A DNA stretch of 64,000 nucleotides from contig FMBT01000301.1 in NCBI GenBank assembly GCA_900095095.1, positions 186,001-250,000 of the forward strand, given 5' to 3'. Positions 1-64,000 of the stretch are shown here, in pieces; the stretch's first letter is position 1, and every line of letters starts with the position of its first letter. The position numbers were made by a program, and so were the translations under genes. Under the pieces are notes generated by a model. The model was not told the origin of the DNA, made no database searches, and saw only the letters and a program-made list of their open reading frames with translations. Origin of the DNA: Fragilariopsis cylindrus CCMP1102. Taxonomy: Eukaryota; Bacillariophyta; Bacillariophyceae; Bacillariales; Bacillariaceae.

Positions 1-643
1 ATATATGCCTAGTGAGTGTATTATTATTCCTAGCTTTCTTTCCAGTTCTTTAAAATTAAGCGTTGTGTTGTGTTGTTGTTTTTTGTGGTGCAGTGTGGTA
101 ATCGATATATGATATGTCTCTTCAAATATAATGGCATGTCAGACTGTCAGACTGTCGTGCCGCTTCCATATCATTATAAGACTGATTGTCTAACTGATCT
201 CTGCCGCTCTGCTGGATTCAGACTCCAGAAGAAAACAATCAGGACAGTTTCTGTTTCGTCGGACAGTGTGGATCCCTCGATCTTCTTCTTCCTCGATTCG
301 CTTTGCCGATCTTTGTAACATTATTTCTATGTATGAAGCTAACGGAACGGAGTCACTAAAGAAATTTTAACAACAATCATAGATACTCTATTATAAATAG
401 TATTACCGTTATATAATAGTTTTATTTTATCTTTGTATTTTAAATTATGGTTAACTTTTTATTTTTACTAAAGTATACTTGCTACAAAGTATACTGCTAA
501 AATACTTACTTGTCAGCTGTCAGCATCGTCGTGAACGTCGTCGTTGAACGTCAAATGATAACATTGTATTGACAACATTATTTATGCTCATACTTCATTT
601 TCAATTTTTATATTTTCATACTTCATTTTCTTCTTTCATTTAT
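1..643. other. intergenic, no gene seen
   Basis: AT-rich sequence downstream of the minus-strand transporter gene. The only long open frame (70-318, plus) has no recognisable domain, and I do not call it a gene. No RNA gene or repeat was recognised. Confidence 0.5.
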
Positions 644-2563
644 TTATTCCACAAAAAATGCATTTTTGATGGTCATAATCACCCCCATAATAGCAGTAAA
701 GATACCAAATGGTATGAATAATAAATTTTTCTTAGCTTTTTGATATTCGATACTATTCTTGCCACCAAATTTACGTTGAATGATTTTGGTATAGAGTAAT
801 GGTGGACAGATATAAACTAAGGAACTACCCATTATTGCACCAGTCAATCCAGCCACTAAACCAATATCTTTTGCAATAATACTACAAAATGTGGTAATAC
901 CTAATAAACATAACACTAATATTGTATGATTCTTTGGATTTGTTATATCAATACCAACCCCACTTTTACCATTACCACCACTCCCATTCATTATATTTAA
1001 CGACACACACATATTTTTCAATCCTTCACGACAACCATAACTAATTAATGGAAAACCAAAGATGATAGATAATCCAGTAGCTAAACGTCCAAATAAGGCC
1101 AATTTATCATTGGAAGAATAATTTAGTAAAATATTTCCTTTCGAGATATCACCAAAGGTCTTATAGCCACAGATCATAGTGGTGACATAAATACAGGCTA
1201 AGATCAGATATGAATATTGACTAATTAATTGAAATTTATGGGATTTGGATATTTTGGATTTGGATACTATTTTTGTATTCGTAGATTTTGTTGTTACACC
1301 ACTAGTCTTCTTTTTTGTATTAGTAATATCATTGGTACCTAAACTTTTCCAATAGGATGGTGCATTATAATGTGCAATAAAGGCTAATCCTAAATTAGAG
1401 ATTAAGACTAATGCATTAATATCGATATTCCATACGGTGGATTTGGTAAAATTTGGTATAGAATTTGAAGGAAGTGAACCATCTAAAATAAATTTACCAA
1501 TAGCTTTTCCACCATCAATGATTGGTGTACCATTAGGACTACCAATACTATACGAACCATCCATCGAACGTATTACCATAAAACCCACCGTATATAAGAC
1601 AGATAATAAACCTAATATGGATGTAAATCCTAAGGAACTTAAATCTTGTATTAAATTTAATGGAAATAATAGTAATGTTGACAGGATTACTATTAGAGAT
1701 GTTCGTGAGGTATACCATTGATTTATTTGAAGTGTTCCTTTTAATAAAGCACTAAAGACATCCCCTAATAATCCTGTGTATATAATTGATACAAAAAAAC
1801 ATTGTATGAAAACCATTGTATCCACAATCCAGGATGTATTACTACTACTAGTAGTAGTAGTAGAGTCTTTACCAGTGTCGTCATTATCATTCCCAAAGGC
1901 ATAACTCCATAAATCTTTAAATTCATTATATCCCGTGAGATGACATGATTTACCTACTAAATTAAAGGTATGACTCGACAGTCCAGCTAATAGTAAACAA
2001 ATCAGAATCGATGGTAAATATCCCGTACCCGAGGTGGCTTTTCCGGAGGCTAATGTTAATATCCCTGCACCTGCTACATTATTCGATAAATTAAATATCG
2101 ATGTAAGAATTGATGCACCATCATCATTTTGTTCTTGTTCATTTTGATCATCGGCAGCAGCAGCAGTCTTGGTCTTAGTAGCAGTAGTAGCACGAGAAGA
2201 AGTAACTTTCTTTGTTACTCCACGTCCACGTCCAATTCCACCACCACGTAACGTCTTCGTTACAAATGATAATGAAGTAGTAGAAGAAGTAAAAGGTAAT
2301 GACGATACTGCAGCAGTTGTTGTTGCAGTCGTCCTTCTACTAGCAGTACTAGCAGACGTCGTCATCTTTGCTTCAACAGCAACAATATTATTATTTGTAT
2401 TTGTGACTGACACTAGTAGTAGAATCATAATGATGGTAACTAGCTGTGCTGATGCCATGATAAGTGTCGTCGACGATGACAATAAGCTGCTGGAAGAATG
2501 ACAACGATTACGACGACGACCGTCACTATTACTGGTAATAATACGTGTGCTACTGATACTCAT
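644..2563 (-). CDS. AAAP-family (SLC38-like) amino-acid transporter
   Basis: The product is a multi-pass membrane permease of the amino acid/auxin permease family (Aa_trans), expected to move neutral or other amino acids with H+ or Na+. The frame is open further upstream but only from a TTG, so I start at the first ATG (2563), giving 639 residues. A second ATG at 2458 would begin directly with a clean signal-like hydrophobic stretch (MASAQLVTIIMILLLVSV). A Ser/Thr-rich stretch and an L-R-G-G-G element follow, then the family hallmark first helix with N-N-V-A-G-A-G-I-L. About ten further hydrophobic segments run to the C-terminus. The signal-like N-terminus is unusual for this family and suggests targeting through the secretory system, perhaps to an internal or plastid-related membrane; that is inference. 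The family call is firm; the substrate and membrane are unknown. No intron is needed. Confidence 0.87.
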   Translation of the reverse strand: MSISSTRIITSNSDGRRRNRCHSSSSLLSSSTTLIMASAQLVTIIMILLLVSVTNTNNNIVAVEAKMTTSASTASRRTTATTTAAVSSLPFTSSTTSLSFVTKTLRGGGIGRGRGVTKKVTSSRATTATKTKTAAAADDQNEQEQNDDGASILTSIFNLSNNVAGAGILTLASGKATSGTGYLPSILICLLLAGLSSHTFNLVGKSCHLTGYNEFKDLWSYAFGNDNDDTGKDSTTTTSSSNTSWIVDTMVFIQCFFVSIIYTGLLGDVFSALLKGTLQINQWYTSRTSLIVILSTLLLFPLNLIQDLSSLGFTSILGLLSVLYTVGFMVIRSMDGSYSIGSPNGTPIIDGGKAIGKFILDGSLPSNSIPNFTKSTVWNIDINALVLISNLGLAFIAHYNAPSYWKSLGTNDITNTKKKTSGVTTKSTNTKIVSKSKISKSHKFQLISQYSYLILACIYVTTMICGYKTFGDISKGNILLNYSSNDKLALFGRLATGLSIIFGFPLISYGCREGLKNMCVSLNIMNGSGGNGKSGVGIDITNPKNHTILVLCLLGITTFCSIIAKDIGLVAGLTGAIMGSSLVYICPPLLYTKIIQRKFGGKNSIEYQKAKKNLLFIPFGIFTAIMGVIMTIKNAFFVE

Positions 2564-3613
2564 TATTGTTCGTATACGGTAGGATCGAGGAATCGATTGA
2601 TCGGTTCGATGGAGATGGAGACTTGATTGATACTGTACCGATTTTGAATTCAAAGCAGCAGATCAGACGAGTGAGATTAGATTAGATTGCTTCTTATCGG
2701 CATAACGAGATAATAGAGATCGATTGGTTACGGTAGTGCTAGCCACCATGCACAGCACCATAAGTAGCTACTGTACATGCCTGCTGAAGATACGTACGGT
2801 ATGAGGATATATTTATGTTGTTAATTATCGGTAGCAGTTATTTTCGTTTCGTAACTGTAAACGTCAGCAAGCACGGGCCAAATCAATCGTCCTCGATCAA
2901 TAAGCATTCGTGAATAAAAAATGAGTCGACGCCCGCGAGTAAAGGGTGCCAGGGGAATACCTGTATTTTTTAAATATTTTTTTTTTAACTCCCCGAGCAA
3001 AAGATGGTCCAGTAATGTACTGCAGTCAAAAGAAATCACTGCACTGCAATGCTGTCAGAATGATGGGAGAAGGAAGAAAACAAACAACCTTGAATTCATG
3101 GGACCAATTCTACCGAAGAATGGCACAACATGCATGCATGATCAATTTGAATGTTTGTGTGTGTCACCATAATATATACCATCTATAGGTAGACAAAATC
3201 AAACACCTACGAACTTTATTATGGAAGTAGTATAGTAGCAACATACTAGACGTGGATCGTATCGGCATATGGCCGTGCTGTGCCGAGAGAGACCTTTGTT
3301 CGGGTGTGACAGCACGGATTGAAAGTGAATACATACATACCGGTACAGTACAGCTCTACAGTGTGTAAATAAAATAAATGAGTTTAATAAATAATATGTT
3401 GTAATCTTCTTTGTTTTCTATTTTAAAGTTTCTATTGTTATTTTATAATGTTTTGTTCTTGCTTTTTTGTTTTGTTTTGTTCTTATGTTTTTTGTCTTGA
3501 CCTTCTTTTTTAAAAGGGAAAATGCTCGTATCATTCCATTCCATCACATCATTAGCAGTAGTAGGTGGTAGGGCCATCAACTGCGACAGATGCTATCAGT
3601 TATTGATCTCCCC
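2564..3613. other. intergenic between two minus-strand genes
   Basis: Contains the presumed promoter and 5' leader of the transporter and the 3' region of the next gene. Short open frames around 2821-3188 overlap on both strands and have no recognisable content. Nothing else is supported. Confidence 0.5.
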
Positions 3614-4945
3614 TCATTCGTACACATCTTCCGTTACAACATCTACTTCCTCTTCGTAACAATGATGATCATCGGGACAAGCACCTCCACCACCACCACC
3701 AGTACTATGATCATGATTATCAATATCGTCTTCTTCTAATTGCATTAATGCAGAATACGGTGAAAAAAATTCATGTAACATCTCTTCATCACGAGTAATA
3801 ATGATAGATGCTAATCGTGCCACCATTAATTTTAGAATAAATACTAACCAATCTCTCTCCCCTTCCGATGGACATTCCAACACGATGCTAGGATAATTAG
3901 TATCATTCGTTGTGATACAACAAACACGATCAAGTCTCGCATAAGGATACATCTTCCGATCGAGCTGTGTTGGTATATTCACACGGATTATACTTAATAA
4001 TTCTACTTGAGGTGGTGCCGATCCTGATAATAATAATTCACGACGTTGACGATTGTTGTTGGTCCGATTCGTGGTGGCGTTGTTATTACTACTACTCAGA
4101 TTCGGTTGAACAACAGGTGACCATGAAAATTTTGGTTGAACGACCATATGTTCTAAATGTGCACCAACTTCAAATGAACCATGAACAGCAATAGGTGTTG
4201 GTGTACACGTAGTTGATCGATTGTCGTTGTCGTTGTTGTTATTGTTGTTCTTGCTATCATTCGTGTTATTCAATTTTGATGTTGATGTTGTTACTGATCC
4301 ACCATCACTAAATAATGAAGCAATTTTCTTTGCTGTAGAATGAACAACAGCAGAAGATGTACTAACACTCTTCGATGTTGATGGTGGTGATGCCTTATCG
4401 TTATCACCATCGCTGTTAGCATTACCCGGTGCACATGAACCTGCACACGAAGCTGCGCATGAGCCGGAACCTGCACGGACAGCAGTTGGTGGTGGATGCC
4501 AAACTAATGGAAATTTAATATTTGATAATTCATGGACATGACTTTTAATAAAATCTTCTTCTGCAGACTTTGAAAATAATAAATGGAATTCCGTCCATTG
4601 TGTCGATTGAGTTTTCATATACGATGGTGTTGTTGTTGTTCCACTTATTACTCCATCTAATTTAGATGTTGTTACACCATCTTTGGCTCGAGGAGTTTGA
4701 TGATTCGACGAAGAACAGCCTCCTGTAACGGACGATGATGCAGACGATGGAGAAGAATCAGCAAATGTATTTCCTCCTTCTTGACTTGATGTATCAGATT
4801 GTTCTACAATTTCTGCTGGTGACATTCGGAGTGTATGGAATCGTGAATGTCCCGTAGTAGAAAGAGATGTTGTACTAATATTACGACGATGACCACGACC
4901 ACCAACAGCCTTACCAAAATCAAATGACATTTTTCTTGTTGTCGT

Positions 4946-5009
<64 letters not shown>

Positions 5010-7369
5010 TCAACAGTAGAAGAAAGTGATGTGATACTGACATTACGTCGATGGGAATGACCCTTACTATCATCAGGGGTAGTAGTAGTATTATCAATAC
5101 TAAAAGTTTTACCAAAATCAAATGAAATTTTAGGATCAGAATTTCGTGGTGTTCTTGGATGTTGTGGTATAGGCGTACTGGTAGTAGCACAACAAGGCGT
5201 ATAACGATCAATACTTCTTCCACCACCACCACCATCATCCACCGCTGTTTTATACGAAGATGAACCATCCGATGACGATTCTTCTTTTCCTTCTTGATCA
5301 GGTTCTTCTTCTTCTTCATCAGCATTGTCATCATCAGAGGATGATACAGATTCTTCATCCGTATCAAGATGAGTGAATGGACTTGGACGGAATTGTTTAA
5401 AGTGTGGTTGTGGTTGTGGTTGTGGTTTTGATGGTTGTTGTTGCTCATCTTGATCTTGATCTTGATCATGCTGTTGTAGCTCTTCAAGATGTTGTTTGAA
5501 TCGTTGTTCTACGTTCACACGTTCATGTTCGAGCTGTTTCAGATGCTGCTCAAGATCATATGCTTGTTGTAAAGTTTGAATTTGACTTTGACTTTGAGTG
5601 GAAGAAGAAGTGGTAGTGGAAGAAGAAGAAGTAGAAAATGGTGAAAGAATATCAATACGACGTTGTTTTCTTCCTTGTATTTCTTGTTCTGGATCACTAT
5701 CATAACAGCATCGTTGATGTTGTAATTGTAGTTGTTGTTGTTTCATTTTTTCTTGTTGTTGATCTAGAATTACATGTTGTATATCTGCATCCACGGTACC
5801 ACCAACAACACTTGTAGTAACAGCAGCAGCAACAAACCCTCCTAATATACTACTACTACTTCGTCGACGCAATAAACGACGACGACGATCATTACGAGTC
5901 ATAATCATTGCATTAATGTCTATACTAGAATCATCTTGTGATCTTGATAATATTGAAGTAGTTGTAGTTGTAGTAGCTGCAGTTTCACTTTCACCATGAT
6001 GCCATACATCTATTATTTTTTGTACATGTCTTTTTCTATTAGAATAAGAACGATTCTTTATCATCATCTTCTCATTACGATTTCTTCTAATTGGGGAGGA
6101 AGAAGAATACTGCTCCTTGGCGGCGGCGGGTGATACAGAGGAGTTCATCCAATACGTAGGAAAGAAATCTAAGCCACCACTACTTGATACATCATCATCA
6201 TTTGTTGGTATTGTTGCTGTTGCTGCTGTTGTTTGAGCATTAGTATTGTTATCTTGAATAGTTTTGGATGGTGTTACTGGACAAAAGAATTGTGCAAAAT
6301 CTTCAATAGCAAAACATTCATATATACAGTCAGTTGCTGTTGCTGCTGCTGATGATGCAGTAGTAGTAAGAGTCGTACTAGTAGTTGCAGTTGCAGTGTC
6401 ATTCTGCTGTTGTTGTTGATCCAGTTTTCTTTTTGGTGTTGACATTAATGTTAATGAATTATGTCTCTTATGAACTCTTTTTTGTTGATAATAATTATTT
6501 GGTACACCAGGATTTAATACCTTTAATGGATTTAATATTGGTGTTAAACAATTATTATTATTCGCCCCAGGTGATTGTAATTGATGACCTGATCGATTAT
6601 TTGGTGTTCTAGCGAGAGGATGATAATCATGATGTGGTTCAACTCTAGGAGAAAGCACCGAATTTAAAGGATGACGATCATGATGATCATAATCTCCTGT
6701 TCCAGCTCCAGGTACAGCTCCAGGTACAGCTGATACTGCTAATACTTTACTAGGTGTTACAGGTGGCATCATTGTAAGTAGACGCTCTTCATCATCCGAA
6801 TCGTTATCGTGATCATCTTCCGAGTGATCATTTAGTAGACGTTCTTCATCATCCTGTTCATTATCATCATCATCATCATCATCCGAATCATTATTGTGAT
6901 CATCTTCCAAGTGAGTATTTGTATCTTCTTCTCGTGTTGTTGTTGTGGAGGAACAAGTAGTATCGGAATCACTACTAGCTGGAACTAATCCATGTGGTGC
7001 TGGTACTTCATTGGATAATGCATGTTTTATATCAGTATCCATATCCATATCATTAAGAGGAAATTCTTCATCCTCAGTTCCGGTTCCAGTTGATAAACGT
7101 AAATTATCCAAATCAATACTATTTAAACTACATAATGATGATGGTTCAATCTCTACAGAGAATGGACAACAAGATTGACAAGATTGAGATTGATCTACTT
7201 GATCTACTGATGATCCGGTAGTAGTGGCAGTGGCAGTAGTAGTGGCGACAGGGACAGGGACAGCAGTAGCGGTGTCATCACACATACTTCGACTTATTCT
7301 TAATCTAGGTATTATTATTTCTTGATTCTTATTCTTATCATCGTTTAACATTGGAAATGAAAGGTCCAT
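3614..7369 (-). CDS. large low-complexity protein with conserved C-terminal module
   Basis: I do not recognise a named family. The first ATG is at 7369; the open frame extends ten codons upstream to a TTG. The 1,251-residue product is mostly low complexity: acidic Asp/Glu runs, poly-Gln, poly-Thr, poly-Ser and an uninterrupted Ala run near the middle. Two short near-repeats of the type K-[IM]-S-F-D-F-G-K, each followed by an R-R-N-[VI]-S element, look like phosphorylation-type Ser sites. The last third changes character. There is a compact segment around F-H-L-L-F-S-K-S-A-E-E-D-F and later a mixed alpha/beta stretch with V-E-L-L-S-I-I-R-V, I-V-L-E-C-P-S-E and E-R-D-W-L-V-F-I-L-K-L. The W-L-x-F-I helix resembles the C-terminal helix of PH-like folds, so a lipid- or membrane-associated scaffold is possible but unproven. 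Such disorder-rich architectures are common in diatom signalling proteins. Confidence 0.72.
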
Positions 7370-7428
7370 GATATCGTCGATCGTTCGTGATCGATTCAAT
7401 GATCTAATCTAACTATTTCTAGATCTCT

Positions 7429-7430
<2 letters not shown>

Positions 7431-7459
<29 letters not shown>
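7431..7459. repeat. (CT)n microsatellite
   Basis: Uninterrupted CT dinucleotide run of 29 nt, about 60 bp upstream of the ATG of the minus-strand gene at 3614-7369, so probably in its 5' leader or promoter. Confidence 0.95.
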
Positions 7460-7462
<3 letters not shown>

Positions 7463-9039
7463 TCTATTCGAATATACTGTAAGAGATGAATGATTTGTTG
7501 CGTGTTTGAGAAGTTCTGATGTCACTGTCATAAGGGTTTTGATGTGAGTACCGTAGTGTGTTATGTGGCGTACTGTAGCCGTGTTAGATAGCTACAATAG
7601 TAGCAATAGCCGTGGATGGTATAAATGATATTTGCGTTTTGTCGATTGGGTGAGTCGAGCTTAATATAATATGTTGTGTATTGACGTTGTATGCGTTGGA
7701 AATATGAAAACTCCCTTAATTAATATTTTATATGCGGTATGTTAGCACCGCGAGCCTCGCTGTTTCTTATTCATGCTTTGTCAAAAAGGGCGATGCACGC
7801 GCACCTGTGAATGAATTTTTCATTCAATATAATATTATAATATTATTATTAAATAAGGTATCTGGTCGCGTAATTAGCGAATCCAACGGAATGTTATTAC
7901 ATACAATTACGACATGATAACGACATATTACTGCTAAGACTTTTATGAATGACTGCGCGGTTAGTCCGCATACATGAGTGTTCGGCTCCTTATTATTGTC
8001 TGAGAAAAAGACATGATAACAGCGTTGGGAAGTGTCATTTTTTTGACATGCCACCGTTCGGAAGTGTTGGGCCAACTTTGAATGCTATCAAATAAATGAG
8101 ATGACGTACTAACTCAACTGATGACTCTTGCGTGTCATCAAAAGTTGGGAATTAATCGGATTTTGTGTGGTTGTCGCGAAGCATTTACCGTACACGTACG
8201 TACACGTAGGACCTAGTAATAATGTACTTCGTAATATGACGCATTGCTTATTTTTTTTCTTCCAAGACTTCAATTTGAACTCACTCTCATACACGTGAGT
8301 ATACGACATCATGATACTCCGTCGTTTACAACGTTTAATTCGCGCTCGAACGTACAAAAAATTCAGATGACAAACTCGAATCAATCACTAATCACGCCGC
8401 ATAACAAAATCAAATCACGAATTGAGCAGACTTTATATTTTTTACTAGTAAATAAATAGTAGTAATTCTTTATGTAGTAAGCTCTCTACATGCACTCTAT
8501 AGAACCTGATACTATGTGTAGTAGAGACGATGCAAAACTCATGCCATGAAAACTGGTGCACATATTTATTATTTTATGTGCTGAAATAGCCAATAGTACA
8601 AAGTCTGATGGCATGGGGCGAGTGCACAAAAAGAAGTGTTCTCAAATCTAGTTCTTCACTCTTTTTTGTTTAATTTTTTTTCAGCAACAACTGATAGTCT
8701 ATAAATGTGTAAAAGAGTAACAGTATTTTTACATGTTATGTGTGTTTCATACAGTCCAGCTTCCACAATAATCCTATTGTTGTGGGGTACCGGGTATGTA
8801 GGTATATGATGTTGTGTACACATGACAACAATGTGAAATAATTGGGTTGTTATTATTGTTGGTTTGGGGGGTGTAGATGGGTAGGTATACACACACATGA
8901 CAATGCAGACTGGTTAGTGTGCAAAATGCCAAACAATCACATTGATAATGGGTCTGGAGACTGTTTACAGGTATATATCTTGATAATATTACTCATATAG
9001 CTCACTGTGTTCAACTTTGTTGTGGAATTGCTTGGTCAA
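7460..9039. other. intergenic, no gene seen
   Basis: Gene-free AT-rich DNA. Open frames of 60-90 codons occur on both strands but overlap one another and show no domain, signal peptide or codon pattern like the neighbouring genes. No RNA gene recognised. Confidence 0.45.
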
Positions 9040-10270
9040 TCCATGATGCATTATCTTCTGATGCAATCATGCTGATTCTACTTATGTGAATATACAACAT
9101 GAACTGCACTACTGGTTGATTTGTATAAATTTGCTACTATATGCAAGCAAGACTTATAATCTTCTGTACTGTATGTATAAGAATGCATCATCTTCTGGCA
9201 CATGCATGCAGATATTTTATTCCTACCAACTAAACAGTGCTGCAAGACAAATGCATAATAATAAGAAATGTGCTGCTGTGTGAGTTTTGTTGTGCAATTC
9301 TTTCCTAAAATTCTACACCTGCACATACTTTTCTGGCACATGAACACATGACCTTCATGCTGATTTTATTCTTGCCAATCAAACAACAATATACAGGAAG
9401 AAAAATTGGATGCGCTGCACACTACTTTTAGATCTAAAGGAATGTATTGAGGTAAAGGGCTGGCGTATTATACTGATTGTGTATTCCTGCCAACAAAACT
9501 AAGAAAAAATAAGTACAAGAATTGCACAGCTCTAAATTCTGAGAATCTTGTGTTCTAGAATTTATTCCTGCCATCCAAACAATATGAAGCAACAACAATA
9601 GTAACAAGAGCTGTGCTGCTTGCTGTGTTATGCAGTGAAAATTTATAGTTGTATACCTGTATGCGCATGGTAAATCCTTGGTGCTGGCATATCTCATCTT
9701 CTGACACATGTTGTTCTAATTTTTGTTCCTGCCAACCAAGTGGTACAAGACAACGATACAAACTGCGCTGCTGTGCAAGACTATGTTGTGGAATAACTGT
9801 TAACTTCTGCTCTTAAAATATTGTACCATTTTAGTTCCATTCCAACAAAAGAACTGTGCAGTTGTGTGAAAGTACTATGTTGAGTGTGCAAAGTTGCTTT
9901 TAACTTCTGGATCTTAAAGATTGAATTGAGAGGTATAGAAAGCAACACAGATTGGTGGATCACTAGTGTACAAAAAATTCTGGTGCATGCTGCTTCACCA
10001 TAACAATATATAAGTGTATGGTGATTTTATTCCTATGCCTGCCAACCAAACAGTATGAAATAGCTACAACAGCAAGAAGGACTAACATTTATTGTGTAAC
10101 TAGTTTTATAAATTCCTGGTGCATGATATTTGTTCTGGCACATGCATGCTGGTCCTAATTGCAATTTATTATTGCATGCTGGTTCTAATAGTAATATATT
10201 CCAACCACACAAATATCTGCATGCATGCTGATTCTACTCATCAATCCAACCAAACAATCAATACTGTTGT
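9040..10270. repeat. degenerate tandem-like repeat array (copy A)
   Basis: About eight diverged units recur at roughly 120-160 bp. Each carries a CTGCCAACCAAACA-like box, followed after some AACAA/AGCAA triplets by an AAGAACTGYGCTGYTGTG-like box. A gcatgctgattcta box precedes several units. Examples lie near 9230, 9380, 9490, 9570, 9730, 9850 and 10040. The same boxes form the array at 47.7-50.2 kb. Units are too diverged for exact boundaries by eye. The family is not recognised; it may be an old satellite or a decayed non-coding element. Confidence 0.6.
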
Positions 10271-11569
10271 TGCTGTTGTTGTTGTGACATCTTTCTGAGA
10301 TTTCCCCCTTCACAAAACACAGAGATACTACATTAGATACTACAATTCCGGGCTCTACAAATCAAATCCTCGTTGCGTTGTTTTGCACTTGATTTTGCAC
10401 ATGCTTTTTAAGACAACTAAGTAGTAAGTAAAGTTCACAATGGTTCCTTGTTTTACCTGTGAACTCTGTGTGTCTTGATACCAACTAGTAGGGCAGTATG
10501 GTTGAAAGAACAGTAACATTGTCCTATATTTCACTCTGGCGAGGTGCGGTTGAACGTCAACAATGGGATCTTCCTTTTATCACATCCCATCTGTCTGTAC
10601 TTCTAAATCACTCCTGGGATCACTCAAGGGTTTTCTATATTCCAACATTATTCCTGGGATTTCCCCCCTTTAGGTGAGGGTTTTCCTGTCACATCCCTGA
10701 CATGATCAATTGATTGCTGAGTGGGGGATCTATTTTAGGCCATGCTATGTATTGTTTGTGTTGCCATTGAACTGTTGAGCACAGTTCTCACTCCCTGTTC
10801 CATTATGCTGTGCCTATGCTGTGCCTATGCTGTGCCTATGCTGTACTACTGGGCCTCATCCCAGTATTACTATTAACTACTATTCTTCTTATTGTGATTC
10901 TACAAAAAAACAGTAATCAATCCTATGTGCTAGCTGACTAGAGTATTGATTTTGATCAGTACACAAATATCTGATCTAATCTACTGATGTTGCTTGGGAG
11001 TACAGTACATAGTACAGTATTGCTAATAAAGGCAAGACTTTGCTTACAGTTTGAAAGCAGATATCATAAAACAAACAGTTATATAGTATGCATAGTAGGC
11101 TAGCTAGCATCCACTTCAATTTCATTTTTGCTTTCATTCCAATCGTGCATGTGTCGTATCGTACGAGCGACAGACAGAGCAGAGTTGAGAATTTTTTTTA
11201 ATTCACGAATAAATCCCTCGCGTAATTTACTCTACCTGCTACAAAACATTACATCCAAGACTGACTCTACTGTAGTAGAAAGATACCATTACCAGCACGT
11301 TCCAACTCATCACCACATGCATAAATCGTCGTCAGCAGACACATCCAATTCATTCATTCATTTCATTTCAATAATAGAATTCTCACTACAGTACAGTAAG
11401 TTAGAGTAACAGCAAGACAAGAAAATAAACACGACGACATTCATTCAACAGATTTATTTGTTGTGTTATAGTCAGACAAGAGTTTTGCTTCTTTTGCAGG
11501 TAACCAACCAAGACGAAACGTAAAAGATATAACGAGAAATTTATTGAAAGAAAAAGACACAAAAAACTT
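10271..11569. other. intergenic; small minisatellite inside
   Basis: No gene recognised. At 10804-10843 an 11-bp unit (tatgctgtgcc) is repeated about 3.6 times. The right end holds the presumed promoter and 5' leader of the DUF1995 gene. Confidence 0.5.
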
Positions 11570-13454
11570 ATGACAATAATGACATCCTTACGACTACCAG
11601 TAGTACTACTACTCGCAGTCGTCGTCGTCTTTATTGCGTCGTCGACTTCATTAAATAATGTCTCTGCTTTTACTACTACGTCGTCGTCGTCGTCCACCGT
11701 CACAACAGCAACAACTTCTACCACAGCAACAACTACAACACAATTATATAATGTCCCACCACCCTCCATGAAGGATGTCGAAGGGAGTAAGATTTATGCG
11801 AGTAAACAATCACCACCGTCGTCATTTTTTCAATTGCAACAAGATTGTTTATTCGCTGCACAACGTGCCTTACAAGATAATTATCGATTATTAGAAATTG
11901 AATTTCCACCCTTACCTGCGTCCGTGTTAGAATTAGATGATGTGTCTGCCTATGATGTCGCACAAGCAAATTTAAATTTAGCAGTCGAATTTAGTAAAGG
12001 AATGGTCGGTGTGTCATTAAACGGCAATGATAGTGATAATAGTGAAGATAGTAGTCAAGATAGTCCAAATGTAATTAAGAATGTGGCGATCTTATTACCC
12101 GATGAAGATGAAAAATGTATTGCCATTGAACGATATTCCGGTAAATCACGTGATCAAGTCAATGAGGATACCTATAATGTGGAACCCGGTGTAATTGTCT
12201 CCTCCTTACGTCGAGGTGATCCCAATGATGATCGTTTAATTAAGGTACGTTTAACGTTTTTTTTGTTATTACTACTACTGCTGTTTTTTGTTTTTGTATT
12301 GGTTTTTGTTAAAAGAATATATACTACTGTATAAAAAAGAAAGCTTGTTACGAACTATGATGATGATGATGATGATGATGATTGACGAGGAAAAATGATG
12401 CGTGCGGAAGACAGACAACAAAGAAGTAGTAGATCGACGGGATGGAATGAAATGAAATGGGATAAAGGGAAGATCGAGAAGAAGAATACAAAAAGAAAAG
12501 AAAGGGAACAATACAAATCACAACAACATCAACAACGACCGACTTCGACTTCGACTACGACTACGACTATCATTCATTTATATCAAACTTCTACCTTCTA
12601 CTTCTACTTCCACCATCAATCACATCAATTGGTTATTACATCACATCATACTCCCATCATTTTTTTTTTAGTCCAAACAGTCATTAGTCGTCGGTCACTC
12701 ACCGTATCAGTTTTTATTTTTGGTTAATAATAAATTATCATCTCTCTCTCTCACACCCAAAATTAATTTTTGCTGTTTACTGTTTTGCTGCTTGTCGTTT
12801 TTGTCCCATTTATTTATACAATCATATTTAAAAAAAATAACATACCGTTAACAGCCAGAACAAACATTTTTAAATTTATTTGGTATGGGTGATGATTCTT
12901 CAAAAAATCGTGCGGATGCTGTGAAACCCATGGATGGAATTGATATGTATGTGATCATTGTGGCATCGGCACAAGAATTACCCGATGTCGAAGCATTAAG
13001 TGATCAATTACCCAATGTACCAATTATCTTTTATAATTTAAAATTAGATGTCTTACGTGGTGATTTAGGTGCACCAGCATTTCCACCCAAATCCTTTCAA
13101 GATCGTTTCTTATCGAAAGTAAAACCAGTCTATTATTTACGAACCAGACAATATTCCAGAAGTTTAGCAACTCCACCATTTTTAATGAATTATCAAGGTT
13201 GTTTATTTCGAAGTTATCCAGGACAATATCAAACGTTATTAGATACCGGTACTGGATCCTATCGAAGAATTGTGGGTAATGATATCCGACCGGGATTAGG
13301 TGAATTTAAAGAAGAATTAACACAAGCATTAAAAGATGAAGGTGTATTACCACAATCCGAAGGTGGTGCATTAGATTTTTTAAGAGTTGGTTATAAAACA
13401 ACGACATGGTGGGAAGATGAACGTCCAGAAGCCTATATGGAATGGAGAACATAA
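11570..13454 (+). CDS. plastid-targeted DUF1995 protein (one intron)
   Basis: Two exons, 11570-12244 and 12855-13454, joined across a 610-nt GT-AG intron (gtacgt...acag) in phase 0, give 424 residues. The joined frame reads R-L-I-K followed by P-E-Q-T-F-L-N-L-F-G and keeps the domain continuous. The first 30 residues are a hydrophobic signal peptide ending N-N-V-S-A-F-T, which matches the diatom signal-plus-transit junction (A-S-A-F type), so import into the complex plastid is expected. A Ser/Thr-rich transit stretch follows, then a DUF1995 domain (about residues 75-410) with a C-terminal P-x-x-x-x-E-W-R-T ending. In plants DUF1995 proteins include LPA3, a photosystem II assembly factor, but the biochemical role is not settled and this may be another subgroup. 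The intron carries CT and pyrimidine-rich tracts. The domain call is good; the exact function is unknown. Confidence 0.85.
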
Positions 13455-13747
13455 TGAAATAATATTATACAACAGAATAATAATAAAAACCCCCGAAAAT
13501 AATCAAGAATATAAACAGAAACAAAACAAGAAAAAAACGACAAAAATAAATAAAGAAAAATCATGAAAGATTGAAATTAAAAAGATTGAAATAAATAAAT
13601 CCTATTATAACATAGCCAGCATAATATGATCTTACTTTTATATCTTTTTATCATTTGTATCTTCTGGTAGTGGTAAATAATGCGTCGTCATCCCAATTAC
13701 TAGTAGTAGTAGTAGTACAATTACTTTTTTTTGAAAATCAGGGCTTT

Positions 13748-14272
13748 TTAATTTGTTTTGCTTCTCTTTACACAACAATTTTTGTTGTTGCTAATCACTG
13801 CACAAATAAGATGCCACAAAAATCCAACTAATGATACGAAATCACTTCCATAGGTGGGTGTGTGTTTGTAAACGTCCTCCTTCGTCTTTCCAACAGTGGT
13901 TTCGGTTTCGTGACGACTATCGTAGTAAAAATTACCTACTATAGAATGAATATCATGCTGATGTTGAAATAAAGTGTAATTAGCAAACATCATCGAGAAC
14001 ATGAGTCCGTAACCTTTACTGTGGGTAGCCTGATGACAAGAGGCACAGTCGTATCGTTGCACACCAGTGAAGGGAATCATTGCACTCTTCGTCGTTTTCT
14101 CTACTATTGGTCCGTTGCTAGAAATGAAATTATTGGTGAACATGAACAGAACCGTCGAATACGGCCCTCTATAACTCTCTCGACATGCATTGCAGTAGCA
14201 ATGAAAGGCAAACAATGGATCCTTTATTTCAATTGTGCATTTGCCACAGTTGCACTTGCCATGCAATAACAT
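13748..14272 (-). CDS. GFA/CENP-V-like zinc protein
   Basis: A 174-residue intronless gene, convergent with the DUF1995 gene and starting at an ATG at 14272. The N-terminus begins G-K-C-N-C-G-K-C and carries the cysteine pattern of the glutathione-dependent formaldehyde-activating enzyme (GFA/CENP-V, Mss4-like fold) family: Cys7-x-Cys9-x2-Cys12, Cys25-x-Cys27-x2-Cys30 and Cys76-x2-Cys79. These would bind a structural and a second zinc. Family members act as S-hydroxymethyl-glutathione synthase-like enzymes, or in CENP-V as chromatin-associated proteins. Sequence alone does not decide which applies here. The C-terminal 60 residues contain a hydrophobic stretch (L-V-G-F-L-W-H-L-I-C-A-V-I) and then a basic tail, which could be a C-terminal membrane anchor. 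No targeting peptide is visible. Confidence 0.85.
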   Translation of the reverse strand: MLLHGKCNCGKCTIEIKDPLFAFHCYCNACRESYRGPYSTVLFMFTNNFISSNGPIVEKTTKSAMIPFTGVQRYDCASCHQATHSKGYGLMFSMMFANYTLFQHQHDIHSIVGNFYYDSRHETETTVGKTKEDVYKHTPTYGSDFVSLVGFLWHLICAVISNNKNCCVKRSKTN

Positions 14273-15100
14273 ATTATTTGTTTTTTAATTACAATTATTT
14301 CGGCAATTATTATTACTATTACTATTATTATTATCGATGAAGACTTCACTCTTCCTGTAGTATCAATATTTCGTGATACGTACGACGAAGTGATGTTTGA
14401 TGAATTTTCTTTTTCAAACTGCTTACAATATATCTATATTGTACTTCATATATCGTTTACATACTTTAGTTAGGTGTACAGTAAAAGTATCCTTTCATAT
14501 TACTCTATGCTGCTGTGTGTTCGTGTTCGTGTTCGTGTCTTGTCTTGTCTTCGTGAATCAATCAGTCTTATATAATAAATGATTTTTTTTGAAAGAATTT
14601 TTGGATCTTATTATCGATTGAACTTGATTGATTCTTCGATTTTTCGATTGTGATTCACATCATTCATTCGTTTCTTAAAAACCGTATTAAAATAGAGAGA
14701 ACATTAAATACCGTACCTTGAAACAAAAGTTGATTAAGTACAGTAACTGGTCTAGGAATCTGACATTGCCGTCGCGTTGATTGCTTTAATGTGCGCATCA
14801 CTTTTACGGTTGTGTTGCTTTCTTATCATGCGCCATGCATAAAAATGCTTTCTCTCGTACCACAAGTAAAATCAACACTTATAACTTCTTAAATGTTTTC
14901 TTTTCATACTTGAAGTATATAGGCACGCACAGTATGGCATTTCAGTGCTATAATTGCATAGAGTTTTATGATCGAGCAAAGATTAAAGAACATAAAGAAA
15001 GAAATGACGAGCGAATGACTGTTACAGACGAGCTACCTAATGTTCTTCTTTAACCCTACTGCTGTAGTAGAGCACCAATAACTTTTTTACTTTTTACCCA
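14273..15100. other. intergenic, no gene seen
   Basis: Presumed promoter of the GFA-like gene, then AT-rich DNA. A diverged copy of the repeat described next appears near 14980-15055. The 72-codon frame at 14835-15053 has two Cys and one His spaced like half a zinc finger but lacks the second His, so I do not call it. Confidence 0.45.
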
Positions 15101-15369
15101 CAAACTAAATTCTCTTTGTTATAAAACGGCATGCAGCTTGCGAAAAAATAGAAGTGAACGAGCGAATGATTGTTACAGAAGAGTTATAATTAAAAAAAAA
15201 TAGAAGGTTAATAATTACAAACTAAATTCTTTTTTTGAAACGGTATTCAGCTTGCGAAAAAATAGAAGTGAACGAGCGAATGATTGTTACAGAAGAGCTA
15301 TAATTAAAAAAAAATAGAAGGTTAATAATTTCAAACTAAATTTTCTTTATGAAACGGTATGCAGCTTGC
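15101..15369. repeat. ~115-bp tandem repeat, about 2.3 copies
   Basis: The unit starts with a caaactaaatt box, then gaaacggtatgcagcttgcg, then aacgagcgaatgattgttac. Starts lie near 15101, 15218 and 15331, a period of 113-117 bp. The last copy is cut off after the cagcttgcg box. Function unknown. Confidence 0.85.
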
Positions 15370-15655
15370 GTACTGTACCTGTCTCGCCTTGTATGTACCG
15401 GTAGGAAAGAAAAAAAATGAAACTATTATCCAAAAAAAATGGTTGTGTGCTTGTTTGTTAGCTCAATACCATAATTTACAATTCTTTTTGTGTACAAAAG
15501 GAATAAGTAAAGAATTCATAATTTCAAAATCTATTACCTTCAAATCGATCATATCAATAACCTTAAAAAATGTAAGTACCATAATAAATTGTATTAAATA
15601 TATTGTAGTTGCTATTGTAATGAGATTAATATTAATAGTTATGTACGTCGACGAT

Positions 15656-17660
15656 GACACGATGCCAAAGTAATTAGATTCAACACAACAACAGTAATGA
15701 TAACGATAATGATAATAATGATGGTAATGATAATAATGATGATAATTATGATGGTAATAATAGCAATAATAAAAACAATAACAATAACAATAACAATAAC
15801 AATAAGAAAGTCGGTTATGATTATAATGACGATGATGACGGTATCATTGATTTTGTTATTGGAACATACAATTATTATGACGTCAATAATGACAACAACG
15901 AATCACTATCATCGTCATCGTCGTCGTCATCATCATCATCATCATCGTTGTGTTAGTTGTTAGTACTATGACTATCTGTAAACGCCCATCAAGATCAAGT
16001 TATGATTAAGATCAAGATGACAACGACGACAATGACAATGACGGCACTAAAAACGAAAACGAAAACGATTCTTCCGCCATCATCGTCAAACGTATTAAAG
16101 AGGTATTGATGAATACTATATATCGTCGTCGTCGTCGGGACGATGGTCGTTCATGGCCGGCCACAGGTGTTCATTTTTTAATTTTTAAGACATTGTCGAA
16201 CCCGGCAGGTCAACGAACAGACCTTTTTGCTTCCAGAAGTCCGTATTCTGACATCATACGATTATATAATATAATCATACCTACCAAGATCGACTCGAAC
16301 GACTAAATGAGTCAAATATTCAAGAATACGACTGCTCAGTCGTGCCAAAAAGATCGACTCGAACGACTACTTTAAAAATAATCGAATGAGTCAAATATTC
16401 AAGAATTCCGACTTCTCAGTCGTGCCAAAAAAAACTGTCCGGGAATAGAATCCGTAAGTCCACTCATGAACAGCTGTGATGGGACGACAAGACGATAACG
16501 ATGACAATAATAATTCGAATGCGTGGTCGAAATATGAACTTGAATTAGAACAATAATAATAATAATAATGTGTTTGTCTTCGAGTTAATTTCCTATCAAC
16601 AACCGTGCAACAAGAACAACAAGAACAACAACGCAGTAGATGATGAAAACGAGTAGTTCTCCTATCAAGAACAGTACAACAAGAACAACAAGAACAAGAA
16701 CGCAGTAGATGATGTTAGCGATAGGATGCTTCGTGGACGTGGACGATAATAGTGCCACCAATACAATAAAGAAGGACAGAAAATTGCATCACGTCGAGAT
16801 GAGTCAAGTCGATATGGAATCATGTGTGGGCGTACATTCATGTACAGTCTAGTACAACTACATCAGTGCAATCGCTGCTGCAACTACAGTACCGCAAGAA
16901 TACGAACAAAAGTCAAAAAATAGCAAGAACCATTACTGCTAACACCAACAGCAGCAATACAAATAATGATGTACGAATTATACCAAGAATACAACTATAA
17001 CTATATCATTCTACCTACTAGTACATCATCAACACCATCAACAGCCAAACCAGTACAAATGGAACAACAACTGCTGCTGGTATACCAGTAATATCAGTAC
17101 AATTAGAACTAATTACTATACGTCACGCTGCCACATCACTTTACGATACCTCTTTTATTTAGTTACGGAATGATTTTATAAACAACAACAACAACAACAA
17201 CAATGGACATGGTGAAAAATTATTGAAACACACATCATTACCGTCATGCCCAAGAACTCGTTGAAGATAGACATTCTGAATTTAATAAAACCCGTGATCA
17301 ACGTTTACTTCCAAATTAACATGGTAACCTATTCGTCGTATCCATTCCATCAACAACCACCACCACAACAACAACATGGTAGGGTAGTACCACTGATTGT
17401 GTTGTACAATATGTAGAACCAATAATCAAACGTTGTGGTCTCGGTATAATTAAAGATGATACACCAACAAATTTATCAACACTGCCAATCCAGTATATGA
17501 AATGGTGATCCATCAACATAAACATTTATCCTGTGACGTGCACACCCAAAAACCTTTACGTATATAATATGGTACTGCCACCACCAAAGCAAGAAGAAGA
17601 ACTTCAACAACAACAACTACAACAACAATTACAACAACAACAACAACAGCAACATATTTT
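15656..17660 (+). pseudogene. decayed low-complexity coding region
   Basis: The stretch has coding texture but no intact frame. Readable pieces include an Asn/Asp-rich run then V-G-Y-D-Y-N-D-D-D-D-G (15680-15860), S-S-A-I-I-V-K-R-I-K-E (about 16070-16105), H-A-Q-E-L-V-E-D-R-H-S-E-F-N (about 17245), V-E-P-I-I-K-R-C-G-L-G-I-I-K (about 17415), and a Gln-rich stretch after P-P-P-K-Q-E-E-E (17580-17660). The pieces lie in different plus-strand frames, separated by stops and frameshifts, and one ends at a donor-like gtattg. I do not recognise the parent protein. It could be a multi-exon gene that I fail to splice, but stops such as the taa directly after R-L-L-P-N argue for decay. The upstream boundary is uncertain. 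Confidence 0.45.
16286..16430. repeat. short tandem duplication, two copies
   Basis: aagatcgactcgaacgacta occurs at 16286 and 16350. Each copy is followed by gagtcaaatattcaagaat and by an inverted gac...ctcagtcgtgcc motif that could form a small hairpin (tcgacg/actcagtcg). The second copy carries an insertion of about 17 bp. Confidence 0.85.
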
Positions 17661-17864
17661 ATCATAATATCATCCTTGTTGCCTTCACCATCAATGTCTC
17701 CATTATGTGCGATGTGTATTGTACATACAACTAGATATCAATCAGGCATCATATAATTTTACTCACATTCCTGTCAAATTCAATTCTTTCCCTTCTTCCT
17801 ATATTTTTTGCTCTGCTATTATTCTACAATACAACCCATAGCAAATAAATTATCATTTGTCATA

Positions 17865-20800
17865 ATGAAGTTTTCTCCTGCGTGCGTCAGCGCCTTACTT
17901 GCTCCAGTCCTTGTTACTGCTAAGTTATCAGTTACTAACCGTCTTGAGGTCCATTCTGAACCAAACAAAATTCGCAACGTGGATGGTGACGTTGAAGATT
18001 ACAACATGAAGGATAAAGAAGCAACGCCTTCCCATCCTACTGCTGAGTCTGCTTTTTCTCTTCAAGTCCATTCTGAACCAACAAGAATTCGCAACATGGA
18101 AAGTGACGTTGAAGATTACAACAAGAAGGATGAAGAAGCAACGCCTTCCCATCCTACTAGTGAGTCTGCTTTTTCTCTCCAAGTCAATTCTAAACCAACA
18201 AGAGTTAGCAAAGTGAATGGTGACGTTGAAGATTACAACATGAAGGATAAAGAAGCAACGCCTTCCCATCCTACTGCTGAGTCTGCTTTTTCTCTTCAAG
18301 TCCATTCTGAACCAACAAGAGTTCGCAACTTGGATGGTGAAGTTGAAGATTACAACAAGAAGGATGAAGAAGCATTGCTTTCCCATCCTACTGCTGAGTC
18401 TGCCTTTTCTAGTTCTGGTGGTCATAAGGAAGAATGTTTCCCTCCTATTACAGTCAGCAAAACCAGCAAGATTGATGCTGGTAGTCTTCCATTGTCCTCA
18501 TGCTCCTCCTCAAGGAAGCAGATTTGTATCAACAAAGATATGAAGTCATCTTCATCTATTGAAAAGGAGTCTGGAGTTTGTACTGACATCATAGATATCC
18601 CAATTTTGTATTGGGACACCAGTGATCCCAGTGCTTCATCTGATATTCCAGCTTCTTATTGGGAGGATACTGTTTCTACTACTGCTGCACGTGATGAACG
18701 TCGCCTAGAAGATATGGAATACAAGAATGTTGTTACTACTACCATGTCCCTCATTTATAAGGAAAAATTCAATAAGGAGATGGAAATGACTGATTCCTAC
18801 TATCATTACCACCCACACTATGACCATCATCACCGTCAACTTGATTCGTTGAATTGTGATGTTAAATGCAACGGTACACGTCAGGACGTTTCTAGTTTTG
18901 GTGACAACTTCTATAAACTGACTATGTGTTACAACAAAATAGTTGGAGATTGTACATCAGATTATCCTGATATTAGTTGCTGGAATACAACAGGCATCTA
19001 TGAAATGAGATATGCGTTTGATTCCTATAATGGCCCAAATTCTTTCAATGATCCATTGGAGTGTTGGGATGTTGGACAGGTTACAAACATGCAAAATATG
19101 TTTTTTAATAATACTTATTTCAACCAACCGATTGACTCATGGGATGTATCTAAGGTAAAGTATATGAATGGAATGTTTAATGGTGCAATTTCTTTCAACC
19201 AACCGATTGACACATGGAATGTCTCTCAGGTAGAGAGAATGGGATTTATGTTTAGTGGTGCAACTTCTTTCAACCAACCTATTGGTGATTGGACTACCTC
19301 ACAAGTAAGGTTTATGTATGCAATGTTTATTGATTCACCGTTTGACCAACCAATTGACTCATGGGATGTCTCACAAGTACAGTCTATGGAAGACATGTTT
19401 AATGGTGCAACTTCTTTCAATCAATGTCTTTCCACATGGGCTGGAAAGTCTCCTGGTGATGTTACTACTACTGAAATGTTGTATGGCACTATATGTCCTA
19501 ATGGTATAGATAGTCCAGATGCAACCACCGGACCATGGTGTCAAAACTATTTAGAGGGGTGCTTTGCTCCGTTGAATTGTGCTGTTAAATGCAACGGTAC
19601 TCGTCAGGACGTTTCTAGTTTTGGTGACGACTTCTATAAACTGACTATGTGTTACAACAAAATAGTTGGAGATTGTACATCAGATTATCCTGATATTAGT
19701 TGCTGGAATACAACAGGCATCTATGAAATGAGATATGCGTTTGATTCCTATAATGGCCCAAATTCTTTCAATGATCCATTGGAGTGTTGGGATGTTGGAC
19801 AGGTTACAAACATGCAAAATATGTTTTTAAATAGTACTTATTTCAACCAACCGATTGACTCATGGGATGTATCTAAGGTAAAGTATATGAATAGAATGTT
19901 TAATGGTGCAATTTCTTTCAACCAACCGATTGACACATGGGATGTCTCTCAGGTAGAGAGAATGGGATCTATGTTTAGTGGTGCAACTTCTTTCAACCAA
20001 CCTATTGGTGATTGGACTACCTCACAAGTAAGGTTTATGTATGGAATGTTTATTGATTCACCGTTCGACCAACCGATTGACACATGGGATGTCTCTCAGG
20101 TAGAGAGAATGGGATTTATGTTTAGTGGTGCAACTTCTTTCAACCAACCTATTGGTGATTGGACTACCTCACAAGTAAGGTTTATGTATGGAATGTTTAT
20201 TGATTCACCGTTCGACCAACCAATTGACTCATGGGATGTCTCTAAGGTAGAGACTATGGAAGACATGTTTAATGGTGCAAATGAATTCAACCAATGTCTA
20301 TCCACATGGGCTCTAAAGACTTCTGATACTATGACTGCAGATATGTTGTATGACACTAATTGTCCTAATGGTATAGATAGTCCAGATGCAACCACCGGAC
20401 CATGGTGTCAAAACTATTCAGAGGGGTGCTTTGCTCCGTTGAATTGTGCTGTTAAATGCAACGGTACTCGTCAGGACGTTTCTAGTTTTGGTGACGACTT
20501 CTATAAACTGACTATGTGTTACAACAAAATAGTTGGAGATTGTACATCAGATTATCCTGATATTAGTTGCTGGAATACAACAGGCATCTATGAAATGAGA
20601 TATGCGTTTGATTCCTATAATGGCCCAAATTCTTTCAATGATCCATTGGAGTGTTGGGATGTTGGACAGGTTACAAACATGCAAAATATGTTTTTAAATA
20701 ATACTTATTTCAACCAACCGATTGACTCATGGGATGTATCTAAGGTAAAGTATATGAATAGAATGTTTAATGGTGCAATTTCTTTCAACCAACCGATTGA

Positions 20801-23800
20801 CACATGGGATGTCTCTCAGGTAGAGAGAATGGGATCTATGTTTAGTGGTGCAACTTCTTTCAACCAACCTATTGGTGATTGGACTACCTCACAAGTAAGG
20901 TTTATGTATGGAATGTTTATTGATTCACCGTTCGACCAACCGATTGACACATGGGATGTCTCTCAGGTAGAGAGAATGGGATTTATGTTTAGTGGTGCAA
21001 CTTCTTTCAACCAACCTATTGGTGATTGGACTACCTCACAAGTAAGGTTTATGTATGGAATGTTTATTGATTCACCGTTCGACCAACCAATTGACTCATG
21101 GGATGTCTCTAAGGTAGAGACTATGGAAGACATGTTTAATGGTGCAAATGAATTCAACCAATGTCTATCCACATGGGCTCTAAAGACTTCTGATACTATG
21201 ACTGCAGATATGTTGTATGACACTAATTGTCCTAATGGTATAGATAGTCCAGATGCAACCACCGGACCATGGTGTCAAAACTATTCAGAGGGGTGCTTTG
21301 CTCCTGGTTCCGAGCCTAGTTCTGGTCCGAGCTCTAAGCCTAGTCAATCACCAAGTGATGTACCTAGTTCTGCTCCAAGTCAGGATCCAAGTAGCAAACC
21401 AAGTACTAGTGCTGGTCCAAGTTCTGGTCCGAGCTCTAAGCCTAGTCAATTACCAAGTAATGTACCTAGTTCTGCTCCTAGTCAGCATCCAAGTAGCAAA
21501 CCGAGTAATGTGCCAAGTTCTGCTCCTAGTCAGGATCCAAGTAACAAACCAAGTACTGTCCCAAGTTCTGTACCCAGTGCTGGTCCTAGTTCTAGTCCAA
21601 GCCAGAAGCCTTGTCAATCACCAAGTAATGTACCTAGTTCTACTCCTAGTGCTGATCCAAGTCACAAACCAAGTACTGTCCCAAGTTTAATACCAAGTTC
21701 ATCACCTAGTCGTGTTCCTAGTGCTGGTCCAAGTTCTAGTCCAAGCCAGAAGACTAGTCAATCACCAAGTGATGTACCTAGCTCTGCTCCTAGTCTGGAT
21801 CCAAGTCAAAAACCAAGTACTGTCCCAAGTTTGGTACCAAGTTCATCACCTAGTGCTGGTCCAATTGCTGGTCCTAGTGCTGATCCAAGTAATGTTCCTA
21901 GTTCTGCTCCTAGTCGAGGTCCAAGTGTTGATCCTAGTAGCAAACCGAGTACTAGCCCAAGTTTCAAACCAACTTCTTTGCCCAGTGGTGTTCCTAGTGC
22001 TGGTCCAAGCTCAAGCCAAAAGCCTAGTAAATCACCAAGTGATGTACCTAGTTCTATTCCTAGTGCTGATCCAAGTCAAAAACCAAGTACTGTCCCAAGT
22101 TTGGTACCAAGTCCATCACCTAGTGCTGGTCCAATTGCTGGTCCTAGTGCTGATCCAAGTAATGTTCCTAGTTCTGCTCCTAGTCGAGGTCCAAGTGTTG
22201 ATCCTAGTAGCAAACCGAGTACTAGCCCAAGTTTCAAACCAACTTCTTTGCCCAGTGGTGTTCCTAGTGCTGGTCCAAGTTCAAGCCCAAGCCAAAAGCC
22301 TAGTAAATCACCAAGTGATGTACCTAGTTCTATTCCTAGTGCTGATCCAAGTCAACAACCAAGTACTGTCCCAAGTTTGGTACCAAGTCCTATGCCCAGT
22401 AGTGGTCCTAGTGCTGATCCAAGCCATGTACCTAGTTCTACTCCTAGTGGTGATCCAAGTCACAAACCAAGTACTGTCCCAAGTTTCGAACCAAGCCTTG
22501 CACCAAGTTCTGCTCCAAGTCTTGAACCGAGTACAATGCCCTCAAATGTTCCAACTGAGAAACCTTCCACTACTTATGCTCTTTATTTTGGAACAGAACC
22601 ATCTGTTACTCAGGCCGAAATTGTAGCAGGTAAGCCGAAACCCTCTCTTTTCCCCCCCAAACACTGTCTTTTTTTTCATCATTAACTATTTCTAACCAAT
22701 TTTCACTTGTTCTTTGTTCCTATAGCTGCTTCTGATACGTCAAATGCAATTGCTGGTTTCTCAACAGACTCAACTAGACGCCAGCGTTTTCTATCTACTT
22801 GTCCACCTCCTGTTTCCGAATGTACTGCAACAGTAATACCTTGTTCAGATCTTGAAGGTGAAGATACAGCTGGTTCTAAGTGTTGGAATGTACCATGTAC
22901 TATCACTGCTTTTGCTTGTTCAGGCTTTGACACTGCAGAAGCAGCAGATAAGAATGAAGAGGCAGTCAGATCAGGAAATTATGCTGCAAAGTTAGTGGAA
23001 GTGGCACAGATAGTAGCTACGGTAATTTTGCCTCCCAGTGAGGAGCCTAGTTCTGAACCAAGTTCAGGTCCAAGTATATCAATTGCACCAAGTTCGAATC
23101 CAAGTGTTGAGCCAAGTCATTCACCAAGTGCTGAGCCAAGTCGTTCACCCAGTGCTGTTCCAAGTAGTCTACCAAGCTTAAGCAATGTACCAACCACAAG
23201 CACTGTACCCAGTTCTGAACCCACCAGAACTGCTGAACCAAGCCACAGCCTTGCACCCAGTTCCCTTCCAAGTATTTCACCAAGTGCTGCCCCTAGTTCC
23301 CTTCCGAGTCTTTCACCGAGTGCTGCTTCTAGTTCCGTTCCAAGTCTTGATCCAAGCAGAGCTCCAAGTTCCATTCCAAGTCAAAAGCCTAGTCAATCAC
23401 TAAGTGATGTACCTAGTACTGCTCCTAGTGTTGATCCGAGTAGAAAACCAAGTGCTATCCCAAGTTTGAAACCAAGTTCTATGCCCAGTGGTGTTCCTAG
23501 TGCTGGTCCAAGTTCTATTCAAAGTCAAAAGCCAAGTCTTCCGCCGAGTATGGTACCTAGTTCTGTTCCTAGTCTCTATCCGAGCAGAGCTCCAAGTTTT
23601 GTCCCAAATTCGAAACCAAGTTCATTACCTAGTGCTGTACCAAGTACATTACCAAGTCCTGCACCCACCATTGACTGTTCAAATGATCCTAACTTTAGAT
23701 TTAAAGGAGAGTCGTCAAGAACGTGTGATTCATACGTTGCATTCAAACCCATCAAGAGATGTAAAAAAGAGCAGCCTGGCACAGGAAAGAAAGTAGAAAT

Positions 23801-24221
23801 TTTTTGTCCTGGTACATGCAAGAAGAAATGCAAGACGCCTAGTCCTGGACCCACCATTGACTGTTCAAATGATCTTGACTTTAGATTTGAAGGTGATTTG
23901 TCAAGAACATGTGATTCATACGTTGCCTTCAAACCCTTTAAGAGATGCAGAAAGATACAACCTAAATCTGGTGGTAAGAAGGTTAGAAAATTTTGTCCTG
24001 GTACATGTAAGAAGAAATGCAAGAAGCCACGAGGTGAGTGTGAAAATTTAGTTACATTCCGATTTCAAGGCGATTTTTCAAGAACATGTGATTCATACAT
24101 TGCTATAAAACCTGCTAAAAGATGTAGAAAGAAAGGTACAAAGGATAAAGTCACTGGTAAATTAAAGAAAGTAGAATTCTTTTGTCCTGCTACATGCAAA
24201 AAGAAATGCAAGACTTTGTAA
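17865..24221 (+). CDS. secreted DUF285 / Pro-Ser repeat / six-Cys surface protein
   Basis: Exons 17865-22629 and 22726-24221 join across a 96-nt GT-AG intron (phase 1) to give 2,086 residues. I start at the ATG at 17865 because it begins a signal peptide (MKFSPACVSALLAPVLVTAK); an in-frame ATG 19 codons earlier has none. Order: four 39-residue repeats with an exact 117-bp DNA period (about 26-182); an acidic/His linker; three large Cys-containing blocks of DUF285 (BspA-like) units such as M-F-x-G-A-T-S-F-N-Q-P-I (about 329-1146); a Pro-Ser tract with PSxxPS spacing (about 1147-1566); a Cys-bearing linker that spans the intron; a second Pro-Ser tract (about 1692-1903); and three roughly 60-residue six-Cys repeats ending C-P-x-T-C-K-K-K-C, reminiscent of ShK-type folds. 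I infer an extracellular adhesive or wall-associated protein. The DUF285 and PSP calls are firm; the role is not. Confidence 0.88.
19571..21304 (+). repeat. 867-bp tandem duplication inside the DUF285 gene
   Basis: Two near-identical 867-bp (289-codon) blocks start at gttgaattgtgctg (19571 and 20438). A related block starts at 18848 but is only 723 bp long. The 144-bp (48-codon) difference is exactly one extra pair of DUF285 units, so unit-level and block-level duplications are nested. Frame is kept throughout. Confidence 0.92.
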
Positions 24222-24852
24222 GATCTATAACATCAAAATCAGCACACATCCACGCACACACGCACACAAATCAAAAACATAAACATTCAATCCGTTAATA
24301 TACTACTGTATCACTCAAATTTAATATATATTGAAATACAGTATAACACACACACACAAATGGGACCCAAAAGACACATTGGCTGGGTCGCCCAGTCCGT
24401 CCATTGTGACGAAAAATAAAACAGAATAAAAATAATAACTAAAGCAATCATTTAAATTTAGGATGTTTACTTTGTAGATTAAGTCACAAACAATAGTCGT
24501 TAATCTTAATACTGTAGTATAAATGTTAATAGATTGTTCTGCCTCCAGTGTTAAATAATCTCTATTCAATTGTTATGAATTCATTCTAATTTAATGACAA
24601 CTGTACACGGTAGAATATTTTATAACGTTTAATAATAAATTAGAGCGCGAATCCACCAAGGTCGTGTACACATACGAACCGCCATGGACGACAATACAAA
24701 AGTGTAAGAACATCGAGATCAGCATTGCTTCGTTGATTGAGAGAATGCGATGATTTAATTTACTATCCAAGGCAGTATGCAACAGCAATATGATCTATAG
24801 GGGAGAGGAGGATGAATACGAATGCTATACAGATAGTACATTTGTCGTATAC
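24222..24852. other. intergenic, no gene seen
   Basis: 3' flank of the surface-protein gene with a CA-rich run (24237-24268 and 24342-24358). Nothing else recognised. Confidence 0.5.
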
Positions 24853-25802
24853 TCAACCTTCACGGTATTGTTTACAGGTGCAGAATAGATAAATAAATAG
24901 AAATAAGAAAGGTATGAAGGTACATGTTTTTGTGACGGAAATAATCTCTGCAAATGAATGCCTCGGTTTTTTCGCTACAGTCAGCGCCTCCTCGAACAAG
25001 GTTTGTCTTTCTCGGGCCACGTTCGAAGGTTCCTTAATCAAAGCGAATAGCTCATGTTTACCTATGATAGAACTCAGCAATTTTAAAAGACGTGATCCAG
25101 TTTCTATGATTGTTGTACGAATGAGTCCTTTTGAGGCCATTTCTGAGATGTATCTACGCTGGACCTTAATATTAGCACGTACGTTATGATATATATGCCG
25201 AGCACCACTGCTATCGGACGCCATACCGCTATCAACTCCGACCATTTTTTGGACCAAAGAATTAAGATAATGGTTGTTTGGTGTAAATACTAAGTTAGGA
25301 TCCGTATTGTGGGTCGACATGGCCTCAATAGCTGTTTCAGACATCTTGATTGCCTCATGCGTCTCGCGTTCGAATTGTTCTCGTAGAAATCTAGCTACTG
25401 GTTTTGCAATATCATTAATACCTACAGAGAACACTTTGTCATAAAATGTATTCAACTTTGTATTGATGACTTCTAGAACACCTTCTAAAATATTACTGTA
25501 GTATTCAGCAAACTCATTTGCATAAACTGCGACTATAGATTATCGATCGGTATTTATTAGATTTCGCATACCTCGTTTGCGAGCACGTTCACTAATGTCA
25601 TCAACCATATCTTTAATATTTGCTGTCTCTCCGCTCCATAACGCATCGATAGGATTCGTGATATGGCTGCCACCGTCCTTAGGTCTCAATGAGACTTTTG
25701 GTTCTCTTTCAGACCACCAAGCGTCGTTCGCACCCTGTCAATAGTATCGAGCATCGTTTTACATTCGTTCAGACGAAGCATCGTCTTGATCCGACGATCC
25801 AT
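24853..25802 (-). pseudogene. dynamin-family stalk/GED remnant
   Basis: Reading the minus strand from an ATG at 25802, a helical frame (M-D-R-R-I-K-T-M-L-R-L-N-E-C then T-M-L-D-T-I-D-R-V-R) meets a stop near 25690. The likely continuation (R-E-P-K-V-S-L-R-P-K-D-G-G, then W-S-G-E-T-A-N-I-K) is in another frame. A 39-nt GT-AG segment (25533-25571) can be removed in phase to join it to an open frame running to 24853. That part contains V-F-T-P-N-N-H-Y-L, matching the N-H-Y-[LY] signature of dynamin stalks, and a GED-like helix (R-T-T-I-I-E-T-G-S-R-L-L) ending near V-A-R-E-R-Q-T-L-F-E-E-A-L. No GTPase domain (G1-G4) is found upstream. The simplest reading is a truncated, frameshifted dynamin/Mx-type gene. 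A short functional stalk-only protein cannot be excluded. Confidence 0.55.
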
Positions 25803-27091
25803 TGACTTGAAGTGACATAATGTCTTTTCTTTAAGATGCGATGATCAGTAGAATGTTTTTGTGTGTATATAGTTTGACCTTTTAGATCAAGACTTCATGT
25901 AAACTATGTGCTCATCAATTTTTTTACTAGGCATTCGTTGCGTTGAAAGTTTTCTACTGTGCCAATATGTGATTGTTTTTTTTTCTTCTGAATTTTGTTG
26001 TCTATTTCAACGTCGTACAGATACTACCACGTAACAAATTTTAAATCTTTTTTTGACCAATGAGCATCGTTGCAGACGAAATAAAGTTTTCCATTGAATG
26101 ATAGATTTGTTTTGGTATTTCAAGATGGTAAGGATGGTACTACTATCCACGTATATAGGAACTTTTGAAATCTTAACTAGACACAGATGACGGATCTTTG
26201 TTTTTTACGTACACGTAGAGTAGTAGCTAGCTAGACAGTTGAATGTGGTTATCCCTTTAACATTTTGAAACTTCCATTGGACCAATGAGCATACCGTAGT
26301 TTCGTTCGATACTGAAGTATGATACATTTATTTTGTATCTTTATCAACTAAACGTTTCTTTCAAAGGTCCTATGGATGATAAAACTATAGATCTACGTAT
26401 AAGATGTTTTGAAATCTTTATATTACACCAATGAGAACAACGAAATAATTGAGTACTGTAACGTTAACGTTACTCTACTCTATTCAATCGGAAATTTCAC
26501 ACAGATTTTCGTTTTCGTTCGCGGATCGAGAAAAAAACAATGAGAATAGTTGGGTTTAGGTACAAGTAAAATGAAAAAAGGGAATAATCGTATCCCCCGA
26601 AACGCTCTCTCGTCAATTGAACCTCAAAACCAACAACATACATCAAACTAACTAAGCAACAACAACATTACAATACAATCGCATCATACACACAGTGCAA
26701 TAACAACAACTACAACAACTGCCGATCAGATCTGGTTGTTTCTTCATTGTCTAATGTCTACTTGATTACTGACAGATTCTCGGTAGTAGTACTCTGAAAA
26801 ATAAAAAAGTTCGATTCAAAAGGGGATATAATAGTACAGTAATCATGCATGTCCCCCGAAATGTTTTCCACCTTTTAGCTATTTGCCTCGCCGCCATCTA
26901 ACAAGCTCTCAAAAGCTCGCATCTCGTCAATAATAAACAACACAACAGCCATTTTGCATCAACAACTACAACAACAACTGACAACTCCCAATAACTAACT
27001 GCCGATCAGATCACTCATCTTTCTGTCTCAAAAAAAAAAATACTACTTCGAACTAGACAGTAATACTATATTATAAATTATAGAGCGAGCG
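25803..27091. other. gene-free region with diverged repeats upstream of the TLDc gene
   Basis: No gene recognised. It holds three copies of an accaatgag-containing repeat (listed separately) and a diverged direct repeat near 26575-26730 and 26850-27020. The second repeat shares a gta/catg-cccccgaaa box, a ctcgtcaat box, CAACAACTACAACAAC-like stretches and actgccgatcagatc. Confidence 0.5.
26034..26452. promoter_or_regulatory. three repeated CCAAT-containing boxes
   Basis: The core ttttgaaa/ttttaaat, then tctt or cttc, then accaatgag appears at about 26038-26068, 26263-26290 and 26406-26433, each followed by a cgaaataa-like or tttcgttcga box. gaCCAATgag fits the NF-Y (CCAAT) consensus. The boxes lie 0.65-1.05 kb upstream of the TLDc start. 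They could equally be remnants of a degenerate tandem repeat; a regulatory role is inference. Confidence 0.35.
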
Positions 27092-29029
27092 ATGAGTAGT
27101 AGTAGTAGTAGTAGTAATGATTTATTGTCCGATGCCGACGACGATGCTGCAATAAAAATAAAGAAGGAAGCGGATGCAGTAATGGCAAGATTAGGTGAAC
27201 AATTTGGTGGTGGTGATATTGATTTTGATTGTGATTTGAAAATGTTAGCTTTAGAGGATGATGATGACGATAGGGTGGCTGCTCAAGAATTAGCTGTATT
27301 AGAAAAAGAAGAAGAGGAGGAAGAAGAAGTAAAAATTCGGAAGCAGCAGCAGCAGCAATGCAGTAACGAAGCGACAGTTGAACCTCCCACTGACGCAGCA
27401 GATGCAGCAGCAGCAGCATTAATGGCACGACTAGGTGCACAATTCGGTGATCTTGATATGACACAATTAGGATTGGGTATTATTGGAGACGACGGAGACG
27501 GACGAGGTGGAAAAGAACAGTCCGAAGAAGAAATCAAATTAGGAGGAATAGAAACTGTGGAACTAATAGATAGTGACGAAGAATCATCATTAGCAGAAGA
27601 AGAAGAACCAACACAAGAAGAATTAGAGGCATGGCAGGTAGAACAATTTTTAAAAGGACAGAAGAAAAAAGAAATTAGTACTAATGCTGCAGCAACAGCA
27701 ACAGCAACAACAACTGATATTTCACTTAATCAACGACGACTTGTATTACGTAAAAAACGTCATGAACGTGAACAACAACAAATGAAATCACGATCGAGTA
27801 GTAGTAGTCAACAACAACAGCAACAACAACAAAAACAAAAGGATGATGATTATTCGCCTGTTGTTGCAAATCTATCTTCCACAACAAACAACTCTGTTAT
27901 TGATACTATATTGAATGGTGAAACTAGTACATTCTTTACTTCTTCTTCTGCAAGTGTTGCAAGTACAAGTGCAAGTGCTGTTGCGAATAATAACCACCGT
28001 AATAAACGAACGCAAGAAGATTGTTTCTTATTACAGGAATTAATATTCAATGAAAAATATAGTGATCCAGATATTCTGTATAGTCCAAATTGGAAACGAT
28101 TGTATGCCTCGTATGAAGATGGATTAGGTTTTTGGAATGTATGGAAGACAATTATGGGTTATACTGGACCCACTATCATGTTTCTACGTTGTATACCCTC
28201 CAAAAATAAATCACTAGTAGTATCAGAAACAACATCGTTATCGACGTCATCGACTTCGTCGTCAATAGTCCAGAAGAAGAAACAGAAATATCCATCCACC
28301 GCCTGTATTGGTTTTTATACAACAACACCATGGATTGAATCCTCTGACTATTTTGGTGGTAGTAGTAGTAGTAGTAGTAGTGATTCGTCGTCCGATAAAG
28401 CATTTTTATTTTCTTTCGATGAAGCATCATCATCATCATCATCGTCGTCGTCATCATTATTATTGGACGACGAATCAAAACAGAAACAACAAAGAGTTAA
28501 ATTCTTTCCAATTAACGAGAATGAGAATGAAAAACGTCCATCACAACAACAGGGTGGATATATGTATTGTCGACCACCAATATCTACATCAAATAGTAGT
28601 AGTAGTAGTAGTAGTAGTAATGGTGTGACTGGTATTGGTATTGGTGGTAAACCAACTCAACCACGTTTACATCTCACCGAAAATTTTGAAGATTGTCGAT
28701 GTTTAACCTATGATTCCTCACGTAGCACACAAGATGGTGATTTATTTGATACTACTACTACTACTAATAATAATAACAATACTACAAATGATGGTAGTAG
28801 TCCTAGTAGTAGTAGTGTTAATACGAATCATTTATTTGCACAATCCTTATATTATTTTGATATCATTGATATGGAAATCTGGGGTGTGGGTGGTAAGGAC
28901 TGGATACAACATGCATTAAAGGAACAAGAATTGACACGGAAACAACATATTCAACAATATCAAACTATTGATAAAAAAATGGTATGGAATCATTATCAAT
29001 CTCAATCATCATCCTCGTCAGAAATGTAA
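27092..29029 (+). CDS. TLDc-domain protein
   Basis: A 645-residue intronless gene from the ATG at 27092. Residues 1-310 are acidic and low complexity; a short motif (A-D-A-V-M-A-R-L-G-E-Q-F-G and A-A-L-M-A-R-L-G-A-Q-F-G) occurs twice, about 80 residues apart, and resembles a small docking helix. From about residue 318 to 620 runs a TLDc domain: W-K-R-L-Y-A-S-Y-E-D-G-L-G-F, then G-Y-T-G-P-T-I-M-F-L-R, I-G-F-Y-T-T-T-P-W, K-A-F-L-F-S-F, G-I-G-I-G-G and the closing F-D-I-I-D-M-E-I-W-G-V-G-G. Three Ser- or Asn-rich microsatellite runs interrupt its loops. In animals and fungi TLDc proteins (OXR1, NCOA7, Oxr1p) protect against oxidative stress and regulate the V-ATPase; the same link here is inference from the family. 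Domain call strong. Confidence 0.88.
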   Translation: MSSSSSSSNDLLSDADDDAAIKIKKEADAVMARLGEQFGGGDIDFDCDLKMLALEDDDDDRVAAQELAVLEKEEEEEEEVKIRKQQQQQCSNEATVEPPTDAADAAAAALMARLGAQFGDLDMTQLGLGIIGDDGDGRGGKEQSEEEIKLGGIETVELIDSDEESSLAEEEEPTQEELEAWQVEQFLKGQKKKEISTNAAATATATTTDISLNQRRLVLRKKRHEREQQQMKSRSSSSSQQQQQQQQKQKDDDYSPVVANLSSTTNNSVIDTILNGETSTFFTSSSASVASTSASAVANNNHRNKRTQEDCFLLQELIFNEKYSDPDILYSPNWKRLYASYEDGLGFWNVWKTIMGYTGPTIMFLRCIPSKNKSLVVSETTSLSTSSTSSSIVQKKKQKYPSTACIGFYTTTPWIESSDYFGGSSSSSSSDSSSDKAFLFSFDEASSSSSSSSSSLLLDDESKQKQQRVKFFPINENENEKRPSQQQGGYMYCRPPISTSNSSSSSSSSNGVTGIGIGGKPTQPRLHLTENFEDCRCLTYDSSRSTQDGDLFDTTTTTNNNNNTTNDGSSPSSSSVNTNHLFAQSLYYFDIIDMEIWGVGGKDWIQHALKEQELTRKQHIQQYQTIDKKMVWNHYQSQSSSSSEM

Positions 29030-29458
29030 TGTTAATGGTATCTAATTTCTACTAAAATACTAGTACTAATACTAATACTAAATAAGATAAACTTAAAAAT
29101 ATAAACATATAAACACTATAAATATACATCGTAGTACCGTACACATACTTTAGTCCTGATAACTAAGCATGCCCATGTCGTGTGCCGATCGAAGCTTCTC
29201 TATTCATAAAGGAGGGTTGTGAAATGTCATGTTATTGTGTCCTATATTCTTTGATTCATTCATGCATTCATAAAACCAAAAAAGATGATCGAAGAATGAA
29301 GCTTAAATAAATAAGATAATGATTGAAGAACATATTATCAAAACAATATTATACGTTAAGCTTCGGCTCGGCTTCTACTGAGATATCTCTACCGTAGTAT
29401 TATGTGTTAAGCTTATAATATGATTATTAAATACTACAGTATCACATAATATATACTA

Positions 29459-29845
29459 CTTCCTCCAGTCAACGCTTAATTCAACTGCGCTATCGCGTGA
29501 AAATTTAGCGTGTAATAAACACGATATCACTCAAAAAACTAAATAATGCCCAAAAAATAACTAGCAAATACTAGTAAAACTATACATCATCCAACTGTGT
29601 GCAACTCTATCAATAAACAATTTCTTTCAAAATCTGAAGCTTCCATCTAAACTACTATTCTACACAGATTTCATATATCAACATCCATAAGGTTCTTCCC
29701 TAGCTGAAATAGGCAACCTGATAGACTAAATTAGCATGTGTGAAATGCACGTTAAAAAAATCAAGATTGACTCTTGAGCGTGTTAATAACACACCCTAAA
29801 TTTTCAGGCGATAGCGCGGTTGAATTAAGCGTTGACTGGAGGAAG
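29459..29845. mobile_element. Stowaway-like MITE with ~55-bp terminal inverted repeats
   Basis: A 387-bp element begins CTTCCTCCAGTCAACGC and ends with its inverse complement. The terminal inverted repeats match over about 55 bp with three mismatches, and looser pairing continues inward. It is flanked on both sides by TA (29457-29458 and 29846-29847), as expected for a Tc1/mariner-type target-site duplication. Plant Stowaway MITEs likewise start CTCCCTCC next to TA. No open frame lies inside, so it would depend on a transposase elsewhere. Confidence 0.8.
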
Positions 29846-30502
29846 TATAACACGCCTTCCTTGAATTTTACAACCCGAATTAGTGCAAGCGAATTCTTAA
29901 AAGCGAACTTGTTGGCAGGAATGAAATATCGTGTGTACGTCTGACAGATGTTACTTATGAACCCTGCAATATTACTTAAAGAAAATCTTAATCTTATACG
30001 TCACGAACCTTTACCTTTTGAATTTTCATATTGACTTTGATATATCAATGAGAACATAAAGAGAACACGGAAATGAGAAGTGTAACACTGAATGAGAAGT
30101 GTTGCTGTATCACACATTATTTTATGAAGAACAATTGCATACAAAAAAGAACACAATTGTATTCGTAAAGAACAATAGACTTAGGAATAGTGTATAATAT
30201 GAAAAGGTAAAATAAGGAAACAAAGTTAAACAGAAACATACATTTCTATAGAAATAGGTCATCGTATCGTACTTGTAACGGGTCATTCCAACAGAACTCC
30301 TCCTATCGAATCCGAATGAATAAATGGAGCATCTCTATATCATAAGATTAAAATCACAAACAAAACAAAAAGGAACGAAGCAAAAAGGAACAAAACGAAA
30401 AGAACCAAAATAAGAAGACGAAATTATTTCTTAACACACAGAACTGAATAGGACAACAATAAAATAGCATCTATAGTAGTTATATCAATACTTTATCCAA
30501 CA
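29846..30502. other. intergenic, no gene seen
   Basis: AT-rich leader region of the triplicated membrane-protein gene. The 30360-30410 stretch is a short imperfect AAC/AAAA-type repeat (caaaaaggaac/gaaaagaacc). Nothing else recognised. Confidence 0.5.
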
Positions 30503-31924
30503 ATGAACAGTAATATTTGGCTCAGATCTGCTAGGGTTCTTGTTGGTGCACTTTTTATTCCATTCTCTTGGCAATTGATTGGTATTCCAGCCGCTTGGTT
30601 ATTGTTTGGTTACCCTATTGGTCGACTGATGATTGTATCAGTTGAAGATAGATTTCTATCTCCATCCCCTCATCCTGTTGTAATCCACTTCATTCATCTG
30701 ACATCGGGAGTATATTTTGGTACACGTATTATAGGTTTAATGTCATTTTATTATGCGTGTTTTTATTATGATCATGGAGAAAACGAAACAGCTTATATGC
30801 TTATAATTAGTCTTAATTCTATTTTAATAGTTTGTATGTATATTTTCCTATTATGTTATGGAATTTATTTTAATACAAATATTGAAAAGATTGTAGCAAA
30901 ATATGATAAAGAATTCAACAAAGAACGGATGGATAATAATGAAGAATACGATCATATTTCAAATTCTTATCAAATAATGAATAATAATATTTGGCTCAGA
31001 TATGCTTTGATTTTTTTTGTTTTACTTTTTATTCCAGTCGGTTGGCAATTGATTGGTATTGCAGTCGCTTGGTTATTGTTTGGTTACCCTATTGGTCGAC
31101 TGTGGTTTGTATCACATCAAGTTGAAGATAGATTGCTATCTCCATCCACTCATCCTGTTGTAATCCACTTCATTCATCTGACATCGGGAGTATATTTTGG
31201 TACACGCATTATAGGTTTAATATCTTTAATATCTTTAAATCATGATCATGAAGAAAACGTAACAGCTGGTCCTAAGCTTACAACTGTTGCTGGCTTTACT
31301 TTAGCAGGGTACATGCATATTTTCCTATTATGTTATATACTTTATTTTAATATAAATATAGAAAAGATTGTAGCAAAATATGACAAACAATTCAACAAAG
31401 AACGGAGAGGAAAAACAACGAACAGTAATATGTTGCTCAGATCTGCTGGGTTTATCTTTGGTGCATTTTTTATACTTTTTGGTTCAATTTTTATTCCATT
31501 CTCTTGGCAAATGTATGGTATCCCAGTCGCTTGGTTATTGTTTGGTTACCCTATTGGTCGACTGCTGATTGTATCAGTTGAAGATAGATTTCTATCTCCA
31601 TCCCCTCATCCTGTTGTAGTCCACTTCATTCATCTGACATCGGGAGTATATTTTGTTACACGCTTTATATGTTTTATGTTAGTTTACTATGCGGTTTTTT
31701 ATTATTATCATGGAGAAAACGATACAGCTTATATGCTTATACTTGGTGTACATTTTATTATAATAGGTTGCATGTATATTTTCCTATTATGTTATGGCCT
31801 TTATTTTAATTTAAATATTGAAGAGATTGTCGCAAAATATGACAAAGAATTCAATAAAGAACGGATGGATAATAATAAAGAATACGATCACAATCATGAA
31901 ATGGAAAAATTGGAATTATTGTAA
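30503..31924 (+). CDS. membrane protein made of three copies of one module
   Basis: A 473-residue intronless gene that I cannot assign to a family. Three homologous units start near residues 1, 159 and 306 (DNA 30503, 30977 and 31418). Each begins [SN]-N-[IM]-x-L-R-x-A and then a hydrophobic hairpin (F-I-P-F-S-W-Q-L-I-G-I-P) ending L-L-F-G-Y-P-I-G-R-L. A conserved loop follows (V-E-D-R-x-L-S-P-S-x-H-P-V-V), then I/V-H-F-I-H-L-T-S-G-V-Y-F-x-T-R, a further long helix, and a charged tail (K-I-V-A-K-Y-D-K-E-F-N-K-E-R). About four membrane segments per unit give some twelve in all. Unit 2 is the most diverged: it lacks a residue block before its last helix and has H-Q inserted before V-E-D-R. The invariant H-F-I-H and E-D-R residues in all three copies suggest a functional site. 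A transporter or channel is possible; no signature supports either. Confidence 0.7.
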   Translation: MNSNIWLRSARVLVGALFIPFSWQLIGIPAAWLLFGYPIGRLMIVSVEDRFLSPSPHPVVIHFIHLTSGVYFGTRIIGLMSFYYACFYYDHGENETAYMLIISLNSILIVCMYIFLLCYGIYFNTNIEKIVAKYDKEFNKERMDNNEEYDHISNSYQIMNNNIWLRYALIFFVLLFIPVGWQLIGIAVAWLLFGYPIGRLWFVSHQVEDRLLSPSTHPVVIHFIHLTSGVYFGTRIIGLISLISLNHDHEENVTAGPKLTTVAGFTLAGYMHIFLLCYILYFNINIEKIVAKYDKQFNKERRGKTTNSNMLLRSAGFIFGAFFILFGSIFIPFSWQMYGIPVAWLLFGYPIGRLLIVSVEDRFLSPSPHPVVVHFIHLTSGVYFVTRFICFMLVYYAVFYYYHGENDTAYMLILGVHFIIIGCMYIFLLCYGLYFNLNIEEIVAKYDKEFNKERMDNNKEYDHNHEMEKLELL

Positions 31925-31975
31925 TGAATAATAATGTATAAAACCCCAATTTATTATTCTCTCTTTTTTTCTTTT

Positions 31976-34171
31976 TTAGTTCTTCTTTTTGTTTGTATCG
32001 TCGTCAATTTCGTGATTACTACATGCAGCAGCAACAACCACAGTAGTAGCAGTAGCAGCCGTAGTAGTAGTAGTGATACCAATAACTGTATCATATTCAT
32101 ATTCATACTCCTGCTCGTCGTCGTTGTCCTTGTCACTGCTACCGTTGCCGTTGCTATACTTATAATTTTTCTCCACATCCTTCTCATCGTCATCATCATT
32201 ATAAATATTACTATTATTATCTTCTACTTCTACTAATACTGCTCCTTTTTTTTTTTCTTCTTCTTCTTCTTCTTCTTCTTCTTCTATTCTTGAAGTTGGT
32301 AATAATGGTAACACCTTTTGCATTGGTTGAAAAAACATTGCATATATTGGATGATAATATTTGTTAGTATTTTTATATTGATGACGTAATAGAGTATGAT
32401 ATGTTACTTTATGTGGAGAATAATTAATATTATTGACTAATGGTACTTGTAATGTATCTGCCATTTGTTGTCGTACTAAATTTGCATATAAGACATGTTG
32501 TAATTGTAATTTTTGTTGCGTTTGCGTCGTCATAGATTGTGGTGAAGATAATGACGTAGACGTAGACAATGGTGTAGGTGTAGGGGTAGGTGTAGGTGCA
32601 GAAAATAGCGTAGACGTAGACAGTGGCGTAGGTGTAGACGTCGACGATGACGACGATGACTGTGTAGGTTTGGGTGTCGACGTTGACGTTGACGGAGACG
32701 TAGACGTAGGTGTAGCTGGTGGAGATTGTATTGGTAATATTTCACATTTTAATCGATTATATGGTTGACATAATAATCTGACTATATAGACTGGTGTCCA
32801 TATTGATTCATAGGTTGGTATAAATGATGGTAATGATTTCGATTTCGATTTTGAGTTTTCATTACTACTATCGTCGCAATTCTTCTTCTTACTATCCACA
32901 AATGAATAGCAGATTGGTAACACATTTAATAGAGGAACAAATGCACCAGTTTTAAAGTCTATTAGACATGTACCATTTGTGGTGGTACCTTCCGGAAATA
33001 TCACAATTGGTCCGCATCCTCTACTAGTCCTCGTTCCCGTAGAATTGTTACTTTTCACACGTTCAATAATTTGTTCTGTTAAATTATTATTTGTATTGGT
33101 AGGATTTGTTATATTTACACTACTACGTGATACACCAATACTACCTAAGACATCTTTTGTAATTGTACCAATAATTGGCATCTGAAATACCGATTCTTTT
33201 GTGACAAATACCGGTAAACATGGAATCATTTTAATTTTATTTCGATTTCGATTTCGATTATTTGCAGTTGCAGTTGCAGTTGCAGTAGTACTACGTATAC
33301 CTGTTGTTGGATTATTATTATTGTCATTGTCATTATTATTGTCATTATTAGTGTCATTATTAGTGTCATTGTCATTGTCATTGTCATTGTCATCATCGTA
33401 GACATAAAAAAATGGCAATGTTAATAAATGTAATATTTCCATATTTGATAAATGATTGGAGACAATAATTTTTGGACAATCACCACATCTCGGTATTTCA
33501 CCAATCAAAGTAATGGAATAAAACCCACACAAAAATAATATTATACGACATGACATACGTAATGAATATACTTTGAGTGTGTTAAGTATAAGTAGTGTAT
33601 GTGTATAATTTGTATGTGTATAATTTGTATTTGTATTTGTATTGAGTTGTAGTAGTTTATGTTTATTACTATTAGTCAATAATTTATGAAATAAGATTGT
33701 AATGGAACCACCAATTAGAATTGTAATTAGAATCAATATTAATTTGATTAGAACTAGACCACTGACGACACCGAAAATCACTTTCATTATTTCATAATGA
33801 GATGGATTTTGTATCCGTGTAAATGGATGTGGTGTTCTGATTCTGATTCTGATTCTTCTTTTTCGATTTATTCTTCTTATTCTTCTGCGTGTAGTACTGC
33901 TGTGACTGGAGCGGTGACTGGGGCGGTGGATGCTGCGACTGCTGCTACTACTACTACTACTACTACTTATCTTCTTCTTCGTTGTTTCCGTTTCACTTTC
34001 ATAGTTATCGCCGTCGTCATCGTCATAATCGTCGTCGTCGTCTTTTATGATTGCCTTCTTCTTCTTGTTATATTCAGTAACATCAGAAAGCTGCTCCTTG
34101 TTAGTGTTACTTGTTGCCGTTGTCATCGTCGTCATCTTCGTCATCGTCGTCATGGAATTCATGGAATTCAT
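31976..34171 (-). CDS. PlsC-type lysophospholipid acyltransferase
   Basis: A 731-residue gene, convergent with the triplicated membrane protein (about 50 bp between stops). The N-terminal 120 residues are Ser/Arg-rich and are followed by a hydrophobic anchor (V-I-F-G-V-V-S-G-L-V-L-I-K-L). The PlsC domain has block I at residues 238-246 (S-N-H-L-S-N-M-E-I), block II-like P-V-F-V-T-K-E-S-V-F and the glycine-rich block III F-P-E-G-T-T-T-N-G near residue 392. This resembles LPCAT/LPEAT-type enzymes that re-acylate lysophospholipids at the ER. Two features are odd. The catalytic H-x4-D is H-x4-E here (His240, Glu245). Long Asp/Asn and Thr/Pro/Ser runs are inserted within and after the domain. The C-terminus keeps a conserved-looking L-V-R-Q-Q-M-A and Y-H-T-L-L-R. 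Substrate undetermined. Confidence 0.85.
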   Translation of the reverse strand: MNSMNSMTTMTKMTTMTTATSNTNKEQLSDVTEYNKKKKAIIKDDDDDYDDDDGDNYESETETTKKKISSSSSSSSSSRSIHRPSHRSSHSSTTRRRIRRINRKRRIRIRIRTPHPFTRIQNPSHYEIMKVIFGVVSGLVLIKLILILITILIGGSITILFHKLLTNSNKHKLLQLNTNTNTNYTHTNYTHTLLILNTLKVYSLRMSCRIILFLCGFYSITLIGEIPRCGDCPKIIVSNHLSNMEILHLLTLPFFYVYDDDNDNDNDNDTNNDTNNDNNNDNDNNNNPTTGIRSTTATATATANNRNRNRNKIKMIPCLPVFVTKESVFQMPIIGTITKDVLGSIGVSRSSVNITNPTNTNNNLTEQIIERVKSNNSTGTRTSRGCGPIVIFPEGTTTNGTCLIDFKTGAFVPLLNVLPICYSFVDSKKKNCDDSSNENSKSKSKSLPSFIPTYESIWTPVYIVRLLCQPYNRLKCEILPIQSPPATPTSTSPSTSTSTPKPTQSSSSSSTSTPTPLSTSTLFSAPTPTPTPTPLSTSTSLSSPQSMTTQTQQKLQLQHVLYANLVRQQMADTLQVPLVNNINYSPHKVTYHTLLRHQYKNTNKYYHPIYAMFFQPMQKVLPLLPTSRIEEEEEEEEEEKKKGAVLVEVEDNNSNIYNDDDDEKDVEKNYKYSNGNGSSDKDNDDEQEYEYEYDTVIGITTTTTAATATTVVVAAACSNHEIDDDTNKKKN

Positions 34172-35109
34172 GGAATTTATTATATTATTTCAAACTTTAG
34201 GGAAAACAAATGAAGTCCAAGATCAAGATCAAGATCAAGATAAAAGCAAAGTTTTCGTTTTCTACGACTGTACACGATCGATCGATGATGGTCTCGTCCG
34301 GTGAGGAAACAATAAAATAAGAAGATTTCTTTTGTTGTACTAGAAAGAAGGTGGAGGTTTATGTGAAGTAAGAAAGAAAATGAATAAATAACGAAGCGAA
34401 GGTATCATTGTGATTTCATTCATTCGTTCATTCATTCCGCACACATTCTACCATTCGCTTCGCATTATTCCTCAATATGAGTGCGTATTAATTAACTTTT
34501 GGCCCGGCCCTGGTGTGATAACTTTTTTTTACGTTTCTGTCGAGGGACATACGTCAATCGCTCGTCGTAATTATTTATGAAATCATAGTTGGCTCTCATT
34601 TTATTCAAATACATTGTACACAAATTCAAAAAAAAAAGAGTTGGTCGGCAGTTTGTCTAATAGTAGCTCCGCCACATACTGTGTTTTCCTTAAAGCAGTT
34701 TGCTTGTTGTTACTTCTTTTCCTTCGATGTAACGAGTCAGTCAGTCAGTCGTCTCAGTCGCATCCAACAACCAACGAGGTATTAGTATTAGTGTACCGAA
34801 CCGATCATTCTTGATTGGTATTATTAAGTTACGGTTTGCACGTACTGTAAAACTAAAATACAATTAATTACTCTAGTACGACAGAGAGGAGAGGAGATGT
34901 GAGCCATTAAAATGGTTTACTTTAGTTTATACATAAATTATATTATATTCTACTGTACACGTAGAGCTACTTCCTTGCTTGCTTACTGACACCGGCCAAC
35001 GCAACCCACTCCAGAATAAGATGCAGTATGTCATACATGTCCGTTCGTTTGTTCGTCCGTCCCCCCCCCTCCTCCTACTGAGATGAATTAAAAATAAATG
35101 CTAATAACT
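34172..35109. other. intergenic, no gene seen
   Basis: Leader of the acyltransferase gene and 3' flank of the next minus-strand gene. Contains gatcaa repeats near 34218-34240, a tcag run near 34736-34752 and a C tract at 35060-35068. No gene recognised. Confidence 0.5.
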
Positions 35110-36948
35110 TTAGACTGCTCTCACGTTACAAAAGTCATTCGCAGGAGGTGGATTATAATTATTCGGATTGATCAGCGCAACATTGTTTTTTGCTTCCGCA
35201 GTAGCAGCAGCAGCAGTACTAGTAGCGGCAGTGGCAGTACCATCCCCTGTTACTGTAGTTCTAGCTGCTGTTTTCTTTGTTCCAGTAGGTATTGTTGTTG
35301 CACTAGCACTAACCACTGTTTTATAGGCACTCGCAAATGTACCATTACGTGATCGTGGTTGGACACGTTTTCGATTCGCATTAGCTTCATCCGTATCATC
35401 AAATCGAAATTTATCGGATCGTGTAGTTCTTGCAAATGTACCATTTGTTTTGGAATATTTATCATAGAGATGTTTCACAGCCGCAATGGAAATACTGGAA
35501 AAAGAAAGGAGAAAGAAAGCAGGTGAAAAGACAGCATGCACAAGGAATGTGTTTAGAGGTTTAAAAAGACGAACGATAGAATAGGAGGATATAAGAGAAT
35601 ATATACGTAGGAACACAAACAAAAATGCAATACATACATTTGTATAATACAATACAATACAATACAAAAAACACACACAGACTTAAGACTTGAAGACTAC
35701 TAGTACTTCGTAGTAAACTTACCCAAAGGCATAGGCGGTATCAATTAATGGATGACAATTTTTTAATCTTTTTTTTGGATCACCAATATGTGATAATAAG
35801 ATCGCTTGACTATAAATATCAAAAACTAAACGTTTTTCTTCCGCTTTTAATTGAGAAATTGAATGACCACCTGCGACACCACTATGCATTTTTTTAATGA
35901 CCGCTTCATGATGTTGTTGTTGTTGTTTATTTTTTATCTTCAAATCAATATTCTTGTTGATAGTACTATTATCTGGGCCTGCACTAGCTTCTTCTTTTGC
36001 TGCTGCTACTGTAGTCGTTATTGCCGGTGCCGCCGTAGTCATCGTATCATAGAAGATATCATCATTATCACGACTACCACCACTACCTGCCGCCGCCGCT
36101 GCTTCATTCTTCTTTTTCATGTCAGTATTACTGTTGTTGGCCGCACCAGCTGCTACTGCTACTGCTTGTGCTGCAGCTGCTGCTGCTGCTTGTACTTGTA
36201 CTTTTTTTTCTTGTTGATATTTTATTTTTTCTTGGGCTTGTTCTTGTAAGATATTCCGTGCTTCACGTCGCCGTAACCAACCACTTTTTAATTTCCGTCC
36301 ATTCATTAAATATAATAATAAGGGATTGGGGTCGGGATTGTGATCCGCACAATTTGGATTTAATAACGATAATGGCAACCACGACATCGTTTCCATTAAT
36401 ATTGCACGAACATGGATGATCCGTCGTTCCCCAGTAGTAGTGTCGAATCCTCTTTTTCGTTTATTGTTATTGTTATTCTTACTAGCAGTAGCGCTACTAG
36501 TAACAGTAGTCTCAGTCTTAGTAGTTGTCTTAGTAGCAGCAGCAGCAGCAGCAGTAGTTGTCTTTCCAGTAGGAGCAAGAGCGGCAATCTTTGCAGCAGC
36601 AATCTTCGCGGCGGAGTCAATCTTAATAGCAGCAATGGTCTTTGCTAAGGCAGTCTTTCTATTAAGAGTAGCAGTCTTTTTCGCTACTGCCGCCGTCTTC
36701 GCTAAGGCAGCCTTCGTAGCAGCAGTCGTCGTCTTCTTCTTCTTTTTAGCGGAGTGTGCTATTATTTTTGTTGCAACAGCAGGCGGTAGTTTCTTCTTCT
36801 TTTTCTTTTTCATCTTCATCTTATTCTTGTCACTACTGTTCTTTTTTTCATTCTGAGCCATATTATTGGCATTGCCGTCATTATTATTGGCATTGGTAGT
36901 ATTGGTATTGCTATTGGTATTAGTATTCTTGTTATTCGGTTCCATCAT
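35110..36948 (-). CDS. Ala/Lys-rich hypothetical protein (one intron)
   Basis: Exons 36948-35723 and 35494-35110 join across a 228-nt intron (GTAAGT donor, TTTTTCCAG acceptor) to give 536 residues in one frame. Around the junction it reads D-T-A-Y-A-F-G then I-S-I-A-A-V-K-H-L-Y-D-K-Y. The N-terminal 180 residues are Asn/Lys-rich and then histone-H1-like (K-K-T/A-A repeats), suggesting nucleic-acid binding or nuclear location. A conserved-looking stretch (R-R-I-I-H-V-R-A-I-L-M-E-T-M-S-W-L-P-L) sits mid-protein. Near the intron a helical region (E-E-K-R-L-V-F-D-I-Y-S-Q-A-I-L-L and the A-F-G-I-S-I-A-A-V segment) looks like a helix-turn-helix of the recombinase/transposase type, which I infer only from its shape. 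The C-terminus is basic, then Ala/Thr-rich. I recognise no named family. Confidence 0.65.
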
Positions 36949-38012
36949 ATTGTTTTGTCTTTGTCTTTGTCGTCTTTGTCTAGCTATGATGATCGTCGTT
37001 CTAATATTTCATTTATGTTATCATGCACCTGTGTTGTTGTCCGGTCATCGTAAAATAACACGACAGAAAGCAAAGCAAACAACTCTCTTCTCCATACGGT
37101 ACACTGTACAGCACTTGCAAAAATCACCGTACAAATAAATAATTATTTTAGAATTAACACTTGCTTTTACACGGTGAGAGAGGATGCCAGCTAGCCTCAA
37201 AATTTAAACAAAAATGACACGTGATTGAACTGCAGTAACTTACTGCGCGCTGTACTAGTACTTTACACGTTTTAAAGTAAAACAAAAAAATTGCATCTCT
37301 CTTGAAGAATGTTCCGGGTTCCTTCCTAAGATTTGTGGGGGCGGCAGGAGAGGATCTCCCTCAACTACTGTACGCTGTAAGTTTTATAATTCGACTGAGT
37401 CGACTAAATTGCTTCATATCAATTTTTTCAAACGTGCTTTCAAATCGGACTCAAAATTCAGGCAAAGCAACAAAACTGCTTTTTTTTTTTTTTTTGCATC
37501 ATTCGATGATGGATTCCCCCTCCGTCGTGAGAAAATCCAACGGGCGACAATAAGATGAACTTGACTTAAGCATTGACTTACTATATCTCTTCTTGTTAAT
37601 AAGGTAAACTAACAAAGCAACACTGCATTTTACCATCTAATTTTGGTATTGAAATAATGAGTAATCGTCTTGAATCAATATCACTACTAATACTACTGAT
37701 ACAACATCGACAATAACTTGCTACGATGATGATGACGATGATAACAATTTTGCGATCGATCAGCTACTAATCTATCTATATGCATAAACTAAACTATTAT
37801 GATCAACACAAACGGCAAACGACTGAAACATAAACCACTGTGCAAAAAAAAAGACTTCTAGCTAGCTAGTCTAGCTATAGTTAGCATAGTTATGCAGTAG
37901 CCTAAAAGTAATATCAAAAGTGTTCTTCTATTTTATGAACAGTATATACAATATATTATGCGTAATCGCCACTCCATCCCCTGTATTGAAAAACAACTCT
38001 TCAGTCAGTTAT
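36949..38012. other. intergenic, no gene seen
   Basis: Includes the leader of the Ala/Lys-rich gene and the 3' flank of the RING gene. A 17-nt T run lies near 37480. No gene or RNA recognised. Confidence 0.5.
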
Positions 38013-39161
38013 TTAGCAGGATTCCTGTTCCGGAAATAATGGAATACGAGTCGTAATAATGGCATTGTTGAAATCATCTAATGTCATAGAACAAAAATTA
38101 GTTCGTCGACAGGTTGGACATGAATTCTGTTCAATGATGATATTCGTAGTACTAGTATTAGAGGTACTAGTGGTACTACGGTGTTTCTCTTCGTCGTCAC
38201 TGCTACTGCTACTGATACTTGTACTACTACTAATAGTGTCATCAGTGTTATCACTGTGCTCAGTTTCGTTTCCAGTTGCATCTTCAGTTGCATCGTCATC
38301 ATCATTCGTATTATTGCTTGTTGTTGTTATTGTTTTTTCTTTTGGTCGATGTTTTGTGGTGAGATAATCAATCATACAACCTTCATGATATGTATGTGGA
38401 CAATCCTTATTTTCGGACCAAACAATCACATCATTTACGGCAAGTTCTTCAAAGCAAATGATACAGGTACCATCATTTGTCGTAGTAGTAGTAGTAGGGA
38501 TAATACATTTTTGCGGTGGTAGTATTCTTTTTTTCTTCATTCTATTACTGCTACTGCTACTACTACTGCTACTGTTACTACAGCAGCTGTCACCAAGTTC
38601 GATATCTACAAATATCTCACTACTTTCTTCGTGATGATTACTAACGTCTCCACTTTCACTACTCGTGCTTGGCATGTCCTCCTTCTTTTTCTTCTTCTTC
38701 TTCTCGCTTCTAGTAGTAGTAATAAAATGATCTTTTGTTAATATGATTCTATTCCCTTTTGAATTGAAGACACTTCTGTATACTTCTTTTCTTTCTTTAG
38801 TATTTAATTGTAGCATTGGATTTACATTTACTACTGCTTGTTTTTGTTGTTCTTCTTCCATTCTTCTTCCTACTCCTTCTCTTATTATTTGGATGGATCT
38901 TGCACTACGTTGCTGCTGACATTTGTCGCGATATTTTTGTAATAAACAATTATCAAATAAAATAAACAGCAAGAATAGCGTGAACATAAACATAAGCATT
39001 AAGATAAATGGAATAGTGATAGTTTCTTCCTGCTGTGGATGTTGCTGTTGCTGTTGCTGTTGAGCGATGTTGTTGATGAGGGCCATAAAAGGATGATCAT
39101 CGTCGTTCATTCCTAATGATGATGTGATGGTGTTGTTGATGCTGCTGCTGCTGTTATTCAT
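38013..39161 (-). CDS. membrane RING-H2 protein, paralogue A
   Basis: A 382-residue intronless gene from the ATG at 39161. The N-terminus carries one membrane helix (I-L-M-L-M-F-M-F-T-L-F-L-L-F-I-L-F), then a basic region and K-G-N-R-I-I-L-T-K-D-H-F, which is shared with the paralogue. The C-terminal third is a RING-H2 domain: C-I-I-C, then C-P-H-T-Y-H-E-G-C, then C-P-T-C. All eight ligands (C3H2C3) are present. The loop between ligands six and seven is about 85 residues of Ser/Thr/Asp-rich sequence, longer than the usual 4-48. It probably acts as a membrane-anchored E3 ubiquitin ligase. It is diverged but clearly homologous to the plus-strand gene at 43772; the two flank the DGAT2 gene facing each other. 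Confidence 0.83.
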   Translation of the reverse strand: MNNSSSSINNTITSSLGMNDDDHPFMALINNIAQQQQQQQHPQQEETITIPFILMLMFMFTLFLLFILFDNCLLQKYRDKCQQQRSARSIQIIREGVGRRMEEEQQKQAVVNVNPMLQLNTKERKEVYRSVFNSKGNRIILTKDHFITTTRSEKKKKKKKEDMPSTSSESGDVSNHHEESSEIFVDIELGDSCCSNSSSSSSSSSNRMKKKRILPPQKCIIPTTTTTTNDGTCIICFEELAVNDVIVWSENKDCPHTYHEGCMIDYLTTKHRPKEKTITTTSNNTNDDDDATEDATGNETEHSDNTDDTISSSTSISSSSSDDEEKHRSTTSTSNTSTTNIIIEQNSCPTCRRTNFCSMTLDDFNNAIITTRIPLFPEQESC

Positions 39162-40040
39162 TGTACAATTTTTATTTGCTGGTTAATTATATGGGTTTAT
39201 GTTTTAAGAAGAAGATAGGGAAATAATAGTGATCGAGTACACTGCATATATATTATGTGCATGTAAATGCGAGAACGGAGTGTGTTCTATGATGTGTTGC
39301 TACCAGTTACATTTTATTATGGAATGGTTGCGTCGAATGAATCGAATCGAACAGAAACAGATCACGTCACCCTCTAATACTTGCTTCACGCAGAAAATTG
39401 AATCTTGCATATTCTTCTCCTCTCACCAGTGCAGTGCAGCGCGCTCAAGAGTTCAATCGAAAGTTGCGATTGAATGAAGTGAGAGTTAGTCAGAGAGAAG
39501 ATGCATGGAAATTTTTTTTTGATCATTACGTGATGTTGCTTATTGTGTTCTTTTGCTTTAAATTATTATGAGATACTGGTTCTGTGGAGTGCACGCTTAA
39601 GTACGTCGTTGCACACAAAATAATTTTTAAAATAAATTTCCTAAATGATAACTTGAATTACTACGACGAACGATTGACGTCTGTCTGTCCCTATGACAGA
39701 AACGTCAAAAAAAGGCATAGAATTATGCGAACGCCGCAGAAAAGATCTTGAATCATCAATCAATAATAATCAATCTCTACTACCGGCACCGGTATGAAAA
39801 ATGAAAATATACACTGAAAAAAGATCTTGTGAATGAAGCAATGAAGGTAAACAAATAGTGAGTGATACCGATATAATTGCACAATCCATATACAGTATTC
39901 TACAACAACGGGGCAAGGAAGTACAGTAAACTAGCAACTCTTAACTCTCCTACCGGTAGATCGTGCCAGCATCACATACGTCAAAAGAAGGAAGCAAGGA
40001 AACAATCAAAGAAGTAAGAAGACAAACAAAATAAAATAAA
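39162..40040. other. shared upstream region of RING-H2 gene A and DGAT2
   Basis: A divergent intergenic region of about 0.9 kb that must hold the promoters of both genes. I see no TATA or known element that I would defend. No gene recognised. Confidence 0.5.
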
Positions 40041-42191
40041 ATGCCATCAACATCCAATAATGATCAACTCTTTGAAGGATTAGGACAAGGAACAAAAGAA
40101 AAATTCAATGTTATATTGGATTCGTTCCTGAACTTTGTCTCATCGTCGTTTGATAATTTCGCACCACAATCACGGTGGGAATTATTGTTTATGAAATCAA
40201 AAGTTTTTGCAAAACATTGGTTACCCGAGTTGTCGTATTTATTAGATCATGGATCATGGACGTTGAGTGAATTGATTCTTTTAATTTTAATTTTATTGTT
40301 GACATGTTCCTGGTATACGATTCGTGCCGATCGTATTAAAAACACAGAAGAATTCATTCATGGTCAGCAAGACGAAGAGCAGAAACAGAAACAGAAGCAG
40401 AAGAAGCAACGTGGAGAAAAGGATACAGCAGCAATGACAAAGAAAGACAATGCAAACGATCCCAACAATGACAAGGAGGAGAAATCCAGCAGTTGGCGGC
40501 CTTCTTTACCTTCCTTCGAATCTTCAACAACCAGTATCTTAAATCAACTAACGAGTTCTTTAAGCAATGTATCTACTATTCCAAATATACGTTCATTGGG
40601 ATTCTCAACAGGAACATCATGGGAAAGACGACTACAAACAATATCAATGTTTTCCTGTTCATTAGCATTTGTTATGCCTGGGTCTTTACTATGTTGGATG
40701 ACCGTATTACATTTTAGTGTATTATTACCATTTCATGTCTTTTTCGTACCTAATGATAGTACTGACAATAATGATTATGATTATGATATTCTACCATCAT
40801 GGTATAAATTAAAAACTGCTACGATATGTGTATCAATATGGATTTATATGATACATGCATTCCTCATTGATACATCACCAATCACTGGTAGCCGTGTAGC
40901 ATGGCTACGAAATGGATTTGTTGGTAAATTGAATATGAATTGGAATTGGAATTGGTGGAATTATGCTTGTGATTATTTACCTGTGGTATTAGTGAAAACA
41001 GCTGAATTGCCACCAACACAAACTGTACGGATTGGTAATAAAGTGTTTACCACACCAATGAAATATGTACTGGGTTATCATCCACACGGGATTATATCAG
41101 TTGGGGCATTTTGTTCATTTGCAACGGATAGTGTACGTACATTAGATCTATCAAAAGAATCAAAATCTAAAGAAGAAGAAACAGATGATGCAACAACGGC
41201 AACAACGACAACGAAACAACAACGTTCGTTACGACCATCAGCATTAAGTTTATTAGAATTAGAAGGAAAAGAAAAGGAAAACAAACAAATTCAAAGCAGT
41301 AGTAGTAGTAGCAATCAAAATAATAATAATAATAATCAACAACGTGGATTTAGTACATTATATCCAAATTTAGATCGTCGACTTGTGACATTACCAATTA
41401 ATTTTACAATACCATTTTTACGTGATTATTTTTTAGGATTAGGTGCCATTGATAGTAAAAAAGAAACATTTCGGAATTATTTAAATTTAGACCTACCAAT
41501 TGGTAGTACTAGTAGTAGTATGAATAGTACTTGTAAAACAAATCCAAATGAAGGTCGTGCGATGATTGTGGTTGTGGGTGGTGCAGCAGAATCAATGATT
41601 GCACATTCCAATAGAATGGAATTAGTACTACAAAAAAGAAGAGGATTTGTTCGTGAAGCTATAATGGCAAATGCTAATTTAGTTCCAGTATTAGGATTTG
41701 GTGAAACAAATTTGTATACATTACACGACGATAATAATAATAGTAACAATGATGATGATCATCAAGAGGATGATGACGACGACGATGATTCTTCAACGGC
41801 ATCGACTGCTGCTACAAGAACAACAACAATAATATCAACAATACAAAAACTTGTTAAAGATACATTTGGTATTGCTGTACCATTATTTACAGGACGGAGT
41901 TTATTCTTTAAAAGTTTAGGTATAATGCCACGTCGGTCACCTGTTGTGGTCGTTGTTGGTAGACCAATACCACCACCGACATTCAAACAACTGGATGGTA
42001 TATCGAATAAGAAATTCCATCCATTAATTGATAAAACAACAGATGAACCAATTAATAATCATGGAAAAATATTAATAGAATGGCATACAAAGTATGTACA
42101 TGAATTAGAAGAATTATATAATAAATATAAAGATGCAAAATGGAATCAACCAGGGAAAAAACGTCAACAATCTATGAGGATTGTACGATAG
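40041..42191 (+). CDS. DGAT2: type-2 diacylglycerol acyltransferase
   Basis: The enzyme transfers acyl-CoA to diacylglycerol, the last step of triacylglycerol synthesis, at the ER or lipid droplets. The 716-residue intronless frame starts at the ATG at 40041. It has an N-terminal hydrophobic segment (L-I-L-L-I-L-I-L-L-L-T), a charged low-complexity linker and a second membrane hairpin (about residues 195-275). The catalytic H-P-H-G follows at residues 347-350 in Y-H-P-H-G-I-I-S-V-G-A-F. Then come R-D-Y-F-L-G-L-G-A, V-V-V-G-G-A-A-E-S, R-R-G-F-V-R-E-A, P-V-L-G-F-G-E-T-N-L-Y and V-V-V-G-R-P-I-P-P-P, all standard DGAT2 blocks. It is about twice the usual length because of inserted Lys/Gln, Thr and Asn/Asp runs, including one between the G-F-G-E block and F-G-I-A-V-P. 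Diatoms carry several DGAT2 paralogues; I cannot say which this is. Confidence 0.93.
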   Translation: MPSTSNNDQLFEGLGQGTKEKFNVILDSFLNFVSSSFDNFAPQSRWELLFMKSKVFAKHWLPELSYLLDHGSWTLSELILLILILLLTCSWYTIRADRIKNTEEFIHGQQDEEQKQKQKQKKQRGEKDTAAMTKKDNANDPNNDKEEKSSSWRPSLPSFESSTTSILNQLTSSLSNVSTIPNIRSLGFSTGTSWERRLQTISMFSCSLAFVMPGSLLCWMTVLHFSVLLPFHVFFVPNDSTDNNDYDYDILPSWYKLKTATICVSIWIYMIHAFLIDTSPITGSRVAWLRNGFVGKLNMNWNWNWWNYACDYLPVVLVKTAELPPTQTVRIGNKVFTTPMKYVLGYHPHGIISVGAFCSFATDSVRTLDLSKESKSKEEETDDATTATTTTKQQRSLRPSALSLLELEGKEKENKQIQSSSSSSNQNNNNNNQQRGFSTLYPNLDRRLVTLPINFTIPFLRDYFLGLGAIDSKKETFRNYLNLDLPIGSTSSSMNSTCKTNPNEGRAMIVVVGGAAESMIAHSNRMELVLQKRRGFVREAIMANANLVPVLGFGETNLYTLHDDNNNSNNDDDHQEDDDDDDDSSTASTAATRTTTIISTIQKLVKDTFGIAVPLFTGRSLFFKSLGIMPRRSPVVVVVGRPIPPPTFKQLDGISNKKFHPLIDKTTDEPINNHGKILIEWHTKYVHELEELYNKYKDAKWNQPGKKRQQSMRIVR

Positions 42192-43771
42192 ATTTTTTCA
42201 AGAAAAAGTTTACAGTTTACTACGGCATGCACAAATGCATTACAGTACGTTTGCAGTCAACCCCCCCCCCCCCCCCCGGCTAGGTGATACACTGAATTTG
42301 TCGATTGGAACAACAGCGACATGGAACTTATAATGATATCATTATAAAGAACGGTGTCTCGTAGCAATATAAACAAAAAGAAATGATGAAAAAGGAAAAA
42401 CGTGAGAGAGAGAGAGAGAGTGAGAGAAAAGGAAGACGGAGATGTAATATGTACACAGATGACGATTTGTGTTATAGTATAAAAAAAGAATGGAAGGAAC
42501 TATAAAAATAAAGCCAACATTCCTCGTTGCTGTGTTCAGTTTTACTCGTACTTGCTTTCACGGTCCGGTCCGTCAATACAATTTCCCATTTATTTATAGT
42601 CTGTGAAGTAGGTGTAAAGTACAGTACCTAAGTTGTGAGCCATAAGTAGATCCTACTACTACTCCTAATACAGGATGCAGTAGGACCTATTAGCCTTTCT
42701 TAACACTCATGATTATTAGTATTTCATCAACTACTGTACTGTACGTAGTAGAATCAAGCCGTGCTTGCCTATTAAGAGCTTCGTAAAAGATCGCCTACGC
42801 GTACTGTATACCTTATTAAACCATGTAAAAAGCCCACCTTCGGGGAAAGACCGAAATCTGATTTATCATAGAAGAACATGAAGAACTGACAGATTTTTTT
42901 TTCCATCACTCGTCGTGATTTATGCTGAGGAGGGGGTTTCTTGGAAGTTGCGCGTGAACTAAAGAAATTTCTTCTTTTACGCAAAATTCAGTTCATAGTA
43001 AGTACTTGCTCACGGACAAAAATGTGTGAATATCTTTTTTTTAACTGCCGGTACCGGTACTGTAATGATAAATGCGGTGAAGACTCAATAATTAATTAGG
43101 CAATTTTTTTCTTTGAGAAACCTTTTAGCTCTTGAGAATTTTTTTGGACGCGCTTGAGAGAAGATTTTTCAATCTTTTGATTTATTGCTAAAGGATGTTA
43201 TAATGTTGCGTGAACTAGAGGTGACGTGAATGTTAATTAGATTTTATTACTCATTGTGATCTTGTTCTTTACGGACAAAAATATATTTCGCGTATTTTAA
43301 GTAGATAAAAAGACGCATAGTTCACTTAATGTGATGGTGCATCAGCGACAAAAGAACAGTTTGTTAATTAGATTAAACTAGTTATTGTGATCTTGTTCTT
43401 TAGGGATTTTTCACCCAAGGGTTTATTGGAAGTTAAGTAAATGAAGCTAAAGTGAACATTTTTTAGGTGAAGCATCACTTACTAGAACTTAAAGGCAAGC
43501 AAGATTTTTCTTTTTTCGCTCCTTCACCCATTCAATTGGAGTAGAGATACGTGAAGTGATGTAATCTCTTCGACTTATCAGGACTTATCGACATGCAAGA
43601 TATAATGTTGCGTGAACTAGAGTAGAAGTGATCTAATCTGTTCGACTTATTAGAACTTGACTCACACCATACCATGCAGCAACGTATCACACACAAATAC
43701 GTTTGTTCTTATCATAACATAACTTAAAAGCACAATAAACCAATATTAACCATCAAACAAACATTAGTACA
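42192..43771. other. intergenic with C tract and repeated boxes
   Basis: Contains an 18-nt C run at 42261-42278, a GA run near 42405-42426 and the repeated boxes described separately (43199-43655) just upstream of RING-H2 gene B. No gene recognised. Confidence 0.5.
43199..43655. repeat. interleaved repeated boxes upstream of RING-H2 gene B
   Basis: tataatgttgcgtgaactag occurs at about 43199 and 43600. A gttaattagatt box followed by attgtgatcttgttcttta occurs at about 43231 and 43362. gtgat(g/c)taatct(c/g)ttcgacttat occurs at about 43556 and 43628. They lie 120-570 bp upstream of the ATG at 43772, so they may be promoter duplications. Confidence 0.75.
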
Positions 43772-44935
43772 ATGAATCATATCAGTAGCATCATCAACAA
43801 CAACATCACATCATCAGGAATGAACGACGATGATCATTACGGCCAACAACAGCATCAAATATCATGGAAGGTATTCATTCCTGTTCCATTGTTTATATTA
43901 TTCGTTGTATCATTTGTTGTTCTTTTTTTGATTGATCAATGTCGACAACAACAACTTCAACAACAACACCGTGAAAGATCCCTAGTAAGAAGAGGAAGAA
44001 TGGAAGAAGAGGAAGCAAAAAACTCATCAGTAGCAAATCCAATGGTAAATTTAAGTACTAAGAGAAGAAAAGAAGTATACAAAAAAGTATTCAATTCAAA
44101 AGGGAATCGAATAGTATTAACCAAAGATCATTTCCACGTTAGTTATAGTACTAGTACTAGTACTAGTACTAGCAGTAGTAGAAGCGAGAGAAAGAAGAAG
44201 AAAAAAAATAGTTCAAGCAGTGGAGACGTTAGTAATCATCACGAAGACAGTGCAATATTTGTAGATGTCGAACTTGGTGGTAGTAGTTATGAAACTGACG
44301 AGATTACGATGCCAACAGCGGCTACAGGAATATCATCATCATCATCATCATCATCAATAAACGTGGAGCTCAACACGCGACCACAACAACAACAACAACA
44401 ACAACAACCGCTGGATATCCTTACTACAAATGATGGGTCATGTATTATATGCCTTGAAGATTTTGCCGTGGACGATGTTATTGTTTGGTCATCAGAAAAC
44501 AATAATGACTGTCCACACGTATATCATGAAGAATGTATGATAGACTATCTAACAACAAAACGTCGACCAGAGAAAACGATAACAACAAGCAATAGTACTA
44601 ATACAAATGGTGAGGATGCAACCGAAACTGAAACTGAGCACAGTGATTACACTAATAACACGAATGACACTAGTACAAATAGTAGCGATGGTGGTAGTGC
44701 CAGTGGTAGTGTCAATAGCAGCAACAGCAACGACGATGACGATGACGACGACGACGACCACGACCACGAAGAAGAGAAAAACAACACTACTACTACTACT
44801 ACTACCTCTAGTGCTATCATCATTGAACAGAATCCATGCCCAACATGTCGAAGGAATTTTTGTTCAATTACATTAGATGATTTTACCAACGCCATTATTA
44901 CTACTCGTGCTCCATTATTCATTGAAATTGAATGA
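43772..44935 (+). CDS. membrane RING-H2 protein, paralogue B
   Basis: A 387-residue intronless paralogue of the gene at 38013-39161 with the same order of parts. It has a single membrane helix near residue 32 (V-P-L-F-I-L-F-V-V-S-F-V-V-L-F), the shared K-G-N-R-I-V-L-T-K-D-H-F element, an S-x-S-G-D-V-S-N-H-H-E-x-S block and a C-terminal RING-H2. The ligands are C-I-I-C, C-P-H-V-Y-H-E-E-C and C-P-T-C. The inter-ligand loop is about 100 residues, rich in Asp, Thr and Asn, and differs in length and composition from that of paralogue A while the ligands and the following N-F-C-S-I-T-L-D-D-F tail are conserved. Likely a membrane-bound E3 ubiquitin ligase. The pair probably arose by inverted duplication. 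Confidence 0.83.
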   Translation: MNHISSIINNNITSSGMNDDDHYGQQQHQISWKVFIPVPLFILFVVSFVVLFLIDQCRQQQLQQQHRERSLVRRGRMEEEEAKNSSVANPMVNLSTKRRKEVYKKVFNSKGNRIVLTKDHFHVSYSTSTSTSTSSSRSERKKKKKNSSSSGDVSNHHEDSAIFVDVELGGSSYETDEITMPTAATGISSSSSSSSINVELNTRPQQQQQQQQPLDILTTNDGSCIICLEDFAVDDVIVWSSENNNDCPHVYHEECMIDYLTTKRRPEKTITTSNSTNTNGEDATETETEHSDYTNNTNDTSTNSSDGGSASGSVNSSNSNDDDDDDDDDHDHEEEKNNTTTTTTTSSAIIIEQNPCPTCRRNFCSITLDDFTNAIITTRAPLFIEIE

Positions 44936-45124
44936 ATGATGCTGACTAATATTTGTTTTCAATAACGGACGGAGTGGAGACAGCTAAATTGAATTAATAC
45001 TTTAGAAAAGATATGTTGTATATTATTACTCCTATTAGGTTTAACCCCCTTTCCCATAGTTACACACAGTACGGCACAATAGTACGATAGTTTTTGTTTC
45101 TATGAAAGAAAGAACCATGTTTGT

Positions 45125-45776
45125 TTAAAGAATACCACTACCACCATTACTTGAGTCTGATGGATTCAGCCAAGACGTACCATCAACCTTATGACTATTA
45201 TTTGTACTACCGCCACTATTGCCTTTGGAGGATTTCACTTGAATGGGAATACATACGTCCTCTGATAAAGTTGCAGGTGAAGTAGTATCTTGTAAAGCAC
45301 GATCATTATTATCATTACGACTATTGTTGTTGTTACTATGCGTCGTCGTTCTGAGCATCATCATACGTCGTGTTCGTGTTATATGCATTATATCAACATG
45401 ATCACCTAATTGTATTGTTGCTAATCCAGTTGCGATAACATTACCATCACTATCAAAGAATGAATCCTGAGAGGGTTGTGAGAGACACAAGAGTAGAGGA
45501 CGGTAGGATGGCGAGTGAGTAGAGAACGAGAACGAGAACACAAGAGAAGGCGCAGAGCAGAGCAGATCGAGAGAAAAGAGATACTGTACACAGCACAGCG
45601 AATTTGTAAGCATTTCGCTTTCACACGACAACATGAATGATGGAACAAGCAGCGGAGTTATTAAAAATATCGAAAAGGCAATAATATTATAATTTTCTTA
45701 CTTTAACACTTGGGCTTAATTTGTCGTATCGCACGCTGACCAGAGAAATATCTATATCAAAATGAAAATGGGACAT
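45125..45776 (-). CDS. small hypothetical protein (one intron)
   Basis: The open frame at the 3' side lacks a sensible start. A short first exon fits: ATG at 45776 to 45702 (25 codons, M-S-H-F-H-F-D-I-D-I-S-L-V-S-V-R), then a 235-nt intron (GTAAGA donor, CTCTCAG acceptor), then 45466-45125. Both ends are in phase 0 and the product is 138 residues. Across the junction it reads L-S-P-S-V-K then D-S-F-F-D-S-D-G-N-V-I-A-T-G, which looks continuous, with L-G-D-H-V-D-I-M following. The C-terminal half is Asn/Ser-rich. I recognise no family. The gene is convergent with RING-H2 gene B, 190 bp apart. Confidence 0.6.
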
Positions 45777-46255
45777 TATTAAAAAGGCCCAATAATATTT
45801 CTCTGCATACATAACTTCATCGTTCAGTCACAAGAAGAAACATCAATGTCATAGTGATACAACTCAAGTAAGTACTGGTACTCTTACTGCGTTTCTAATC
45901 GTGCAAACACCCCCGAACCATGCATACATACTGGTACAGATAACATTCATTCGCATTTCTTGACGAAAACATCAAATGAATTGACAGAAGTTATTAAAGT
46001 ACATACAAATAAATAGATAAAGAATTATCTCTCGTTCAAATTGATAGAAGCAATTAAAATTAAAGCACACAAAAAAATTAATTATTTCTCGTTTTCATCA
46101 ATCGAACATCAAATTGCTTCTACATTACTGAACAATAACGTTATCTATCTATCTATCTATCAGGCGGCGATCAACTCACACAAGACTATATCAATCGATC
46201 CAAATAATAATAAATTCGAAGCAAGCATACAACAAAAGCAGCAACTACATTCATT

Positions 46256-46807
46256 ATGGGTTATTACAATAACAACAATAGCAGGAATTATATTAATAGA
46301 CGCAGAACTAACAATAAAACTGCTGCTGCTACTACAACCTGTACGAAACGAATTACAGACTTAGCAGAGTTAGTAACAATAAGGATTATTGGTGTGAATA
46401 GTACTATTAAATCAATCAATCCAAGAAAATTATTATTCAAATGTATCTGTATAACGATTGCATTATGTAATGTTTCTATGATGATGATACCATCGTCATC
46501 GTCGTCACTGTCGTCGTCAACGTCGTCATCGTCAACATCATCATTCCCTTTAACGGCGTTATCTTACTTTACCGCTGGTGGTGGTGGTGGTGGTAGTAGT
46601 AGTCATTGTGATATTAGTGGTGGCAGTGGTGACAATAATAATAATAATAATACTAGTAGTAGCACGATGAATGTCGCTATTACTACTATTCTTCAAGACG
46701 ATGTCGACATCAACGACGATGTCGATATCAATGACAATGACGACAGTATAGTATGTTTACAACAACATCAACCAGCAGCATCATTGCTGTCAACATCACA
46801 GGAACAG

Positions 46808-46843
<36 letters not shown>

Positions 46844-46909
46844 TACAAACAGAAAACTAATACACGATGGCAAGAGCATAGAAAGAGGAAGTTTGTTGTT
46901 ATCGTCTAG
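46256..46909 (+). CDS. possible low-complexity hypothetical protein
   Basis: A 217-codon open frame from an ATG. It has one hydrophobic stretch (L-L-F-K-C-I-C-I-T-I-A-L-C-N-V) that could be a signal anchor, then poly-Ser, poly-Gly and Asn runs, a duplicated D-D-V-D-I-N element and a Gln-Arg repeat near the end. No family is recognised. Nearly all of it could be explained by microsatellites, so it may be non-coding. A TATC microsatellite (46139-46163) lies about 95 bp upstream and ends in an acceptor-like tatcag. Confidence 0.3.
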
Positions 46910-47699
46910 CTACACGATGAATTACTTGTAGCTAGATGAAGAATAGTACAATATGATACAATATGCATAAATTAATAAATAAATACGTGAGAGAGAGAGA
47001 AAGGAAGCGAGAGAGAAAACTCACTCCACCCAATACATAACTTAAATATAGTAAAAGAACCATATCTTCAAAAATAAATAATGATCTATTTTACCAAACA
47101 ATTACTTCCTACTGGTACTTAATGTGTCTCACTCACCTATATAGATTAAATTATGATCTTTGTCTGTTTGTTAGTGAAGTCAAGTGGTCAAACATCATTA
47201 GTAATCACTACTACAGTAGCTCCTCCTCCTCCTCTACCCTCAGACAGAGCTACATAGATATTTTGGAGAGTTACGCATAAAATATCATACATTTTCTATC
47301 ACATGCCTCTAAAATACAGTAGTACTGCCATGATGTAATCCATTCTCTGTTAGGGGGGGGGGGGTTACTTCTCCAGTAGCATTGAACAACAGTTGAGTTT
47401 TTAAGACAGTCTAATTTCTCATGGCACCTTCCTTCTTGACATAAAAATTCCAAATAGACCAAAATTAAATAGCACAACTCCCTCACACGCTCACTTGCTG
47501 ACTCTACCTCTCTGCTCTGGAGCTACACATAGTCATTTGTACCACTTTCCTAAAAAATACAGTACCATGTGATGCTATTAATGTGTTATTATTATTATAT
47601 GTTACGAAAAAAGTGCATCCCCTGTAGCATTGAACAATCACAAGAATTTAAAGGACACTCTCCTCCTCACTGCTCTCCCTGCCCTCTTTCCTCTCAATT
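46910..47699. other. intergenic, no gene seen
   Basis: GA-rich run at 46988-47016 and a 10-nt G run near 47355. No gene recognised. Confidence 0.45.
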
Positions 47700-50220
47700 T
47701 CTTAGTAAATTATGCTAACTTATTAATGTTTACTGTTGGCAGCAGAGTCACTAAAATTTAAGCAAAACTGCTGCTGCTTTATTAGAATTGTTCTGCTCTT
47801 CTTATAGGCTTTTGCGTATAAGCATTGAGGGAAGGGGCGATAACTATTATGTTATGTCAGACTAGCAGTGGATTACATGGATCCACTCCTGGCAAATGCT
47901 GGTTCTACCTAATATTGCTCCTGTTAATTTTAACACAAAACAAGAACTGCTGTTGTATTATAATTTGCTGAGCACTTACTTGTAAATTTCTGCATGGAAA
48001 GGATGCTGTCTAATAATATTGGCGATCACTTGACTTGTGGATCCACACACTCCTGATTAGAATTAACTGTATGTAGGGTTTCTGCTAACCAACAAACACT
48101 ACTACCTACTGCAGTTGTATATAGGATCAGCATTATTTGTATACCACTGGTACACCCACTCCTCCTGACGCATGCTTGCCTTAGCAATTACTACTGTCAA
48201 CTAAAGAATAATAATATGAAACAACAATATAAACTGCTGCTGTATAGAATTTTTGTCACACACTTCTTGTTATTAACTAACTACACCATGTGTGTAAAGG
48301 TTGTCCAATAATATTGGTATGCTGATTCTATCCATTGATGATAACCAAACAACACAATGAGAAAGAACAACAACAAGAACTGTTGCTGTGAACGATTATG
48401 TTGAGCATTTTTTGTGTAGACTATTTTGCATCTAAAACATTATAATGAGGCAAAGCACAACAACATTGGCATGGTATATTTCTCTGGGGCATGCTGATTA
48501 TATTTCTGTCAACCCAGAAATATGAAACAACAAACAGAAACTGCTGCTGTTTGGAAGCATCTGTTGTGCATTTTATACCACCAGACAGCAACAAGAACTG
48601 CTGCTGTTGCTTTGAGAGATTTAAATGTGTGTTTACTATAAGCTCTTCTTCATTTATAAAGGTTGGATGAACTCCAGGAGTAAATGATAGCAACAATAGT
48701 GGTGTAGTGTATTACTGGTGGATCACGTACTTGTTCTATCTATTTCTGTCAACCAAAAGATCTGAAACAACAACAAGAACTGCTACTACTGTGTGAACAT
48801 TTACTTGCTGTGAACCCCTTGTAGCCTCCTGCAATATTGGTGTATCACTGGTGGGTCCATTCCTCCTGAGGATGCACATGCAGGGTGTTGGGTTCTATAT
48901 CTTTCTATGAAACAAAAACAAGAAATGCTGCAGTGTTAGTTTTTGTTGTGCACTTCTTGTAAACTTTTGGTCCATCAATAGTGGGTCCACTGCTGCCTAA
49001 TAACATTGTGATACCCATTATGATGTAGGCTTTATCTTTTCCTAATAGTCTTCCTTTTGAAACAACAATAAGAACTTCTGCTGTGTGGGAATTTATTCTG
49101 CACTTACTACTGTAAACTTCTGTCATGCAGGTAAAGTTTGTACAAACAACCAATCAATAATGATATTGGTGGATCACTGTTGGACCCATTCCTAATGAAT
49201 GTCCATACAGATTCTACTTCTGTGAACCTACTACTTTTCTTACATTTTTACATATAAAGAGGTTTTCCAACAGTAATATAATATTAATGTATCATCACTG
49301 GCAGATAGTGCTCATGCAGGTTCTATTTTTCTTGTCAACCAAACAAAATGCAATACATAACACCAACACACAAACTTGCAGAACTGCTGATACTTTGTTA
49401 GAATTGGCTGCTGCACACTTACTTCCTGTACTATAAACCTCTCTGCATCTCTACTCCTGCCTGACCTGTTCCCATACAGGTCCTATCTTTTCTTGACAAC
49501 AGCAACAACAACGACAATATATTCGAAATAGTAATAACAAGAAACTCTGCTACTAAGTTGTATTGTTGTATCACTGATGATGGTGGGTCCACTCTGCTCC
49601 TGAAGCAAGTGCATGTGTACAATATGCTGGGTGGTTCTATGTCTGTCAATTTCAACAATGAGAGAAGTGCTGCAAAGTTAGAACTTATTAAGACATCTAC
49701 ACTTGGCTACAATGGAGAAAGATATCTGAGTTCCATTATTAACTGTGTTATATTTAGATTATGATGATCTCTATTGCTATTGTTACTTTGCCTCCATTTG
49801 ATGCTTTTGCTATTGAATGGTTGAGCTTGTGGAGTGATTCATGCGCCATGCGCGTGAGTCCCAACTTTGGGTAAGTGGAGCGCTAGCAACTCAATAGAAG
49901 TTACTGTTCACTTCTTGTACACTCCTCCATTGTCATGTTGTATTTAGGTAAATAGTAGCTACTGAAAGATCCACTACACTCACAAAAACAAACCCGTGGC
50001 TGGTTTTATTTCTGTCAACCAAACAATGTACAAAACAACAACAAGAATGAAGAATTATTTTCTATTCCTGCTACTATGCTAACCAAACAATATGGTAAAT
50101 GTAACAACAAAACAAGAAATACAGTTGCTGCTGCTAGCTGCTTTTTTAGAACCATTGTTGGTTGCACACTGACTACTTGCTTCTCTTTTGTAAACTTACT
50201 TTTCTGCATGTAAATGTTGC
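47700..50220. repeat. degenerate tandem-like repeat array (copy B)
   Basis: Around twelve or more diverged units recur at about 110-200 bp. The typical order within a unit is: ggtgtatcactggtggatcc, tcctcctga, gcatgctgattctatt, ctgtcaaccaaacaatatga, aacaacaacaagaactgctgctgtg, then ttgttgtgcacttcttgtaaacttctgcatg. Clear units lie near 48180-48260, 48330-48410, 48480-48570, 48720-48800, 48890-48975, 49030-49120 and 49310-49430. The array shares its boxes with the one at 9.0-10.3 kb. No open frame spans it. Confidence 0.7.
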
Positions 50221-50842
50221 ATTATCAGGGCAAAAGGAGAACAATAGATGGTATAGGTTCAATTATATCTATTATTTCTTCATGATGGAGAATACTGTAC
50301 AAATAGTACAGTACATACAGTCTTTCATCTTTCATCATAACTATCAGAAGATAAAGAAGCACCACATACCGTACAGTAACACAGAGCACTGTTGAAAGGT
50401 ACAAAAACAAATTACTCAGTCGTGGATGTGATGCGATGCGATGCATGTCCGGTGTGATTTTCATTAAAAAAAGCTAGACAGGCTCGATTATGCCGTTGTT
50501 ATTTTTTTGGAGGAACGAAACAACAACGTCAACGAACAGCAAGAAAGCAAAACAACAACGACAACGTCAACAATTACGGCAACAACAAGAACAACAATAG
50601 CAATTTCGAGAAAAATTAAAGCAAAAGAAACAAGAGACAGTAAGAGCAACAACAAGAACAGCAAGAGACAACAACAAAAGACAGCAACAGCATCAGCATC
50701 AGAATAGCAAAAGACAATAACTCTATTAAACTTGTACGAACAAAAACAAAATCCGAAACGGTTGTCAAAGAGAATTCAAAATAGCTACAGAAACAAAATT
50801 CAAAATTCAAAATTCAAAATTCAAAATCAATAATCAATAATC
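50221..50842. other. leader region of the CAP-H gene
   Basis: AT-rich DNA, then a CAACAA/GCAACA-rich purine stretch (50515-50710) and three or four copies of attcaaa (50787-50826) directly before the ATG. No separate gene supported. Confidence 0.5.
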
Positions 50843-53800
50843 ATGTCATTCATGATTCCTGAAGAAACAAGTTTTCATCATGACGGTAGTAGTGGTGGTG
50901 GACGACAACGAGGTATCCTATTAGCGGAGGATGATTACGAAAATGAAAATGAAAATAAAAGCGATGATGACGATGAAGAAGAAAATGAAAATGAAGATGA
51001 CTATAATCCAGACGACGATGGCGATGACGATGGTGAGAATTTTCATCCTAATCTGAGCAAGAAGAAAGAACAGGGAATGACGATAAAGATCAAAGATCGT
51101 CGTTCACTCATGAAGAAACAGGGAAGTAGTCGTCGCCGTCGTCGTTCTTCTGCACGTTTTTTGAAAATAGGCGCTAATGATAATGATGATAATGAGGATG
51201 ATTCATCCTCTAGAGCTTTAACTAGCGGAACTGGCGGAACTGTTGATAATTTAAGTGAAGTCTATCGGAATGCGATTCGTATGAATGCCGAGAATCGAAT
51301 TAATGCAACCAATTCTTGGAATATTAATTTAATTGATCATTTAGATCGATTTGTCGCACCGGAATTACGGACCGGATCGAATAGTGGTGGAAGTGGTTTA
51401 AATGCTAGTAAACGTGGATTTAACAACAGTACTCGTAATGTTACGAACAATGTCATGGATAGTACGATGGATTCCACAATGACAACAGGAGGACAATCTA
51501 ATAGTGCAACAGGTGTTAATTTTACAAAAGCAAGTTGTACATTAGATGCATCTGTGAAAATTTATTCTTATCGTGTGGATGATGTACATTTAACATCCTA
51601 CAAGGTATTAGCTAATTTAAATCGTACTGAAACCAGCAATAGCAGCAATACTACTACTTCTAAGAAGAAAACTGGAAGTAATGGAGGAGAATCGATGGAC
51701 GGTGGCGAAGATAACGGAGGACGAAGTAGTAATAAATCAAGAAGTAATACCAGCTCTGCTAATACATTGGAACATAACACCTGTAAGTGCTACTTCACTT
51801 TTCTACACTCGTAACATAACGTGACGTGACATGTTGCTCTATCTATGTTTGTTCTGTTCTATACATACGAGTTTTCAGTCTTGATTTACTTCTCTCTAAC
51901 CCCCTTACGATGTTCTAACTTGCTTCCTTGATTCCATTTCCTTCCATTCCACTTTACTCCACTCTTTTTCCTTTCAAATCAACTCAACTCATATCATACC
52001 AAACAAAAACACATACACACAAAAAAAGCCAATATTAATATTCACAAACTAGATGCGGCATTCGATATTGATCCATTATTTCATAAAATGTCCAAAAACT
52101 TTGATGAAGGTGGTGCAAAAGGTTTATTACTGGCTAATCTGAGTGTTGGATATGGTGGATGTAAAATTATCTTTGATTCCACATTAGACGATGATGATGA
52201 AGTTGAAAATGATAATGAAGAAAATGATCACGAAGAACAACAACAACTGAAGAAGAACAAGAACGATAGCAGTATCAGGTTGGAAGATGTTCCCGAAGAT
52301 GTCCTACCTCAAGAAGTACCACCAGCAGCAGCAGCAGCAGTATCATTATCCGACAATACTACTGTTGTTGATGTTACTAGTTTAGTAACAAAATTAGAAT
52401 CTCTTTTGATTTCATCAGGAGTAGGAGGAGGATCATCATCATCAGGAATCGATGGAATCAATAATACTACTACCAGTGATAATAATAATAATAATAATAA
52501 TACAATTGGTAGTATGTCACTTGTTCCACAACTTGCATCATTACGTGATCAATTTGCTGATCTAAAAAATGATGGTTTCGTTGATGACATTGGTATATCG
52601 GTACGTATACGTATATATGTATTTACATGACATAACATGTCTTTTGTTGTACAAGTTATTACTGTTCTTTCGAAAAACACTATATTCCTCGATATCTATT
52701 TTATTTCCTACCTAACACCCTATGCCTTCGCACATCCCTAAACCAAATTCTTTCCCTTACAACTACTATCAAATACTATATGATATCGATCACAGTCGAA
52801 ACGGTATGCAAGTAGTCACGAGGAGGAAGCTGAGGCAGATAAGTCCATTCACCTCGAAGCAATCGAACGTAGTCGTGCCTCTCTGGCAGATTTTGGACGA
52901 TCTCTCAATGCACGTGACGATGATGATGATGATGATGGTGGTGGATTTGATTTCGGCGGTGGTGGCGATGGTGATGATGACTTTGGTGATTTACACGATG
53001 GGGATCATCGATTTTCTTCATCGAGTTTTCAAGCTGGACGTACTTCATTCTCATCGCTTGGTAGTCACAATGGTACCAATGGCAACGGTGACAACAGTAG
53101 CAACACCAATAATCCCAATAGGGCAGATGGTGCCGACAATAATCGTCCATCATTCTTGCAAACACTACCGGTAGGATTTTCTCAAGCAACTGTATTATTG
53201 GATGCAATCGCATCCGGGAATATTTCAACAATGGAATCAACTAATCATTATGAATATTTTAACAGTCAAGCATTAGCAAATTTATCATCAGGTAATTTAT
53301 GGGCGGGTGCAGAACATTGGAAGAAAATGCGCCGTAAGACTAATGGTGGTACCGTTACCGGTACTGGTGGTACTAGTCAAGACGATACTGTTACTGGCGG
53401 TAAAGATCCTGCCAAAAGTAAGAAGGGACGGAAGGTAAAATCTAAGGCATTATCATCAATTTCATCGGGACGCGTTGCTGTTTTACTTAACACACCGATT
53501 GATAATTTAGATGAACTATTACTTAAGAAACCATCCCCACCGAAGAAGACAGGTCGCGGTAAGGCTGATCCACTTCAATTAACAAAAGCAATGAAAACTA
53601 AATACGGGAAGAATGATAATTTATTGCCGATGGATGCTGGAATTGATGTCAAAGAATTTACTACATTATTTGGACGTCCCAAATCAAATCTTATGGATTT
53701 AGCAAAAGCGAAACGTGATGCAGCGCTACTAGCACCAGGAGGTACCAATACAAGATCAACCAAGGTGGTTGGATTTTCTGGTGTCGAAACTTGGGGTGAG

Positions 53801-54382
53801 CATGGTGCTGGTGATAATGATTCGTATGGCGATAATGATGATGGAGCAGGATTTAACTTTGGTGGTGGCGACGATGATGATTATGGTGATAATGATAATC
53901 CAAACGAATTTGTTGTTCCAGAATTAGATGATGTACGTAAGGTCAATAAAATTAAAATTGGATATGCTAAGATAGCAAAGAAGGTTGATGTGAAACGTTT
54001 AAAACGTGATTTATGGACAGAACTCGAACAGACATTTGCAAACAATGCTATCAACAAGAACGAAGAAAATGAGGATGCGAAGAGTCAAGACGACGACGAT
54101 GCTTTATCTACAGCATCTACCGTATCCGATCCTGATCCTGTCCTTGCCGGTACTTCTGGTGGTGACGAGAACAATAACGACGAGGATAGTGCTGCTAAGA
54201 CTACTACTGCTACAGCAACAACTCTTTCCTTCCAAGATACTGTTCGTGATATGCAAATGAATGAATCCCAATCCGATGTGACGTTACCATTTTACTTCAT
54301 CTGTATTCTTCATTTGTGTAATGAAAAGGGATTAGCATTGGAATCATCTGGATTAGATGATTTTATTATTCATAGTTCATAG
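50843..54382 (+). CDS. CAPH: condensin complex subunit 2 (CAP-H/Barren)
   Basis: This is the kleisin that bridges the SMC2-SMC4 heads of condensin I in mitotic chromosome compaction. Three exons: 50843-51782, 52053-52600 and 52796-54382. The introns are 270 and 195 nt, with GTAAGT...CTAG and GTACGT...CACAG borders. The joined frame is 1,024 residues. Barren-family landmarks are an acidic/Arg N-terminus, then L-S-E-V-Y-R-N-A-I-R-M-N-A-E-N-R-I-N, S-W-N-I-N-L-I-D-H-L, A-S-V-K-I-Y-S-Y-R-V-D, D-I-D-P-L-F-H-K-M-S-K-N-F-D-E-G-G-A, L-L-A-N-L-S-V, the mid-region F-F/N-S-Q-A-L-A-N-L-S-S-G-N-L-W-A-G-A-E-H-W and a C-terminal winged-helix end with L-P-F-Y-F-I-C-I-L-H-L-C-N-E-K-G-L. Low-complexity Asp/Gly and Asn inserts make it longer than most. 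The third exon has no ATG near its open start, consistent with splicing. Confidence 0.93.
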
Positions 54383-55471
54383 GAAAAAAGAAATCTGAAC
54401 AAAGCAAAATTGATTATTAATGCATGGGAAATAATATAAGAGAAGAAAAGTGAATGGGATCAACATTAGTGTATACGTGTATAAAAAGAAAAACAAGTCT
54501 TGGTACGAACATAAGCAGCAACAACAACACAAGGCTACTATACAAGAAGAAAGTGGAATCGATTCGAAGAAACTTACCAGTATGTTACTACATACGTGAT
54601 CGTAATTCCACCAAGAAAGAAAGAAATAGTAATATAATAATTATTCAGTACAAGTAATAATATCCTCAATATATATATTGATATCGATCACCTTTCCGCA
54701 CTGCTGTTGTATTTATCTGTTTTGTTGTAGACTGCACCTGTTGGTCTGGTCTCGACCACAGGTCAAAATTTTAAAACATATTTCTTCTGCGTATACAAAT
54801 GAGCCTATATGCTCCATTTGAAGCGAAATAAAAACGGGACTCTCAGATATGAAGTGAATAAAAGAATTACGCGTCGCAGTACAATAGAAATTTTTCAATT
54901 TGTTCCTCTCTCTATATATACTATACATACAGGGGTCATAAATATTTTTGGCCCCTGTATATAGTTACTCTAGTTAGTTTGCTGGTAGAGGAATTAATCC
55001 TATAGAGATTTGGGGGAGGGGCATGTTTACTGTTGCTTATCCGAGCTACAATAATCTAGTTAAGTTGATGAGTACTTATCGTGTACTGTACAAGATTTTG
55101 ATACCCGCTTAGTTTTTGCAGATAGATTTCTATCGCGCGCGTTGCCCTCGCGATCATGTATCTACAGTATCTCACTACAAATCTCGTCATCTCGTCAATT
55201 GCAGATTACGCACAGTAACACATCAACACAAAGATGATATTATCGACAATGCATGCATGATAAGGAAGAACGAACATGTATGTAATGCTATTTGTTGATC
55301 ACTCAAGTCAACGAATGCCTATTATTAACAGTAACGAAGATCGATGAGAAGCAAAGGCTTTCCTCCTGCTTTAATAAATACGCCGTCGTATTAACTGAGT
55401 AGCGACGATCGAGACGTGTACTATTATTATATACTGTTGTTCTATTCCATCTTCTTCTTTTTCTTTTCATT
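54383..55471. other. intergenic, no gene seen
   Basis: 3' flank of CAP-H and leader of the small basic gene. Nothing else recognised. Confidence 0.5.
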
Positions 55472-55864
55472 ATGGGTATATGTTTTGGTAAGCCGTCGAT
55501 GATAGCATCTCGTTGTAAGGAAGCCGATCAGTATGCGAGACGGAAGAAAGATAACTTTATAGATCAAGGATTAGAAAAGGTACGAAAAGATACAATCCAA
55601 CAAAAGAAAAAATTACGACATCACGTGGATGATCCAGATACAATTTCAAAACGTAATTTAAAGCGAAACAATTTAAAATACAACAATAAAGATAGAACTG
55701 ATTTCAAAGGTAACAGTGGCGGCAGCGGCAGAGGAGGAGGATTCACACAAGATACAATTTCAGAACAACGAAACAAATTAAAACACGTAAGAAAGAAATT
55801 AAAAGACAATGATAAACCTATAGTAGTACCTACGGAGTACACGAGCAAGATAAGAAGGCAGTAA
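55472..55864 (+). CDS. small basic protein with N-terminal lipidation-like motif
   Basis: A 130-residue intronless gene from the ATG at 55472. It starts M-G-I-C-F-G-K-P-S: Gly2 plus Cys4 is the layout of N-myristoylated and palmitoylated proteins, so peripheral membrane attachment is plausible. The rest is Lys/Arg/Asn-rich and helical, with two related elements (D-P-D-T-I-S-K-R-N-L-K-R and T-Q-D-T-I-S-E-Q-R-N-K-L-K). No family recognised. The last 78 codons lie inside the 921-bp direct repeat; a second, headless copy sits at 60665-60899 beyond the retrotransposon. The ancestral gene was therefore hit by the insertion at the D-D-P-D codons but remains intact in the left copy. Confidence 0.65.
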   Translation: MGICFGKPSMIASRCKEADQYARRKKDNFIDQGLEKVRKDTIQQKKKLRHHVDDPDTISKRNLKRNNLKYNNKDRTDFKGNSGGSGRGGGFTQDTISEQRNKLKHVRKKLKDNDKPIVVPTEYTSKIRRQ

Positions 55865-56550
55865 TTCTTTTAATATCCATCTTTCTCTATTGAATAGACG
55901 TAGATCTCTCACTAGCTACGGAATGTATAGGGTAGTTTTATTTATTCTTGTAAGGTTTGAGAGGAAGACCGTATTCTAACTGGGTGTTGCGCGAGAATAT
56001 AGAATGTGCGTGTTTTTGTGTCTTTTTTTCGATTACCTTTCACGACACATCTTTTCATCTCATCAAGATCTTTTCTAACTTACAAAGAAAAGTATGGTGT
56101 ACTGTACAGTATGCATGGTGACACCAAAAGTTTTTTTTCTTTCGGAATTCAATCGTACAATTGTGTACGACGTCCATATACCATATTGTATACAAAGTAT
56201 TCCTTTATTCTGCCCGAGGGTTACTGTAGTAGAGTATCATCGAGTCAAGTCAAGTCAAGTCCGTATGGACAACATAGTCACACCTACTTTGAGCGATCAG
56301 TCAAGAAGAAGCGGGTTCAAGTACCGTATGGACAGACATAGTCACACCTACTTTGAGCGATTAGTCTAGAAGAAGCGAGTTTAAGTAGTACCGGACTGCA
56401 TGTACTATTACACAAGATAGAATAAATCATAATTAATGGTTGTCAGCGCATTTTTTGTTGCGGCTCCACCTATTTTGGTAGCGTCATTTATCGTAAGTGC
56501 GTCTAACATACACGATGTAGGGTGGATAAGTATTGGACGTCTTCCTATTT
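55630..56550 (+). repeat. 921-bp direct repeat, left copy (putative target-site duplication)
   Basis: Matches 60665-61585 at a constant offset of 5,035 bp; I see no difference at the points I compared. It starts tgatccagatac inside the small basic gene and ends ggacgtcttcctattt, where the retrotransposon poly(T) (its poly(A) on the other strand) begins. It carries the 3' part of the small gene and the first ~115 bp of a second short open frame. Confidence 0.93.
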
Positions 56551-59500
56551 TTTTTTTTTTTTTAATAGTATAAAATATGTACTAAATAATTATCTTAATC
56601 TAGCTAAAGGTTGTAATATGAATGGTGTTCTGCTCAAAGGTGGTCCCCGTGGATAGGATGAGAGGGTTAGTGGGTTCATTTTGTGCTTGGTGTTGGGATA
56701 CCTCCAATGTAACCACCATGAAATATTTCTTAGTAGTCAGGGGAATTGAGAGTGGAGTTGTGAAGGTGGAGGTGGTCAGTGTGTGGATATGAATAGATGG
56801 TGGTGCTAGCGGACAATTCTATAGAGGCCGGCGCCTGCACCGTCCTCCCATTGAATTTGTCTGCTCATTGTTTTGAATGGTATTCGAGAACCTCTCAGAC
56901 ATTGATTGGAAGCTCGCGCACATGCAATGCTGATACGTGAGCGGACTATTCCACATGTAACTGAATAAGGCTTATTCCATTTATCTGCTAAACGTTTTGA
57001 TAATTGCTTTAGCACATTGCTGGCCTCGTAACCAATCAGGCCGTCCACAGAGACAACAAAAGGGGTAAAGGCTCGACGTTGGAGTAGACATTGATCGAGG
57101 TATTTCTTCTTTTTCTCCTTCTCTTGTGACTGTAGGACTTTTTTTGGGTCTCTTGTTCGATAGGATTTGGCATCTGTGTCTGTTATTCTGACATCGATGA
57201 TAGCGTCCATTCCATTGTCCCAAAAGCCCTTGATCAACAAATCTCCTCGGTCTCCGTTTGTGTCGATGGCTGTGATGGTGGTGGGAGAATCCATAATAGA
57301 GGCGCTGGGGTTGATTTCAGGTTCAGCACGTATTGCAGATTCTCTCAAGGCCATCTTTGCTAAAGATGCAAGCTCAAGATTGAGTTCATCATGACGTCTA
57401 ATGATTAGGCCCCCGGATTTGCATTGGAGCGCGTGCCCTACATCAAATGCAGAGCCACAGCCATCACATTTGGCAGGGAGATTGTGTGGCACTTTTTGGT
57501 ATCTCAATCGAATAGCATCAATAAATTCGTCACATCCGAGAATGTTACCGTTGATGTGATTAGGGATAGTAGTAAGCCAAAGACCGGTTTCCCCAGCACG
57601 CTTGATTGCTCTTGTTGTGCTTGGTTGACCTGCAGCAGCTGGAGGGAGAGCTGCAAGGAGGTTGGTCAATGAAGAATCATTTTCGGTTTGTCGGAGCTCT
57701 CGGGACGCGGAGAGAGAGGATTGACAGGTATCTCTGTGGTCCTGTAAACTGAAGTTGATCTTGCCTTGAACAGCCAACAGAAGATGAGAACTCATAAGAG
57801 TGCTATTCTTGTAGTTGGTTGCGGAGGAGGTAACTGGATTCGGGAGAGCAAGCCCAGCATGTTTGACTGGCAGAGCGGTCAAAAGTCTGAGCTTGTCATC
57901 CATAGTGGATGGGGGGTCTCCAAATAGGGCGGGGAGCAAATTATTGGTGAGTTCATCCTCCAGTGGTTGGAAGAGGTCATCAATGCCAGGAATAACACGT
58001 TGAGTAAAACTCCACTTGTGCTGCAAACACTTGGTAATGCCTGTGTAAGCTGCGTGTGGATACTTCAATCTTGCTACTGCTGCTAGCTCCTTGGTGCCGT
58101 GGATCCAGTCGGCGATTTTTGTTGATACGTATTCATCTCGACTTGTGGTATCTCCAATGAAACCACCCAGGAAACGACTTCCTGTGCTGATCTTGAAACC
58201 TAGGCCATGGGTCTCGTTGAAGAAGTGGTGAGCTGCAACCACATTGTCGGGATGGGTGATGAGGATACTCTTAGATGCATTAGGAAAGTACCCAAAATCA
58301 GGTCCCATTCGTAATAAATCTTGAAAAAGGCGTAGTATTTCATCAAATTTGCCAGCTGCGCTAGCATCATCTGCATACCAAGATTGAACTAATAATACAT
58401 TTAATTCTTTCAGTTTGCGGATGAGTGGTAGGAGAGCGACACCATATGCTATCATCGCAAATGGGTCGCCCTGTGTGACACCTTCTTTAGAAAAGAAAGT
58501 GAAGGGTTTCCCGCCTGGATTCCGTACCACTAGTAGGCTGTGGTGCCGATAGCAGTTGAAGGCGAATCGAGCTCCAGCAGGCCATTCGTGGCGGATCGTC
58601 CATAACATGTTGATGCGTGAGACCTCATTGAATGCATTGTCTGCGTCAATAAGTACGAAACCTGTGTTTTCCTCAGATTCCATCTCCCTCCACATAGCCG
58701 ATAGTCCATGTATGGCACCATCAACTCCGGCTCTTAGTCCGGCACAGAGCTGGTCTGACCCACAACAGTCAGTAGCATAAGACATAGAGACTGCTAGAAC
58801 AAGTTTGGCGAAGAAACGACGCCATGTATCACCTATACCGACTGGTCGAATTCCGGGCATTTTGTCTAGCGCAATAAGCCTATTTGCTAGCATGGCACGG
58901 TACGAGGCCCAGGGGGGGTGCTCGTTGGCAAGCCATCTACCAAATTTTGCACAAACATTGCGCAGTCGTTGGCTTGCTTGACCGTGATGGAGGAGGAGGT
59001 GCTTGAGTTGTATTGAATCAACTCCACTCAGACCTGCACCACCACTGAGCTTTCCAGCGACTATCTCAACTGTATCAGCTGTAATTTCAAGTGTTGGAAG
59101 TTCCGGGACGGACTCGTAGGCAGGCATGGCTGTGGGACCAGGATCACGCATGCTGGGATGCTTATCCTGTAGCACTCTTGATACAGTATGGCCTGATTTC
59201 TCATCGACGTCATAAGGATAAAGGATGCCCCCTCCTTCGCGGTCAGTGATGTAGTTGACGGCTGATTGGAGATGTCCACGCATGAGTTTACTTGAGTAAA
59301 CTTTAGCTCTGTGCGCGGGGGTTGTATCTCCTCTTGCTTTGGATTGTTTGGCAATAAGATCTCGATGTGTGTCTTCAACAAGATACTTGAATTTGCCTTC
59401 CTTCCAAGCGGTGAGTCGGCTAAGAAGACGGCGTTTAACGTCGGCATTCTTAGTCACTCCGTGTCTCCGTTGTAGAACCACTACTGGAAACACGAGTAGC

Positions 59501-60664
59501 TTCTCCATATTACACTTGCCATTCATGATTGCCTCAAATAAGTTTGAATATTCATTCGTTATATCCTTACCCAGTTTTCCCTTAGGGCAGTCATAGAGAG
59601 ATTGGTTGTGAGGTATAAGGCGACGAAAGTAACCCTGCCAGAGTTGATCTTGAGAGCTGCTAATAAGTCCGCTGAGATGGGAGCCGGGGTTGTCATGGAC
59701 ATGGTCTCCATATACTTCATCTAACATTTTATTTGCAGCAGAGATTTCTGCACCGGGAAGGTCGCTTCGTGGATCGACTGTGTAAACACGGGGAGGTGGG
59801 CGATTATTACTACCATTGCCATCGGTATTGTTAATATTATTGGTGTTGCTATTGTTACTGCCACTATTATTATTATTATTATTATTATTAATATTACTTG
59901 CAAGATTGTCTCCAGTAGTGTTATTAGTAGTAGTAGTAGTAGTAGTAGTGTTGGTAGCAGTAGTAGCAGTCGCTGCGGTTGCCGTAGTTGTAGCAGTGGC
60001 AGCGGTGGCAGCAGTAGCAGTACCAATAGTATTAGTATTTGACGGTGGGTTTGGAGGTGCTAAATCATCAGTACCAAATTTTAGTCGTCTATTAATGGTG
60101 ATGTTTGAGCTATCAGTATCATCATCATCATTATCCGAAAGTGGACTTGAATTTGGATTTTGGTTTGTTTTGGGGTTCGACTTTCCAGCGTTATTCTTCT
60201 TCTTGTTCTTCTTTTTGTTCTTATAAGGATTTGTGATTTTAACAGCTGCCGGGGGCAGTTTCAAATTTATCTTATTAGAACCATCATTTGTATTATCATT
60301 ATTTTTAATATTATTAATCCTATTAGTATTATTATTTTTATTATTATTATTTTTGGATAAATTTTTTGATGTTGCAGTAGGTAGAGTAGAATCCTTTTTC
60401 TTATCGTTAGTTAATGGGACAGGTGACGGTGGTGAAGATGTCGCAGCATTCCAAGGAAGTGGAGCCATTAATTCTTTATTATGAAAAGAATTTGAACAGC
60501 CACAATCAACTTCTTCACAGGAAGAACAAAGAAGTCCAACTTTTTTACAGCTGCAATCTTCTTTACAACGAGATCCGGCTGGACATGTACAGCAGCGGGG
60601 GTCGTATATTGATTCTAACGATTTTGATTTCGGGTTGAGTTTGGTATTGCCTTCAGTATTAGAT
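56551..60664 (-). mobile_element. full-length-looking non-LTR retrotransposon, RLE type
   Basis: A 4.1-kb insertion between the two 921-bp repeats, in minus orientation. Its 3' end is a run of 13 to 16 A (T run at 56548-56563, three T ambiguous with the target), preceded by about 240 bp of 3' untranslated sequence after the stop at 56806. Its 5' end is at 60664, directly against the repeat. It encodes one long protein with reverse transcriptase, a Cys/His knuckle and a restriction-like endonuclease. There are no LTRs, gag, integrase or RNase H. This is the layout of the early-branching R2/NeSL/Hero-type superfamilies, but I cannot assign a clade. The intact frame and identical flanks indicate recent insertion. 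Confidence 0.85.
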
Positions 60665-60684
60665 TGATCCAGATACAATTTCAA
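56806..60684 (-). CDS. reverse transcriptase / restriction-like endonuclease polyprotein
   Basis: An uninterrupted frame of 1,292 codons, counted from the TTG at 60684, which is already in the flanking repeat. The first ATG inside the element is codon 73 (60468). Codons 31-63 hold a Cys cluster (C-x-C-x5-C-x3-C-x-C-x6-C-x2-C-x4-C-x-C) like a tesmin/CXC DNA-binding motif. It lies before any ATG, so initiation is non-AUG, in host sequence, or the element is slightly 5'-truncated. An Asn/Thr-rich linker follows. The palm has motif A (D-A-D-N-A-F, about 678), motif B (G-V-T-Q-G-D-P) and motif C (W-Y-A-D-D-A, about 768-773). Near the C-terminus come a C-x2-C-x7-H-x3-C knuckle (about 1071) and R-G-D-L-L-I with I-I-D-V-R-I (about 1145), matching a PD-(D/E)xK-like nuclease. 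The enzyme would drive target-primed reverse transcription. No stops or frameshifts. Confidence 0.9.
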   Translation of the reverse strand: MKLYLDQSNTEGNTKLNPKSKSLESIYDPRCCTCPAGSRCKEDCSCKKVGLLCSSCEEVDCGCSNSFHNKELMAPLPWNAATSSPPSPVPLTNDKKKDSTLPTATSKNLSKNNNNKNNNTNRINNIKNNDNTNDGSNKINLKLPPAAVKITNPYKNKKKNKKKNNAGKSNPKTNQNPNSSPLSDNDDDDTDSSNITINRRLKFGTDDLAPPNPPSNTNTIGTATAATAATATTTATAATATTATNTTTTTTTTNNTTGDNLASNINNNNNNNNSGSNNSNTNNINNTDGNGSNNRPPPRVYTVDPRSDLPGAEISAANKMLDEVYGDHVHDNPGSHLSGLISSSQDQLWQGYFRRLIPHNQSLYDCPKGKLGKDITNEYSNLFEAIMNGKCNMEKLLVFPVVVLQRRHGVTKNADVKRRLLSRLTAWKEGKFKYLVEDTHRDLIAKQSKARGDTTPAHRAKVYSSKLMRGHLQSAVNYITDREGGGILYPYDVDEKSGHTVSRVLQDKHPSMRDPGPTAMPAYESVPELPTLEITADTVEIVAGKLSGGAGLSGVDSIQLKHLLLHHGQASQRLRNVCAKFGRWLANEHPPWASYRAMLANRLIALDKMPGIRPVGIGDTWRRFFAKLVLAVSMSYATDCCGSDQLCAGLRAGVDGAIHGLSAMWREMESEENTGFVLIDADNAFNEVSRINMLWTIRHEWPAGARFAFNCYRHHSLLVVRNPGGKPFTFFSKEGVTQGDPFAMIAYGVALLPLIRKLKELNVLLVQSWYADDASAAGKFDEILRLFQDLLRMGPDFGYFPNASKSILITHPDNVVAAHHFFNETHGLGFKISTGSRFLGGFIGDTTSRDEYVSTKIADWIHGTKELAAVARLKYPHAAYTGITKCLQHKWSFTQRVIPGIDDLFQPLEDELTNNLLPALFGDPPSTMDDKLRLLTALPVKHAGLALPNPVTSSATNYKNSTLMSSHLLLAVQGKINFSLQDHRDTCQSSLSASRELRQTENDSSLTNLLAALPPAAAGQPSTTRAIKRAGETGLWLTTIPNHINGNILGCDEFIDAIRLRYQKVPHNLPAKCDGCGSAFDVGHALQCKSGGLIIRRHDELNLELASLAKMALRESAIRAEPEINPSASIMDSPTTITAIDTNGDRGDLLIKGFWDNGMDAIIDVRITDTDAKSYRTRDPKKVLQSQEKEKKKKYLDQCLLQRRAFTPFVVSVDGLIGYEASNVLKQLSKRLADKWNKPYSVTCGIVRSRISIACARASNQCLRGSRIPFKTMSRQIQWEDGAGAGLYRIVR

Positions 60685-61585
60685 AACGTAATTTAAAGCG
60701 AAACAATTTAAAATACAACAATAAAGATAGAACTGATTTCAAAGGTAACAGTGGCGGCAGCGGCAGAGGAGGAGGATTCACACAAGATACAATTTCAGAA
60801 CAACGAAACAAATTAAAACACGTAAGAAAGAAATTAAAAGACAATGATAAACCTATAGTAGTACCTACGGAGTACACGAGCAAGATAAGAAGGCAGTAAT
60901 TCTTTTAATATCCATCTTTCTCTATTGAATAGACGTAGATCTCTCACTAGCTACGGAATGTATAGGGTAGTTTTATTTATTCTTGTAAGGTTTGAGAGGA
61001 AGACCGTATTCTAACTGGGTGTTGCGCGAGAATATAGAATGTGCGTGTTTTTGTGTCTTTTTTTCGATTACCTTTCACGACACATCTTTTCATCTCATCA
61101 AGATCTTTTCTAACTTACAAAGAAAAGTATGGTGTACTGTACAGTATGCATGGTGACACCAAAAGTTTTTTTTCTTTCGGAATTCAATCGTACAATTGTG
61201 TACGACGTCCATATACCATATTGTATACAAAGTATTCCTTTATTCTGCCCGAGGGTTACTGTAGTAGAGTATCATCGAGTCAAGTCAAGTCAAGTCCGTA
61301 TGGACAACATAGTCACACCTACTTTGAGCGATCAGTCAAGAAGAAGCGGGTTCAAGTACCGTATGGACAGACATAGTCACACCTACTTTGAGCGATTAGT
61401 CTAGAAGAAGCGAGTTTAAGTAGTACCGGACTGCATGTACTATTACACAAGATAGAATAAATCATAATTAATGGTTGTCAGCGCATTTTTTGTTGCGGCT
61501 CCACCTATTTTGGTAGCGTCATTTATCGTAAGTGCGTCTAACATACACGATGTAGGGTGGATAAGTATTGGACGTCTTCCTATTT
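60665..61585 (+). repeat. 921-bp direct repeat, right copy
   Basis: The partner of 55630-56550. It includes the headless 3' part of the small basic gene (60665-60899), with no promoter or start. Unlike the left copy it continues into unique sequence (attggtgtcggtattg) instead of poly(T), so this side preserves the original right flank. Its last 83 bp (61503-61585) are also the start of the next tandem duplication. Confidence 0.93.
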
Positions 61586-61803
61586 ATTGGTGTCGGTATT
61601 GTCGTCGTCGATCCTTTGATTGCTGTTCTACTAGTAACAATAATGCTGACGATAACGATTATGATGAAGATGATGATGACGACGACGACGACAACGACAA
61701 CGATAGTAGTAGTAATAATAATGTTTACGATGATGATGCTGAGTATATGGCTGATGCAGTATTGAATGATGTTGTTAGAATCTCATCATTTATCTTTTCA
61801 TAA
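61471..61803 (+). CDS. possible short acidic protein, copy 1
   Basis: A 110-codon frame from an ATG. It has a hydrophobic N-terminus (F-F-V-A-A-P-P-I-L-V-A-S-F-I-V-S-A) that could be a signal peptide, a Cys/Arg cluster (W-C-R-Y-C-R-R-R-S-F-D-C-C) and an Asp-rich tail. No family recognised. The frame is cut off by the retrotransposon in the left 921-bp repeat and repeated in the downstream tandem copy, so it may be part of a longer multi-exon gene or non-coding. Confidence 0.35.
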   Translation: MVVSAFFVAAPPILVASFIVSASNIHDVGWISIGRLPIYWCRYCRRRSFDCCSTSNNNADDNDYDEDDDDDDDDNDNDSSSNNNVYDDDAEYMADAVLNDVVRISSFIFS

Positions 61804-62651
61804 GAGTAATAAGCATGCAAGAAGCAACATTTTATTTTTGTTGCTTTGTGTCCCCCCCCCCCCCCCCCCCCCCGACAAACAAACAATAGTTTAGAAAGTA
61901 TTCACAATAGCTATATAATTATCGGTTTTCGTCGGCAAAAATATATCGAAGGAAGGAAGAAAATAGAAGAAAAAGAAGTCGATGATAAAGTAATAACACA
62001 TTCAAATCCGCAACAACTTTCTTAGTCAAAATAAATTAAGGATCTTGTCGTTGGTCGAATTACCTGGATTAAATTGAATTGAATTGAATTGAATTGAATT
62101 GAATCAAGTCGAATCATCATGATCCATGCGTTGTCTCTCTGATTATCGTGTAGAAGAGGAAATAGATTGCGAATCGGATGGACTTAAGGTAGTATTTATA
62201 TTTTCCATTTTAAGAAACAACGATGTGGTAGCGCCATCTTGTTCTACCAAAAAAAAAGGACAATACATTTAGACTGGGATGACGATGACTGTGGAACGAA
62301 ATACTACCTATTTCTAACGACATACAGTAGTTCTTTTGATGGTGTTGATGATGCTGTCAACTTGGGATCTCTATAAAACATAAGCGGTCCGTGAAGAATG
62401 ATCGAATCAGTGTCGGTCTTTGTTCTTTTATGTGTATCTCATATAGTTGAACACACATCAGATTCAAATCACAAAGCTTTTTTTAATTGTGCTGAAATGA
62501 GATCTAATAAGCATATGAGCGTCAATCCGCTAGTTGAAACAGGAAGAATTCAATAATTGAAGCCACTACTGTTATAATATTCAACATATTGTCTTGTTAT
62601 GGAAGAATGTAATATATGAGTTAATACAATATCTCACTTCTTCTGGCATCA
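61503..62651 (+). repeat. 1.15-kb tandem duplication, unit 1
   Basis: Starts acctattttggtagcg and ends ggcatca. Unit 2 follows directly. Between the units I see an a/g change in the GAC-rich run, an a/t change in tatata(a/t)ttatcgg and a C-run length of 22 (61852-61873) versus 18. A gaatt pentamer run (62075-62099) and a further possible small frame (atgcgttgtctctct, 62126) are present in both. Confidence 0.93.
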
Positions 62652-63797
62652 ACCTATTTTGGTAGCGTCATTTATCGTAAGTGCGTCTAACATACACGAT
62701 GTAGGGTGGATAAGTATTGGACGTCTTCCTATTTATTGGTGTCGGTATTGTCGTCGTCGATCCTTTGATTGCTGTTCTACTAGTAACAATAATGCTGACG
62801 ATAACGATTATGATGAAGATGATGATGACGACGACGACGACGACGACAACGATAGTAGTAGTAATAATAATGTTTACGATGATGATGCTGAGTATATGGC
62901 TGATGCAGTATTGAATGATGTTGTTAGAATCTCATCATTTATCTTTTCATAAGAGTAATAAGCATGCAAGAAGCAACATTTTATTTTTGTTGCTTTGTGT
63001 CCCCCCCCCCCCCCCCCCGACAAACAAACAATAGTTTAGAAAGTATTCACAATAGCTATATATTTATCGGTTTTCGTCGGCAAAAATATATCGAAGGAAG
63101 GAAGAAAATAGAAGAAAAAGAAGTCGATGATAAAGTAATAACACATTCAAATCCGCAACAACTTTCTTAGTCAAAATAAATTAAGGATCTTGTCGTTGGT
63201 CGAATTACCTGGATTAAATTGAATTGAATTGAATTGAATTGAATTGAATCAAGTCGAATCATCATGATCCATGCGTTGTCTCTCTGATTATCGTGTAGAA
63301 GAGGAAATAGATTGCGAATCGGATGGACTTAAGGTAGTATTTATATTTTCCATTTTAAGAAACAACGATGTGGTAGCGCCATCTTGTTCTACCAAAAAAA
63401 AAGGACAATACATTTAGACTGGGATGACGATGACTGTGGAACGAAATACTACCTATTTCTAACGACATACAGTAGTTCTTTTGATGGTGTTGATGATGCT
63501 GTCAACTTGGGATCTCTATAAAACATAAGCGGTCCGTGAAGAATGATCGAATCAGTGTCGGTCTTTGTTCTTTTATGTGTATCTCATATAGTTGAACACA
63601 CATCAGATTCAAATCACAAAGCTTTTTTTAATTGTGCTGAAATGAGATCTAATAAGCATATGAGCGTCAATCCGCTAGTTGAAACAGGAAGAATTCAATA
63701 ATTGAAGCCACTACTGTTATAATATTCAACATATTGTCTTGTTATGGAAGAATGTAATATATGAGTTAATACAATATCTCACTTCTTCTGGCATCAA
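62652..63797 (+). repeat. 1.15-kb tandem duplication, unit 2
   Basis: Second copy of the unit, with an offset of 1,149 bp before the C run and 1,145 bp after it. It ends ggcatcaa, where the sequence passes to unique atttttttgatac. It has the 3' part of the short acidic frame (62659-62952) but lacks its first codons, since the upstream atggttgtcagcgc is outside the duplicated unit. Confidence 0.93.
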
Positions 63798-64000
63798 TTT
63801 TTTTGATACTAATCTAATATTCGGTAGATCGTGGTCGCGCGATGAAACGCCCTGCTCCGATCTCGCAACGTGTTGGCGTTTCCACGGTCACATTCTTCGT
63901 TTCGGTTCTAAAGAGGCATGCTGCTATCGTAGTTTATTGTTGTTGAAAACAAGTCTCATAATCTCGCCAGTGTCGCTTTTCAATTTAAAATAATTCAACA
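63798..64000. other. right edge of window, no gene seen
   Basis: Unique sequence beyond the tandem duplication. An open frame (63739-63993) runs toward the edge but has no recognisable content. Confidence 0.4.

Follow-up and report, generated by a model that had tools for sequence, protein, structure and literature searches.

We analyzed a stretch of 64,000 nucleotides from Fragilariopsis cylindrus CCMP1102 (contig FMBT01000301.1, forward-strand positions 186,001–250,000), referred to below as the window; unless a contig is named, all positions are counted from its first base. Several frames lie outside the locus that is the subject of this study. A condensin subunit 2 (Cnd2) frame (53156–54382, plus strand, E 6e-34) is located upstream of the insertion target, and the window also encodes a member of the diacylglycerol acyltransferase family. 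A long open frame (17808–22685, plus strand) contains internal repeats approximately 870 bp apart that are 95.7% alike and ends in a proline/serine-rich tail. The frame at 30503–31924 (plus strand) is membrane-protein-like and apparently consists of three tandem repeats, 80–90% alike in pieces. Two further frames, 38013–39161 (minus strand) and 43772–44935 (plus strand), are present in inverted orientation, have a Cys/His-rich end and are about 76% alike in parts. The locus of interest comprises the following features:

55630–56550, plus strand: left copy of a 921-bp duplication, identical to 60665–61585 at all positions
56551–60664, minus strand: 5'-truncated non-LTR retrotransposon of 4,114 bp, with its poly(A) end at 56551 and a 95% identical sister on contig C91
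56551–56563, plus strand: poly(T), representing the poly(A) tail of the element (the T run is 16 bases long if three T of the target are included)
56806–60684, minus strand: open frame of 1,292 residues coding for a reverse transcriptase, its first codons lying inside the host duplication
60665–60668, plus strand: TGAT microhomology at the 5' junction, common to the target (55630–55633) and the C91 element
60665–61585, plus strand: right copy of the 921-bp duplication, identical to the left copy
61503–62651, plus strand: unit 1 (1,149 bp) of a tandem duplication, its first 83 bp being the end of the right 921-bp copy
62652 to about 63797, plus strand: unit 2 of the tandem duplication, with two substitutions and a C run four bases shorter than in unit 1

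An initial, sequence-only reading of the window had placed a 4.1-kb element with a poly(A) end exactly between two 921-bp copies of host sequence. Pairwise comparison bears this out: the copies agree at 921 of 921 bases, their coordinates and the offset of 5,035 bp are right, and the match does not extend beyond the 921 bp on either side of either copy. The element itself occupies the minus strand, with the poly(T) at its left end. The junctions had also been described as clean. The copies do abut the element exactly, but the TGAT of the 5' junction and a TTT at the 3' junction can be assigned to either element or target, so that the true length of the duplication is 914–921 bp. The target also borders on the 1,149-bp tandem duplication, which the initial reading had passed over. 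When the complete assembly of the organism (67.9 Mb, 818 contigs) was searched, the only full-length matches to the 921 bp were the two copies in the window. The three other matches were the last 86 bp of the segment, found in the adjoining tandem repeat, and fragments of 51 and 38 bp. Apart from the duplication, the target of the insertion is thus single in the assembly, and chance is excluded as the source of the identity.

The whole 1,292-residue frame of the element produced no Pfam match at E values up to 1; the reverse transcriptase was detected in the piece 58000–59100 (RVT_1, E 0.00018), below the cut-off used by Pfam. Three of the seven PDB matches to the frame are R2 retrotransposon proteins (E 0.0016–0.002 over 166–210 residues). 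The other four are PPR repeat proteins (E 0.001–0.006), which we set aside as many weak matches to one short stretch. The C-terminal part has a CX2CX7HX4C cluster at residue 1073, followed by RGD at 1146 and DV at 1164, which resemble the motifs of R2-like restriction-like endonucleases; this region had no meaningful match in Pfam or PDB. The N-terminal 500-residue frame of the C91 copy had no Pfam match either, and so none to an AP-type endonuclease, but Pfam barely detects even the reverse transcriptase. Judged by these sequence features, the element likely belongs to the R2-like class of LINEs. R2 proper, with one fixed rDNA target, was rejected: the flanks of the five insertions that we compared are unrelated, and the region 50000–64000 of the window contains no Rfam match.

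The five insertions derive from a search of the assembly with the element, which returned 26 rows. Seven of these correspond to five insertions (the one in the window and four sisters) with junctions that could be read, while the remaining 19, all of them short pieces of 110 bp or less, were left out. A protein search (18 rows) added no further insertion to those measured. The C91 copy can be aligned to the window element over the whole 4,114 bp, and its open frame continues beyond the point at which the window copy stops, showing that the latter is 5'-truncated. The coding region of the C91 copy is split over two overlapping frames. We place its 5' end at about C91:229781, some 870 bp beyond the stop point of the window copy, because the similarity of three other loci ends at the same base. 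Two sisters are themselves truncated: the C534 copy (C534:5180–6908), which is 97% identical to the element, and the C587 copy (C587:60499–61027, 529 bp), which is 96–97% identical. The copies on C411, C534 and C587 have a common 3' end and differing 5' stops, i.e. variable 5' truncation. The C354 copy is older (81–91% identity in pieces) and lacks a terminal T run; the T runs at C91 and C587 are 29 and 33 bases long.

Target-site duplications at the sisters are of quite another size. They measure 10 bp at C534, 0–1 bp at C587 and 14 bp at C354, and none was found at the junctions of the C91 insertion, versus 914–921 bp in the window. The sisters occupy unrelated sites, so the end structure of these elements varies from one insertion to another. 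A family-wide habit of making long duplications, of the fixed kind seen in R9, is therefore rejected. Short duplications in other family members had been named in the sequence-only reading as evidence that would count against a giant duplication in the window. Short or absent duplications are indeed what the sisters have, and they make the window event a one-off (one of five insertions measured) and no family trait, rather than unreal. The C534 insertion has an apparent empty allele on C709, which is not clean: approximately 14 additional bases adjoin the site, and larger differences follow at a greater distance. The C587 insertion likewise has an apparent empty allele on C86. The family seems to be polymorphic and recently active. 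For the C91 site, a search for the other allele returned only the site itself and short repeat matches among the best 40 of 244 candidates scored. For the window locus we used the 3,630-bp left flank, the 921 bp and the 2,415-bp right flank as queries and found no empty allele in the assembly (best 40 of 123 candidates scored in one search).

The 5' junction ties the duplication to the insertion. At the stop point, C91 reads TGATTATTATT and the window reads TGATCCAG, the latter being host target. The TGAT that the two have in common lies at the edge of the duplication, so the cDNA end was joined at its exact left edge. The coincidence of this edge with the joining point makes it more likely that the duplication arose as the element inserted than that the element entered a tandem repeat already present. 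An overlap of at least 4 bp is expected at 1.8% of random junctions, and TGAT could be such a chance overlap. No microhomology was found at the 5' junctions compared in the truncated sisters C534 and C587.

The simplest account of these data is a retrotransposon with a target-site duplication of 921 bp. The duplication is present in the assembly and is probably a true target-site duplication resulting from one event. We consider it somewhat more probable than even that this was one round of target-primed reverse transcription (TPRT) with a distal second-strand break, 921 bp away. In favor of a single event are the exact 921-bp flanks having no copy outside the locus and the truncation together with TGAT at the edge. 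Against it, no empty allele of the locus turned up in the assembly, 0.9 kb is far outside the range of the other four insertions measured, and the 1,149-bp tandem duplication close by may be a sign of a more extensive rearrangement. As for the hallmarks of TPRT, the poly(A) tail is found at one junction, and a duplication of the usual length (about 5–30 bp) is absent.

In such an event, a nick in the plus strand following CCTATTT (right copy, 61585|61586) would supply the 3' end that primes reverse transcription from the poly(A) tail. The cDNA would stop growing after approximately 4.1 kb, at the edge of the ATT/AAT microsatellite of the element, leaving a 5'-truncated copy. By means of TGAT, the cDNA end would then pair with the minus strand at a point 921 bp leftward. 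The second strand would be broken there instead of some 10–20 bp from the first nick, and fill-in would put the 921 bp on both sides of the element. The distal break was probably incidental, either a host nick or the outcome of a failed normal second cut, since the measured sister insertions lack it.

A possible, though unlikely, variant is a compound replicative event that would account for the 921-bp and the 1,149-bp duplications together. The cDNA end would switch template back by 921 bp via TGAT, either to the sister chromatid or to the same molecule, copy the target, and then switch back again by 1,149 bp. The tandem duplication starts only 82 bp from the insertion nick and, with two substitutions and a homopolymer length difference between its units, roughly matches the young 921-bp copies in age. 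Scans of 125 kb and another 94 kb for duplications of 300 bp or more with 99% or higher identity yielded no others besides this one and the 921-bp pair. The 94 kb came from 24 loci, of which 21 span only about 3 kb and had little power. The rough chance of a breakpoint falling this near the nick is 0.15–0.26%, but the density used in this estimate rests on that single duplication. Moreover, the overlap at the switch point of the 1,149-bp duplication is 1 bp only. One of the two substitutions lies in a GAC repeat and the other outside repeats, and together with the difference in the C run they allow for an older, separate duplication. By sequence alone, a distal second nick is not separable from replicative template switching.

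It is improbable that the structure is an assembly artefact, in which two haplotypes or two read overlaps were misjoined around the element. The organism does appear to be heterozygous, with both alleles apparently present in the assembly for C587/C86 and C534/C709, and a haplotype join was among the alternatives initially suggested. However, these apparent alleles differ from each other. The C587/C86 pair is 95.5% identical over 1,320 aligned bases and 97.5% over 357, and the C534/C709 pair is 81–94% identical in pieces (93.9% over the longest). Overall, they differ by approximately 2.5–6% over the longest aligned pieces and by more in the shorter gapped ones, while the 921-bp copies are 100% identical. 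If the local divergence matches that of the apparent alleles, the probability of zero differences in 921 bp is about 1e-10 or less. Under this assumption, the identity of the copies points to a recent event or to homogenization and disfavors a haplotype misjoin. Alternatively, C86 and C709 may represent paralogs and not alleles. In addition, both junctions of the element resemble real LINE junctions.

It is very improbable that the 921 bp had already been duplicated in tandem and that the element then entered at the joint, another of the initial suggestions. The genome does make kilobase-scale tandem duplications, one of them adjoining the locus. Yet the element would have had to hit the joint by chance within a few bases, without leaving an ordinary short duplication and with TGAT falling on the same base. 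Neither the zero differences between the copies nor the failure to find an element-free 921-bp tandem elsewhere in this assembly is in line with such a history. Two other readings were rejected: a later duplication around the inserted element would require a second copy of the element and its exact loss, and 5' transduction of host sequence is contradicted by the right copy running on into the right flank, which makes it the target itself.

In the standard model, a target-site duplication results when the second strand is broken at a distance from the first nick (PMC2881922, PMC2666801), and blunt ends and deletions have also been described for TPRT insertions (PMC2881922). Long-read surveys of human insertions give median duplications of 21 bp (PMC12350158) and 13 bp (PMC12016303), the second defining duplications as 5–25 bp, so that long ones were undetectable. 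A giant target-site duplication, exceptional as it was at first thought to be, is nevertheless not without precedent (PMC5223499). Of 58 de novo L1 insertions counted in human cells with deficient repair, 47 (4/7, 21/23 and 22/28) were accompanied by duplications of more than 100 bp, 18 of those exceeding 1 kb. The median was 1,495 bp in cells deficient in nucleotide excision repair (NER) versus 14 bp in complemented cells (PMC5223499). Lengths in NER-deficient cells reached several kilobases, for which the authors propose a distal unrelated nick; duplications above 100 bp never made up more than 10% in HeLa cells, and 5–30 bp is named as the usual length (PMC5223499). As in the window, the insertions in XPA-, XPC- or XPD-deficient cells mostly have A tails and duplications of hundreds to thousands of base pairs, other events being short. 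Those were engineered L1 insertions in cultured repair-deficient cells (PMC5223499), whereas the window contains a naturally inserted element of a different LINE type. Human L1, mainly in repair-deficient cells, is a good precedent from another LINE for a long duplication.

Closer relatives provide shorter examples. Among R2-like LINEs, duplications of 10–20 bp are general, and the 126-bp stagger of R9 from bdelloid rotifers is cited as distant (PMC6895275); in our limited literature search, confined to parts of the sources, we found no duplication longer than 126 bp for this class. R9 resembles the window element in being an R2-like LINE with a longer-than-usual duplication. It differs in that, judging by the title of the original report on R9, this is a feature of an rDNA-specific element, whereas here 921 bp were duplicated at one of five insertions and in a target without an Rfam match. 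Microhomology of one to five bases occurs at most 5'-truncated R2 junctions (PMC2718515). Drosophila R2 and R1 are thus comparable in their 5' junctions, and the portions of that report considered here describe no kilobase-scale duplication.

Of all steps in the LINE cycle, the completion of insertion, with its second-strand break and 5' joining, is understood least. The natural 0.9-kb duplication, taken together with the apparent empty alleles of two sisters, suggests that in this LINE the second break is uncoupled from the first and that LINEs are able to duplicate host DNA on a kilobase scale. The locus is of interest as a naturally occurring case from a LINE other than L1 and for its possible link with the adjoining 1,149-bp duplication, which presents a testable case for replication-coupled completion. 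If the compound event did take place, one retrotransposition would have built two overlapping host duplications.
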